A stretch of 64,000 nucleotides of DNA, from contig CM037867.1 of assembly GCA_021292105.1 (NCBI GenBank), forward strand, positions 41,976,843-42,040,842. Reading direction: 5' to 3'. The DNA is from Anadara kagoshimensis (lineage: Eukaryota; Mollusca; Bivalvia; Arcoida; Arcidae). The translations under genes and the position numbers were made by a program. Every line of letters begins with the position of its first letter. The first letter of the stretch is position 1. Positions 1-64,000 of this stretch are shown here, piece after piece. The notes beneath the pieces were generated by a model. The model did no database searches, had not been told where the DNA came from, and saw only the letters and a program-made list of their open reading frames with translations.

Positions 1-160
1 TAGCTACCTAAACAGGATGTGCTTAACTTTTCGAAGCACCCGGCCTCACTTCCCTGGTGGAAGTTCCCGTGTCTAATCTAACTTGTCAGTTCCAAAGTTT
101 TTACTTTGTTTCTGGACTGTGATTCGGACATGGATTAGTTTGTTTTGATTGTTTCTACAA
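1..160 (+). repeat. R1 dispersed repeat (5'-truncated by window edge)
   Basis: Starts at TAGCTACCTAAACAGG and runs through GCACCCGGCC, CCTGGTGGAAGTTC, AAAGTTTTTACTTTG and GATTCGGACATGGATTAG, the core landmarks of the R1 family found many times in this window. It lies 3' of the last visible RLR exon and is antisense to that gene. Confidence 0.8.
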
Positions 161-1440
161 CCAAGACGACACTACATTATACGAATGCTAATGAAAACCA
201 AATTAATACAAACAGAATAAAAATAACTACAATAATTAATCATAATTAATCGTGAAATTAAATATATACTGCTCTTCATAAATAACTTAACAAATTTATA
301 CTTGCCTTAGGATAACATTATCATTATAATCATCATATCAAATTGTTCCATACAATTGAAATATTGAAGTTTTTTCATGTATTTAGAAACGATATCTGAA
401 CTTTATAATCTAAATGTATGTAACAAAGTTATTGTTCTTGAAAATTAATTTTCTGAAATTTTAGGGGGATATTTTCAAATTTATTTTTCAAAATAATAAC
501 ACTATTTTAGCTGAAAAACACTCAGTTTTGCCTTCATATGTTTTCAACAGTTTAATTGGGTGAAGATTTTGATCTGTTATAATGGATCAGTTTGAAACAT
601 GTATAATAATTTATGGAGGGCAGTGTATATTACATCACACGATAAATTGCAGGAAATTGATTGGATATGTACATGTACTGTATTTTGTATAGTTTCTGTC
701 TGTCCTTAGCAGACTGTCCGTCTGTCCGTTGACAGCAAGGTACTATTGTTATTCCAAAAGGGTACCTTATTATTGCACGCGCCACCTTTGGAACAAAAAC
801 GCAATTTTGTAAACAAAAAATTCGTCAAGATTCGGCGAGAAAGACCCAGACAGATTCATTTCGGACCAGATTGCACACTATATAAGTGGAATTGCCTAGT
901 GTCTTAATGTCTGTCTGTGTTTTCTTTCGGCTCTGGCACTATACTCCCCAAGACAATACTTTAGTAGCACAGGTCCTCAGGAAAACATAATGATGCATAA
1001 TTATTCCAATCGAAATAAAACGGTGTTTGGGGCCGGGTGCTTCTGATGCATCTCCTGTTTAGCTAGTACGCTAGCAATTTACCAGTAAACTTGATAATAG
1101 TGCAATTTAAAAAAAATGAATACCACAGTGGTTAAACGTCTAAATATACATGTATACAAAATATCTTTAAAATATTTCAATACTTTAATGATATTATTTA
1201 GTTCTTGGTTCATGTTTATAAAAATTTTAACATTTCTTTTTGGAAATGTTTTTCGGTATGATTGTGGCTGTTAAACTAATTGTGTCGTTTGATATAGTGT
1301 CAATTGCCACAGAGGAAGTTCAAAACACATGACAAGTCTTATATATCCTGATGTACCTTTTATAATGTAAAACAGAAGATAATATTGCAACTGAAAATAA
1401 TGAAGAACAGATATATATCAATGTAATTTATACGATGTAC
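161..1440. other. RLR intron, no gene seen
   Basis: AT-rich. Contains a reverse-orientation R1 fragment at about 1015-1072 (GGCCGGGTGCTTC and TCCTGTTTAGCTAG) and no open frame or splice pair that fits the RLR. Confidence 0.5.
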
Positions 1441-1527
1441 CAGCCATATATTTCTCAATATTCTCCATAAGCTGCTGGATTGTTTCTCCGAATAATTTGT
1501 TTTTTCTGCCAGGTGTTCGATGTAATT
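1441..1527 (-). CDS. RLR exon: pincer/insert region after motif III
   Basis: 87 nt, phase 1-1. Encodes [18 protein letters not shown] followed by ENIEKYMAG, similar to the region after motif III in MDA5 (RP...FGxxxxxMM..I..FM). Acceptor CATTTTTCAG is good; the donor GTACAT is weak but needed, because the frame meets TGA soon after. Further exons are off the left edge. Confidence 0.75.
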
Positions 1528-4500
1528 CTGAAAAATGAAACTAGAATTAGTTTATTTTGTATAACCCCCTTACTTTCAACCAAAAGAAATCAGAAACAGC
1601 TAATTAATTAAAAGCACCTCCTGTTTCGATCTAACAGATAATTATATTTAGCCTTTATACAAAAATGTTGTATGCCTGCATGTCAAGGTCAAATTGAATA
1701 TATGTTTGTCCTGTCTGTTTAGATGCAATTAAATATTTTCTAACTGAAATTTGATCTCTTATTATTCACAAGGTTAAATTGAATATTTGTTTACCTGCTC
1801 TTGGAATAACAGAAAATCTTTTGAGCTCTTCTGTGTGCCTTTCCATAGTTGATATATGTTGAGCGTCAAGATTAGCAATAAATACAGACTGAACTGTCGA
1901 TAAAAGATTATTTGCCTTTCCAACTCCAACAGACGCTGTTAATCCAACAATCTAATAATCAAAGCACCGAAGGTGCCCAGCGAACAGAGAGAATACACAG
2001 TGGCTAGCACAATGTACTCTTCCAGTTTGGCATACAATGGGGGATGGCATGGAATAATGTCTTCATGAAATTTTAATGTAACTTTTGTGGCCCAAGTGAT
2101 AAGGTGGGGGAGTGGCATGATGCAAGTTGAGATGCATGTCTTGGTGGAAAGGAAAGCACCAAATTTGCATTGACTGTGGAAGACATACCACTCATGTGGC
2201 AACAATTTTAAATTGGAAGAGAGCAATGCGTTTACATGTTTTAATGAATGTTATGTCCTGCAAAGGACAGGGGATCTGAAATGTGTACATCACGGTGGCA
2301 GCCAAAGAGGTGCCAGGAAGTCTGTGGCAGGCTCTCTTGGAGTTTAAGTAACATTTTTAGGCTGATGGAGATGCGTCATGTGCAATGACATGGCAAGGGA
2401 AGCATGGATGAACCAGTGATGGCTTTGCTGGGGGGGGGGGACTGTCGATGCTCCCTACGTAAATGGTGTTCCATTTCAGGTACAGCTATTTGAATTTGCT
2501 GTAATCTGGAAGGAGAGTACATGTAATGTAACTGTGTCCGTCAAAATTCTTTGCCAATATCTTATAATTTGGTATTATGAGATTGGTAACATTCACATTA
2601 GTTCTTTTTGTGGGGTGGGGTGAGAATACATTTTATCCAGCTGCTGGTCATTGTGACAGTATGATATTCTTCTGGAGAAAACAGTTACACTTACACTCTT
2701 GGTGTTGTTAAAATGTTTGGTTAGGCAGGGGGTAGGTGGTACAATGTGACATTTTTCTGCCAGTGGACAAACTATATGCATGTGGTCACCATTGCAAACG
2801 AAAACAAAGTCTGTTAATTATAACAATTGCAACTTTTATTTGAATAAAAACATTTTCCATAATTTAAATTGCACTATTGTGTACATGTTATAGGTTTGCA
2901 TGCAAACATAAGCAGCACAAATTCATGACATAAGCAAGTGACAGTACATACAGGCAAACAAATGGAAAAGTGATTTATATCAATAATTACAAGGATGTCT
3001 GGATAAACTACATGTAGCATTAAGTGACACATTATAATACTGTGAAGAAAATGTCATTGTCTGGGAAATGAATAAAAAAAAAATCCAAAACATTGTAAGG
3101 CACCAATAAGGCATGCAATACTAATGTTATTTTCCATAATTTGGAAGAGTCAAATGAGCATATCTTGCGTGAAAGTATGACCTTCAGTGATATCAAAATC
3201 AGAATACTAGCACATAACATCATGCCATGGGGAAGATGACATCATAAATTCCAAAATTTAGAAATTTTTAATGTGTTTCAAATTCTATTCTGTGATTTTA
3301 GAGTAATTAACTTTTGTTCAGGTTCATACATTGTGTATAAACAGAAGTGAGGTACATTCTATCTGATGATTCTGTCTGATTTGGATGTAGAACGTCGAAC
3401 AACAAAGTTAGACTTTACAAACAAGGTGTTGATGTCATTAAAGGAAAACGAAAAATAACCCTTTATGAGTTAATCGATATAGAACAAGGAAATTCCACCA
3501 TCGGGTCTGCGTTTCTTGGCAGAGACTAATCAAGCCAGGTGTCTGATTAAAATGTACAACCAATCAAGGGGATTTCCCTATCGTACATGGATACTCATAG
3601 AGGTTTTTAATATTCCCAGAAATGAATGACAGAAAATGAAACATACATGGTAGGGGGTAGAACTGGCATAGGTAAGGTAATCGAAAACAGTAAAATACAT
3701 GAATTATTATGAAAAGCAAATGAAAACAGATGCAATGACAAGGACCAGCATTACAAGTACGGGAAAAATGCTGTCCTCTGTAATGTTAGAGTGCAACTAC
3801 ATGTTGAATGTAGGATTTTCCTTATTGATATGTTTCTTGAATATAGATTTACATTGCAATTTTCCAGATGAATGGTAGTCATCAACTTGTGATACATAGC
3901 TGCATAATTTTTCCGTATACACACATATGTCTTGTAAACAACATTTTCCTTTGAACCTTTTCAATGCATGTTCAGTTTGCAAAGCAAAAAACTTGTTCCG
4001 AAAGAATACAACACAATTTGCATTGGCATGCGAAACACCATTGTGAAACATGTGCATGAAGTTTGAAACAATGTACATCTTAAATCAAGCAACATATCAA
4101 CAATAACAGATATATTAAGAAATCCTAAATTAAATTGGTGTGGCTATATATATTGAAATACTGCTAACTATGTCAAAGCACACATTTCTCAATTTAATTT
4201 AGCATGCAAGACACTATTGAGGAACAAATGCATGAAGTTTTCGTTGGTACATCTTAATGCAATCAATATATGTAGAAAATCCTACATTCAAAATGTTGTA
4301 GCTATATGGAAATTTTGCTAACTATGCTAAAAGCACATGTGGCACTATTTGTATTAACATGTGAGACAATATTGAGAAAAAAATGTTGTAGCTATTATAA
4401 GCTATATAGAAAAACTGTGCTAAAAGCACACGAGGCACAACATATCAACAATAACTTATATGCTGAAAGCACACATTTCTCAATTTGTATTAGCATGTGA

Positions 4501-7500
4501 GACAAAACTAAGGAACAGATGCATGAAGTTTGTAGTAATGTACATCTTTATGCTATCAACACATCAACACAAACATATCTATATTAAAAAATCCTACATT
4601 CAAAATGTTGTAGCTATATAGAAAAACTGCTAACTGTGCAAAAAGCATACATTTCTCATTTTGTATTAGCATGTGTGACAATATCAAGACAAATGCATGA
4701 AGTTTGTAGCAATGTACATCTTTATGCTATCAACACATCAACAAAAACATATATATATTAAAAAAATATCCTACATTCAAAATGTTGTAGCAATATAGAA
4801 AAACTGCTAATTGTGCCAGAAGCAAACATGGCACAATTTGCAGTTGCCCACTGACTGTATCTTATACGTGAAAAGTTGCTGAAAGTTGTGCTTATCTGAC
4901 AAGGAATGGAAGGAGCATGTAGCACTATCAAGAAAGTCTTCATAAGAACAGGACCATCGTACATCGTGCCAACTTAAAAACCATTCAAGAAACGAAACAG
5001 GTAGACACTGTTGTCGGCATAAAAAAGAACATTTAGGAATACAGAGGATTGACATTGTCGCACTTCAGTGTCAATTAGGAAAACATTCAAGGAAATGGAA
5101 GGGGCAGACACTGTCGCATGTCGGTGACAGCATGAATAACATTCAGGGAATATAAAGCATTAGCACTGTTGCACATCAGTGCCACCATGAATAACACCCA
5201 GGGAATGGAAAGGGTTGACACTGTCGCACATCAGTATCGGTATCAAAACCATTTAGGGACTGAAGAGGGTTAACACTGCCGCACATCAGTGTTATGATTA
5301 GGGCTGTCAATGATAGAGTCATATATCGGTATATCATGTTTAAACGCCATTGCTATATGTTATATTGGTACATTTAATAAGTATCTATATCAACAGAAGT
5401 GGCCACCAGTCGCTGGCCAAAACTGGAGTAGCCAGAGACACATAACAAGTTGTGAAAGTATTATATTTTAATGTATCTCGAAAGCTGACAGACATACAAT
5501 ACAATGTGATCATCGTGTTTGAAACATTTAAGACACAACAGACATGCCAAATATTGGTAAAAATAATTTGCCTGTAAATGACTCAACAAGAAATAAGTTA
5601 TTTTAATTAATTTTCCATAGTCTCATATACCAATACTCACGTTTTAATCAATGACAGTTCAAAGTGATGTGAATCATTAGAATGTGAGTCAACATTATGA
5701 CATGAAAAATTATTCACTAGAGCGGGAAATCGACGTCTCTGTCTCTTGTTTTAGCTCCAACACAGTCCCTCCTCTGACAGTCAAGTGGACCTCTTGGTCA
5801 AGTAGGCGATCAATATCGCCTTCATAGCTGGCAAATGTGTATTCTTTCTGGTTTTCCGCTAACAGCACTGTTGTCTCCCCATCTTGGTAAATATCAGAAA
5901 TCCTTATGCATATGTTTTCTTCTGGCATTTGTATTTTCTGTCAGGAAAAAGAAAAATGCAAATTACACAAATGTCTGAAGATAAACGATATGTATGTATT
6001 TTGCACTGTATCGAAGATGAAGGGAACAGAAAATAAAATGGAGAAAACAATGTAAAGTGCTTCTTGGAAACAACAATGTGGCCACAAGAGGCCAGACAAA
6101 GGTAAAATGTGACTAAAGTGATTGGGTGACAGACTTCAAGTATTGGTTTGTTTTGACAAACTGATATGAATGAAATAACAGAATGCTGTAGAATGCCTAG
6201 TTTCCAGAAATGTGTGTGACAACCATGGCTCAGCTGCAAGTGTTTTGGGTGCAGCTCAGATTTGTTGAATGTGCAACACCTATCGCCCTGAGTGAATTCT
6301 GGCCAGACCTCTCGAAGGACAGCTTGGAAATAAATATCCAAAAAGCAAAACCAAAAAGGACAAGGTATCCAGATGCTGCATAGGTTTATCTCTTTACAAA
6401 TTCTGAAATGAAAGGCTGATAAAATCCCTGAGTCTGAGGTCCTATCGATTTAACAACGGGACCATTGATATTGAAACTGTCAAAGGCAGATGGACCTGCT
6501 ATTTCACTGGGAATATGTTACATGTTCTATATGATGACATAAATGGAAATCTTTCAGTGATTAATTAAGGAATTCAAAACTTAATACGAGACTTGCCAAA
6601 CGCAAGGCATAAGGTCTTCCCTTACAAAATAGAATCAAGAACCCCTGAAATGAATCATTTTATCAGTGATATAGACTTTGTTACAGCTCTCATCAATATA
6701 CAGACATACCAGAGTACAAAAACCTCCCAAGGGAACGGGTGAAACTGGTATTTATAACATGTCCTTTATAAACCTGAACAATTAACATGATTGAAGAGTA
6801 ATTGGGGCGAAATTTCTCTGGCCTTTTAAAGGAGGTGGTCTTCAACAAATTCACAGAGGAAAAAACAAAAACAAACTTTTTTTAATGCAGTTTCTGTGGA
6901 AGTCAATTGTTGGAATTACAAATTACAACAATGCCAAGGCAGGTCAACATTGTTCAAGCGCATTTGAAGACTTATGAACCAATTTATATTAGCAATGAAA
7001 TGAAAGTGTGCACATCTGCAATCACAGACTGGAAGGAATTACTTCAATAATAATCATACTTCAATTGTGGTGCTGTTAGTACTACTTAGGGAAACCTTCC
7101 TATTCCAAGAGCCAACAATGACGTTGGTCACAGAAATATAATCCCCCGTTTTGATATCTGACGAGGCCAAGTCTCTCCAAAGGGACACTCTACATTTGGC
7201 CTCATTACTGGCCAAAATGAATCCTTTAACTGTTGATGGCTTATTGAAAGCCATAACTGTTTGTGCCATTTCTTCCTGCAATAGAAAATTAAAAGTGAAA
7301 TAGGTCAGCTGAGTGCATAAAATCGAATGTTGTATAATCTTTAACCACATTGAGTCACAATATCACCATGAGTATCAGTATTTGCAGGTTAGGGAACCAT
7401 ATTCAGAATTGTGCACAAATTGGCATATGATACTCAGTGACGAGATCATATCAACAGGAAACACTGCATCACTTAAGGAACATGTGAGGAATTGACAGTT

Positions 7501-8515
7501 ATGATGGAGACTGTCATGGACTGGTACAAGCAGTTAACAAAGTATTTTCTTTGAATATTGCAAGGCACATGACTAGTGCAATCTGCAATGTAAAACATGA
7601 CTTGCACAATACGTAAGGTTATCCCCTAATCTGCTATGTTGTAAAAACCAAAAGAACTTGTGGCAATACATTCATTACATTCAAACACAGTTAGGCCTGC
7701 TATTGCAAACATTGCTTTCAGATGACCATATATCAATTCAAATAATTAGAGCAGAGTTTGGAAAACTCACTGGTATGAGTATTTTTCCAACAGGGTTTTA
7801 TACAACAACATCTATGGACTTACCTGTATTTCCTCCATTATTTCCTTATCTACTTGTTTTCTTCTTATATATGATTTTATTGTGTTTTAATGCTACTTAC
7901 CTGGACAACTTGGCCCTTGATGGACACCATTGTCTTCAATGGTGATTTCTTCAGGTCTTTCAAGGGCACCTCTGGAGCAGGTGGAGGATTCAGTTCATTC
8001 TGTGCCAGAGACTCAGCTCTGGCACAGTTTCCACTGGAGATGTTTTGTACACTTTGGATGAAGTAGTTAAAACTACTCTGAACATCCCTGATGACTTGGT
8101 TATATAGTTTCTGATGATCAAGCTGTTTCCTGCCTTGATCATCTGATTTTTTGCATGGTCGTAATTTCTTACACGGGCTATCTTGGATTTGTCCCCTACG
8201 ACGAAATCCAAGCTCTGCTTGGATTCCCCACTGCTATTTGTGTAATCAATAGCCTTGTCAACAGCTATCACCTTTACCCTCAGTGGCAAGTCATACGGCC
8301 CTGCCGTCTTTCCAAGAATGGTTTTCAATGTTGCAGTCATATTCTGGAAGAAATAGGAAAATAGGAATTGTATTAGATATGTAGGATGAAATTATGACGA
8401 ATTTGAAGTCATTAATATTTTAAGAATGACATAAATCCACATTTAAAATCTATTTAAGCATTAGCAACACAATTCCTTAGCTAAGAAAATAATCACAACT
8501 TCATTGGAAGCATAT

Positions 8516-8550
<35 letters not shown>

Positions 8551-11500
8551 ATAGTTAGCAGAAGAGAAATCAAACAGAAATGACTAGCCTACGGATGTGG
8601 ATTAACAATTAAAAAAATTGGCTTGTGGTCAGAGTAATAAGACTCCAGCGTACCATATTCTAGATGGAACAATTCTGGATTCAAGTTAGTGTAAATGTGA
8701 TCAATAACTGTGTTGTAGTCAGTTGTAGATTGCCTTACCAACTGAGTTAGATTGAACTCGGTTCTCACCAAATCTGTTAACTTCTTACATTTTTGAACAT
8801 TATAATTGAAATCACCCATAACAATCAAAGGTGCACCAAACAGACTTATTTGAGCAATTGTGGAAAAAACATCTTTTAATTTTTGCAGAGTTGAACAAAA
8901 CGGTGGACAGTAAACAAAGCATAGGTTGATAAGTATCCCATGGATATGGATTTGTTCCATGACAATTTGTGACCTGTTAACTGACATGCTTGAAACACTG
9001 GTTGTATGAGGCTTATGATATATTGCTATTCCATAAGGGGGTCTCGTTTCTTGATTGAATGAGAAATCAAACCTTTTCAAGTGAAATTTCTCAATCATGT
9101 AATCTTCATCTGTGTCGTCAGACTTCAATCTTGTTTCTGAGAGTGCCAATATATCTGCAGCAAGTAAACTGAAATCATTCTGAACATCACCAATGTGTTT
9201 GTGTAGGGACCGTGTGTTATGATAAACAATTTTAAAAGCGGATTCAAAACACTTGTATAGGGTTGGCAGACATGGGGAAACCTTAGCATATTTACGAAGT
9301 CTGTCCATTTCATTTAAGACACAGGAGGAGACAGAGATTTGGATTCATTCAAGTCCAGTATGTAAAGCGAGGACTGGTGCTGAACTCGACTAAGACCACA
9401 TAGTGAATATGGTCTGATCTTCTTTTGCCGAAGTGAGCAGCTGCTCCTGTCAGTGTGGACCCCTGTGATTTGTGTGTCGTTTTTGCAGCTGCCAATTTCA
9501 AGGAATTGCCGTCTGTTTACATAATAATTTTTGTAGTACATAACTGGTACTTTCCTGGTCACTTCCAAGATGGGTGTCCAGGTCCCAGGAACACCATCAG
9601 TGTATAGGTGTTTATAACTAGTCCTTTGTTGTTGCCCTATAGACTCGTCCTGGAAATCTACCAACAATACTACAACGCTTTGACCCTTCCACCTGAAGTC
9701 AAGTTTCTTACTATGCATGGTGTTCCATTGGCCATGCCACCCTCCACATTAATGTTTATGCAAATTTCACAGTTAAGAGATTCAGCTATTTTAAGTTTGG
9801 TAGGCAAAGCGAATGTTTTTGTAATTGTGCCCTGTATTTTCTCCTTGATTTTAAGTTTCAGGTCTTCCGTAACATCGCCACAAACCAAGTCAATAGCATC
9901 AATGACAGTTTTCTGAGTTGGGTCAACATTTTCAAAACAAATTTCGTTGAAAGAATCCACTTCAGATCTATGTTTGTAGTGAATAGGTGTGGCAAATGCT
10001 TGGGAACCTTATCTTGGGGAAAAACACGGGTTTTTAAAGAATTTAAATCATCTTCCGTGTGGACACCTTCTCTCAATCGATACAGCAATTGTGCAAATCT
10101 GTAATCATCTTTTTGCCTTATTATCTCTTTAAGCTCAAACATTTGAAAGTGCTAAGTCCATAAATTAGTGGACAAAGGACCATAGTCTGCACGCAACTGT
10201 GAGAATATCCAACTATCCATTACAGGCTTAAGTTGGAAAATATCACCTATTGCTATAACACTTACACCACCAAATGGAAGTTCACACACTTTTATGTCCT
10301 GCAGGCGTAAAATAATCAGATTTAACATTTTGTTCCCGTCCATTGATATTTCATCTATGAAAAGAATTTTGAGTGAACCAAATTTGGAACGCAGGGAACT
10401 TAGCTGTGCCATGTCTAAAGTTTTATGCATCAACCCCTGCCCCACTGGAATACAGAACAATGAGTGAATGGTATGGCCATTAATATTATAAGCAGCTTTT
10501 CCAGTCGGTGCACAAAGAAGCGTTTGGATGGAATCAGGGTTTAAAGCAAGTTGGTTCGAGTAATATCTCAGCAGGGTTTGGTAAAGGGCACGAGTGACAA
10601 CACTTTTACCAACACCAGCACCACTCGACAAGAAATTGTAGATTGGCTTGTCACATGTTTTAAACCAGTGCAGTACGTGGTACAGATATTCTTTTTGTTC
10701 CATATTTAAGCTTTGCATGAGTGAACTGTAACTTGCGTCTGGGATCTTTCCCAGCAAAAGATCATCTTGCCCGATTTGTTTCCTTGTTATTCCAAAGTCC
10801 AGACCAATATCATAATCAAGTGGTTTGTCACCTGGATTGAAACATTCAAATTTCTCAGACAAATTGCTGGCATGAGATCCATCAATTTCTTCATTATGTT
10901 CATTTGAAGGAGCTACCTGGGCAAAACTATCTCGATCGTCTATGCACTCAGTTTCCAATGTGTCTAATAATGATGAATTGGACTCATATGAGTTGGCATT
11001 TTTCGCAATTACAGACTGCAATTTGTTATACCTTTCTTTATATGTCTGTTCACCACCTATGAGGTTATCTTCATTCCTCCAGTAAGTAAAAACCATGATT
11101 TTCTCTCTAAAACGCTTTTCTCCATCTAAGTGAATACTAAACCGAGGGTATCTTAAAATCTTTTGTTTCAGTTTTTTAATCAAAGCAGCCCCATTCTTGA
11201 AATAATAAATTTCTGCATCATCACAATCTGGGCCAAAGTTCTCATCAGACAGGAAAGAATTGCCTTCAATATCATCTTCCAAGTTTACATCATAAGCATC
11301 TTCTTGCAACTCTCCCATTTGATAGTATATTGATAGGTTTTTTTGTAGAAGTAACATAATTATACCAAGACAAAAAGTCAGCAAGACAACAATTTTATAA
11401 AGAACAGGGACGCCGAGCATACCGTTTGATTGCATTATCACTTTCAATGTCTGTTGAAGACTCTGGCATATTTTTCAGGTCTGCAACTGATTTCAAGAGA

Positions 11501-14500
11501 ACTACCCTCTCATCAGGGGGGTTGGTATTTACGAAAACAAACTCTCTTGTTGTCCGTTTAAGGGGCATTTGTAAGACCAAATACACAGCCTCTTGAGCAC
11601 CAACCTCAATATTTGTTTAGAACGTGTTTCCAATTTTCTTAATCTGGTAACGTATGTCACTTTCACTTGCCTTGGCCTCTTTGCATGCATTATAAAGCAA
11701 ATTAGACATTCCTCGTTGGCCTTTAGAAATGTATGAAACAATGTAGGCTGCACGTGCATATGGGTCCAATGTGTATTGAATATCCAGGTTTCCTCCCAGC
11801 TCTTGAGCATCACATCGTTATAATTATTGATGCGTACCTCCGATGGTTGCCTTTGCAAAAAGACTTTTGGAGTTTTTAGACTTGATCTAATTGCCAGCAC
11901 ATACTCATCAAAATCCATATCAAGTTTTCCCAAGAAATCAGGAAATGTGATATCATCACCCAATTTCATTGCATCTAAAGTCTTAGCAATTTTCTGGTAA
12001 TTCCTCTCATTTGCAGCTGATTTGTTCTCGTCTGTTAGATGGGTTAGAATCATTGTTTTAGGCAAAGGAGGCAAAGGAAAATTGGTCTGCCACGTTTTCT
12101 GCATGTTCTTGCATGACGATGAGTTTGATAGTTAATGAGGTTTGGGATGGAGTCGTCTTTCTTGCATGTGACATACTTGTCTATAAACTGAATTATTTCA
12201 CTTTCTTTTGAGATACCGTATTTAGGAGCATTTTTTACCCATAAGAGGACATGCAAATGTGGCGATCCCCTCTGTTGAAACTCAACACGCTTGAAATGGT
12301 CAGTAATCGGGCCTATGGGGTTGTCAGCATGATTCAATACATGCTGGAAAAATGAAGATGCTTTAAAGTCAAAGTAACGTGAACATGATGTAGGATCGTC
12401 ACGAATTAACTGACATGTCTTTTGCCAAGTCATGTTATGGATCTCCTCGTCGGTATAATCCTTTCAATGCAGTAATTTTCCCAGGATTCTTAGGAGAGGA
12501 GTCTAGCGTGTCTCGGCATAAGGTCTTCCCTTACAAAATAGAATCAAGAACCCCTGAAATGAATCATTTTATCAGTGATATAGACTTTGTTACGGCTTTC
12601 ATCAATATACAGACATACAAAAACCTCCCAAGGGAACCGGTGAAACTGGTATTTATAACATGTCCTTTATAAACCTGAACAATTAACATGATTGAAGAGT
12701 AATTGGGGCGAAATTTCTCTGGCCTTTAAAAGGAGGTGGTCTTCAACAAATTCACAGAGGAAAAAACAAAAACAAACTTTTTTAATGCAGTTTCTGTGGA
12801 AGTTAATTGTTGGAATTACAAATTACAACAATGCCAAGGCAGGCCAGCATTGTTCAAGCGCATTTGAAGACTTATGAACCAATTTATATTAGCAATGAAA
12901 TGAAAGTGTGCACATCTGCAATCACAGACTGGAAGGAATTACTTCAATAATAATCATACCTCAATTTTGGTGCTGTTAGTACTACTTAGGGAAACCTTCC
13001 TATTCCAAGAGCCAACAATGACGTTGGTCACAGAAATATAATCCCCCGTTTTGATATCTGACGAGGCCAAGTCTCTCCAAAGGGACACTCTACATTTGGC
13101 CTCATCACTGGCCAAAATGAATCCTTTAACTGTTGATGGCTTATTGAAAGCCATAACTGTTTGTGCCATTTCTTCCTGCAATAGAAAATTAAAAGTGAAA
13201 TAGGTCAGCTGAGTGCATAAAATCGAATGTTGTATAATCTTTAACCACATTGAGTCACAATATCACCATGAGTATCAGTATTTGCAGGTTAGGGAACCAT
13301 ATTCAGAATTGTGCACAAATTGGCATATGATACTCAGTGACGAGATCATATCAACAGGAAACACTGCATCACTGAAGGAACATGTGAGGAATTGACAGTT
13401 ATGATGTAGACTGTCATGGACTGGTACAAGCAGTTAACAAAGTATTTTCTTTGAATATTGCAAGGCACATGACTAGTGCAATCTGCAATGTAAAACATGA
13501 CTTGCACAATACGTAAGGTTATCCCCTAATCTGCTATGTTGTAAAAACCAAAAGAACTTGTGGCAATACATTCATTACATTCAAACACAGTTAGGCCTGC
13601 TATTGCAAACATTGCTTTCAGATGACCATATATCAATTCAAATACTTAGAGCAGAGTTTGGAAAACTCACTAGTATGAGTATTGTTCCAACAGGGTTTTA
13701 TGCAACAACATCTATGGACTTACCTGAATTTCCTCCATTATTTCCTTATCGACTTGTTTTCTTTTATATATGATTTTATTGTGTTTTAATGCTACTTACC
13801 TGGACAACTTGGCCCTTGATGGACACCATTGTCTTCAATGGTGATTTCTTCAGGTCTTTCAAGGGCACCTCTGGAGCAGGTGGAGGATTCAGTTCATTCT
13901 GTGCCAGAGACTCAGCATCTGGCACAGTTTCCACTGGAGATGTTTTGTACACTTTGGATGCAGTAGTTAAAACTACTCTGAACATCCCTGATGACTTGGT
14001 TATATAGTTTCTGATGATCAAGCTGTTTCCTGCCTTGATCATCTGATTTTTTGCATGGTCGTAATTTCTTACACGGGCTATCCTGGATTTGTCCCCTACG
14101 ACGAAATCCAAGCTCTGCTTGGATTCCCCACTGCTATTTGTGTAATCAATAGCCTTGTCAACAGCTATCACCTTTACCCTCAGTGGCAAGTCATACGGCC
14201 CTGCCGTCTTTCCAAGAATGGTTTTCAATGTTGCAGTCATATTCTGGAAGAAATAGGAAAATAGGAATTGTATTAGATATGTAGGATGAAATTATGACGA
14301 ATTTGAAGTCATTAATATTTTAAGAATGACATAAATCCACATTTAAAATCTATTTAAGCATTACCAACACAATTCCCTAGCTAAGAAAATAATCACAACT
14401 TCATTGGAAGCATATTAATATTTTTTTTTTGCATAGTTAGCAGAAGAGAAATCCAAACAGAAATGACTAGCCTACGGATGTGGATTAACAATTAAAAAAA

Positions 14501-17500
14501 TTGGCTTGTGGTCAGAGTAATAAGACTCCAGCGTACCATATTCTAGATGGAACAATTCTGGATTCAAGTTAGTGTAAATGTGATCAATAACTGTGTTGTA
14601 GTCAGTTGTAGGTTGCCTTACCAACTGAGTTAGATTGAACTCGGTTCTCACCCAATCTGTTAACTTCTTACATTTTTGAACATTATAATTAAAATCACCC
14701 ATAACAATCAAAGGTGCACCAAGCAGACTTATTTGAGCAATTGTGGAAAAAACATCTTTTAATTTTTGCAGAGTTGAACAAAACGGTGGACAATAAACAA
14801 AGCATAGGTTGATAAGTATCCCATGGATATGGATTTGTTCCATGACAATTTGTGACCTGTTAACTGACATGCTTGAAACACTGGTTGTATGTGGCTTATG
14901 ATATATTGCTATTCCATAAGGGGGTCTCGTTTCTTGATTGAATGAGAAATCAAACCTTTTCAAGTGAAATTTCTCAATCATGTAATCTTCATCTGTGTCG
15001 TCAGACTTCAATCTTGTTTCTGAGAGTGCCAATATATCTGCAGCAAGTAAACTGAAATCATTCTGAACATCACCAATGTGTTTGTGTAGGGACCGTGTGT
15101 TATGATAAACAATTTTAAAAGCGGATTCAAAACATTTGTATAGGGTTGGCAGACATGGGGAAACCTTAGCATATTTACGAAGTCTGTCCATTTCATTTAA
15201 GACACAGGAGGAGACAGAGATTTTGGATTCATTCAAGTCCAGTATGTAAAGCGAGGACTGGTGCTGAACTCGACTAAGACCAGCATAGTGAATATGGTCT
15301 GATCTTCTTTTGCCGAAGTGAGCAGCTGCTCCTGTCAGTGTGGACCCCTGTGATTTGAGTATCGTTTTTGCGGCTGCCAATTTCAAAGGGAATTGCCGTC
15401 TGTTTACATAATAATTTTTGTAGTACATAACTGGTAATTTCCTGGTCACTTCCAAGATGGGTGTCCAGGTCCCAGGAACACCATCAGTGTATAGGTGTTT
15501 ATAACTAGTCCTTTGCTGTTGCCCTATAGACTCGTCCTGGAAATCTACCCAAACAATACTACAACGCTTTGACCCTTCCACCGTGAAGTCAAGTTTCTTA
15601 GCTATGCATGGTGTTCCATTGGCCATGCCACCCTCCACATTAATGTTTATGCAAATTTCACAGTTAAGAGATTCAGCTATTTTAAGTTTGGTAGGCAAAG
15701 CGAATGTTTTTGTAATTGTGCCCTGTATTTTCTCCTTGATTTTAAGTTTCAGGTTATCCGTAACATCGCCACAAACCAAGTCAATAGCATCAATGACAGT
15801 TTTCTGAGTTGGGTCAACATTTTCAAAACAAATTTCGTTGAAAGAATCCACTTCTATGTTTGTAGTGAATAGGTGTGGCAAATGCTTGGGAACCTTATCT
15901 TGGGGAAAAACACGGGTTTTTAAAGAATTTAAATCATCTTCCGTGTGGACACCTTCTCTCAATCGATTGAGCAATTGTGCAAATCTGTAATCATCTTTTT
16001 GCCTCATTATCTCTGTAAGCTCAAACATTTGAAAGTGCTAAGTCCATAAATTAGTGGACAAAGGACCATAGTCTGCATGCAACTGTGAGAATATCCAACT
16101 ATCCATTACAGGCTTAAGTTGGAAAAGATCACCTATTGCTATAACACTTACACCACCAAATGGAAGTTCACACCCTTTTATGTCCTGCAGGCGTAAATTC
16201 ATCAGATTTAACATTTTGTTCCCGACCATTGATATTTCATCTATGAAAAGAATTTTGAGTGAACCAAATTTGGAACGCAGGGAACTTAGCTGTGCCATGT
16301 CTAAAGTTTTATGCATCAACCCCTGCCCCACTGGAATACAGAACAATGAGTGAATGGTATGGCCATTAATATTATAAGCAGCTTTTCCAGTCGGTGCACA
16401 AAGAAGCGTTTGGATGGAATCAGGGTTTAAAGCAAGTTGGTGCGAGTAATATCTCAGCAGGGTTTGGTAAAGGGCACGAGTGACAACACTTTTACCAACA
16501 CCAGCACCACTCGACAAGAAATTGTAGATTGGCTTGTCACATGTTTTAAACCAGTGCAGTACGTGGCACAGATATTCTTTTTGTTCCCTATTTAAGCTTT
16601 GCATGAGTGAACTGTAACTTGCGTCTGGCATCTTTCCCAGCAAAAGATCATCTTGCCCGATTTGTTTCCTTGTTATTCCAAAGTCCAGACCAATATCATA
16701 ATCAAGTGGTTTGTCACCTGGATTGAAACATCCAAATTTCTCAGACAAATTGCTGGCATGAGATCCATCAATTTCTTCATTATGTTCATTTGAAGGAGCT
16801 ACCTGGGCAAAACTATCTTGATCGTCTATACACTCAGTTTCCAATGTGTCTAATAATGATGAATTGGACTCATATGAGTTGGCATTTTTTGCAATTACAG
16901 ACTGCAATTTGTTATACCTTTCTTCATATGTCTGTTCACCACCTATGAGGTTGTCTTCATTCCTCCAGTAAGTAAAATGCTCTCTAAAATTCTCTCTAAA
17001 ATGCTTTTCTCGATCTAAGTGAATACTAAACCGAGGGTATCTTAAAATCTTTTGTTTCAGTTTTTTAATCAAAGCAGCCCCATTCTTGAAATAATAAATT
17101 TATGCATCATCACAATCTGGGCCAAAGTTCTCATCAGACAGGAAAGAATTGCCTTCAATATCATCTTCCAAGTTTACATCATAGGCATCTTCTTGCAACT
17201 CTCCCATTTGATAGTATATTGATAGGTTTTTTTGTAGAAGGAACATAATTATACCAAGACAAAAAGTCAGCAAGACAACAATTTTGTAAAGAACAGGGAC
17301 GCCGAGCATACCGTTTGATTGCATTATCACTTTCAATGTCTGTTGAAGACTCTGGCATATTTTTCAGGTCTGCAACTGATTTCAAGAGAACTACCCTCTC
17401 ATCAGGGGGGTTGGTATTTACGAAAACAAACTCTCTTGTTGTCCGTTTAAGGAGCATTTGTAAGACCAAATACACAGCCTCTTGAGCAACAACCTCAATA

Positions 17501-20500
17501 TTTGTTAAGAACGTGTTTCCAATTTTCTTAACCTGGTTACGTATGTCACTTTTACTTGCCTTGGCCTCTTTGCATGCATTATAAAGCAAATTAGACATTC
17601 CTCGTTGGCCTTTAGAAATGTATGAAACAATGTAGGCTGCACGTGCATATGGGTCCAATGTGTATTGAATATCCAGGTTTCCTCCCAGCTCTTGAGCATC
17701 ACATTGTTATAATTATTGATGCGTACCTCCGATGGTTGCCTTTGCAAAAAGACTTTTGGAGTTTTTAGGCTTGATCTAATTGCCAGCACATACTCATCAA
17801 AATCCATATCAAGTTTTCCCAAGAAATCAGGAAATGTGATATCATCACACGATTTCATTGCATCTAAAATCTTAGCAATTTTCTGGTAATTCCTCTCATT
17901 TGCAGATGATTTGTTCTCGTCTGTTAGAGGGGTTAGAATCATTGTTTTAGGCAAAGGAGGCAAAGGAAAATTGAAACGACCAATTGGTCTGCCACGTTTT
18001 CTGCATGTTCTTGCATGACGATGAGTTTGATAGTTAATGAGGTTTGGGATGGAGTCGTCTTTCTTGCATGTGACATACTTGTCTATAAACTGAATTATTT
18101 CACTTTCTTTTGAGATACCGTATTTGGGAGCATTTTTTACCCATAAGAGGACATGCAAATGTGGCGATCCCCTCTGTTGAAACTCAAACGCTTGAAATGG
18201 TCAGTAATCGGGCCTATGGGGTTGTCAGCATGATTCAATACATGCTGGAAAAATGAAGATGCTTTAAAGTCAAAGTAATGTGAACATGTTGTAGGATCGT
18301 CACGAATTAACTGACATGTTTTTTGCCAAGTCATGTTATGGATCTCCTCGTCGGTATAATCCTTTCAATGCAGTAATTTTCCCAGGATTCTTAGGAGAGG
18401 AGTCCAGCGTGTCTCGGCACATGATCAAGAAGTTGGCATACCAAGTTGTCGTATCATTGCAAAAATTTCATGTTTGCCTGTTCCCAGTATGGCGGTGAAC
18501 CCTTAACCTCCTGAGAACCTGGTAGCCTTCATTACATTTTATGATACTTTCAAGGCCCCCCGGAGCTAGAAGATCACCAACTTTAAATTTCCTACCCTTT
18601 GTTTTATATTTTCTCACAGCCATGGAAACTCGGTCTCTTAAGTGTTTGATTTGTAACGGTTTAATTTTAAAAAAATGTTTGGGATACACTTGCGAACCCT
18701 CCTGTCAACATGTAGTTCCTATTTGCATATTGTGCTGTAATGTACAGGCTCTTTCAAATCTTTCTTGTCACGGGCTGTGCCACAGTAAATTGAAGGGAAG
18801 GCTAGGTATTCAGACTTCACATCATCAAACATACTAAGGGGTATATTTCCTTCTTCTGGTGCCACACTTAAAATATTTGAATATTCCCGAAAATCAACAG
18901 GGTGCAGGACTGTGTCTAAAGTACCTGTAGGTCTGTTTTCAAACCCTTCAACTTCAGAAAAATGATCAGATTCATCAATTTCATTAGTACTTGCAACCTG
19001 TTCAACACCTGAATGTTCGTTTTGACAGTCTTTACCATATCCAAAATCAGAAGCAACAGGCTGACGTTCACTGTCAATCATGCCATCTGTCTCACCATAA
19101 CCTTCGCAAAGCCAATTGCCATCAAATGTGATTCCTTCATTCTTAAAAAGCTCACTATTTCCTACCAACCATTTTGCAGCATCTGCCACTTACTTAGGTC
19201 TCACAGGCTCAAAAGCAATAAAATGGCTTGACAAAAGCTGTCTTTTAAACTTGAGCAAGATTGTTTCATCTTGTGACATAGTCCTAGGTAATGTATTTTT
19301 CTACTTCCTGATTTACTACTACTGTCTGCTTTATCAAGATCACATAAAAAAGGTAAATCAATTAATTTCAAATTTGGACAGACTTTTAAAAGTTCTTTTG
19401 GATGACCTAAATGTGAATCAATTTTCCTGACTGAGACAGATGGTTCCCGCCTCTGTCTTCGTTTAATTGAATTGGATTTAACAAAATGCAGTTTTAAGCA
19501 GCTTATTTCAAATTGGGTTGCTTCCCTACAGTTCCTAATAAAAGCTTGTCGTAAAAAAAACAAAGCTCTTTAAAACCAGTTACTTTGAGGAGGGAGCATT
19601 TTCCATCAGAGGATGAAAACCCATTCAAATCCCTTGCATGTGAGTCAAATATGTAAAATATAATATCTCGCCGTACTATTGCTACTGTATATTCACATGC
19701 GATAAACAAGCAAGTATCAGAATGTAAAAATGAATAATGAAATGCTGCCTCAAGGGATATACCGACATTGCTATCCTCGTTAACATCATTGTTTAAAATC
19801 CCAGAATAAATATTTGCAACTTGAATTGAAAATGGAACCTCCTCCAGAATAATAACAGAAGGTAAATCAGATACCATTAAATATGGATGTGGCACTTCAC
19901 TTGATATTGATTTGTATAGATTATTGCCACTGAAAAGAATTGTATTCAAATCCCCAGTAGACCACAATTCAATGTCCTTCACAAGGGAATATGCAAGAGC
20001 AATGGCAGCATTGGCCGTGCACTGTTTGCCACGAGAAATAGCAGGAAAAATGCTAGAACCTTGGTGGAGGTCAGCTTGAGCTGTTACAGTAACTTTCACC
20101 ATTTGTTATTTGAAAACAAGATTGGCATCAGCATTCAAAAAGCTAATTTCTGTTGGCAGCAGACACAGTTCCCAAGTATGAAGCCCAGGATATCTAAAAT
20201 ATGATAATGTAGCGATAACAAATTTTAGAATTAGCCATCAACACTAGGCTATCTATGTTTGCATTGCTCCTGCTATTTTTGTGTTATTTGCTGAATGGGC
20301 ATGGTTAGTTTTTATGCCCAATTTTGTTTACATGTAAAAATTAATGTGGTGTGTTTGTTTGTATTATATGTATCTAAGTCCACCACATGCTCTCTACAGC
20401 TTATGTTTATGAGTTTAATACTTGACTGTTTATTATCATAGCAATTTTAAGCTATATTCCAAGATTTTCAAAGTCCAAGCATTTCTTTCAAGATCTCACA

Positions 20501-23500
20501 CTCCAAGTATTTCTCCAAGATTTCAAGCTCCAAGCATTTCTCAAAGATTTCGCCAAGATTGAGCATTTCTCCGAGTTACTATATTGTCTGCCTTCAGAAA
20601 CTCAAACAACGGACATACAATATATTTTATTATAATAACAAGAAAACGCACAATAACTTCATAAATTCCTTTTATTTAGTTTGTTATTGTTTACCGATAC
20701 AGCGCCACCTAGCGAAGCTATCCCTGCCCCTGCAAGTAATACACTGTACAGTAATCCCAAATCCTCCCGGGCAGGCTGGAATACTACCGCAATTTCAATA
20801 AATTCCCTACCCCCTGGTCGAATGCATCACATTCACGATGCGTAACATACCTCCTAATTAAACAATAGCTACGGGTCATAAAAATTTATAACCTGGGGTT
20901 TCGGAAGGGAAACGCTCATGTAAAACAGCATATCATTTAAAAAATGCCCATTGCAATCGTACATTTTAGAACATAATTTACTTATAACGTTACCCCTATC
21001 TATTACAACATACTTACTATATCAAACGTGATATAATCTTCAAGAAAAATTCGCCGTGGTCCTGCAGTTCACTCTTCTCGCCAAGGGCACGCTATTCGCA
21101 AGTATCACGTGATAGATTTCGTCCAATGGAAATGTAGTGTGAAGATATTGGACGTGTGCAGAGGGGCGAGAGATTTGTACAAAAAGTGCAACTCAGTTCG
21201 CCACACTCGCAAATTATGCACAATATTACTTTTCTGGCGTAATATTTTTAAGTGACATTTAAAAAAATTATAAGGCAAGTCTAGGTTTAATATACACTTT
21301 TAGATTTTCCATGAAATTTTGCAATTGTACAAGAAATGAGCAAAATTACCTCCGGAAACTTGGACTTGTGTGCGGAAGATAACATGTTCAATCGGCGCAC
21401 AAGAAATCGCCATAATTATATTACAAATACAAACAATTCTAATATTTTGCGATAGGGAAATATCATATTCCCATCCTGTGGACATTTAATGAACCAGAAT
21501 TGTCTATTATAGAAGAATTTGATAAAAAAAGAATCAACCCAAAACTCGGTCAGACGACAATTAGCTTATGCGGCTCAGTTGTGCATACTCAATTGTTTTC
21601 ATCAATCTCTTCAAAAATTCTCGTTTTCCCAAAAAAAATACAAAACAATTTCATTTAAAACATACTCATGTCCGACAAATGTGAGAAATTCCATTTCTAT
21701 ACCAAAAATGCAAATAAGGTGAAAAAATAACTCAAGTGCTACCGTGCGAGGTACACTTTTCGAACTACACCAGCACAACGCATTTTCCATATTCTTGCGC
21801 ATGCACTGTGCTGCTACTATGATTGTTGACATTGTCACACAGGCATTGGAATGAAAATCTCGATACAGCTATCAACGATGGTGCACATGCGTTTTCATTT
21901 TCCATAACTCATAATGCATACATTATTAATGTACCTACTGCAGACACGGTTTTCAGCGTCTCAAATTTCCGCCTCAAATTCCCGCACTATGTTTGCGAAA
22001 GGGTTCATTGGTGGCGGTTGTCCAGCCAGTCCGCTTTGAAAAAATTGAATTTTCTCATTTAATTCTGACCGGTTTCACCACTTGAATGTTTTCCTGTGTT
22101 GGGTTCCATGTATCCTTCTTAGCCAATATGCTTTGCCCTGCTTCGTTTCCCCATACCCAAGTTATCAACGTTTTCTTTCCACAGCGTTGTAAACGACTCC
22201 CATGCCAATACTCCCAGAGATATCTCTTTGTTAGTAAAAAGTAGTATGGTCATTTTAAATATCATTCATGTTTTATCATAAAGTTTAAACCGCTATTTTA
22301 AGTTGTTGATTATAAAAACGTGTTTTTTTAATTTGCTACTCGCAATAGCCAAAACAAAAAAAATCATAAGTTAGAGTATATAGGAAAATGCAAAACAAAG
22401 GTTGATTTATTGATTGAATAGGGTTAAATAACTAAGTAAAAAAAATCAGTCATTTTGAGGGATATTGCAAACCTAGGATGATCAAGGCCCTCAAAAAGTG
22501 TTATGGCCGTCATTACAGTATTGTTGATAAGTTTGATGCTCTGTGTACAGGATTGCCCGAGATTTTTGACGTCTCATAGTTCCTTGTTCCTTTCTCAATT
22601 TTGATTACACACGTGGCAGGTGTAGCTTGATAAAGATGAGGTGCTTACCCTTCCGGAGCACCCAGCCTAACTTTCCTGGTGAAGATTCGCGTGTCACATT
22701 TTTACTTTGTTTCTGGATTTTGATTCGTACATGGATCAGTATGTTTGTTTTGTTGAGTTTTTAAAAATAAATATTTTATTAACAATTTACAAGTTTTTTT
22801 TTCCTAAAGTTTTTTTTAAAAGTCGTTTGGTTGAAGATGAGATGTGATACTATAGGTAATTGGGAACGAACTACGAATAAAGGTCAACAATGTTTTCAAA
22901 TAGTGTGTCGATTCTGTATTTGCAATTTTAAGCTTCTATGCCTTTTTTGGTCATTGTACCGTCTACAGGTCACTGTGACCGTAATTATAGGTCAAGGTCA
23001 ACCAAGTCTGTAAAATCGTAAGGACTGGTGTTAGATAAGAAATGTCATGCTTTTAGACTTTTTGGTATAAGATGTTTAAGTACTTTAGTTCAATGTGAAC
23101 TTAGATAAACCAGCTTTCTTAACCCGGAAGAATGTCAACATCCTTGCCTATTTGCATTGCCAAGACTTATTTGATTGTTCTTTTTAAAGAGGACTTTTTT
23201 AATGAAAAATTAACGAACAGGTATGGAAGAGATGCGATGATCAAAGGACAAATGAGTATTTACTCAAATCAGCATGTAATTTCCTTAAAGTGTCTAAAGT
23301 ATGTTTACATAAGAGTATATAAGATTGTTATCATAGAATCGCAAACACTTGAGTATTCTCAAATCAGAAAATGTAAATACGTATAATACATTCTTACCTG
23401 AGGACGTGGCAATGACCTGTCAGCACTAAGTTTCACGTCCATATATTGGTGTAAAATTTGGTTATATGCGTGATTCTGTGTAGCATGGTGACACTCATCA

Positions 23501-26500
23501 AATACTAACAATGTGAAATCCGAGATGTTTACACTCTTTGTCTCCAAAGCATTTACCAAGATTTGTGCAGTCATAACCAATATATCAGCACTAATAAACA
23601 AAAGAAAATATAAAATACAGTCAAACATATCTATAAAGACAATCCAAGGGAACCAGTAAAAGTGGCCTTTATGAGCAGATAGCCTTTATATACAGGTTCA
23701 AATTATAGGAATAAGGAACAATTAGGATACAATTCTACTGGCCGTTATAGACAGATAGTCCTTATGTCGAGGTGGCCTTTAAGACAGGTTGGACTGTATT
23801 TATAAAAGTGTTGGAAATTGTTGGATAACCAGAGTTAAAAAGATGTAGATAATCAAGGGTATTTTAACAGAATTTTTCGATGACTTAATGGTCAAGTAAA
23901 TATTGATTACAATGATTATAATCATCTAATATTTTCTACATAATTTATGCTACTTAAAGCAAACTCGTTTATTTTTTCGACTTAAATTTTACAATTGCAA
24001 ATCGCAATAACAATGTATCATTGAAAACAAAATTTACGAAAAAAGTTAATAACTCAGGATTTTCAGTTTAAATCAGAAAAAAATATCCACATAAATTTGA
24101 TTTAGTACTAGCTACTTTGATTTGTGTGGGCCAGCTGGCATGATACAAATTTAATATATAAAAATATATCTTAAGAATTTTTTATGTAAACGGCATATAA
24201 TCCAAATTTAATATATAAAAATATATCTTAAAAATTATTTATGGAAACGACATATAATAAAAATTTAATATATAAAAATATATGTTAAAATTTATTTATG
24301 GAAACGGTATATATGTGTTGGTTATTTTTTTATTGTTTGGTAGAAAATGGCACCAATTTTTTCTATTGACCACTTCTCTTTTCTATTTCTGATTGTCGAT
24401 CTTGTGGTACATTTGTTAACATTCTATGGTAGAGCTTGTTTCTGTGTCGAGAACTTTATACAGCAAGTTATAGATTGTTTTCGCAGGATATTGCTACAAA
24501 TTGACCGTTGATGTGTTTGAAAGTCCATAGTTACTTTTTAATTACGGTTACGTATTTGGCGGGTGTAGCTAGCTAAAATGAGAAAATTGTCTTTCCAAAG
24601 CACCCGATCTAGTTTCCGTGGTAGAGGTGTATGTGCTAAATTTGATTTTCCAGTTTACAAATTTTTGCTTTGTTGTTAAATTGTTATTTGGACATGGATT
24701 GGTATGTTTGTTTTTTTATTAAAATGAAGCGTTTAACATCTCAGTAGTCGAAGCGTGTTTCCTTTTTCTTATTACTCAATTTAAAAAATTCTTCCTAGTG
24801 ATGCAAAAGTAAAACTGGTTTAGTAATATTTAATAACTTTATCTATATCTTTTTAATTCATTAATTGTTAAACCATTACAAACATTATTCATATCGTTTC
24901 TTACTTTTTAAGCGATAAGGGCACAGTATCTATGTGTTCTCTTTTCTGAGTATCCCCTGTGATTTCCTTCACCTTATGATTCAAATATTTTCTAATCTGT
25001 CTACATTGCTGATTTGCTAATGCAGTTTTGTCAACAAGGAATGCCACTTTTCCCTTGTCCCCATTTTTGTCAAAATGATTCTGAAACAAATAGCGTGCAG
25101 TAATTAACGTGTTAAGCGTTTAACTATGCGTAAAATATCACGTGACATTTCCTTATGTCTGTTTTCCTTCTTTCTTGTCTTTACAAACATTTTTTGTTTT
25201 GCATTCAATATTTTATTGACTGTTAACAACGTTTTTTTCATCGTGATGTTTATTTTGTTGTATAAGATGATTTAAAATTTCATTTTAGTTATGGTAAAAA
25301 TACAAGAAAATTTTGTATAGTATAGTTATGCTGTTTAATACTATTTATTTATCATTATGCTACTAGCCGTGTGCGAGTGAACTATAACATTTCTATATTA
25401 TTTGGTCAGGAATGGAATATTTTTTATTAAGCACAGTCCCAATGTAAGATTGTCATAACCATAGCAAGAAGTTTCACACCGTGAGATATCACAACAGACC
25501 CCACCCCCCGAATCTATCGCAGTCCATTATAAAAGCGGCAGAATATTGATCATCATAACATCAAATACAGGTTGTCGCCAATCTTACAAAATAAAACGCG
25601 CAAGGTCAGACTAGTCAGTGACCGCCAAACGTGTGAAATTGGCAAAGAAAATAATTAGTCGCATATGCAAGCAGCCCCTGCATAAGATATTGGCGTCGCC
25701 TCTATGTGAGTATCGGGTATGTCGTGATCTTAAATGAAATTTCAGCAACCGATTGCAACACACTAGTCGATCAAAAGTGCCGACAAGTTGGCGTGTCGTC
25801 TGTATTGGGTTATGGACGTGCTTTAGACGTACGCCTCTATCTTGACACCGCAACGTTACAATCAATCTTAGCTTTTGTGTATTACATAAAAGAATATTTA
25901 TTGTATACTGTATTCAGTTATTTGTCAAATGCATTCATTACCTAAGCAGTGCAAAAACGTTAAACACGTGAACTTCCACCAGGGATTATTGAAAAGATTA
26001 TTGTATGTACATATGTTAGGATAGTTAACATCCATGTATTTGCGAAAGAATATTTTTTATTATCCATGCAATTCGAACACTATAAATTTTAACAAAGAAT
26101 ATATAATAATAAAAAATAAAAATATTTATTCATTTTCGAAAACAAATCCAAAAAAAAAAAACTTTGAATCTGACAAATTGGGTTAAACACGTGGACTTCT
26201 ACCAGGAAAGAGAGGCCGATTATTGTAAAGATTATTGTAACCTATATGATAATTTTTATGTTTTCTTTACCTGGATAATTCTTATTGCAACATGTGTTTT
26301 TCCGCTACCAGTAGGGGCAACAATTAAATCATTCTTCCCCTGAATTGCAGACTCTGCTAATTCATGTTGATAGTCCCTCAAAGTTAATTCTAAATTAAAA
26401 AAGAAATAAATTCCTGAAAATAATATCTTAACTATAGTCAATACAATAAGGAAATCAACAAAAAAAGACCATCTGTACAACGAATGATCGAGTTCTAGAC

Positions 26501-29500
26501 TTTAGATAGGCATTGGATTTTAGGCCTCAGAGTAAAGGCGTAATTCAATATATATGTCATACAAAAGTGCATGTAAGGAACTATTCATGTGTTAAACTTA
26601 ATTATCAAGTTTTTGTTTCACTTTTGCTTTTGTGACAGCGATTTAACCATGCACTGCGTTTGTAGCCTTTTATATTTTAATATAGCAGGTAAACTTTAAT
26701 TAGAGTTATGTTTATTATGAGGATTATTTTCAAGTTTGAGATGTTCATATGAACAGAACATCGATTGTAAAACATGGGGATCCCCTAAAAGTATCTCAGT
26801 AAGATAAATCAAAAACATAAATTTAAACCCATGTCAAAATCACAAAGCAAAGTATTTTTTTCAACTTGCAAAAAAAACATAACATGTGAATATCCACCAT
26901 GAAAGCGATGTCAGGTGTAATAACCTCCTGTGACGCTAGCTGTGTTTACACGCCACGTGTTTACTCTCTTCACAACATCATTTACTCCAATGATCATCTA
27001 AAGGCAGGAATGTTATCATCATGGCCCTAATCAGTGTTGTTTTTGTATTAGTTTTTTATTTGTCGTCTTATTTACTTTTTTGTGTTGCAAAGAATATAAC
27101 ACTGACAGAACATTTTGTTTCCCTTAAAATTCTACAGTATCTATATCATTCAGTATTTGTTTGTATTGAACTATGTAAGAAAAAACAGCTGGTAACTGAA
27201 AATTAGGCAGAAGTATCCTAATAAAACACAATGCTATTAATCAATGGTTACCAACAAAATAATACATAAATATACTATTGTCTAATTTTGCTGCTAGTTA
27301 AAATTTGAAACTTCTTAAAAACTAAAGTATACTCCCTCATGCAAAGTATTTCCTTAGCTGATTTTATTAATATATATTTTGGTCCTTTGGGTTTCTTTTC
27401 AACATCTTGGAAAAAAGGTTTTGGTTGTATGGTTTTGGTACAAGTACTATTGATGAAGAATTGTATTCCGAAACGACCGTCTAGTGCTGTAAAATTAAAA
27501 CTGGTATAATATGTAACATATATGTTTAACTGTGTCATGCAAGCATAATACCTTGTTTGATTTCATTGCTAGAATCTATTTTCTGAAGTTTTCTCGGCAT
27601 ATCTTCGTTTGTATCGCAAATATCTTCATTCATTGATATCTCGTCATTTCTATCGTATTGCATTCCTATAATTTATATAAACAGGTTAAAATGGATCCAA
27701 TATTAAAAGGTTTATATTTACACTTTTATGAAAATGCAATCCAAGACCATGTAGGTTTTTCCTATCCGTATATTAATTTGTTAGAGCTTAAAACATCTCA
27801 GATCGCTGTCTTTATCAGCATTGGTTACTAGGATTAGTATTGGATAGAAGAGTGCAAATAATTTATTTATTTGTATATTGAAAACATAGTAAAATATAAA
27901 CAAGCGGGTTTATCAAGGCCCTCAAAAAGTATTATGGCCGTCAACACAGAATTGTTGATAAGTTAGATGTCTCTGTGTCCAGAATTACCCATTGTTCCAT
28001 GTTCCTTTCAAACAATTTTGATTACACACGTGACGGGTGTAGATAGCTAAACATGGGGTGCTTACCCTTCCGGAGCACCCGCCCCCACTTCCCGTGTGGA
28101 AGTTCACGTCTCTAACCTAGCTTGTCAGTTCTAAAGTTTTTACTTTGCTTCTAGATTGTGATTCGGACATGGATTAGTATGTTTGTTTTTGATTTAAACT
28201 TAAAAAATCTCAGATCGCTGCCTTAATCAGCATTGGTTACTAGGAGCGAGTGGTGAATAATTAGATTGAAAAGTGCAAATACTTTATTTATTTTGAAAAC
28301 ATAGTAAAACATAAACAAGTAGGTTTATCAAGGCCCTCAAAGTTTTATGGTCGTCAACACAGTATTGTTGATAAGTTTGCTGTCTCTGTGTCCAGAATTG
28401 CGCTGGATATATTTGACGTTCCATAGTTCCATGTTCTTTTCACACAATTTTGATTACACACGTGGCGGGTGTAGCTAAACAGGAGGCGCCTACCCTTTTG
28501 AATCATCCGGTCTTACTTTCCTGGTAGAAGTTTACTTGTCTAACCTAACTTGTCAGTTCCAAAGTTTTTACTTTGTTTCTGGATTTGGATTCGGACATGG
28601 ATTAGAAAATTACTCACCTATTCCACTATCGTATTTATCCTCTGACATTGTTCTTCTTCTTTTATAACTTTGTATTTTTTGACTGGTATCCTCATCTAAT
28701 TTATTTTAAGTAAAAAAAATACACAAATATCATGTTATGAAATTTCTTTATTGAAGGAAAGAAAAGTAAATTGTTGATGTAATTAAACGCATGAAAAAAA
28801 TGACAATAGCTTGTCAAGACAAAAATAATCATTAAAATTGTCTGATAGGCGATGGACAATGGATATACTGATACACTTATGCTTAATATATGGTACAAGT
28901 AATTTCTTATCAGCTATCACAAACATCCACTTTTAACGTAAAGAGAAAAACATTTGTACGACATACAAAAAGTTGTTGTGTTGACTTTCAAAATTCCATG
29001 TTCCTTTCATTCCTAATTTTGGTTACACTCGTGGCTGATGTAGCTAGCTAAACAGAAGGTTCTGACCCTTCCTGTGCACCCAGCTCACTTCCTTGATGGC
29101 AGTTCATATGTTTACCCTAAATTCCCAGCTTCTAACTTTTTACTTTGATTTTGGGATTTTGGTTTGGACATGAACTTGTGTGTTTGATTTTGATTTTAGC
29201 AAGTATTTTTGCAATTTTTTTTTATTATCAATTTTTATATTTTTCAATTTCAAACAAATATATTCTAAACACAATACTCATATTTTAAAATGTAACATTG
29301 GTTAGTTTAAAAGTAATAACTACACCTTAATGTTCACATTTTCCGGTTGTGTTCAAAGCTGAATTTTGATTACAGCTGTCAAAAAGTTTAATTAATATCA
29401 AAATATCACTTTAGTTATAAGATGTACAATCCTGGTCCAAACACTTGCCCGATAATACCACATAATCGCCCAACATACTAGAAAACACAACCCCTATCTA

Positions 29501-32073
29501 TCTTGGCGGCTCACTATATTCATGTTCTTCAACTAGATTGTAATTTGTTACAATTGTCAGTTTTATGACTAACCTGTTTCCATTGGTGTATTCTTTTTAC
29601 GTTCTATGTGCTTGCATCTTTCTATAAATTCCTCCTCTGGCAAGTTTTTTTTCAACACTAAAATTTAAAAAACAAATCAAAAAAGAAGCCCATATATATA
29701 ACATAAAGGTACAAATTTAAAAAACATGAACATTTTCTACAGCTAAACACAAAAAAGAACGCAACGTATTACAAAATAAGGAAAATAAGTTTGAAAAGGA
29801 TTCTAAAAATGTGATACACACGTAGCGGGTGTAGCTAGCTAAACAGGAGTTGCTTCCCCTTCCGGAACGACCGGTCACACTCTGATGGAAAGCGTTTAAC
29901 CTAATATACTTACAAACTTCATGTTGTTACACAATTGAAAGCCTTTTCAGACGGACCTTTTTATGACTATCATCATAATTTTAACATTTAAATAATTTCA
30001 TAAAACTCGTACATGTAGATGAAAGGATCCAAGTGGATGATTTACTACCTAATATTGAAAGTGCGCTGGAAATTTTTAAATAGGTTAAGCTTATGATGCC
30101 TTTATTATTAAAAAATTCAGACAAAAATTACCATCAAAATGTTTTTTTTTCCTGTTTTTCAATGTACCCTTCATAAAAATAGGCCAAGGAGTGGTGGAAC
30201 TTTCCGTATAAATTTAATTTTGCAAGTTACAAAGTTTTTAACCGCAAATTTGGATTGCAATTTGAACATGGACTAGTATGTTTACGTTTGATTATAATAT
30301 GACTAAAATAGTTTCTTTAATAAAACTGGTGTAGCTAGCTAAACAGAGGTGGTTACCCTTCTAGAGCTCCCGGTCTCACTTCCCTGGTGGAAGTTAACGT
30401 GTCTTACTTGACTTGTCCAAAGTTGTTACTTTGCTTCTGGATTGTGATTCGGACATGTTTTTGATTGAAAGCCCTGTTTTTGATAAAATAAATGATTTGG
30501 ACATAGACGGGTATGTTTGTGTTTGATTATTACATGACAATTTATACATATATATTTTATAAAATTACCTTCGTGAATTTCAAGATCAATCTTTTCTACT
30601 ACAAATTCATATTCATTGATGAACAGGATATTAAGAAATTTGTAAAACCAGTCATCTGCTCTCCTCGGTATTCTGTCTAACATGACTGACATTCCACTAC
30701 CAGGAGTGTGGTTTTTACATTCATTTTCAATTTTGTGCATGTCCTCTTTTACAATCAGATCTTTTTCATAGCAATGATCCATCAAATATTTTGGATCTAC
30801 TTCCGTTCCTAATAGATGTAAAAACTCCTTAAGTCTTCTTTGGTGACGTTTGTACTCATCATATCTGACTGAATTACTTTGCACACAAATGGATAACCTA
30901 TAAAAATATATAAAGTTGATGTCGTCGTTCACACTTAAGAATTGACTCTCATTTTAACTGGGTCATCGAATACAGATCAGATTTTAAAGCTAGCATTTTA
31001 TAAACCCCGATTATTTTTCAGTATCGCGTCATTCATGTCGACATACCTACAGAAATAAAAAAGTCTACAATCAGGGAAAAAATTTATCTCAACAACAGAA
31101 TTTCATGTCTTTATGTGGTCTTGTATAATATAGATTCCAATGCAGCTTGCTAAAATAATTGGTTGGGGAAATCCATTCTTGTATTATTCGTACGTGGTGT
31201 AAAATAAACTTACTCATTGGAAATTGAATCAGCTTTTTCAAACAGAATTTAACGCTATTGTAAATATTAAGGAATTAAACAAATCAATTCTTTAAACTGT
31301 TTAATAGACCACAATTTATTACAGCTAAAAATTCTTCAAAACGTTTATCAATCCCAGCTGCAGATGTTTATGTAACTAAAATACTAAAAATTCTTCTCAA
31401 AATCTTTGGGAAAATATAGGCAATTTTCAAAAGCCAATAAAACCAAAAATACGCAAAACAAACCAAAAGAAACAAACAAATAAAAAAATGACAAACCCAT
31501 TTGGGGACCACTGATATAAACATTGAGTTATTTGACAGGTACGAGATTTAATAAACTTATTCTTAAAATTCGTTATTGTAAATAACTAAAACGGTTTTCA
31601 ATTTGCAATACTAGCTAGACGGCTGTTCTGAAGTGTTCAGACAGAAAATGAGGAAATAGAGCTATTTTTAGATGTTTAAATGGGGGGGGGAGAAATAGAA
31701 GCACTAATTTTTTTAACAAAATCCATCTAAGGCAATACTTTGAACGATTAAGCATAGCGTAGTTTTTGCAGGAATTTAACAATATATTCTTAAAATGGCA
31801 ATTTTATGTTTTACTGCGGAAACAAACAAAAACAAATAAATAACAAATAAAATTTTAAACAAAATCTATATACAAAGTATGCTGAACATTGTTTTCTAAA
31901 GACAATTATAGTAACAATATTACTGGGTTTACCGGCTTTTGAAAGAGCATCCAGAAACTTTTCCCACATTCCAATGTTCTTCCTTTCTTCTTCCATAAGA
32001 AATGTCAACAGCTTTGATGTTGAATCTTGTGTACATTTGTTATGTTCTAAATTTTCTACTTCTTTCTTTATCT
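1441..32073 (-). CDS. RIG-I-like receptor (RLR) gene, partial; exons listed separately
   Basis: Cytoplasmic innate-immune sensor of viral-type RNA: CARD domains signal to an adaptor and a DECH-box helicase binds dsRNA. Ten exons are seen with GT-AG borders. From 30897 leftwards all phases agree: the linker exons are phase 1, and the helicase exons join 0, 2, 0, 1. The protein reads CARD-like domain, acidic/charged linker, then helicase motif I APTGSGKT, motif [10 protein letters not shown] and motif [12 protein letters not shown]. The motif II-III spacing and residues resemble vertebrate RIG-I/MDA5. The RNA-binding C-terminal domain and helicase domain 2 lie beyond the left edge; the start exon is not identified. 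One intron (1952-23397) holds a tandem Helentron. RIG-I versus MDA5 orthology cannot be decided here; a Dicer-type helicase is less likely because of the CARDs. Confidence 0.87.
1795..1951 (-). CDS. RLR exon: helicase motif III (LTAS)
   Basis: 157 nt, acceptor GATTATTAG, donor GTAAAC, phase 0 to 1. Begins [15 protein letters not shown], which follows LPRPQ of the DECH exon exactly as in the family pattern [14 protein letters not shown]. Then a helical segment [19 protein letters not shown], matching the post-motif III region of RIG-I/MDA5. Confidence 0.9.
1952..3790. other. RLR intron left of the Helentron: unclassified repetitive-looking DNA
   Basis: Somewhat GC-richer than the flanks between 1960 and 2780, with short open frames but no recognisable domain. 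It may be a remnant of an older element or the outer left part of the Helentron. Two kB-like decamers occur near 3489 and 3568. No gene is supported. Confidence 0.4.
3960..4860. repeat. Satellite-like tandem repeat, about 160-180 bp units
   Basis: About five diverged units. Each contains AAATCCTACATTCAAAATG, GTTGTAGCTATATAG, AAACTGCTAAC, CACATTTCTCAATTTG, TTAGCATGTGAGACAA and GCATGAAGTTTG in that order. Unit starts fall near 4119, 4278, 4589 and 4768, with one doubled partial unit between 4300 and 4590. Confidence 0.75.
4972..5297. repeat. Minisatellite, about 62-bp units with internal hairpin
   Basis: About five units with the shared words CATTCAGGGAATGGAA, GGTTGACACTGTCGCAC and ATCAGTG. 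CACTG...CAGTG in each unit can pair as a short hairpin. It lies just outside the last RPA-like exon. Helentron-type elements often carry short tandem arrays near an end, so this may mark the left end of the element. Confidence 0.7.
5710..5937 (-). CDS. RPA-like gene, exon 3 (single copy)
   Basis: Terminal exon of the Helentron RPA-like ssDNA-binding protein gene: acceptor TTTTTCCTGACAG, phase 0, 75 codons plus TAA. Encodes an OB-fold-like segment ([20 protein letters not shown] ... [17 protein letters not shown] ... [11 protein letters not shown]). It lies outside the duplicated block, so both copies of exons 1-2 would have to share it. Role inferred from element context. Confidence 0.6.
   Translation of the reverse strand, partial: KIQMPEENICIRISDIYQDGETTVLLAENQKEYTFASYEGDIDRLLDQEVHLTVRGGTVLELKQETETSISRSSE
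6712..6860. repeat. MITE-1-like sequence nested in Helentron copy A
   Basis: Words CCCAAGGGAAC, GTCCTTTATAAACCTGAAC, GCGAAATTTCTCTGGCC and AAAGGAGGTGGTC follow the order seen in the MITE-1 copies at 23619 and 40452. Its counterpart is 12618-12755 in copy B, so it inserted before the duplication. Confidence 0.55.
7060..7275 (-). CDS. RPA-like gene, exon 2, copy A
   Basis: 216 nt, phase 0-0, acceptor TTTTCTATTGCAG, donor GTATGA. OB-fold pattern: [38 protein letters not shown]. Reads openly and joins in frame to exon 3 at 5937. Nearly identical to 12960-13175. Confidence 0.6.
7901..8340 (-). pseudogene. RPA-like gene, exon 1, copy A (frameshifted)
   Basis: Copy of 13800-14240 but one base shorter: GACTCAGCTCTGG here against GACTCAGCATCTGG in copy B, near 8015. 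The frame shifts after SPVETVP and ends early. The start ATG at 8340 and donor GTAAGT at 7899-7900 are kept. The lesion is private to copy A. Confidence 0.7.
8589..12515 (-). pseudogene. Helentron Rep-helicase-endonuclease, copy A (5'-truncated and broken)
   Basis: Homologous to 14472-18418. Rep part near 12050-12433 keeps the HUH motif PHLHVLLW. Breaks: 13-base deletion at about 12080, frameshift near 11793 (shared with copy B), stop TAA near 11392 (copy A only), in-frame TAG at 10152-10154 (shared), 5-base insertion near 9963 and further shifts at 9700 and 9310. Helicase motif I reads GAGVGKS and motif II FIDEISM. The endonuclease frame 8589-9308 is open with HNTRS, SETR, GDFN and SDH residues. 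It lacks the N-terminal peptidase region because the duplicated unit begins inside the Helitron N-terminal domain. Confidence 0.85.
12618..12755. repeat. MITE-1-like sequence nested in Helentron copy B
   Basis: Counterpart of 6712-6860, carried along by the tandem duplication. Lies 3' of RPA exon 2 and 100 bases right of the copy junction. Confidence 0.55.
12960..13175 (-). CDS. RPA-like gene, exon 2, copy B
   Basis: 72 codons, phase 0-0, intact. Follows copy B exon 1 in frame (GQVVQ then [12 protein letters not shown]). There is no exon 3 between this exon and the left junction at 12518; the next downstream sequence is copy A of the Rep gene. Confidence 0.6.
13800..14240 (-). CDS. RPA-like gene, exon 1, copy B
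   Basis: 147 codons from ATG (14240) to donor GTAAGT. Encodes [18 protein letters not shown], then an RPA1-type OB-fold pattern ([16 protein letters not shown] ... [19 protein letters not shown] ... [13 protein letters not shown]). Such ssDNA-binding proteins accompany many Helitrons and are thought to protect single-strand intermediates. Reading frame is open. It starts about 230 bases downstream of the endonuclease stop on the same strand. Confidence 0.65.
14472..16028 (-). pseudogene. Helicase C-terminus plus EEP endonuclease, copy B
   Basis: 518-residue open segment in the same frame as the upstream helicase part, after one TAG. Residues 1-13 carry [11 protein letters not shown] (motif IV area); later [14 protein letters not shown] and YAGLSRVQ (motifs V and VI). 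The endonuclease keeps all EEP landmarks: HNTRSL (Asn), SETRL (Glu), MGDFNYN (Asp, Asn), IDHIYTN and SDHKP (His). This fusion defines the element as a Helentron. The matching copy A region is broken into several frames. Confidence 0.88.
16038..17072 (-). pseudogene. PIF1-type helicase, N-terminal part, copy B
   Basis: 344-residue open segment. Walker A GAGVGKS at residues 189-195, [19 protein letters not shown] at 226-244, Walker B FIDEIS at 276-281 and GDLFQLKPV at 314-322. It ends at an in-frame TAG (16038-16040) only four codons before the next open segment, [13 protein letters not shown], which continues the same frame. Confidence 0.85.
17179..18334 (-). pseudogene. Helitron Rep (HUH, two-Tyr) domain, copy B
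   Basis: Begins [14 protein letters not shown], a Helitron Rep signature. HUH motif HVLLW sits after a 2-base deletion. The catalytic two-tyrosine motif is intact as [18 protein letters not shown] near 17625. A one-base loss between VMLKSWE and [12 protein letters not shown] near 17683 is shared with copy A. In active elements Rep nicks and joins DNA. Confidence 0.8.
18404..18690 (-). pseudogene. Helitron N-terminal domain fragment
   Basis: Frame 1 reads [20 protein letters not shown] and then GYQVLR; a shifted frame continues [10 protein letters not shown], the usual Helitron pattern YQVLRxIRGSPxYWE. Immediately after this, copy B enters the duplicated block. Frameshifted between the two parts near 18497. 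Confidence 0.6.
19503..20102 (-). pseudogene. Helentron N-terminal cysteine-peptidase-like domain
   Basis: 199-residue open frame. Conserved-looking Cys box [12 protein letters not shown] (Cys28) and His box FDSHARD (Asp153, His155) fit papain-like deubiquitinase/OTU or C76-type peptidases, which are known as accessory domains of Helentron and other large transposon proteins. Gly before the Cys box and the Cys-His spacing of about 127 residues are consistent. Which peptidase family cannot be settled by eye. It continues after a frame break into 19201-19563. Present once only; copy A has none. Confidence 0.5.
20459..20575. repeat. Short tandem array, about 27-31-bp units
   Basis: Four units containing AAGATTTC and CTCCAAGCATTTCTC. 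It lies 5' of the Helentron start codon and may belong to the element's 5' region. Confidence 0.65.
20690..22070. promoter_or_regulatory. CpG-richer segment right of the Helentron; possible promoter, unproven
   Basis: Contains many CG dinucleotides compared with flanks, a perfect palindrome ATCACGTGAT (about 21105), CCAAT and TTGCGCATGC. Its position upstream of the minus-strand Helentron gene would suit a promoter, but no transcription start can be shown. No coding region was recognised in it. Confidence 0.25.
22483..22760 (+). repeat. R1 dispersed repeat
   Basis: Near-complete copy from CAAGGCCCTCAAAAAGTG through GGTGCTTACCCTTCCGG to CAGTATGTTTGTTTTG. In the RLR intron, antisense to the gene. 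Confidence 0.85.
23398..23590 (-). CDS. RLR exon: helicase motifs Ib and II (DECH)
   Basis: 193 nt, phase 2 to 0. Encodes [16 protein letters not shown] (motif Ib/Ic, as in 'ILTPQILVNNL') and [20 protein letters not shown], the DECH Walker B box, ending LPRPQ before donor GTAAGA. The downstream part of this helicase lies more than 21 kb further left, beyond the Helentron insertion. Confidence 0.92.
23619..23804. mobile_element. MITE-1, about 185 bp with terminal inverted repeats
   Basis: Starts ACAGTCAAAC and ends with GACAGGTTGGACTGT, which are inverted relatives. Interior repeats of GGCCTTTATG and AGATAGTCCTTATG. A second copy in opposite orientation is at 40452-40640. Located about 30 bases from the DECH exon acceptor. 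Confidence 0.75.
24145..24310. repeat. Tandem repeat, about 60-bp units
   Basis: Three units of AATTTAATATATAAAAATAT, then ATATCTTAA, TTTATGGAAACG and CATATAAT. Purely AT-rich, intronic. Confidence 0.8.
24515..24715 (+). repeat. R1 dispersed repeat, diverged
   Basis: Landmarks GGCGGGTGTAGCTAGCTAAA, AAAGCACCCGATC and GGACATGGATTGGTATGTTT present in order; antisense to the RLR. Confidence 0.75.
24905..25080 (-). CDS. RLR exon: helicase motif Ia region
   Basis: 176 nt, acceptor TTTGTTTCAG, donor GTAAGA, phase 0 to 2. Encodes [15 protein letters not shown]...[14 protein letters not shown], the motif Ia segment (FLVxxxxLxxQQ...VxxxxG) of RLR helicases. Confidence 0.88.
25560..25865. other. CpG-rich intronic segment, no gene recognised
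   Basis: Unusually many CG dinucleotides for this AT-rich intron. An 84-codon open frame on the minus strand shows no recognisable domain and no fitting splice sites. Confidence 0.35.
26271..26389 (-). CDS. RLR exon: helicase motifs Q and I
   Basis: 119 nt. Encodes [17 protein letters not shown], the Q-motif region (LRxYQxEL), followed by Walker [16 protein letters not shown]. Acceptor TTTAATTTAG, donor GTAAAG; phase 1 to 0. The AP-T-G-S-GKT signature and upstream RDYQ are diagnostic of RLR/Dicer-family SF2 helicases. Confidence 0.92.
27360..27525 (-). repeat. Dispersed repeat R2
   Basis: Its reverse complement (ATTATACCAGTTTTAATTTT, ACAGCACTAGACGGTC, ATACAATTCTTCAT, AGATGTTGAAAA) matches 46138-46275 in the same order. 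An open frame crosses it with an acceptor-like site, but RLR exon phases join without it. Confidence 0.7.
27552..27665 (-). CDS. RLR linker exon, acidic
   Basis: 114 nt, phase 1-1. Encodes an acidic linker ([17 protein letters not shown]) and then [13 protein letters not shown]. Its phase-1 end joins directly to the motif I exon (G plus AA gives Glu), so no further exon is needed between 26389 and 27552. Confidence 0.7.
27788..28605 (+). repeat. Tandem duplication of a 405-bp unit containing R1
   Basis: Units about 27788-28195 and 28197-28605. Both begin near TCTCAGATCGCTG, pass CAGCATTGGTTACTAGGA and CAAGGCCCTCAAA, and end with an R1 copy (GGCGGGTGTAGC or GACGGGTGTAGA, GATTCGGACATGGATTAG). 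They have diverged, so this is not an assembly repeat. The right unit ends next to the RLR linker exon at 28618. Confidence 0.85.
28618..28695 (-). CDS. RLR linker exon
   Basis: 78 nt, phase 1-1, donor GTGAGT. Encodes a Ser/Arg/Lys-rich linker ([15 protein letters not shown]). It sits directly right of a 405-bp tandem duplication whose second copy ends about 13 bases from this exon's donor side. Confidence 0.65.
   Translation of the reverse strand: MRIPVKKYKVIKEEEQCQRINTIVE
28965..29190 (+). repeat. R1 dispersed repeat
   Basis: GATGTAGCTAGCTAAACAGA, CCTTCCTGTGCACCCAGC and TTTGGACATGAACTTGTGTG; antisense to the RLR. Confidence 0.8.
29574..29657 (-). CDS. RLR linker exon
   Basis: 84 nt, phase 1-1, donor GTTAGT. 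Encodes a charged linker ([19 protein letters not shown]) between the CARD exon and the helicase. No domain recognised. Its place is fixed by phase and by in-frame joining on both sides. Confidence 0.7.
29810..29905 (+). repeat. R1 fragment (left part)
   Basis: ACACACGTAGCGGGTGTAGC, TAGCTAAACAGGAG and CCCCTTCCGGAACGACC. A continuation with the right-hand landmarks lies at about 30185-30290, so the copy may be split by an insertion of roughly 280 bases. Confidence 0.7.
30185..30295 (+). repeat. R1 fragment (right part)
   Basis: GTGGTGGAACTTTCCG, ACAAAGTTTTTAACCG and GAACATGGACTAGTATGTTT; probably completes the fragment at 29810. Confidence 0.6.
30325..30520 (+). repeat. R1 dispersed repeat
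   Basis: GGTGTAGCTAGCTAAACAGA, TTCCCTGGTGGAAGTTAACG and GATTCGGACATG, then an internal insertion before the end. It abuts the CARD exon donor at 30568. Confidence 0.8.
30569..30897 (-). CDS. RLR exon: CARD/death-fold domain
   Basis: A 329-nt exon with acceptor AG and donor GTAATT. About 109 residues, helical and charged, running from a first helix ([11 protein letters not shown]) through a PKYLMDHC segment and KEDMHKIE to a last WFYKFLNIL helix. The layout matches a complete CARD. Ends phase 1 and joins in frame to 29657. CARD assignment is by pattern only. Confidence 0.7.
31933..32073 (-). CDS. RLR exon: C-terminal half of a CARD-like domain
   Basis: Acceptor after TTTCCATTTCAG and donor GTAAAC. 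Encodes about 46 residues with the pattern [10 protein letters not shown]...[12 protein letters not shown], which fits helices 4-5 of RLR CARDs (KLLDxL...W..FLDALRE.G). It ends in phase 1, whereas the next recognised exon (30897) needs a phase-2 partner. A small exon between them is probably missed, or the two are not directly joined. The first half of this CARD was not located upstream. Confidence 0.65.
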
Positions 32074-32569
32074 CTGAAATGGAAAGAAAATTGGATACAA
32101 AAAGGCCAATACGATCAATTTCTAAAAGATAGTGATTTGGTTTTTTTTTTGTTTTACAGTACACACTGTTAAAAGTTTAACTTTCATCTAACGAAAAGGC
32201 GTCGAAGCTTGGCTCTCGAGTGTCCGAGATATGGATAGCTAGTGATCATAAGGATGTCCAGGAATAGATAGCAGCTGCCAAAAAGCTAACAAAAGGACAA
32301 CAATGACCTGCCAATTCAGAATTAATTCGATAGAATGGTGTTACAGTTTCAAAATGCATCTACTGTAAATGTTAAAAAGCAATATATGTCGCTTTGTTCA
32401 TCGTCCGCCATTGTGACAGCGAATTATGAAAATGTTCATAAAAACAAATTTACGTGTGTTCTATATAGTCAACCTTTCTTAACTAGGGCATAACTAAAAA
32501 CCAAACCGTTATTTGAATTATCTACTAGCATAGTGTAGTTTTGTAAATGAATTGAATGGGGTTTTACCT

Positions 32570-32660
32570 ACCATTCAAGGATATTTCTCTTTTATCGAAA
32601 TATCACCAGCTATAGGTGAATTGACAAAAATTCTGACCTTTGTAGCGCGTTCAAAGCAAT
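32570..32660 (-). repeat. SINE-A 3' fragment
   Basis: Reverse-oriented SINE-A tail words: GGTTTTAC, ATATTTCTCTTTTATCGAAA, TATAGGTGAATTGACA. Matches the 3' part of copies at 35041 and 39852. Confidence 0.5.
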
Positions 32661-32662
32661 GT

Positions 32663-32750
32663 TCAGGGAAGGTTCTTCATAATGTCACACCTGCCATGCC
32701 ATGAGGCAGGGAAGGTTCTTCATAATGTCACATCTGCCATGCCATGAGGC
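32663..32750. repeat. 43-bp tandem duplication
   Basis: CAGGGAAGGTTCTTCATAAT followed by GTCACAYCTGCCATGCCATG occurs twice in direct succession, with one substitution. Confidence 0.85.
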
Positions 32751-32782
32751 ATAGATTTTTAGGTCTCTTATAGGTAAATAAA

Positions 32783-32865
32783 ATTACCCTGGATATGTTT
32801 GACATCCCATAGTTCCTTTCATTCCCAGTTTTGAATTCAAACATGGCGGATGTAGCTAGCTCAAA
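32783..32865 (+). repeat. R1 fragment
   Basis: GGATATGTTTGACATCCCAT, AGTTCCTTTCATTCCCAG and GGCGGATGTAGCTAGC; only the left half remains. Confidence 0.65.
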
Positions 32866-33000
32866 CGGTAATCAAAGTTGAAAATGTCAGTTCAAAATGT
32901 AAACATACAAATAGATCAGCTAGTTCATTTTAGAATGCAACATTGTTAAAATGTATATAACTAAAAGGTCCGGGAGAATTATAACTTATAATGTCATATA

Positions 33001-33025
33001 TTGATTGATTGATTGATTTGATTGA

Positions 33026-33067
<42 letters not shown>
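33001..33067. repeat. (TTGA/ATTG)n microsatellite at a SINE tail
   Basis: About 17 tetranucleotide units directly left of a reverse SINE-A copy. The plus-oriented copy at 38853 ends in CAATCAATCATTCAAT, so the array is the expanded 3' tail. Confidence 0.9.
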
Positions 33068-33068
<1 letters not shown>

Positions 33069-33440
33069 CAAATGGGTTTTACGTTAATGCCTAGAATATT
33101 CATTTATAGTGAGACGTCACCAGATATTTGTGGAGTAGAAGTAATTTTTACCTTTGTGTTACACACAGGGCTATGTGCAGGACCCCGTGTCTTTCATTTC
33201 TAAATGGCTAATGCGTATACGTCTTAGTCAAGAATATTTCGCTTATATCGAGCCATCATCAGCTTTAGTTGAAGTTACCATAAGAAATTTTAACCTTTGC
33301 GTGTGTCACCCGAAAATCTTTGTGGCTTACATTTCTAAATGCCAAGTGCTTTACGAAAGAATATTCACTACCTTTTTAGTCTTGGTCAGAACCCGACCAG
33401 GATTCAAGACTACGACCTTCCACAGCGGAGCGAGCACTCA
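33062..33440 (-). mobile_element. SINE-A copy (tRNA-derived), reverse orientation
   Basis: Reverse complement shows GAGTGCTCGCTCCGC, GGAAGGTCGTAGTCTTGAAT, GTCGGGTTCTGACCAAGAC and CTTTCGTAAAGCACTTGGCA, matching the tRNA-like head and body of SINE-A. Seems to carry two partial 3' ends (33062-33150 and 33200-33270), so it may be a compound insertion. It has a long open frame that is not a gene. Confidence 0.75.
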
Positions 33441-33753
33441 AATCAATGTAAAAGTTTTACTTGTTATGCTATTGAAATTAACTATGAGCCAGTGGTCTAA
33501 AGCGCTTGTAGATTACGACGTTTCTCATAGCTTAGATAAATAGACTTATTCGGATAGATCACTTGTCGACGGTTGACGGTTGATCTCCGGTTTCCTCCAC
33601 CAACCAAGGGACTGAAAGCCTCGATATGAATGAAAGAATCTTTACTTGGGTGTGAAACGTCATTCTTCTCCACTTTTGTTGTATCGTTTGACAGAACTCG
33701 TAAGTTTCTTCAGGTTCTACTGTTTCCTCATCCTGCATTAACCGCCTTTGTAG

Positions 33754-33975
33754 CTGTCTGGATAGCTCAGTGGTAGAGCACCCGCCTATAGTGCGGGAAG
33801 TTCTGGGTTCGATCCCCCTGTCCGACTCTGCATTTTTTTCTCACACTTACCATATGGATTGAGTGTGGGAGAGGATGATAGATGTCTCCGGAAGGATTCT
33901 TGATTCATTGGTTACATTTGGGGGTTCGTCCTACCCTGGGAGGTGGCCGACCAATAGATTCGTTCCCGGGTGGAA
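33754..33975 (+). mobile_element. SINE-B copy with tRNA-like head
   Basis: Head 33757-33828 folds roughly as a tRNA: A box TAGCTCAGTGG, anticodon stem CCCGC/GCGGG with a 7-base loop, B box GGTTCGATCCC. The imperfect acceptor stem and the shared downstream body (CTACCCTGGGAGGTGGCCGA, compare 61848-62035) point to a SINE and not a working tRNA gene. Confidence 0.7.
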
Positions 33976-34035
33976 CCTGTTAGTTTCAATTTAAAAGAGT
34001 TGAGTCAAAAATAGGAAGGAAGGAATGAAGGAATG

Positions 34036-34095
34036 TAGCGGTCTGGATAACTGGCCCGACCCTGCATTTTTTCCCTTTCCTGTTACATTATTTCA
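34036..34095 (+). repeat. SINE-B fragment
   Basis: GCGGTCTGGATAACTGGCCC then GACCCTGCATTTTTT repeats the start and post-head part of SINE-B with the middle of the tRNA-like head missing. Confidence 0.45.
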
Positions 34096-34568
34096 CTTTA
34101 CTCTTACTTCGCCCGTTTTGAGCATTATCTTACCATCAGGTATCTCTGCCATTATCCGTACTATCTCAATAGCTCTAACTTTTTCCAATATAAGGTGTTT
34201 CCACTTTCTAAATAATGACATATTACTTCGAGTCCTTCCGACATTCTTCTCCGCCATTTTCTTGTATATATGTATACAGGGTGATTAAATTGGACAAATG
34301 ACGTAATTCATTTAAATGTGCTATTTAAATGGGGATTTCCAATTTATTCCGTTTACAGAAAATCGCATGTAGATTGACATAAAGTGCACTCTGTATAGAG
34401 TAGATTCACCCAGATAATAAACTTTAAATTTAAAGTGTTTTATAATGTTCTATTTATAGAATTTTAAAGGGTATAGACCAATAACAAAATACAATATTTA
34501 CCTTGAAAGAGTTACCTATACACGTAGTTCGTTTGAAATATTTTTCACACATGTAGTCCACGTGTGTA

Positions 34569-34599
<31 letters not shown>
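34569..34599. repeat. Microsatellites (TG)n and (AG)n
   Basis: (TG) run at 34569-34580 followed directly by (AG) to 34599. Confidence 0.95.
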
Positions 34600-34624
34600 A
34601 GTTGAGAGACTGAGCTTCTTCATA

Positions 34625-34626
<2 letters not shown>

Positions 34627-34663
<37 letters not shown>
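34627..34663. repeat. Microsatellite (GT)n
   Basis: About 18 uninterrupted GT units. Confidence 0.97.
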
Positions 34664-34664
<1 letters not shown>

Positions 34665-34689
34665 TCTTCTCCATATATTTTATTTTTAA

Positions 34690-34896
34690 CAGGGCAGTTT
34701 CTTTTAAAATGATATAGAATCTGTATTCAATTGTTAAAAATTCTATTTCTGATGTTAATGGTATTCGATTTAATTCTGCATTACGTGCGTTGTTACAGGA
34801 TTTAGAATGTACACCCAGTATTGCTTTAAGAAATTCCGTATGAATATGATCGTGTGGTTCAGATTCTTCAAAGTTACCCCCATATTTCAATGCATT
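34690..34896 (-). pseudogene. LINE reverse-transcriptase C-terminal fragment
   Basis: Open stretch reading FLKAILGVHSKSCNNARNAE and LNRIPLTSEIEF. This resembles the C-terminal part of non-LTR retrotransposon ORF2 proteins in molluscs (F.K.ILGV...N.A...ELGR.PL.I). Only this piece is present, on the minus strand, followed by dinucleotide repeats. Family not assigned. Confidence 0.5.
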
Positions 34897-35040
34897 GTAC
34901 CTGATGAAAGTTTGACACTAAGTTAGCCAATAGACAGTTCATGTCGGTCTCTCTTTATAGCTTTATCTCAACACTAGATAAAGGCTGTAAACCCGAAATA
35001 TCTGACTGTGAGCTAGTTTTATATTGGATTTTCCCCTCGG

Positions 35041-35370
35041 ACTGCGGTAGCTCAGTTGGTAGAGTGCTCGCTCCGTAAGTGGAAGGTCGTGGGTTCGATC
35101 CCCGGCCGGGTCTGACCCAAGACTTGAAAGTGGGTAGTGACTGTTCTTTCGCCAAGCACTCGGCATTACGAAATGAAAGTCACGGTTCTTTCGGTTGGGA
35201 ACTTAAAATAAACGAGGTCCCGTGTCACGGTGGGCTTGGCACGCTAAAGAACCTTGCTGTATAATGCCATCAGCGCAACGCACAGGCAAAATTTCTGCAC
35301 CTTCGCCTATAGCTGGCGACGTCTCGGTATATGTGAAATATTTTTGACTGGGACGTTAAACACCATTACT
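35041..35370 (+). mobile_element. SINE-A copy
   Basis: tRNA-like head with A box TAGCTCAGTTGG and B box GGTTCGATCCC, body words CCGGGTCTGACCCAAGAC, CTTTCGCCAAGCACTCGGCA and GAAAGTCACGGTTCTTTCGG, and 3' end CTGGCGACGTCTCGGTATAT ... GACTGGGACGTTAAAC. Very similar to 41222-41560. Apparent long frames across it are not genes. Confidence 0.88.
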
Positions 35371-36159
35371 CAACTCCCTCGGGGAATAACGTTTAAGAAA
35401 GATTATCTCGACAGTTTTTCGACTGCTGCCATCTATCTTTCTACAAATTTTCGGGTCATGACTAGCTACCCAGGTCACGGTCAAACTTCCGAGTTTCGAC
35501 ACCTCTTCGGTAGCCCAGTGTGTAACTCTCGACAGTCTGTAGGATATGGGAAATACTGTTCAGACAAGACCTTTAAAATCATTTTTTCGTGGTGTCCTAA
35601 TTTTCTTTGTCTTATTACCCTGATACACGAATATACTGTAAACGTATTTCATTTCACGTGTATGTATTTTCGAGGCATACGAAATTTAAAGATATGTGCA
35701 TAGTTACAATTTTGCGTTTCTTAAATATGCACTATAACACAATACGCATAATATAATTTTCGCACAAAACAAACAAATAAATTAAAATGAGTACACCACT
35801 AGAACAAATACGTTTAAAGTACATGCATATTACAAAATAACGTTAAACAGACCACGAATATACAATCCAACAAAAATTGTATTTTTTTAAAACCACGCAC
35901 GGATATCGACGATTTCACAGTACTCATCTTGCACATACGCTGATGATAACTCTGTGTGTACTGATAAAATATGACTTATCACACCATGTCAAGTTTAAGT
36001 TATTGACTTTTTTACAAGTTAAACTGCATGTATTTGATATGGTAGATGGCTACGGGTCAAGACAAGTACACCTTCAACTGTAGTCCTGGGAACAAAATGA
36101 TATGATTTACGTAGGCTGTGCCGCGTGGTGTCAAATTAAAATTTTGTCAATCTTAGGTG

Positions 36160-36450
36160 TGTTCGATTCAAGATCGCCACGAACTCGTGCCGGTTATTAA
36201 AAATACCGGATTGGCCCGGTGTGTTATTACCGAATCGGCGTTGGATCTGTCCTTGTTTCAGTATAGTTATATAACTATATTTGTTCTGTTTATGATGCAA
36301 ATAATATGTACAATTCATAAAATACATATATTGAAACGGATCCCGGATTTTTTTCTCATTCCAGACTTTTAGACGCGATTTGGTTATCACATACCGGTCC
36401 GATCCGGTATTTCTAGAGAATGGTGAGAGCCGTATGGCGCGGCGAGCAAT
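36160..36450. mobile_element. Inverted-repeat element (MITE-like), about 290 bp
   Basis: Left arm AAATACCGGATTGGCCCGG ... TTACCGAATCGGCG pairs with right arm CGCGATTTGGTTATC ... CCGGTCCGATCCGGTATTT. Arms are about 70-75 bases with mismatches around a central AT-rich loop. No coding capacity; duplicated target site not resolved. Confidence 0.65.
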
Positions 36451-37186
36451 CACTATCTTAAACGGACCTTTTTATATTTATTAATTATTATTTATTTATT
36501 TTTTTTTTATCATTTATTTATTTATTTATTTATTTTTTTTTGTTATTGGAAACTAATTATTGTATCATATTTATCATTTTTTTCAAATGTAAATTCATAA
36601 ACTTTAAACTTAGTAAAAATCAACTATTTTTTACTGTATGGCTTATTTATTATGATTTTGTGTGAAACTATTTTAAGTCGTGCTATATATATACAATTTG
36701 AGAGGGCTTTTAATAACGCATTCAAGTGTGAATATTTACAATATGACTGTACCTGTCTTCGATGAAACATACAGAAGCAATTGTATTTCAATTCCCAATG
36801 AAAGACAATGGGGTTCATGACCTTGATGTGTATCAATTTTACCGCAATATTACGTCATGTCCTACACAGGGGGTCGCGTGGTCATGTGAGATACGCCCTT
36901 TGCCTTTCATCGAATTTGGCACGCGCCACACTATCTTTCATTACCCCTGGAAAAACCATGATCAGAATGTCATTTCTTAAAATTTGTTTACTGTACCACA
37001 CAGAAAGCATATTAATTCATAAAAAACAAAAATTTAAATAAATCAATATTACAAGACTATGGTCTTCTTTCTACCCGTAAATTATTGATTATGGTATGTG
37101 GTAAGTATTTCAATGCTATATAAAGTGTAAAATTTAAAAAAAAAATAAAAGTTTTAATTTAAAAATAAAAAGAAAAAAATCTGACG

Positions 37187-37290
37187 TGGATGGCGTCCGT
37201 GGATCGAACTCGCTCCTTTCGGAACGAATTCAAGTATTAACCAAAAGGTCGATTAACGAAGTATCCACTAGACTAAGCCAGTCAACAATA
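37187..37290 (-). repeat. tRNA-like sequence, probably SINE head
   Basis: On the minus strand, A box-like TTAGTCTAGTGG and B box-like GAGTTCGATCCA are present but about 50 bases apart with an enlarged middle. No clean cloverleaf, so not called as a tRNA gene. Confidence 0.4.
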
Positions 37291-38852
37291 CGTGGTACTT
37301 ATTATAATATTTATACCTGCTTCAAGAGAGATAACTCTTTATGTTAATTAGTACTGGTTCCCTCCCTTTGATCGTTCCCGATGAATCTCCCACAATACTA
37401 TATGTTAATGTATTAATGCCTGCTTCAAGAGAGGTAACTCTGTATAATCTATTTGAATAAAATTGTGTTACTTTTCACATTTGTTTCTTAACTTAGATTT
37501 TCCTTAACTTAAATCTGGCACATTTAAAATATGAATAATTTGATTAGTTTTCAAAATATTCTTGAATTTGCGGTGTCTTCTTGAAGATCACGCTAAGCCT
37601 TATACATTATATGTCACTAAATACTAAATCAACGAAAAGTTGTAAGATTTAAGTTAAGGAACATTTCGGTTAAACATGTTTGTGAAATTGGAGCCATTAA
37701 ACTGTCACGTGCGTTTTGTAGCTTTTCTGCTAAAAAAAATTGGTTTTTTTTAAGTTGTATTTTTCTAGGTTCTGTATATACAAGTATATACTAAATTGTT
37801 GCCAATAAAGTCCTACGGTCTCTGGATTTTGAGACTGTATTTGGTTATAAAGATCACGTAGAGCGCTAGATCACATAGTTTCGCATTTCTAAGTGTATAG
37901 TGTAGCTGCACTATTTGGGCGATATTTTATATGTTACACAGAAGCAGACCAGGCACAGAAATTTTAAAAAGGAGGTTTTCGTATTGTGAATGAGGTAGGG
38001 GATCTAGGGGCATGCTTCCCCCAATAATGTTTGAAATATAGCATAAAAGCCTGTAATTTTCTGTGATACAAAGTTACAAACATACATACGCAGCAATTTT
38101 AGGAGGTTCCTACCCCGGTCCCCTGGAACCCCCTGTTGGTCCACCACTGTTTCATTTGCATGCGATGTCTGCAGAGCAAATTAATCTGATGTGTTATGTG
38201 CTGATTTTGAATTTTTATTAAAATAATGCATTCAAAAATAGTACATGACAAAAGAACCCCCAAGTCGAGAATGTGTTTCATGGTGTTAACGTTTGCCATT
38301 TTCCTTTTATTTATATTTGTGCGCGTCAGTCCTGAGATAGTGGGGGAAATAGAATACCGGAGGAAATCCATCGTTCTTAAGTAAATGATTTACCTGTTTT
38401 CTCATACAAACTTCTTCCTGAATGGTACAGTACCACCGATATTGTCTAATTTAATATTCAATATATTTTATATTATAAGTTATACAGGGTCACCTGCCAA
38501 AACCCTGTATAACGTTTTTGTCACCCTTCAAAGCGTTACCAGTTGGATCTTTTTAACTTCCATTTCGTATTTTGTGTGACTTGCGTACGCTGTCGCCATG
38601 TTTGTTTACTATAACTAGACGTCAGTGTTATACGTGTTACTTCCCTTTTACCGCTTAATGTCGCGTGCGTCCATGTACCCCGGCAGATTTCCGAACATAG
38701 TTCCATGTACCCCGGCACGTTAACCAATCGCTATGCGAGAAATGTCTTTGAAGGTTGACATTTAATAGCCCCAAGTGCATTCAAACACTGTAGAATGCAT
38801 CCAAAAAGTTGAAATTATTAAATATATTATGTATTTAATCTTATCTTACGTG

Positions 38853-39185
38853 ACACCACTTTGGTAGCTTAATCAGTAGAGTGATTACTTCGTAGGTGAG
38901 AGGTCGTGGGTTCGGACAATCGGCGGGCTCTGACCAAGATGTAAAAATAGGGAGTGAATGTTCTTTCGCCAAGCAAATGGCATTTAGAAATGAAAGTCAC
39001 GGCATCATTTGGAAGAGACTTTAAATCCGATCACCCGTGTCAAGTGCCCTCCCACACATTGCCCCGAGCGCACTGCAAAGGTACTTGTAACAAATTCTGC
39101 CACTTCACCTACAACTGGTGACGTCTCGATATAAGTGAATTATTCTTGACTTGGACGTAAAGCTCCCATTCAATCAATCATTCAA
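38853..39185 (+). mobile_element. SINE-A copy, diverged
   Basis: Head GGTAGCTTAATCAGTAGAG, GAGAGGTCGTGGGTTCGGAC, body GAATGTTCTTTCGCCAAGC, 3' end ACTGGTGACGTCTCGATATA and TTGACTTGGACGTAAAG, tail of CAAT units. Confidence 0.8.
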
Positions 39186-39639
39186 TTATCTTACATATTG
39201 GTCTATTATGTAATATGCATAGTACATTTAGCAAATATTCAGTCGATCTTACAGGCTTTTCAAAAGGAAAACTTGCACATGACCGGGTTGTTCAAAGCTC
39301 CTAAAGCTCGCCTTTTGATGGCCTGAAGGCCATTTGACCAAATGGTTCATCGTATCCAAATAGGTTATTGAACTAAAATACACACACAGTAAGTAATTGA
39401 ACGAAACAAAATGTGAATTTTAAGCGCGATTAATTTCGGTACATACCATTTAACAAATAAGAAACGTTGTGTGGAGTAGACATTATAGAAAATTTATGAT
39501 GGAATTTAAGATATGTCATTGAAAAACAAAAAATCTATGTAACCAATAAATGGATATTAGATATAACCTAGAAAAACTGTGAACCACAAGCTCACTAGAA
39601 ATACTTCCCGCTCCCAAAAATCCATCGGTTTAAATTTTT

Positions 39640-39842
39640 AAATAGGAGGTGCACATCTACATTATATCACAAAGATTGTGTGAAAGTTTCATGAAAATCC
39701 ATTGAAGGGTTTAGGAGGAGTTGCGGATAAGAGATAGGTACTCTAAGGTGTAACGGCAGGACGGAAGGACGGACGGACACACGGACGAACACCCCTATCA
39801 CTATATACCCCCCACTTTTTAAGCGGGGGGGGGGTATAATAA
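39640..39842. repeat. Unclassified repeat with (GGAC)n and poly-G end
   Basis: Contains TTTCATGAAAATCCATTGAA, AGGACGGACGGAC and ACTTTTTAAGCGGGGGG. The type with 'gacggacg' runs is common in bivalve genomes; a related run ends the 50856 element. Confidence 0.5.
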
Positions 39843-39851
39843 GGAAAGAAA

Positions 39852-39965
39852 AGATTAATTGAATGAATACGGTTTTACGTCCAGGACAAGAATATTTCAC
39901 TTATATCGAGACGTCAACAGCTGTAAGTGAAATGGCAGAAAGTTTTACCTTTGCTGTGCGATAAG
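39852..39965 (-). repeat. SINE-A 3' fragment, reverse
   Basis: GGTTTTACGTCCAGGACAAG, TATATCGAGACGTCAACAGC and GTAAGTGAAATGGCAGAA are the reverse of the SINE-A 3' end. Confidence 0.7.
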
Positions 39966-40451
39966 AAGTGTCAATACATTTGCACAAATTCATATGACAT
40001 TTGCGCAATAATAATATGACGATTACGCAAAGGCTTATATTACGATTGCTTAAAACATAATTGCCATGTTAAATAAACATCCAAAACGTAATTGCCATGT
40101 TAAATAAACACTACCCTTTCCGTTAGCAAAGACATACATAAGCACAAATAAAAGTCTGTTAAAATTTACTTAAAAGGTATCATTTTACAAGTCCACACTG
40201 GCTAAAAATTACCATTTTCGTTTAAAAGTATCTCTTTACAAGTCCATTCTGACTGAATATTTTTCGTGATTGTTTTAACATACTGTGAACGACTAATATC
40301 GCCTCTAGTGTAAAATTCATACTGCCCATTAACAATGTTCATTTTTTGCGTTTCATTTCGTCTGATTGTGGCCCGTGTATCCAATCTATGAACTTAAACT
40401 GGTCAGGTGGTGTTTACAGTTTAGCACGGGCAATTAAGTTTGCGCAATAGT

Positions 40452-40640
40452 AGTACAGTCCAACCTGTCTTAAAGGTCACCCCTATATAAGAGCCACTTG
40501 CTTATAAAGGCCAGTGAAATTGTATCCCAAATGTTCTTTATTTATATTATTTGAACCTGTATATAAAGGCCACCTGCCCATAAAGGTCACTTTTACTGGT
40601 TCCCTTGGATGGCCTTCATAGACAGGTTTGACTGTATACA
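40452..40640. mobile_element. MITE-1, about 185 bp
   Basis: Starts ACAGTCCAACCTGTCTTAAA and ends ATAGACAGGTTTGACTGTAT. Opposite orientation to the copy at 23619. Confidence 0.8.
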
Positions 40641-41221
40641 TCCTTTGCGCAAATGTCATATAGGGGTTATGAAAATTTTGCACAAATGTAATGCGCCCAT
40701 TTAACGTGCCGCGTTTGCCGCGATATGGGACCTATAAGTATTGTTTTTGTCTGACGTATCACAGTTATATATAACCTGTATATAATATGAAAAGTAAATC
40801 AACATAAAGAAAGATTTCTTTTACTAGCTTTATTTCAATCAAATAAAAATTGAATTTGATAACACAAAAATATGACAGAGTCATTATTTCTAGCATATAT
40901 TTAATAAAAAGAGTATACATATATAAAATACAGAATACGTATATATAATTGATTATACAAAATTCTGAAACATTAGAATATTTTATTTATTTATATTTAT
41001 TTGTTTACAATGTGTAGTTCTAAGAGACACGTGATCTTTCAATTAGTATTCTAAAACTTATTTTCACTGAATTTAGAAATAAAAAATAATAATAATCAGA
41101 GTTAACCCTGTGTTTTAAATATATCGAATTTGCTCAATTTACACGAAATATACCAGTTTGCCCATCATTAGGTGTTACTAAACTGTAAAATAGCAGAATT
41201 TACAGTAGCGAACATGGGACC

Positions 41222-41560
41222 ACTGCATTAGCTCAGTTGGTAGAGTGCTCGCTCCGTAAGTGGGAGGTCATGGATTCGAACCCCGGCCGGGTCTGACCCA
41301 AGACTTAAAAGTGGGTAGTGACTGTTCTTTCGCCAAGCACTCGGCATTACGGAATGAAAGTCACGGTTCTTTCGGATGGGAACTTAAAATAAACGAGGTC
41401 CCGTGTCTTGGTAGGCTTGGCACGATAAAGAACCCGGCTGTATAATGCCATTAGCGCAACGCACAGGCAAAATTTCTGCACCTTCGCCTATAACTGGCGA
41501 CGTCTCGATATAAGTGAAATATTCTTGACTGGGACGTTAAACACTATTACTCAAGTACCG
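41222..41560 (+). mobile_element. SINE-A copy
   Basis: Close match to 35041-35370 over the whole length, including head TAGCTCAGTTGGTAGAGTGC and 3' end GACTGGGACGTTAAACACTA. The youngest-looking pair in the window. Confidence 0.88.
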
Positions 41561-43233
41561 ACCAGTTAAGTAATAAATGCCGAGGGCGATGAAATCTCAG
41601 TGAAAAAGTATACAAAATAAATTAATAAACTACATAATGGATCCCGTGTACGACGATCACTTAAAGAAGCAAGGTTTTTTTTAGAAAAATGGATATAATG
41701 AATATATTTGGTTACTAGGATAAGATTACAAATTCCAATAGGTCGATAGGCCAAAATTGTTTTATGAGTGATTATCCCTTTCACACGTTCTTCTAACATT
41801 ATGTACATTACAACTATCGTTAGTGTGTTACTTGGTTAATCTTCATGTGGTTCTATATTAACTTAAACGGAATTGTTTCTCTGAGTTTTAAGACAAATAC
41901 AACTTTTACTATATTGCTAAATTGCAAGTTTGAAGGCAATAGATAGGTGTATTAAAATTTCATAATGAGATATCACCGGGGATGGTAAGCAATTTGGAAA
42001 ATACTATCAGTTTTGGTTTTGATCTATTTTTTATCAACTGATCCATCTTTATATTCTATAATTCTAAAACATAAAGGTTGATTTAAAGACATGAAACTTA
42101 TTTTTACAAATAACTTTTAGATATTAATAAAATAAAAGATCAAATCTTTTGGGGTTTTTTTTTCAATTCATTGGTAGATGTACTTCACAAAGAAGGAATT
42201 ATTCAAACTGGTAAACTAGTAATTCTAAATTGGTTATATTGCTGTCCGAAAGGACATTGTTCTAAGCACTAATTAAAAAGCTACACGATACAAAAAAGTT
42301 TATATAAGTTTGTTATATAACAACCTCTCCGGACTATATTTGTCGCTTATGTTTCTTGTATAACATAAAGAGTTTATACATGTATATGTTTCTTATTCTA
42401 TTTTTTTCTCAGATTATATTTGTTCTTGATGTATTTTTCTGCATCTAAAAACAAAAAAATCAATAACATATGAATTAAGACAACCTTGCATTATTTAACC
42501 AATTGACATATCGTACAAAATACAAATATAGTGTTTTAAAGTAAAACGAGTTAGTTTTACTGTCAATGGTGTCTCTTATGTTTCTAGATATTATAGGGTT
42601 TGTATTTACACTGCAGTAATTATTTTACCAGTTGAAATTTTGTAAACCCCACGAATTTAGTATATACTAGTAGTAAAACCAGTTGGTTTTAGCCGATGAA
42701 ATCTCCGTTGTTTCTAGATATTACAAAATTAAATGTATCTATATAGAGCCAGCTGGGTAGCAATGAAGGATATTTGGGTCCTTTAAAAGTTGAAGGGGTG
42801 CAAATGGATACTGCTTTGTCATTTGATCAAGTGTTATTTCAAATGTTTGGAATTTTAATTTTATAATCAATTGATTTATTTCCTGTCTTACCTGTTTCAC
42901 TTATTTCCGTTCATTTATTGTTTCATGTTCTTTGTTTGATTTATGATTAAAAATTTCATGTTTAGTTACGTACAAATTACCAAGTTCCATTTTTATCACA
43001 AAAACAGTCATCATCAACAATTTAGCGGTGGGAAACAAATGAACGAAAAAATACTTTAAGGAACTCACATGTATAAATATATATATATATATGTAAATCT
43101 ATTAGAATATTTACTATTTTCTTTTTTCAAATATGGGTAAATATTTAAAATGATGTTGATTTGGAAACTTGTAAACAGAAAAAATGTTTTGAAATTTAAA
43201 ACATGCATTGTGAAATCGGATCCCCAATCTTAC
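41561..43233. other. Region 3' of the EGF-SEA gene; no gene recognised
   Basis: AT-rich. Would hold the downstream 3' UTR exon of the EGF-SEA gene if the donor at 43232-43233 is used. A diverged internal repeat is visible (TTTCTAGATATTA at 42580 and 42710, each preceded by GTTRGTTTTA). Confidence 0.4.
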
Positions 43234-43281
43234 CTTTCACTTATTCACTGTCGGTCTTTGTATCTTGAAATTCCTTGGAGG
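43234..43281 (-). CDS. Last coding exon with stop
   Basis: Acceptor TTTATGTTGCAG. Completes the frame as SSKEFQDTKTDSE and TAA at 43241-43243, then seven bases before donor GTAAGA at 43233. That suggests an intron in the 3' UTR. Supported by exact phase match with the preceding exon. Confidence 0.7.
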
Positions 43282-46200
43282 CTGCAACATAAATAATTTG
43301 ACATGTTAAATTTGGCTTAATATGTAGACAACTAAAGCAGTTAAAATCCAGTCCCTTTCAAAAGTTTTATAATTAAGGTTTCAATACATGTTCATCTCAT
43401 TTTTACATATTTAGTTGCTGCATTCTTTATTGCGCTGGTTATTGCCAGGCATATGATTATTGGAATTCCGTTTTCGTGGCAAGGATTCTCCTGGATATAT
43501 TTGACGTCCAATAGATTCATGTTCCTTTCACTCTCAATTTTGATTACCCTCTTGGAGGTTGTAACTAGCTTAACAGGATGTGAACACCCTTCCGGATCAC
43601 TCGGGATCTTTTCCCTAGTGAAAGTTCTCATGTCTAATCTAATTTGTTAATTCCAAAATTTTAACTTTGCTTCAGGATTGTGATTCGGATTTGGATTGGT
43701 ATGTTTGTTTTTGATTCTATATAATTATATATAATTCCTATAATTTAAGCAGTATCTTGAGACAAACACACTCCTGTCTCCGATTTGTTCTTGTGACCTT
43801 TACCCTTGACCTAACATTATGTCGTCTCATTGTCTCACATTTGTGCAATAACAAATCATCCATAGACTTGGATGATATGGAACTGACACGATATTTGGAA
43901 AGACAGACAGAAAACTGTCAGATTGATCCTCTTAACTTCGTTCCCGTTAATATAAACTGACTATAGTTACCAAAGTTTCATATCCATCCGTCATCATTTC
44001 TCTCCATGATGATCCAGATGAAATACTATCTGTAACAAAGAATATAGAGATCTTTGTCACAATGTGTTGCTTCAGAAACGTTTAAACACCAACAAGAATT
44101 TGAAAATCCCTAGACCATACATGGGTGACATGTTGTCACTATATAAACCATTTACATGCGCTAAATATGGTGAATAACAAGGTATTTTAAGAAACCTCCG
44201 TGTATTTGAAACTTAATAGAATAGATAGCTATTATAAAACCAAAAACGCCATAAGTTTGATATTTGTGTTTTGGGGAGTAATGCCAAATTAATACATAAA
44301 ATACGTATATTTTGAATCAATAGAATCAGATAGTTGTACCGCGCTAGTGAAACATAGAAACATGTTGTTTAAATAGTTTTAGCTAAATAAAAGTTGTTTA
44401 GTTCAAGTAAGAAGGGTTAAGAGCTTAATATTCCGAATATAGACTTAGGGATGATGCAAGCATTTGCCCTAAAATATTTTATTTCCATCATCACAATATT
44501 CTCGATTAGTATGATCCGAAATTATCCTGGATATATTTCCATAGTTCCATGTTCCTTTCGTTTTCATTTTTGATTTTACACCTGACGGGTGTAGCTAGCT
44601 AGACAGGAAATAGTTTCCTTTCCGGAACATCAGACCTCACTTCCCTGATGGAACGCAACTTCTTTAACTTAATTGTCCAGTTAACAAAGTTTTTTCTTTG
44701 TTTTTGAGATGGTGATTTAGACATTTGCTAATATGTTTTCGTTTGATTACTTCAGTATCTTAGTGTATACTAAATATCTTTCGCATTATATTGTTATATC
44801 CGTATTTAAATTATAAATCCGTTTAATACTTACAATAGGGGTTAGCTCCTGTACGATATTCGCCCGTAGTTCTCATTCCAATATCCATTGCATTTGGGAA
44901 GGAATCATATGAATTTGGGTAAACTTTCCCCATGTCCATGTGTTTGCCATCATCCGTACCTTTATCTTGTGAGCTGAAATGAATAGAAATATAAATTAAA
45001 ACATTTCCCTAAGATCTGAGTATTTCGACAAAATTCTATGTACAATCAATACCATGTTTGTCTTTAATTGAATAATTAAGAATGATTTATACAATACAGT
45101 GCAAAATATATAGCTATTTATTTGGTACCCAAAAAAATCATTTCAATATCCAATAAGGTACTTTTTCAGTATTGCAACTGTTTCGTATTATATCCTTTGT
45201 AATTATTTATATCATCTTCTTTCGTATATATATAACATCTTTGTTTAGGTGAATGCCATTATCAATATACTAATTGAATTGGAAGTTTGGAATCTAGTGC
45301 CCTTCGAAACTTTTATTATGATAACAGTCTCAATATGTGTTGTCAATCTCGAAATATGTTAATATCAATTAGCATATAACCCGATGTGAAGGTTCCTGGC
45401 TATTTTCTATGGTAGTATTTCATTGAACAACTCATGATATGTTTGCTACTTTTACGTATTACTTCTCTTGTTTAATGATGTATAGGAAAATACTAAGTAC
45501 GGTTAAGTAATCGCTTTATTTCTTCTTTTAAATGCTACATACCTATGTATGCGTGTTTTGTTGTTTAAGTGTAATCAACTTCACTCACCCTCCATTTATC
45601 TTCTGTACTTTCTTTTTGTAGTTTATAAACTTCAGCACTATCACAACTATTATGATTGACATAATCAGACCTATTCCTGATATTAGACCAATAGCTAACC
45701 CGGATGTAACTGGAATAGAAAATGTCATACTTAACGAAACACATGAATCGTATCTTCTTTCCTTTTGATATTATTTGCAAACAAAATATGTACTTGACTA
45801 TTATCATTTCATGAGCGAGAAAATCGTGCAAAAATTGTTTATATTGTATGGACATAATTTTTTTACAGTTAATTGTCGTAGTTAAAGAAAACTATATTTT
45901 GTTGCCTTTACAAAGTTAATTGTAAATTACATTTTTCTTTAAATCACCGTTGCACCATTTCATTTCTGATATTGAAAAAAATATGTACGAGTGCGGTTAG
46001 AAAAAAATCATTATATCATATATTTTTGTGTGATAATGTCTAAAATATACTTACACGAAGAATCCGTGAACGTCTCTCTGAAAATAAAATCATTCAATGT
46101 ATTAGAAAATAACATGTATTAGATAATTACATATTACATATTATACCGGTTTTAGTTTTACAGCACTAGACGGTCATATCTAAATACAATTCTTCATGAG

Positions 46201-46510
46201 TGTTTTTACCAAAATTGTTAAACTAAAAGTTTTTTCCGAGATGTTGAAAAAATATTTAAAGAATCAAAATATATAACTAGGCTATACGAATAGACATTAA
46301 CAGTTGAAATCTTATATATATACACGACATTGTGTTTTGAAAAGTTGTAATGTAATTTTCAAAATACTGTTGTAATGGGAAGGGATTCGATGGGTTGGTG
46401 TCTTTGATAGATCTATTTGAATTGTGAAGAAATTTATTGCGTAGTAAAAGAATATTAATTTTGTTAAATAGCAAAGTTATATATAAAAACACACTGATCT
46501 CTCTTTTTCG

Positions 46511-46558
<48 letters not shown>

Positions 46559-49500
46559 TGTAAGTCCTGTCCAGGTTTCTTTTGAAAACATACGTAATGC
46601 CAGTTTCAGTTTTGTTTTGTACTGATTTTATTTTTTTCTCAATGAAATTTGACCAACTAGTATTACTTATTTTAAGCTTTGGTACATTTTGAAAAACAGA
46701 CATTTTTTGTTTTGATACATTTTTACTTGTCTTTGAAAACACTCTAATGCTTGTTTCCATCATTATAATAATTAAATCATAGAAGTATGTAAACCTTCTA
46801 ATGATTTCATTTTTTATAAAATATTTTAGTTGACATTTGTGTAAATATATTAACACTTTTCCATGTTTATAAAATATGCATCAATATTTAACAAAATTTG
46901 CCGAAATACAGATTTCCAAGAGTTAGGAAAAATGCTATTTTTAAGATCTGTATATGTGTAACTTTAAAGTTTACTGTCTTTTTTATGGTCTTACTTGTCC
47001 TGGAAGATGCATGGTTAACTAGATTTGTTCTCTTAAACAATTTCGAAGTTTTGCGAGTAATTGTGTGTAATTGTGTGTAATAACGAACATAAAAGTTTAT
47101 TATTATTAGTTGTCGGTGTTTTAATGAAATTGTTTCAAGAATACGAGACTTCGGAATATAGGGTTATATATGGTATACCGGTGCACATTATAGTAATTAA
47201 TTATGACTATTAATTTTGATATCATATTTTGAATATGATTAACTGCTACAATGGCTTAATATGTTTATTTACCTGCATTGTGGGGTTTCACCGTCTAATT
47301 CACAATGATCCCTTGAACATTTGGTAATTGTAGAGTAAATCATACAAAGAGACTCCCTTTTGCTTTGCCCCGCTTTGATTAGGACTGAAAGGAATTATTT
47401 GAAGTTAAATACAATGTTTTTAAATAATTATTCTGATGCATAAACCAATAACTATTAATTCATAATGTTACTAAAGCAATTAAGAAATTTTTATTGACTC
47501 GAATTGTTTATGTTTCTGAAAATATTATCCTGGTCAGATGTGCTTGTCCAAAGCACCCGGCTTCACTTTCCTGGTGGAAGTTTAGGTGTCTAACCTAGCT
47601 TGTCCGTTTCAAAGTTTTTACTTTGCTTCTTGATTGCGTTTAGGACATGGATAAGTATGTTTGGTTTAATTATGTGCAGATTTAACCGCTGCTAGGTTAA
47701 TTTTATTGATTATCTTGCATTAATAAACTGTGCGTTTAGGACATGGATAAGTATGTTTGGTTTAATTATGTGCAGATTTAACCGCTGCTAGGTTAATTTT
47801 ATTGATTATCTTGCATTAATAAACTGTGGTATTGTATAATAAGTGATTCGGAGTTTGGCTATAGTGTTGGGGTCAATAAGATACAGCCCAAACGTTTGTT
47901 ATGTTTCTGTTTAATGCTACATTAAAAAGCATATTAAAAACATAACGCATATTGAATCATGAATGAAATTATTAATTTTTGAGATTAATTATAATGTGGC
48001 TATCTGTTCGTAATAATCCACAAATTCCTGAAACTTTTATTTGAATCTTTTAAACTTGTTAGTTTGAATCACTCTTATAATACTCCATACTTATTATTAT
48101 TCAATAAATTTAATTTAAATTTGATACAAACTCATGTCATCAGCTGTTAAACCAAACTGAACTCCTTTCACGTGTACCGTAGAATTAATGAATGTCAGAT
48201 CTCCCTTATTAACAGCATCATAAAGAATTATGGATACTATTGGTGAATCCGCTTTATACGCCGTCACCACATACAGGATATGCAAGCTTCCTACACTGAA
48301 AGATTTTAAATATTATTAATATACATTAACGAATGAAGCATTTTTAAGAACAAAATGCGACAGATTTTCAGTTGTGTACAATATATAAAGTTTATATATG
48401 TAAGACCACCATGTATAAAATTACATTTTTTTCAATTAATGGCAATTGCATATGATAATATATAATAAATCTTGATGCTATTTTACAAAAATCTTAATGA
48501 CCAAATCATATATAAATTGTTTTTCTTGCGTCCATTAAAGCATGTATTCATTATCTAAAGTTGTACTGGACGAAAAATCAATTTAAACAAAGAACTATAT
48601 TTTTTTTTTAAAAAAGTACATGTGTGTATTAATAGTCAATGAACAACAATTACATAGTTAATAATGATACAAAGAAAGATAGAGACCAATTATGACGATT
48701 GGAAGAAAGTTAAGCGTTATTGTAGTAAAGATTTATAGTTAAAGTTATTATGGTTTATGCGACTACTTTATACATACTTTTTGAGGAGTTGAAAATTAAT
48801 GTTAATTTTATGTTTATTGTTTAAAACAATACTTCTGTAGTATCTTTTTGTAAAACTAAACTTTACTTTGCTTACATATACACATTTTGAGTATTAAAAA
48901 ATCAAAATATAAACAATTAATTTCAAGAAAGAAATATTTCAAAACATTTAGTCCATTCGATAAGTATGTTTTGGATGCAATAGATAAAGGACTTAATATA
49001 CCAGAAACTAAATTATGGTAGAGACTCTAAATGCCTCAAATATTGCTTTAAAACATTGAGTAGTGTATGTTAAATTGACTAAATTTATCTGCCTAATAAA
49101 ACCTTACCTCAGATCGGTAACATTTATCAAGAAAGTTTTGCTCAACTGGCTGTACATGTTCTGCAGCTAAATAAACATAAAACAAATGTTACAGAATTCA
49201 ATGGTCTTAACATTCAACTTATCTGCTTAGCAGAAGGTGTTAACCCCTGCGGAGCACCCGACATCAAGTTTCTAGTGGAATAAAACCCGTTAACTTAATT
49301 TGCTAGTTTTCAAAACAGTAATAAAAATACAAAAAGAAAATTTGGGTCATGATTTTTATTTTGGTCTTAACGTTATCCTGAAAGGCCCTGCAAGAAAATT
49401 AAAAATGAAACTGAAATCCGTACATGATAAAAAGCTATTTTGGGCGCATTTCATTTATATTATCATTATCTTTGCCATTACATTTTATCTTGGCGAAATG

Positions 49501-51720
49501 TAATAATAGTGGTTGAAAAAGCAAAACTTTATATTAGAAAATAGCTAAAACATTAACAAAATCCCAACGGGTATGACTTTGACCTATCTAGCGGATCCCT
49601 TTTTGAAGGCCACATAATGAACACTTGAAACATATTAATCTTGATATTGTAAGTTTTAATGATTCTAATGCTTTTGCATATATGTTCTTGACATTTGAAC
49701 TCCGTTTGTTGTAGAAAACAAGATTTAAAAGCATCAACTGAAATGAAATATGATAAAAAACTATAAAATGTAAAAGATGAAGGATAATACATCATGACTT
49801 TGACCGTTATTATTGACCCCATTTTGAATACCATTCAACATTTGTATTTTACCACAAAATCTTGAATTCAATTGTTCGCCCGACTATACCGAAAAAAACA
49901 TACTACAGACCAAAAATTTTAGAAAAACAAATGTCAGAATTTTTCTTCCACCATCAAGTTTATAAGATTTGTATACCGTCACTTTCGCCAAGTGTCTCAA
50001 GGTATGACAACGCCACAAAATTTTTAACTTGAACGGACCTATTAGCTTTTGAAAAGTATCATATCGTTGAACGATGTACATGTATATTAGTTTCAAATAA
50101 GAATTTATGTGTTAACGACGCACGCACATACATTTATACGCACGTTCCGCTATACCACATGTTTCCATAATCTTTGGCCAAATGAGCTATATAATGATAA
50201 ATGCTAAAAGCATTAAATGTGAAAATTATAAATACAAACCATCTTTGCTGCTTCTCCTTTGTAATATTCCAAACGGTTGTGAAGCTCCGAGTATGTTATT
50301 TCTATCTCAATCGTGAGATTAACGTGAAATTTAATGGATTCATGTTCTGAAACAGTTAAAGGATATAAATTGCAAATTATTACTTAACCTGTTGTAATTT
50401 TGTAAATGATCAACTTATTTTGTTTCCCTGGTCGATATATATGTTCATATCACAAGAACACCAACATGAAATGAAAGATGGTGTAACATAAACATATGTA
50501 CATTCCTCAAATGCCAATATCTGGTTTTAGCACTGGACAACTTTTTTTACCAATCAAAAATCTAGAACGTTGCATGTTTTGTATTTCACTAAACAGAACA
50601 AAACATTTTGACTGAAAAGATTCTGCAAAGTTCTGGTTAAGACCAATACCAACCAAAATACCAGCTAAACAGACAACCACATACTTAGGCTACTTATTAT
50701 CAAACACGCCGTTTCCTGGACGAAGTGCCTCGTGACTTTTATCACCGTTTGACTTAATTTAGGTCAATATAACCAGTGGTGCCGATGTACATGGTGAATA
50801 GCTATGGCTTCAGTTTCAGTGATAATTTAAAAAATGATAATTTCTCTTCTAACAAGGGGCCCATGGGCCTTAACGCTCACCTGTGACCTTGACCTTTGAA
50901 CCAATAACCCTCATTCATATATCAAAATGATCATTAGGCCAATACCTACAATATTCTTGCCTATACAAAATATTTATAGTTTTCAAGATAATTAACTAAT
51001 TCAGTATAAATTTGCATCTCTAACCTTTATTTTTGAACTCATGGCCTTTATTCATATATCATAATTATCATTAGACCAATACATACAATATTCCATTATA
51101 TATGTCTATACAAGGAGTTTATAGTTTTTGAGATAATCAACCATTTCAGTACTTGCTTGCATTTGTGACCTTGACCTTTGAACCCATGACCTTCATTAAT
51201 ATATCAAAATGATCATTGTGCCATTGCCTACAAGATTCTAATATGTGTGCCTATACAAAAAGTTAACAGTTTTGCAGATAATCAACTATAACAGTAATAC
51301 TGTGCATCTTTGACCTTGACCTTTGAACCCATGACCTTGATCTATGTATTAAAATGATCGTCATGTCAATACCTACAATTAACTGAAAATCCCATGCCAT
51401 TATCACCTTAAATGTTTAAAAAATAGCATTTTAAACAAAGGTCAAAAACAGGTACATGACCTTGACCTTTGACCTTGACATCTTTTAAAAGAAAATAGCA
51501 AGACAAGATCAACAGTGAAAACTCCATACAATTATCTTCAGCAGTTATTGAGTTATAACAATAAATGTCTCATTTTCAAAATTACATAATTTTACGCAAA
51601 AAACGCGTAACCTATTTTTTGTTCAATTTTCATGAAAAACAAAATTTTAATGTTCCCAGGTATGCTGAATCCAAATATCCAATCAAACTTTGCCTGCATC
51701 TTTTGGTTTCAGAGAAGAAG

Positions 51721-51760
<40 letters not shown>

Positions 51761-54700
51761 ATTTTTAGTAATGGCGGCTATTTTGTTAGGCGTGGCCAAA
51801 CCCCGAACAAAATTTTGAAAGGCTGTTACCCAGGCATGATAATCACCAAGTTTTATCAAATTTGGCCCAGTAGTTTTGGAGGAGAAGATTAAAATGTAAA
51901 GTTTACACACGACGCACTACGGACGACGGATGACGGACGGTGATAGATTGCAATAGCTCACCTGAGCCAAATCAGGTGAGCTAAAAATGTCATTTGGACA
52001 TCTTTTAGATGTTGTAAAAAAGATATAGACAATTTAAAAATATATATAAACCCATTAATCCACTGAATTCGGTAGACACGGTGCTATTGTGATTATTGCA
52101 AAAGAGAATTCAGGTGACCGAAATTCAGATTTTGCATCACTTTCCCTGGTAGAGGGTTTCCTATTGCATCAGACTAAAATGTCCGATTAATCTTTCATGT
52201 ATAAATTCGAAAATATGTGTAATAAATGTTTAAGTACAGCTCATCGTTACCACTCTTTAGTCGATTGATGTTGACGATTTCTGTTTAACGTCATAAATAT
52301 CCATTGATATGGTCATATTAACCTTACTGGGCTCACAACTAATCCACATATTTTACAGTAAGTAGTCTGTACATTTACAGTACATAATTTTAAAAAATAA
52401 TTATTTACCAAGCGATGAAATGACTATTCTTGCAAAAAATTACACAATTTTTATTTCATTATTAAAAATTTATATCTTAAATATCTGTCGGAGAAAGTTG
52501 TCGAAGAAATGAGAAAAAGGATTGTTTGATGATGTAGGGTAATTGCAGCGAAAAGGTTTGAGCAAGTACTAAAAGTGTACCCACTCATAGTATATTATGA
52601 TCAGCAAACCAACGTAATTGTTTATTTAAGTTATTTTCTCTTCATAAATGTTTTCCGACTAACCTGGAATTGACTTCGCCTCCGTTGAAATTGTCTCTGT
52701 TACTTCTGTACTTGAAAGTGTTGTCGACTCTGTTGTTTGTACTGTATACAAAATTAAGAGAATTTCATAATCATCTTGCAGTAACAGTTACAGTCACTAT
52801 ATTCACACCTATTATATATGTTTACTTATTACAATGGTATGTAGGGTTGATATGATTCGTCTATTTAATATTTTCATTGATTATAGTTCTAAAATGCTAG
52901 TACTACGACAATCTTTGCCTTTACAATAATTTTTTCACAATTAATTGATTTCTTAAGATGCCGTCGCCCTAGTTACCAACACATTTGATTTAACAGAATT
53001 CTGACAAATAAGTCAAGCTGATGCTAAAAATGATCTGGATTTTTAAAATCAAAGCATGTTATACTAGGTTGCAGATAATTTCTAATCGCAGAAGTGAATA
53101 TTGTATAATTTAGTATAAAAAGTATATCCTCTTTTAAAATGTATAAAAGTAACCTTTCCCTTTCAATAATGAAGCCATACATACGCACACACGCTTTGGA
53201 ATATAAGTATACATGATCTTTACTTGTGTCATTGTCTTTTTAGAACTTTTGATATCTTAAAGATACTGTTATCATATCAGGAATTCCATGTTCATGATGA
53301 CACTGTCTATTTTATTTCATCTTCTGTTCAATGCTGCTGCCATTAATGTTTCAAATTTGTATACGATGAGAAGAATTTATTCAAAATCTATTCATTGTGT
53401 GGTTACAAATACATGACACAGCCACGTTCAGTTCTTATTTATATATAGTAGGCGATTTAAAAGAAGAACTTGCAATTAGTATGAAAGATATAGATACCGC
53501 AGAGTATACCTTCCCGTCGTCCTCGGAATGGATATACACGAACGTGTAGAATATTGTGAAGGTGTGTTGTTCAGGAAGTTTTACAACTTTGAATTTACAC
53601 TTGTATTTTGTTGTCGTCCAGTTTTTACACAAAACAAAAACAAAAAGCCTTATTGTATCATATAATGCAATAGATGTGACCCCAAAGTCTATTCAATATT
53701 CATTAACTGGTAAATTATATTTAATGCCCAAAATGCAATGAAATAAACATCCAACAAATTTAGGTTACGGTATTTATATTATTTTTTTAGGGGGGGGGGT
53801 TAATATAGGATCGTTGCGATCTCATCTACTAAAACCATGAGCATGTAGAGGAAACAATAATACTAGCACAAAGTGTGATTTAGTGGTACGCAGGATACTG
53901 ATTTGTTTTACATATTTACCGTTTAAAAGAATGTTGTTTTTCCAACGATTATTTATGAATGACTTTTGATGCATTACCAATACCTTTGCATGATTTTCTA
54001 TTGTTCAAATCCAAATGATATCCAGGGTTACATGAACATTGATATCCAGGTGTAAGGTCAGTACATCTTTGTTCACAAATCTTTGGTATCTGCTCACATT
54101 CATTTATATCTATCAAATATATCATATTTGTAACACTTTAAGTTATATAAAATTTTATATAAAATATAAAATATCAGATATGACAATAGTGAAACATTCT
54201 ACTGTTACATGTTTTCTCCGTTGAATTTAAATTTCTTATTTGTGCTGTCTATCCATATAAACATACTAATCCATGTCCGAATTTCATTATAACCTTTTGC
54301 ACTACGCCAGGACAGTACTGTTCTTTATAAAATAATTCATATTATCTATTCAAATTGGTATAATTATATTTTTTCACTAAAGGATTTGGAATGAGATCAT
54401 ATAATGACTACTTATTATATATCTGCATATACAAATTCATACGTACTTTCACATGTAATTCCATCAGTATTAAGGATATACCCCTGCTTGCATGAACATT
54501 TTTCTTTTCCGCCATTAACAACACCACAAAGTTGACTGCAATTGTTCGTAGATGAACATTCTGTCTTAACTGTAGTAATAAAATGAAACTAATTTCATTT
54601 TTGTAATACTTGGGGTATTTTGAAGTTTCTGTGTTATAACTAAGATAAAAAAAGCAAAGATAGATTTCTAATATTCGATTTATATCTTGATTTTAATAGG

Positions 54701-57700
54701 ATTTATGAGTCTTTTAAACTAATTCATATAACCAGTTTATGTGAATTAGAAAAGAAGCCACTATACAGCTCTCCAAATTGACATGAAAATTATAATATCT
54801 TGTCAATGAATACATGGTCTGTCGTGAGCATAAACCTTACTTAATCCCTTCTTTCTCTCACACTTAGTGTTTGGATACCGTATAGTAATTACATTTATGA
54901 TTATTGTTATCCTGATTATGACAGAATGATTCTCCAGAATTTTACAACGTAAAGCAATTTGCAAACACTGACCGTCACAGGAGTTCCTGGTTGTTGTATT
55001 TAGCACATATCCTTCTTCGCATAAACACAGGAAGCTTCCTATTGTGTTATGACAAAGTTGGTCACATTTGTATATTCCAGGATAGCATTCGTCTATATCT
55101 GCATTAGAAAAAACAATGAGTAAAATTGCATTAAGAAATTAAAAAGATCAAATGCATGAAAAAAAATATACAATATTTCGTCCAAGTAAGATAAACCCGG
55201 TAATCATAATGCAATATATCAAACAAAAACCAATATATATCTGTTGTTAAGTTGTGGCATTTCAGATTTAAATAACAAATACATATTTAGAAAGTTACCG
55301 AACCCCTCTAAAATTTCCAATGTTTGTATTTAGAACAGGTTTCATTAAAATTGACTGGGAAAACATTTTAAAAATGATAGACTTTTCTTTAACACACTGT
55401 ATTATGTATATTAAAGCAGGCAATTTTGAGCATTATATCAACAATCATAAAGAAGATAATTTGGACTGTTGTGCTTTCGTTAATATGTCAATGGAACGGC
55501 GATTATCACAGCATAAACCAAATTAATTACATTTTACGTATATATTCATTAAGATTATTACCAAGATACATACCTTTACATTTACCGTTATCTGTGAGGT
55601 AAAATCCAGGATAACAGCTGCAGTTATAACCTCCGTCAAAGTCAGTACAAATGTGCTCACATTTTTTCGAACCCGTCTTGCACTCATCTATATCTACAAT
55701 GTATATTATAATAATCGCTAAATTTGAGTTGTAAAATGCAGAATTCTTGTAACAATAATAATCATCAACAAATCATGGTAAACATGGTGATATAAGACAG
55801 AGTGGTAATAAAATTTAATCAACCATAATCTAAAATTTATAAAATATACGATATAACTTAATTCAACATAAAAATCAAGGTTACAGCTAATTACCTCATC
55901 ATATCGGAAATTTTTTGGACTTTCGACTGTTTATTATTTTTGTTGAGTAATTTTCAAGAGTACCATTTATAATGTGCTCTATTTTCTGATAATCTTGACT
56001 TCTTTGAATTTTTATCTCAACTTGAATCTATTTTTTATTTTACACATTTACACTACTTACTTGAACATAATGATGAAGCTGATTGTTTCGAATATCCTTG
56101 ATGACACTTGCATAAAAATGACCCTGGGATATTTTCGCAATATTCATGCAGACCGTTACAAGGACCCTCAAGGCATTCATCTATATCGTTCTCGCAGCGA
56201 GTACCATTATAACCTTCTTTGCATATACATCCTTTTGTACTATTACAAGTAACAACCCCCGGAGAACAGTTACATTCATTTTTGCAGTTTGGTCCCCAAC
56301 CTGTGCCATTGCATTCTACAACAACAACAAAAATCGTTTGCACTTACAGACTTTTAGAAATCAATTCTTACTTTTACTTATCCTGATTTCTCAATATTCT
56401 TAAAATAAAAAAATCTCTTCTTTATTATTTCGATTGTTATATTTTTATAAAATTATTCAATTGTCTGTTTTCCTAAATATCGTTGGTAACATTAGCATTA
56501 TTATTTGTCAAAAATGTCAGGAAAATTTAATGCATTGTATTTCAAACATTAGTAAAACAAAGTAAAAATCGAGAACGTCCTAAATGCATCTCAATGTAAT
56601 CCATACTTTGACTTTATTGAAATTAGATATAACAAAAATGAAATGGCAGAGTATTTTCCTCATCATAAAAAAACCTATATAAAAGTTACCTTTACAAGTT
56701 TTTCCATCGTTTTCAAGTCGGAAACCATCTGGACAGGAACAATTATATCCGCCATCGATATTAATACAACGCTCTTTAAAACTGCATTTGTTCGTCTTGT
56801 TGTTCCGACATTCATCTATATCTATAGTACAAAGAATATTCACCGTTTGATAAATTTAGTAATAAGATAAGACAAATTTAAGACTCTACCATGGTGGTGT
56901 CTGACATTGTTATTTCGACCGGTTTATATTGTGATATGTTTTAATATAATATTTCTGCATTTTATATTATCCTGGATATATTGTAGGTCCTTTAGTTCCT
57001 TGCCACTTTAATTCCTCATCTTGATTTTTGGGTGTAGCTAGATAGACAAAATAGCCTTATCCTTCAAAGTTGTTACTTTGTTTTTGTCGTTGTGATTTGG
57101 AAATGGCCTGATATTTTGTTATTGCGAAATCTTTGTTTTTGGTTGTATTCTATTACTAAGTACATGTTTTCGATTTACAAATTAATACAATAAGATAAAC
57201 AAGTCCATGTATCGCTCAGCTGACACTTTCATTTTTGAATTCAGACAACCGTCAATTTATCTCAGCAATTTCAAAAGTAGAATAACAGACAAAAACCCCA
57301 CGCTTCTTTATTCCGCAATCTTATTTATCAATGCATAAATTGTCCCTTTATATTTTACCTTTGCATGTTTTCCCATCTGAATCAAGTACAGACCAAGACG
57401 GACAAAAGCACGATACATTGCCTTGGTTAAGTATACAGGAGTAGCTGCAGTTCAAATGTGCACAAAGCGCGTAATCTGAAACTAACAATTAATTATATCG
57501 ATATGATATACGTTATTCAATTATGACACTTCTAAGAAATAAGACTATATAAAGTCTTTAAAGTGTAAGTTAAACGATTTTTGATAAATTGAGTATAAAT
57601 AGTAAATACCGTAACTAAAACAATGTCGAAAACCCCATGATCGTACATGGTCTCCTTCTCGAGATATACGTGGTGAAACCTCCCATTTTGCACCTAGAAA

Positions 57701-60700
57701 AATTTGTAATCAAGCCTGTACAGGCAACTTCCGGTTTTCGACGATCACACTTGTGACGTCATCAATAAGTACATGTAGCGCAAAAGTGCGCGTGATGCAC
57801 TAACAACTGTCTGGGTTGCAACGACTGAAAGGTGCTCTTTAGCTCTCCGATCAACGGCGGAATTTACGAGAATACAAAATACTGACAGACTTTAAGGTGT
57901 AAACATGATATAACATTCAGTAAATTTTACGAGCCATACGAAACTGCGAGGTGGAAAATGTATCAGAAGAAACTGTCTGACAGGGTTAATGTTGTACATG
58001 ATAGTGTATATTGCAATTTTTACAAACTATTTTCTCATATATTTTATTTACTGCAGATCTACAGTGTATTGTCAATTTTTGTATTTTCCTTGTGTTTGAG
58101 GGTCAATGTTTAATGAAAGTAGGGGTCTCTGTGTCAAAACCACACTACATGCACGTTTTAGTACAGGCAACCGGCTCCACATACCAGAATCATGACAATG
58201 ACCAGTTGACAATCCTATTATTTTGCCTTATACAGGTACAAATTCCAATGCATTCTGGAGTTTTAGGTTTACTTTTGCATATAAGTCATAACCACTATCC
58301 TGGCACTGCTTGTTAAAAATATAATATAGTGCGATATGAAGTTACTGGTTGGCTACTTGCCTGAGGTTTAAAACTCATAATCCTTACTTTTACAACTTGA
58401 GCTAATCAGCTAGTGTCAGTTTCAATATGTCAAAACATTATTTTTTAATAATAATGAAAATAATAATAATTATAAATCTTTTAAAGTCTAGTTTTAAAAC
58501 ATCCCCACTCAGGATTATATTTATTGTAAATTGAGAAAAATGTATTTGATTTCTGTTACATGGGTATCAAAGGAAGACATTCAACATATCCATCAGCAAT
58601 CAGTTTGTGCTGTTTAAAAGGTATACAGTGGGGAGGATGTACAATTTTGTATCAGGCAGATGAATTGAAATATCCATAATATGTGAATACCCAATCTCAT
58701 GTGTGTATGCAAATCACTTGTGTTAATCCTGACTGGATAAAAGCTGTTATCCAATTTGTGGTCAAGACAGTCTATTGACCATCTTGTTCTCTGGTAAATA
58801 TGACATTGTCCAACTTTCTTTCCAGAAAAACTTATTACACATGTATATGTTCAATCTGCTGTTACCCTACAGTACACTCTTGATAGCATGTCCTACCCCA
58901 GGTACCAATTATGTGTCTAATTATGTTGCGTTAGATTTAAATGTAAAAATGTTCTCAAACAATCAAGATTCATTGCACTTTAACTTAGTATACATAATAA
59001 TGATATAGCAAAAATTAATGATTAACTATTTCATTGTTTTCAATGTAGCCTCTTTTAATACTTAAAATATTTCTCTTTTTAGATGAAACAAATTGCATAA
59101 AAATATAATGACGGCTTAACAAATACAATATAGCAGTTACATGATGGAAATAAAATTGGTCTGTCATGGGGTTTAAACTTGACAAGATTTTGACATTTCT
59201 TGTAATTAATGTTATTGTTTATTTAACTTCTTCAGTAGGGACATATCCTCAGGAGAGTCTTAATCAAGGCATATGTGGCTCTTGTTTAATATATATAAAT
59301 AAGGTGTTTAAAATTTCAATTTTTCAAATTTTAATTGTTTTAATTAAAGGTCCAGAACCTTTTGCCTTTTGTATGGGTTCAACATAATTGTTTGAAAGAC
59401 AAATATCACTGAAAGTTCCATGTGCAATTGAGTTAACATTTGAAAATATGTAATCATTTAAAAAAGTAGTATTTTTTGTAAAGAGAAAAAAATTGGGTCC
59501 ATCAGACTTTTAAAGTTTTAACTTTTAACTTTTCAAGGTCCCAACACCCAATATGTCCCACACCCAGACAAAGACAATTTTGAACCCCTGTATATTCATA
59601 GGTCTCACAGGCCAAATGTGACCAAGTTCTATTTTTCATTATATTGAATAATTCAGAGTTGTATATTTATACTCAGTGCAAACAAAGTTGGGGCCCATTG
59701 GGGTATATAGGAATCACCCTGTCCGAATATCATGTACAATCCATATCTTCTATGTCTATGGATTAATTTTAATTAAACTTGCAACAAATGAAGACAACAT
59801 GAGACAATATGCTGCATACCAAATTAAGGTGTATAGAACAAGGAATAAATCTTAAAAATGACAACTAGCAAGATGTGGGGCTGTATAAAGAGCTGCTCTA
59901 GTTATGTGAAGTAAACTTCATAAATTGTGTTATTATTATCCTAAATTCATGAAAAATTCTTGTTTACTTTGGCTATTGTGTGATTTGTATGATCAAATTC
60001 AATAGAACATACATTGTATTCATTTATATTTTGATAGGAATACACATTCAATCTTACATTGATAGAGAATTCAAAATTTAGGGAGGAAGTGAAATATCCG
60101 AGACAAGTTTAAAGGAAAAGAAACTATGTATAATATTTCAGTTTGTACTAGTTAGCAGCATACATTTAATTGTTTTTTTTTTTTTTTGTAGTTGTAGTTT
60201 AATTACTTCAATATAAACAGCTTAGCATTTAAAGATGACATACACGTATACATATGATGGACACGACACAGCTGAACATCAAGTGTCAGGTCTAGATTCT
60301 CAACTACAGATTTGCAACCAGTTGACCAGTACCTAATGTTTCTTCAGATAGACAGATTGTTTAATTTTAGTAATGTTACCAAAATGCCAAAAGATCAATT
60401 ATTTGTTTGCATAACTTTGTCTCATTGAAGAGTATAGAGGTATTTTCATTACATGCATGCATTATTTATTATGTATTAAAACTATTGTTAAGAAACAGTT
60501 TGTTTTTACTACCAGTACTCAAATTTTCCATAGGTCTCACTACAAAAAAAATTTTACCATCTGGTAGAAATTTATGGGGAGGGTTGTTATCAGATTTTAT
60601 GACACAGGTTCACTGCCACCACTAAATACATGTAAAAGGTAGCCAAAATATGTAGGCACTGGTTAACTTAATTAACATAGCTATCCATAAATAACTGTAC

Positions 60701-63700
60701 AAATTTATATTTGACATAGGTTTATAGTCAAATTCCATCCATATTGTTAATATATCAGAGGTTTTGCGGTATTTTGAAATGGTAATAATGATCTTAATTT
60801 TCATGACAGAGCTGTTTTTTTCTTAAAACCAGTTTTCATGGAATTTATTTTTAATTTGAGAAAAAATATAAAAATCTGTGAAAAATATATTTTCAAGATA
60901 AAAACAATATTTTACCTAAAACAACACTCAGATTTACAAGCATGATATTTCCATAATGTAATTTGTGAGATATTTTGCCTATAATGAAATGACTAGTTTG
61001 AAATGTGTATAAATTTATGAATAGCAGTGTATATGTAGACCTATTCCAAGGGAGTTGGTGGCACATTGGTCTCTATAACACCTTTTAAGTTCAAGGTTTA
61101 AATCCCATTTTGGACTGATCCTAGTGTAAAAAATTGTCAATCTCTTTGTTGATGTGAGTGTTTTTTTCCAGACACTCAAGTCCAGATTCCTCCAACATTC
61201 CAGAAATGTCCACCTTGATATAAGTAAAATAATTTTGGTTGAATGTAAACTTTACTCCAACACTTATATTTAGAAAGAGGTATCTGCGGCTAGACTTTGA
61301 TATATGCTTGAATCTGTGCATGTAGCTACTTTATGCAAGCATATATTAAGGGTGGCTTTAATTGATAGCTAACAACATTTGTATAGGTTGCTGCCATGTT
61401 AGCACATTATCCTTGCACTGAAGCCAGTTACCCCTCAGTCCATTATACCTGAACTAACACAACCAGTAGGAGTCCAGATGCAGTTAACTGAATTTCTCAA
61501 AGCTGCAGGAGCAGGCACACAGGAATGTTGCAGTTTCTTTTTTCTGTGGATAATTTAAGGTTGACTAAATAAATAAGGTGTTCTAATGTTATATCATGAG
61601 AGGCAGACAGTATAACATCTGGCCATTTCCATATTGCTGGTGCATCGACACTTGTATTGATTTAAAGCAAACCAGAAACAATTTCACACAACATGAACTC
61701 GTGTTTCCATCAACAAGAAAAAGTTTCTGGTATGATGTAGCTTACATTCAACCGTCCCCTTGCACCTGCAAGTGATGATGTAGGCCATTTTGTGGCCAGT
61801 ACTTAAATTTGTGACCCTAACCCACCCCACCCCATCCTGAAAGGCAAGTATGGTTAACCGAACCCGGTAGTTACGACGTAGTACATCCCGCTAGTATTGT
61901 TGGGAAGGTCTTGGGTTCGATTCTCGGTTTGGTCGCTGTATTTTTCTTTTCCTATTGCATTTTGAGGATCGCCCAACCCTGGTCTTTGAAGTGACCGACC
62001 AACAGATAGCTATATCGCAACATACACGCTATACCGCAACGATTGCTTTGTTAGAAAAGAATTATTAGGTCAGTCATTATTAAATTCCGCTATGAACTCA
62101 ACATCAACAACAGTAAGGAGGGGGTCATGTGCATGTGTTGTGGCTGTTTACAAGCTAATTTAACCACCAAACCTCATCATAAAGCATGAACAGATCACTT
62201 GCGATTTATTTGTCTTCTTCTTACTGAACCTATGTAAAGTTGTCCTAATTGGAGATCCTTTAATGCGGTTTGACTGAACATTTTTAAGTTTCGGCGGGCG
62301 CCATACTTGTTTACGTTTATGTTGTAAACAAGTGGGTGCTTATGCGCATGTCTGCAAACATTGGCTGTCACACTTGTGACGTCACGAGTCATCAGAGAGA
62401 AATTCAAGTTTCCATTCAGGTGTGCAAAAGGGGTTATTTCAAAATGTCTACGTAATTAGTGATTTGATTTTAAAAATAAATAAGGCGTTCGTCTCAGGGA
62501 AAGGGGTTTATTAAAATATGTTAATATTGTTTTTCATTGTACTTACACTTTAAATCTAAAATATTGAAACATAAATGACAATATAATAAATATCTATGTA
62601 CATGACACATCAATCAAATTCCATAATGCATTACATTTACAATAGTCAAAAGATGTTAGGGTAAACTAGTATGATAATAAGTACCATATCAGAAATTTGT
62701 GATTTGAGCTTAAATAGTTTACATATAATTACGTTTTCGGCAGTGTGATCTGTCTCCTGTTATTGAAAAACCATTTTGACATTGACACTGATAACTCCCG
62801 TCATTATTAAGACATATCTGTTCACATGGATGACCAACCGAGCATTCGTCAATATCTAAAATATTAAGATTGAATTAAAGACAAAAACAAACACAAATTA
62901 AATATATGTTGAAACCACTGTGCCGATGCTAAAGATGATGAATGGAAAAACCCGTTACAAAATAGCCATTACATTGGAAACAACTACATCTACCTTTAAA
63001 TCTCAATACTTAAAGATTTAATAACTCTATTAAAGATACAATTTAATAAAACCACAGAAAACAAATAGCACATTTAAATAGCAAATTGGGTTGTATATAA
63101 AATTTTGTCTCAAAAGAAACTTCATGCATAATTATTAACTCTTTTTTAATTCCTACTGTAAACTTTTGTTATAATGTAAAATTTGCATTAACCCTTGTTT
63201 TTCTAAAACAAACATATTAATCCATATGATTTTAATATGCGACAGACTTGCTGACTTTATATAAGAACCTTCTATGTATTCTATTAAATGTTACATGTAA
63301 CATATTACCTTTGCATTTATAGAGGCCGTCATTGATATACCCTTGTCTACATTTACATGAATAGTGTCCCATCGTATCCTCACACGTTGTTGTCTTGCCA
63401 TCACACTGATTTAATGTTACATCTTTGCATTCATTGATGTCTGGAGTAGAAAATTCACACAAAATAAGAAAACAAATAAAAACACTAAACATAAAACATT
63501 CTGTTTCGCCTTTTACGATTAAATTTAGAGCATATATTAAGGGCAACTGATAATGCTACAAACATTAAACTAAATAATGAGATAAATGTATCCAAATTAC
63601 AATAAAAGCGAAGGTGATCAATGATGCACCTTATGTGATATAAAACGGATTACATTATGTCGCCGATTATGTCAATAATGCGTCCAATACACTATAGTGG

Positions 63701-64000
63701 TACCAATGATTAAGTTTAATAGATTTAAATACATCACAGATTAAAAAAACGAGTCCGAACAACATAAAAATGCAAAATATATAACATATGATATAGTTTA
63801 AAATTACTAACTAATGCATTTTTCATTTTCTTCAACATAACCATCTTTACATGGACAGATATAAGAACCATGGGTATTGATGCATGTTCTATACGGATCA
63901 TCACATATTCCAGTGATGTTACATTCATTCATGTCTTGGTCGCAATAAGTTCCAGAAAACCCAGGATCACATTTACAACCAAACACTGGATCACACTCTC
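43234..64000 (-). CDS. EGF-repeat / SEA / transmembrane protein gene, 5'-partial; exons listed separately
   Basis: Type I membrane protein. Nineteen exons from the right edge to the stop at 43241 give one uninterrupted frame of 761 codons. Layout: one partial plus about eleven EGF-like domains (several with the calcium-binding D-I-D/N-E-C start), a Thr/Ser/Glu stalk, a SEA domain spread over three exons, a juxtamembrane Cys-containing piece, a transmembrane helix (ISGIGLIMSIIIVVIVL) with a KKK stop-transfer, and a tail of about 65 residues. EGF exons are phase 1-1, fitting exon shuffling. The signal peptide and any N-terminal domains lie off the window. Family resemblance is to EGF-SEA membrane mucins or adhesion proteins; ligand and role unknown. 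Confidence 0.87.
43487..43715 (+). repeat. R1 dispersed repeat
   Basis: CCTGGATATATTTGACGTCC, CTTCCGGATCACTCGG and GATTCGGATTTGGATTGG; in an intron, antisense to the EGF-SEA gene. Confidence 0.82.
44520..44750 (+). repeat. R1 dispersed repeat
   Basis: ATCCTGGATATATTTCC, GACGGGTGTAGCTAGCTAGA and TTCCGGAACATCAGACC; antisense to the EGF-SEA gene. Confidence 0.8.
44834..44973 (-). CDS. Cytoplasmic tail exon
   Basis: 140 nt. KHMDMGKVYPNSYDSFPNAM then DIGMRTTGEYRTGANPY; four tyrosines that could be phosphorylated. Strong donor GTAAGT. Confidence 0.82.
45589..45709 (-). CDS. Transmembrane exon
   Basis: 121 nt. GLAIGLISGIGLIMSIIIVV and IVLKFINYKKKVQK: one hydrophobic helix followed by basic residues, so the C-terminus is cytoplasmic. 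Donor GTGAGT. Confidence 0.9.
46055..46077 (-). CDS. 23-nt microexon
   Basis: AGAGACGTTCACGGATTC plus TTCGT between TTTTATTTTCAG and GTAAGT. Adds ETFTDSS in frame between the juxtamembrane and transmembrane exons; without it the frame would break. Confidence 0.7.
46138..46275 (+). repeat. Dispersed repeat R2
   Basis: Copy of 27360-27525 in opposite orientation (ATTATACCGGTTTTAGTTTT, ACAGCACTAGACGGTC, ATACAATTCTTCAT). Lies beside the 23-nt microexon of the EGF-SEA gene. Confidence 0.7.
46513..46556. repeat. Microsatellite (CT)n
   Basis: About 22 CT units in an intron. Confidence 0.97.
47273..47384 (-). CDS. Juxtamembrane extracellular exon
   Basis: 112 nt. Encodes SLCMIYSTITKCSRDHCELD then GETPQC; four cysteines in a short stretch, not a canonical EGF. 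Frame joins both neighbours. Confidence 0.8.
47528..47680 (+). repeat. R1 dispersed repeat, 5'-truncated
   Basis: CCAAAGCACCCGGCTTCACT, TTCCTGGTGGAAGTTTAGG and TAGGACATGGATAAGTATG. Confidence 0.78.
47635..47826. repeat. Exact 96-bp tandem duplication
   Basis: TGCGTTTAGGACATGGATAA ... TTGCATTAATAAACTG occurs twice with no visible difference. It includes the right end of an R1 copy. Confidence 0.92.
48132..48295 (-). CDS. SEA domain exon 3
   Basis: 164 nt. Begins VGSLHILYVVTAYKAD, where GS plus hydrophobic strand fits the SEA autoproteolysis site pattern. Then IVSIILYDAVNKGDLTFINS and VHVKGVQFGL. Confidence 0.83.
49108..49166 (-). CDS. SEA domain exon 2
   Basis: 59 nt. LQNMYSQLSKTFLINVTDL, with an N-glycosylation sequon NVT. 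Confidence 0.82.
49217..49312 (+). repeat. R1 fragment
   Basis: GCGGAGCACCCGACATCAAG, TTTCTAGTGGAATAAAACCC and TTAACTTAATTTGCTAG; left half only. Confidence 0.6.
50240..50346 (-). CDS. SEA domain exon 1
   Basis: 107 nt. IKFHVNLTIEIEITYSELHN then RLEYYKGEAAKM: first strand and helix of a SEA domain. Donor GTTTGT is weak, but the frame continues perfectly into 49166. Confidence 0.82.
50856..51985. mobile_element. Inverted-ended repeat element with four ~143-bp internal units
   Basis: Left end GGGCCTTAACGCTCACCTG and right end AATCAGGTGAGCTAAAAA share inverted GCTCACCTG/CAGGTGAGC. Inside, four units start with TGACCTTGACCTTTGAACC (50883, degenerate at 51025, 51165, 51310) and continue ATATATCAAAATGATCATT and CCAATACCTACAAT. 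A poly-T tract (51721-51757) and a GACGGATGACGGACGG stretch precede the right end. Similar elements are common in mollusc genomes; no coding capacity. Confidence 0.75.
51986..52660. other. EGF-SEA intron, nothing recognised
   Basis: AT-rich single-copy-looking DNA between the repeat element and the stalk exon. Confidence 0.4.
52664..52741 (-). CDS. Ser/Thr-rich stalk exon
   Basis: 78 nt, phase 1-1. Encodes QTTESTTLSSTEVTETIST, a short mucin-like stretch likely O-glycosylated, between the EGF array and the SEA domain. Confidence 0.85.
53984..54109 (-). CDS. EGF exon, last before the stalk
   Basis: 126 nt, phase 1-1. DINECEQIPKICEQRCTDLT then GYQCSCNPGYHLDLNN; calcium-binding type. Confidence 0.92.
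54447..54569 (-). CDS. EGF exon
   Basis: 123 nt, phase 1-1. ECSSTNNCSQLCGVVNGGKE then CSCKQGYILNTDGITC; without the calcium-binding start. Confidence 0.9.
54973..55098 (-). CDS. EGF exon
   Basis: 126 nt, phase 1-1, donor GTCAGT. DIDECYPGIYKCDQLCHNT then GSFLCLCEEGYVLNTTT. Confidence 0.9.
55574..55693 (-). CDS. EGF exon
   Basis: 120 nt, phase 1-1. DIDECKTGSKKCEHICTDFD then GGYNCSCYPGFYLTDNGKC. Confidence 0.92.
56061..56315 (-). CDS. EGF exon: two EGF domains
   Basis: 255 nt, the only double-EGF exon besides the partial one at the edge. First domain is laminin-like (WGPNCKNECNCSPGVVTC, GCICKEGYNGTRC); second is calcium-binding (DIDECLEGPCNGLHEYC). Donor GTAAGT. Confidence 0.92.
56690..56821 (-). 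CDS. EGF exon
   Basis: 132 nt, phase 1-1. DIDECRNNKTNKCSFKERC then GYNCSCPDGFRLENDGKTC; calcium-binding type. Confidence 0.92.
56966..57120 (+). repeat. R1 dispersed repeat, degenerate
   Basis: ATCCTGGATATATTGTAGGT, GGGTGTAGCTAGATAGACAA, AAAGTTGTTACTTTG; middle portion deleted. Confidence 0.6.
57359..57475 (-). CDS. EGF exon
   Basis: 117 nt, phase 1-1. DYALCAHLNCSYSCILNQGN then VSCFCPSWSVLDSDGKTC; lacks the calcium-binding start. Confidence 0.88.
57562..62549. mobile_element. Candidate TTAA-flanked DNA transposon remnant, about 5 kb
   Basis: Both ends are AGTGTAAGT in inverted orientation, each bordered by TTAA (57558-57561, 62550-62553). Subterminal words are also inverted relatives at similar depth: CATTTTGCACCTAGAAA about 123 bases in on the left, CTTTTGCACACCTGAAT about 115 bases in on the right. 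Interior has no open frame above about 100 codons and no recognised transposase. TTAA borders would fit the piggyBac group; a chance match is possible. Confidence 0.4.
61848..62035 (+). repeat. SINE-B copy, diverged
   Basis: B box GGTTCGATTCTCGG, then TTTTCTTTTCCTATTGCAT, GATCGCCCAACCCTGG and GACCGACCAACAGATAG, matching the body of 33754-33975. Nested in the candidate transposon. Confidence 0.6.
62733..62855 (-). CDS. EGF exon
   Basis: 123 nt, phase 1-1. DIDECSVGHPCEQICLNNDG then SYQCQCQNGFSITG; calcium-binding type. A 5.3-kb intron separates it from the next exon. Confidence 0.9.
63309..63440 (-). CDS. EGF exon
   Basis: 132 nt, phase 1-1. DINECKDVTLNQCDG ... GHYSCKCRQGYINDG; calcium-binding type. 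Acceptor CTACTCCAG. Confidence 0.9.
63812..64000 (-). CDS. EGF exon: one partial and one complete EGF domain
   Basis: Reads CKCDPGFSGTYCDQDMNEC and then NTHGSYICPCKDGYV; donor GTTAGT. Extends beyond the window. Confidence 0.85.

Follow-up and report, generated by a model that had tools for sequence, protein, structure and literature searches.

A Helentron of about 20 kb within the splice acceptor of a RIG-I-like receptor gene in Anadara kagoshimensis

Introduction

What happens to an antiviral RNA sensor when a very large transposon settles in one of its introns, on the same strand and with the reading frame unbroken? This question is raised by a 64,000-nucleotide stretch of the genome of the bivalve Anadara kagoshimensis (GCA_021292105.1, CM037867.1, positions 41,976,843 to 42,040,842; hereafter the window), in which a first-pass annotation made from the sequence had described an RNA-sensor gene split by a tandem Helentron and had seen in its same-strand orientation a risk of chimeric transcripts. 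Here we determined the ends of the inserted DNA and compared the intron with those of paralogous genes. The element was found to end six bases from the downstream exon, inside the pyrimidine tract, which, judged from the sequence, is a more concrete ground to expect mis-splicing than strand alone.

The host gene and its ancestral intron

The window contains a RIG-I-like receptor (RLR) gene with CARDs, helicase and RD, of which the RD lies outside the window; the gene and all the features described below are on the minus strand. Its identity as an RLR was confirmed by matches of the helicase domains to ResIII, Helicase_C and RIG-I_C in the Pfam search, by the RD (RIG-I_C-RD, E 4.6e-17, in L003), by one clear CARD_2 match, and by RIG-I being the best of 71 PDB matches for the peptide. 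The clear CARD is the second one (coding piece 30567..30866; E 3.1e-12, 46.8 bits), and the first CARD-like stretch, a coding piece rather than a full exon (31904..32083; CARD_2 E 0.0052, 17.2 bits), scores below the cut-off of 28.2. Downstream follow the pieces with helicase motif I (26271..26393, ResIII E 4.7e-7) and motif Ia (24943..25089, by homology to paralogues), the exon II piece with the DECH box (23398..23589, ending in DRSLPRPQ), exon III (1795..1951, ending in IPRAG), and a coding piece at the start of hel2i (1436..1501, by homology to a paralogue). Beyond the window come hel2i, motifs IV, IVa, V and VI, and then the RD exon with the stop codon. All the pieces examined have an open frame.

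Exon II stops at 23398 with the donor CAG/GTAAGA (23398/23397), exon III starts at 1951 after ATTATTAG, and both junctions are in phase 0. Across the junction, the joined peptide of exons II and III can be aligned to RIG-I (4a2p, E 1.4e-40) with 0 residues missing and with two extra residues just before PQ, so the host frame is indeed intact across the intron, as first proposed, and the idea that an exon is lacking between motifs II and III can be dismissed. The phase 0 intron between these motifs (1952..23397) is 21,446 bp long and occurs at the same codon in all five paralogues that were fetched with both exons, where it measures 1781, 583, 583, 1685 and 1934 bp according to the paralogue exon coordinates. 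Since all five possess it, the reading that the transposon had made a new intron was rejected. A sixth place, on C8 (E 5.4e-6), has both motifs in one open, intronless frame, and it was taken for another helicase instead of an RLR paralogue because it reads DEAH and no RD match was found on C8.

Insertion inside the splice acceptor

A single Helentron, in the orientation of the gene, lies between the Ts of the acceptor polypyrimidine tract of this old, family-wide RLR intron. The element spans 1958..22235, about 20.28 kb, with a 5′ end common to two other long copies (on C3 and C19) and a 3′ end common to 14 other fetched ends, namely these two copies and 12 short ends. The short ends were taken from the top of a list in which 40 of 117 candidates were scored, so that their flanks lean to longer matches; they are 116–131 bp each and are probably HINE-like. 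The flanks of the 15 aligned 3′ ends diverge after TTTGATT, which leaves TATTAG (1952..1957) as the sole remnant of host intron on the exon III side. The insertion site reads TTTTT-element-TATTAG, with no target duplication seen and with T runs that leave the exact base ambiguous.

When the flanks are joined without the element, they form an ordinary acceptor, ATGACCATACTACTTTTTTATTAG, and the empty site restores an intron of 1168 bp, within the paralogue range of 583–1934 bp. The element therefore interrupts the polypyrimidine tract and has shifted the original branch region, contained in the displaced branch-like and pyrimidine sequence ATGACCATACTACTTTTT (22236..22260), to 20.3 kb upstream. 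The element thus separates the branch region, with a branch site predicted from the sequence, from the acceptor AG. The filled acceptor has the same pyrimidine content as the empty one (12/18), but its best branch-like motif scores 5.0 versus 7.0 for the empty site. By a rough rule of our own it was the lowest of 28 scored sites, from 29 chosen with the window's included, each represented by the most pyrimidine-rich nearby AG and not by a verified acceptor. Under a TT-target model, an insertion falls within the last 12 nt with a probability of 6/146, so the landing position itself is not a strong sign of anything special.

Structure of the element and its internal duplication

The element carries Rep (HUH), PIF1-like helicase and AP-type endonuclease sequences, subterminal inverted repeats and a 3′ hairpin, and it is inserted at TT, as Helentrons are. 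Its ORFs and ends support the initial placement of a Helentron on the gene's own strand between motifs II and III; the ends common with other copies revise the inserted length from about 15 kb to about 20.3 kb. At the 5′ end, the subterminal repeat CTAACAAAGAGA (22223..22234) differs by two changes from CGAACAGAGAGA in the C3 and C19 copies, while the 3′ subterminal repeat TCTCTCTGTTCG (1981..1992) is the exact inverse of the 5′ repeat of the C3 copy over 12 bp and is followed by the hairpin GCACC-TTC-GGTGC (1964..1976). The 3′ end is shared with the long coding copies by 72 exact genomic places.

The Pfam search of the element covered its minus-strand ORFs. The Rep ORF of unit B (12050..12463; see below for the units) matches Helitron_like_N (E 1.9e-15, 58 bits), and the ORF of unit A that was compared (17505–18200) stays below the cut-off at 17.8 bits. 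PIF1-like helicase ORFs were found in unit A (16038..17099) and unit B (10152–11474), with PIF1 E values of 3.1e-19 and 1.9e-17, and endonuclease ORFs at 14472..16037 (unit A, 521 aa) and 8589–9344 (unit B), with Exo_endo_phos E values of 4e-10 and 2.9e-10. In unit A, the helicase ORF is directly followed by the 521-aa ORF; on our reading, rather than by a Pfam match, the first part of the latter is helicase, which would fit an endonuclease fused C-terminal to Rep/helicase. Two OB-like ORFs of unit A (12957–13262 and 13776–14291, span 12957..14291), noted earlier as RPA exons, have weak matches, namely SHLD2_OB1 below the cut-off (E 0.003) and, as best PDB match, Ifi204 (E 0.18). A satellite-like array with a spacing of about 136–177 bp (3999..4870) is matched in both the C3 and C19 copies, and a 55-bp array (5051–5291) is matched in the C3 copy and not in the C19 stretch. 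The C3 copy has no match to the window intron in 48082717–48086200, in a comparison that left out 48086201–48090659, and an exon-like stretch beside the C19 copy gave no PDB match.

The middle 5.9 kb of the element is duplicated, with unit A (12515..18419) and unit B (6606..12518) being 97.5% identical (88 mismatches and 16 indels over 5879 aligned bases) and sharing the 4 bp TGCC where they meet. The sequences beyond both units (18.4–22.2 kb and 1.96–6.6 kb) are single-copy within the window, so this is not a head-to-tail pair; instead of two Helentrons in a row, there is one element (about 22235–1958) whose repeated units exclude both termini. Selection on the duplicated genes was rejected, since substitutions are evenly distributed over codon positions 1, 2, 3 and elsewhere (19/1370, 23/1366, 19/1370 and 27/1773) and each unit has a frame break that is absent from the other. 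As far as copies were scored (40 matches of 187 candidates), the junction between the units is spanned by the window alone, and the duplication is particular to this copy.

Predicted splicing outcome and alternatives

The reading that we favor, with a probability of roughly 0.6, is that the host AG at 1952 is still used as acceptor in at least some transcripts, while the displaced branch region competes for splicing through AGs of the element. The Helentron 3′ end could replace the lost tract by its pyrimidine-rich subterminal repeat, and the hairpin after this repeat might fold out. The branch and pyrimidine sequence displaced from the host acceptor (22236–22260) may in turn pick an AG in the element's 5′ end, where candidate cryptic AGs occur at 22226, 22224, 22211 and 22197 (22197..22227). 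Such a choice would yield truncated transcripts encoding the CARDs, helicase motifs I–II and a short Helentron-encoded tail; from the AG at 22226, 56 further residues could be read in phase 0.

It is also conceivable, though rather unlikely, that the insertion amounts to a truncating allele, in which splicing to a Helentron 5′ AG or a stop at a sense poly(A) signal makes full-length RLR rare. Consistent with this, the branch-like sequence and T run of the host are now followed by the AGs of the element's 5′ end, the branch motif before the real AG is weak, the element has six sense AATAAA (a count made without a chance control), and the loss of this RLR could be made good by about six other places with an RD. 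Nevertheless, the conserved pieces, with 588 codons, and the RD exon all keep an intact frame, and by our arithmetic 1764 bp free of constraint would escape any frameshift or stop with a probability of about 0.07, a figure that uses as its clock how far the two Helentron units have decayed and assumes duplication in place and correct sequence. That exons II and III come from two gene copies joined by rearrangement or misassembly, with the 21-kb stretch being no intron, is highly improbable: the stretch does consist almost wholly of repeats, in which assembly can go wrong, but the helicase motifs follow one another in order, each a single time, across the window and L002, joining the flanks yields a clean acceptor and brings the intron to a length like that of the paralogues, and the peptide is continuous through the junction. 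Going beyond the favored reading of partial use of the host AG, the 3′ ends of this Helentron family might be portable splice-acceptor cassettes (pyrimidine-rich terminal repeat, small hairpin and T target), whose T preference would steer them into pyrimidine tracts, where they would take the place of the signal while the gene survives, and the RLR locus might also gain a CARD-bearing sensor truncated after motif II; we regard this extension as doubtful.

For the duplication, an assembly artefact placing two haplotypes or repeat copies end to end would reduce the element to about 14.4 kb. The divergence between the units is at a level that could be allelic, and their junction is spanned by the window alone among the scored matches. 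Against this, the duplication has sharp ends inside the element with the 4-bp overlap and no duplicated flank, and the C3 copy contains another internal duplication, of about 1.2 kb, so that an artefact appears unlikely.

Relationship to known systems and implications

Transposons at splice sites are of a known kind. Among the open-licence papers listed, none has a Helentron in a splice acceptor as the subject of its title or of the opening of its abstract. The nearest parallel is the canine merle SINE in PMEL (PMC7349775), in which a transposon at an intron–exon boundary likewise parts the branch region from the acceptor AG and its cryptic acceptor can compete. The merle insertion, a SINE a few hundred bp long, lies in reverse orientation, has a 15-bp target duplication and has been shown to alter transcripts, whereas here a 20-kb rolling-circle element runs in the same direction as the gene, no target duplication is evident, and splicing is predicted from DNA. 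If the transposon end now serves as the 3′ splice signal, it would illustrate how so large an insertion can be accommodated in essential intron sequence with the frame left unbroken. The gene affected is an antiviral sensor, and the splicing prediction is base-exact, with exon starts at 1951 versus 22225 and neighbors. Lophotrochozoan RLRs are described as several per genome and CARD-bearing, with exon–intron change and exonisation (PMC8998645, seen in part); that account concerns N-terminal domains, and the string "transpos" occurs 0 times in its main text, whereas here a transposon occupies a helicase acceptor.

The element resembles the Helentrons and HINEs of PMC4067079 and PMC7492417, in its Rep, PIF1 helicase, endonuclease, subterminal inverted repeats, 3′ hairpin, T target and satellite-like arrays. 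The oyster HINEs could not be related to autonomous elements in PMC7492417; in the present genome, by contrast, the array is carried by the long coding copies, whose 3′ end recurs at the 72 genomic places, and this bears on the question of autonomous partners of those HINEs. Finally, the Helentron contains a herpes-tegument-like cysteine protease ORF (19506..20105; Herpes_teg_N E 5.5e-8, 33.1 bits) of putative activity, which is nothing new in kind and is like the deubiquitinases reported from Helentrons of molluscs, among others, in PMC9741609.

An RLR gene interrupted by a Helentron

The window (C11:41976843-42040842) carries a RIG-I-like receptor (RLR) gene on the minus strand. Along the gene, with falling coordinates, its pieces are a weak CARD (31904-32083), a clear one (30567-30866), the helicase pieces with motifs I (26271-26393), Ia (24943-25089), II (23398-23589) and III (1795-1951), and, last within the window, the start of hel2i (1436-1501). 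Further parts of hel2i and motifs IV, IVa, V and VI lie outside the window, in the stretch just downstream (L002), and an RD exon with the stop codon comes after them. Pfam matched CARD_2, ResIII, Helicase_C, RIG-I_C and RIG-I_C-RD. The gene points to an animal. RIG-I was the top of 71 PDB matches to the RLR peptide (E 1.4e-40), and its alignment is unbroken across the motif II-III junction, the query having two additional residues right before PQ. The assembly (36 contigs, 1.115 Gb) gave eight matches to RIG-I_C-RD, one of them partial with an internal stop, so that this RLR would be one of about seven RLR genes; expansion and exon change of RLRs are already known in lophotrochozoans, according to an excerpt of PMC8998645.

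In this gene, a long minisatellite-like stretch (C11, L002:4929-7665) with a minus-strand open frame of 892 codons separates the exon of hel2i from that of motif IV. Two near-identical RLR paralogues in opposite orientation (L017 and L023) stand about 0.39 Mb apart on contig C10, at 1.91 Mb and 1.52 Mb. Elsewhere in the window (57351-57488, minus), a short frame has a cysteine pattern that we take to be EGF-like.

A protein query for motifs II-III returned nine exon matches at seven places in the genome, two of the nine being the RLR of the window. A phase 0 intron at the same codon was found in all five other places with both exons in the fetched DNA, with lengths of 1781, 583, 583, 1685 and 1934 bp versus 21,446 bp here (23397-1952). 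The sole exception among the seven places, on contig C8, is one open frame across the junction without an intron; since it reads DEAH and this contig has no RD match, we take it to be probably another helicase. The first-pass annotation had described an RLR split between motifs II and III by a Helentron, an observation that is confirmed and sharpened here.

Extent and structure of the element

Relatives were found by a query across the junction of the internal duplication and then traced outward. It yielded two long relatives, on contigs C3 and C19, while many other matches were to a dispersed repeat that lies inside the duplicated unit. Pieces of the C19 copy match the window from 22240 down to 1954-1957, and the C3 copy has the same 5' start and 3' end, its interior being compared in part and some of it lacking a match. 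At the 5' end the copies have T|AC[T/G]AACA[A/G]AGAGA, and at the 3' end TCTCTCTGTTCG-CT-GGGCACCTTCGGTGC-TTTGAT|T, with two differences in the C19 copy. The 5' repeat of the C3 copy, CGAACAGAGAGA, when inverted, matches the 3' repeat in the window exactly. The 3' ends of the window, C19 and C3 copies were aligned with 12 short ends, and all fifteen share their sequence as far as TTTGATT and diverge beyond; the short ones were drawn from the best matches, so that some flanks agree a few bases further. The terminal 32 bp have 72 exact matches in the genome, versus 0 for the backwards control. These common limits indicate that the Helentron spans about 22235-1958 (20.28 kb), of which the first-pass annotation had seen the coding part. 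The interpretation given there is supported in part. In the direction of the gene, what is left of the host intron is 1162 bp before the Helentron and TATTAG after it. The anatomy of the insertion is secure, the duplication excepted, and accords with the Helentron description in PMC4067079.

The C3 copy (L030, L031 and L053; C3:48.078-48.091 Mb) has a doubled 3' hairpin and a different internal duplication, about 1.2 kb long, so that internal duplications recur in this family. About 1 kb past the 3' end of the C19 copy, in the same orientation, an exon-like open stretch follows an acceptor-like TTTACTAAACAG (L051, C19:17905801-17908050), with no PDB match.

Among those minus-strand ORFs of the element that were submitted, Pfam matched Rep, PIF1 helicase, endonuclease and a herpes-tegument-like protease (19506-20105); such proteases are already known in Helentrons, including those of molluscs (PMC9741609, in part). 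The OB-like ORFs that the first-pass annotation termed RPA are unproven candidates for RPA. Units A (12515-18419) and B (6606-12518) of the 5.9-kb duplication overlap by 4 bp, TGCC, at the breakpoint. Over 5879 aligned bases they show 88 substitutions, spread evenly over codon positions as neutral decay would give, and they differ further by 16 indels. Among 40 scored of 187 candidate matches, the window alone spans the A/B junction; the duplication is the less secure part of the anatomy. Both long relatives, C3 and C19, contain matches to a satellite-like array of the window (3999-4870, with a spacing of about 136-177 bp), and the C3 copy also matches a 55-bp array (5051-5291). In oyster, HINEs are known to bear satellite arrays, their tie to autonomous elements being left unresolved in the portion of PMC7492417 consulted. 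A dispersed repeat (23613-23798, about 185 bp) lies right before the DECH exon and has relatives inside the units (6693-6842 and 12615-12745) as well as at several further places in the genome.

Predicted effects on splicing and gene function

The joined flanks read ...TTTAAAATGACCATACTACTTTTTTATTAG|ATTGTTGG, an ordinary acceptor in an intron of 1168 bp; the Helentron split the pyrimidine tract of this acceptor. The restored intron has 146 TT steps, six of them within its last 12 nt. A plain TT model thus gives a chance of about 4% for landing in the acceptor, which is uncommon but not extraordinary; the position was noticed after the fact. In the filled state, only the last six bases, up to and including the AG, are host, those before them being the Helentron 3' end. 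Pyrimidines are 12/18 in both filled and empty acceptors, and the best branch-like motif scores 5.0 when filled versus 7.0 when empty by a rough rule, under which the filled acceptor is the lowest of 28 sites (other 27: 5.5-8.0). The host sequence that was displaced is now followed by AGs at 22226, 22224, 22211 and 22197; splicing to the one at 22226 is predicted to append 56 residues after PQ and then a stop. Six sense AATAAA were also counted, without a control, within the Helentron. The effect of the insertion on splicing is inferred. Its closest mechanistic precedent is the dog merle SINE, a boundary transposon that parts branch point from acceptor and itself holds a competing cryptic site (PMC7349775). 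No report of a Helentron within a splice acceptor was found in the open-licence literature searched by titles and abstract starts.

Every RLR piece examined has an open frame. With units A and B as a clock (14 of the 16 indels frame-breaking, plus the substitutions, divided between two copies), we calculated a probability of about 0.07 that 1764 bp of conserved pieces would escape frameshifts and stops without constraint, assuming in-place duplication, correct sequence and 4-5% of substitutions yielding stops, which is a weak argument that the RLR still functions.

On contig C14 (L063, 52603410-52603530), TTACAG|GCAAG, which may be a second acceptor, comes directly after a further 3'-end copy.
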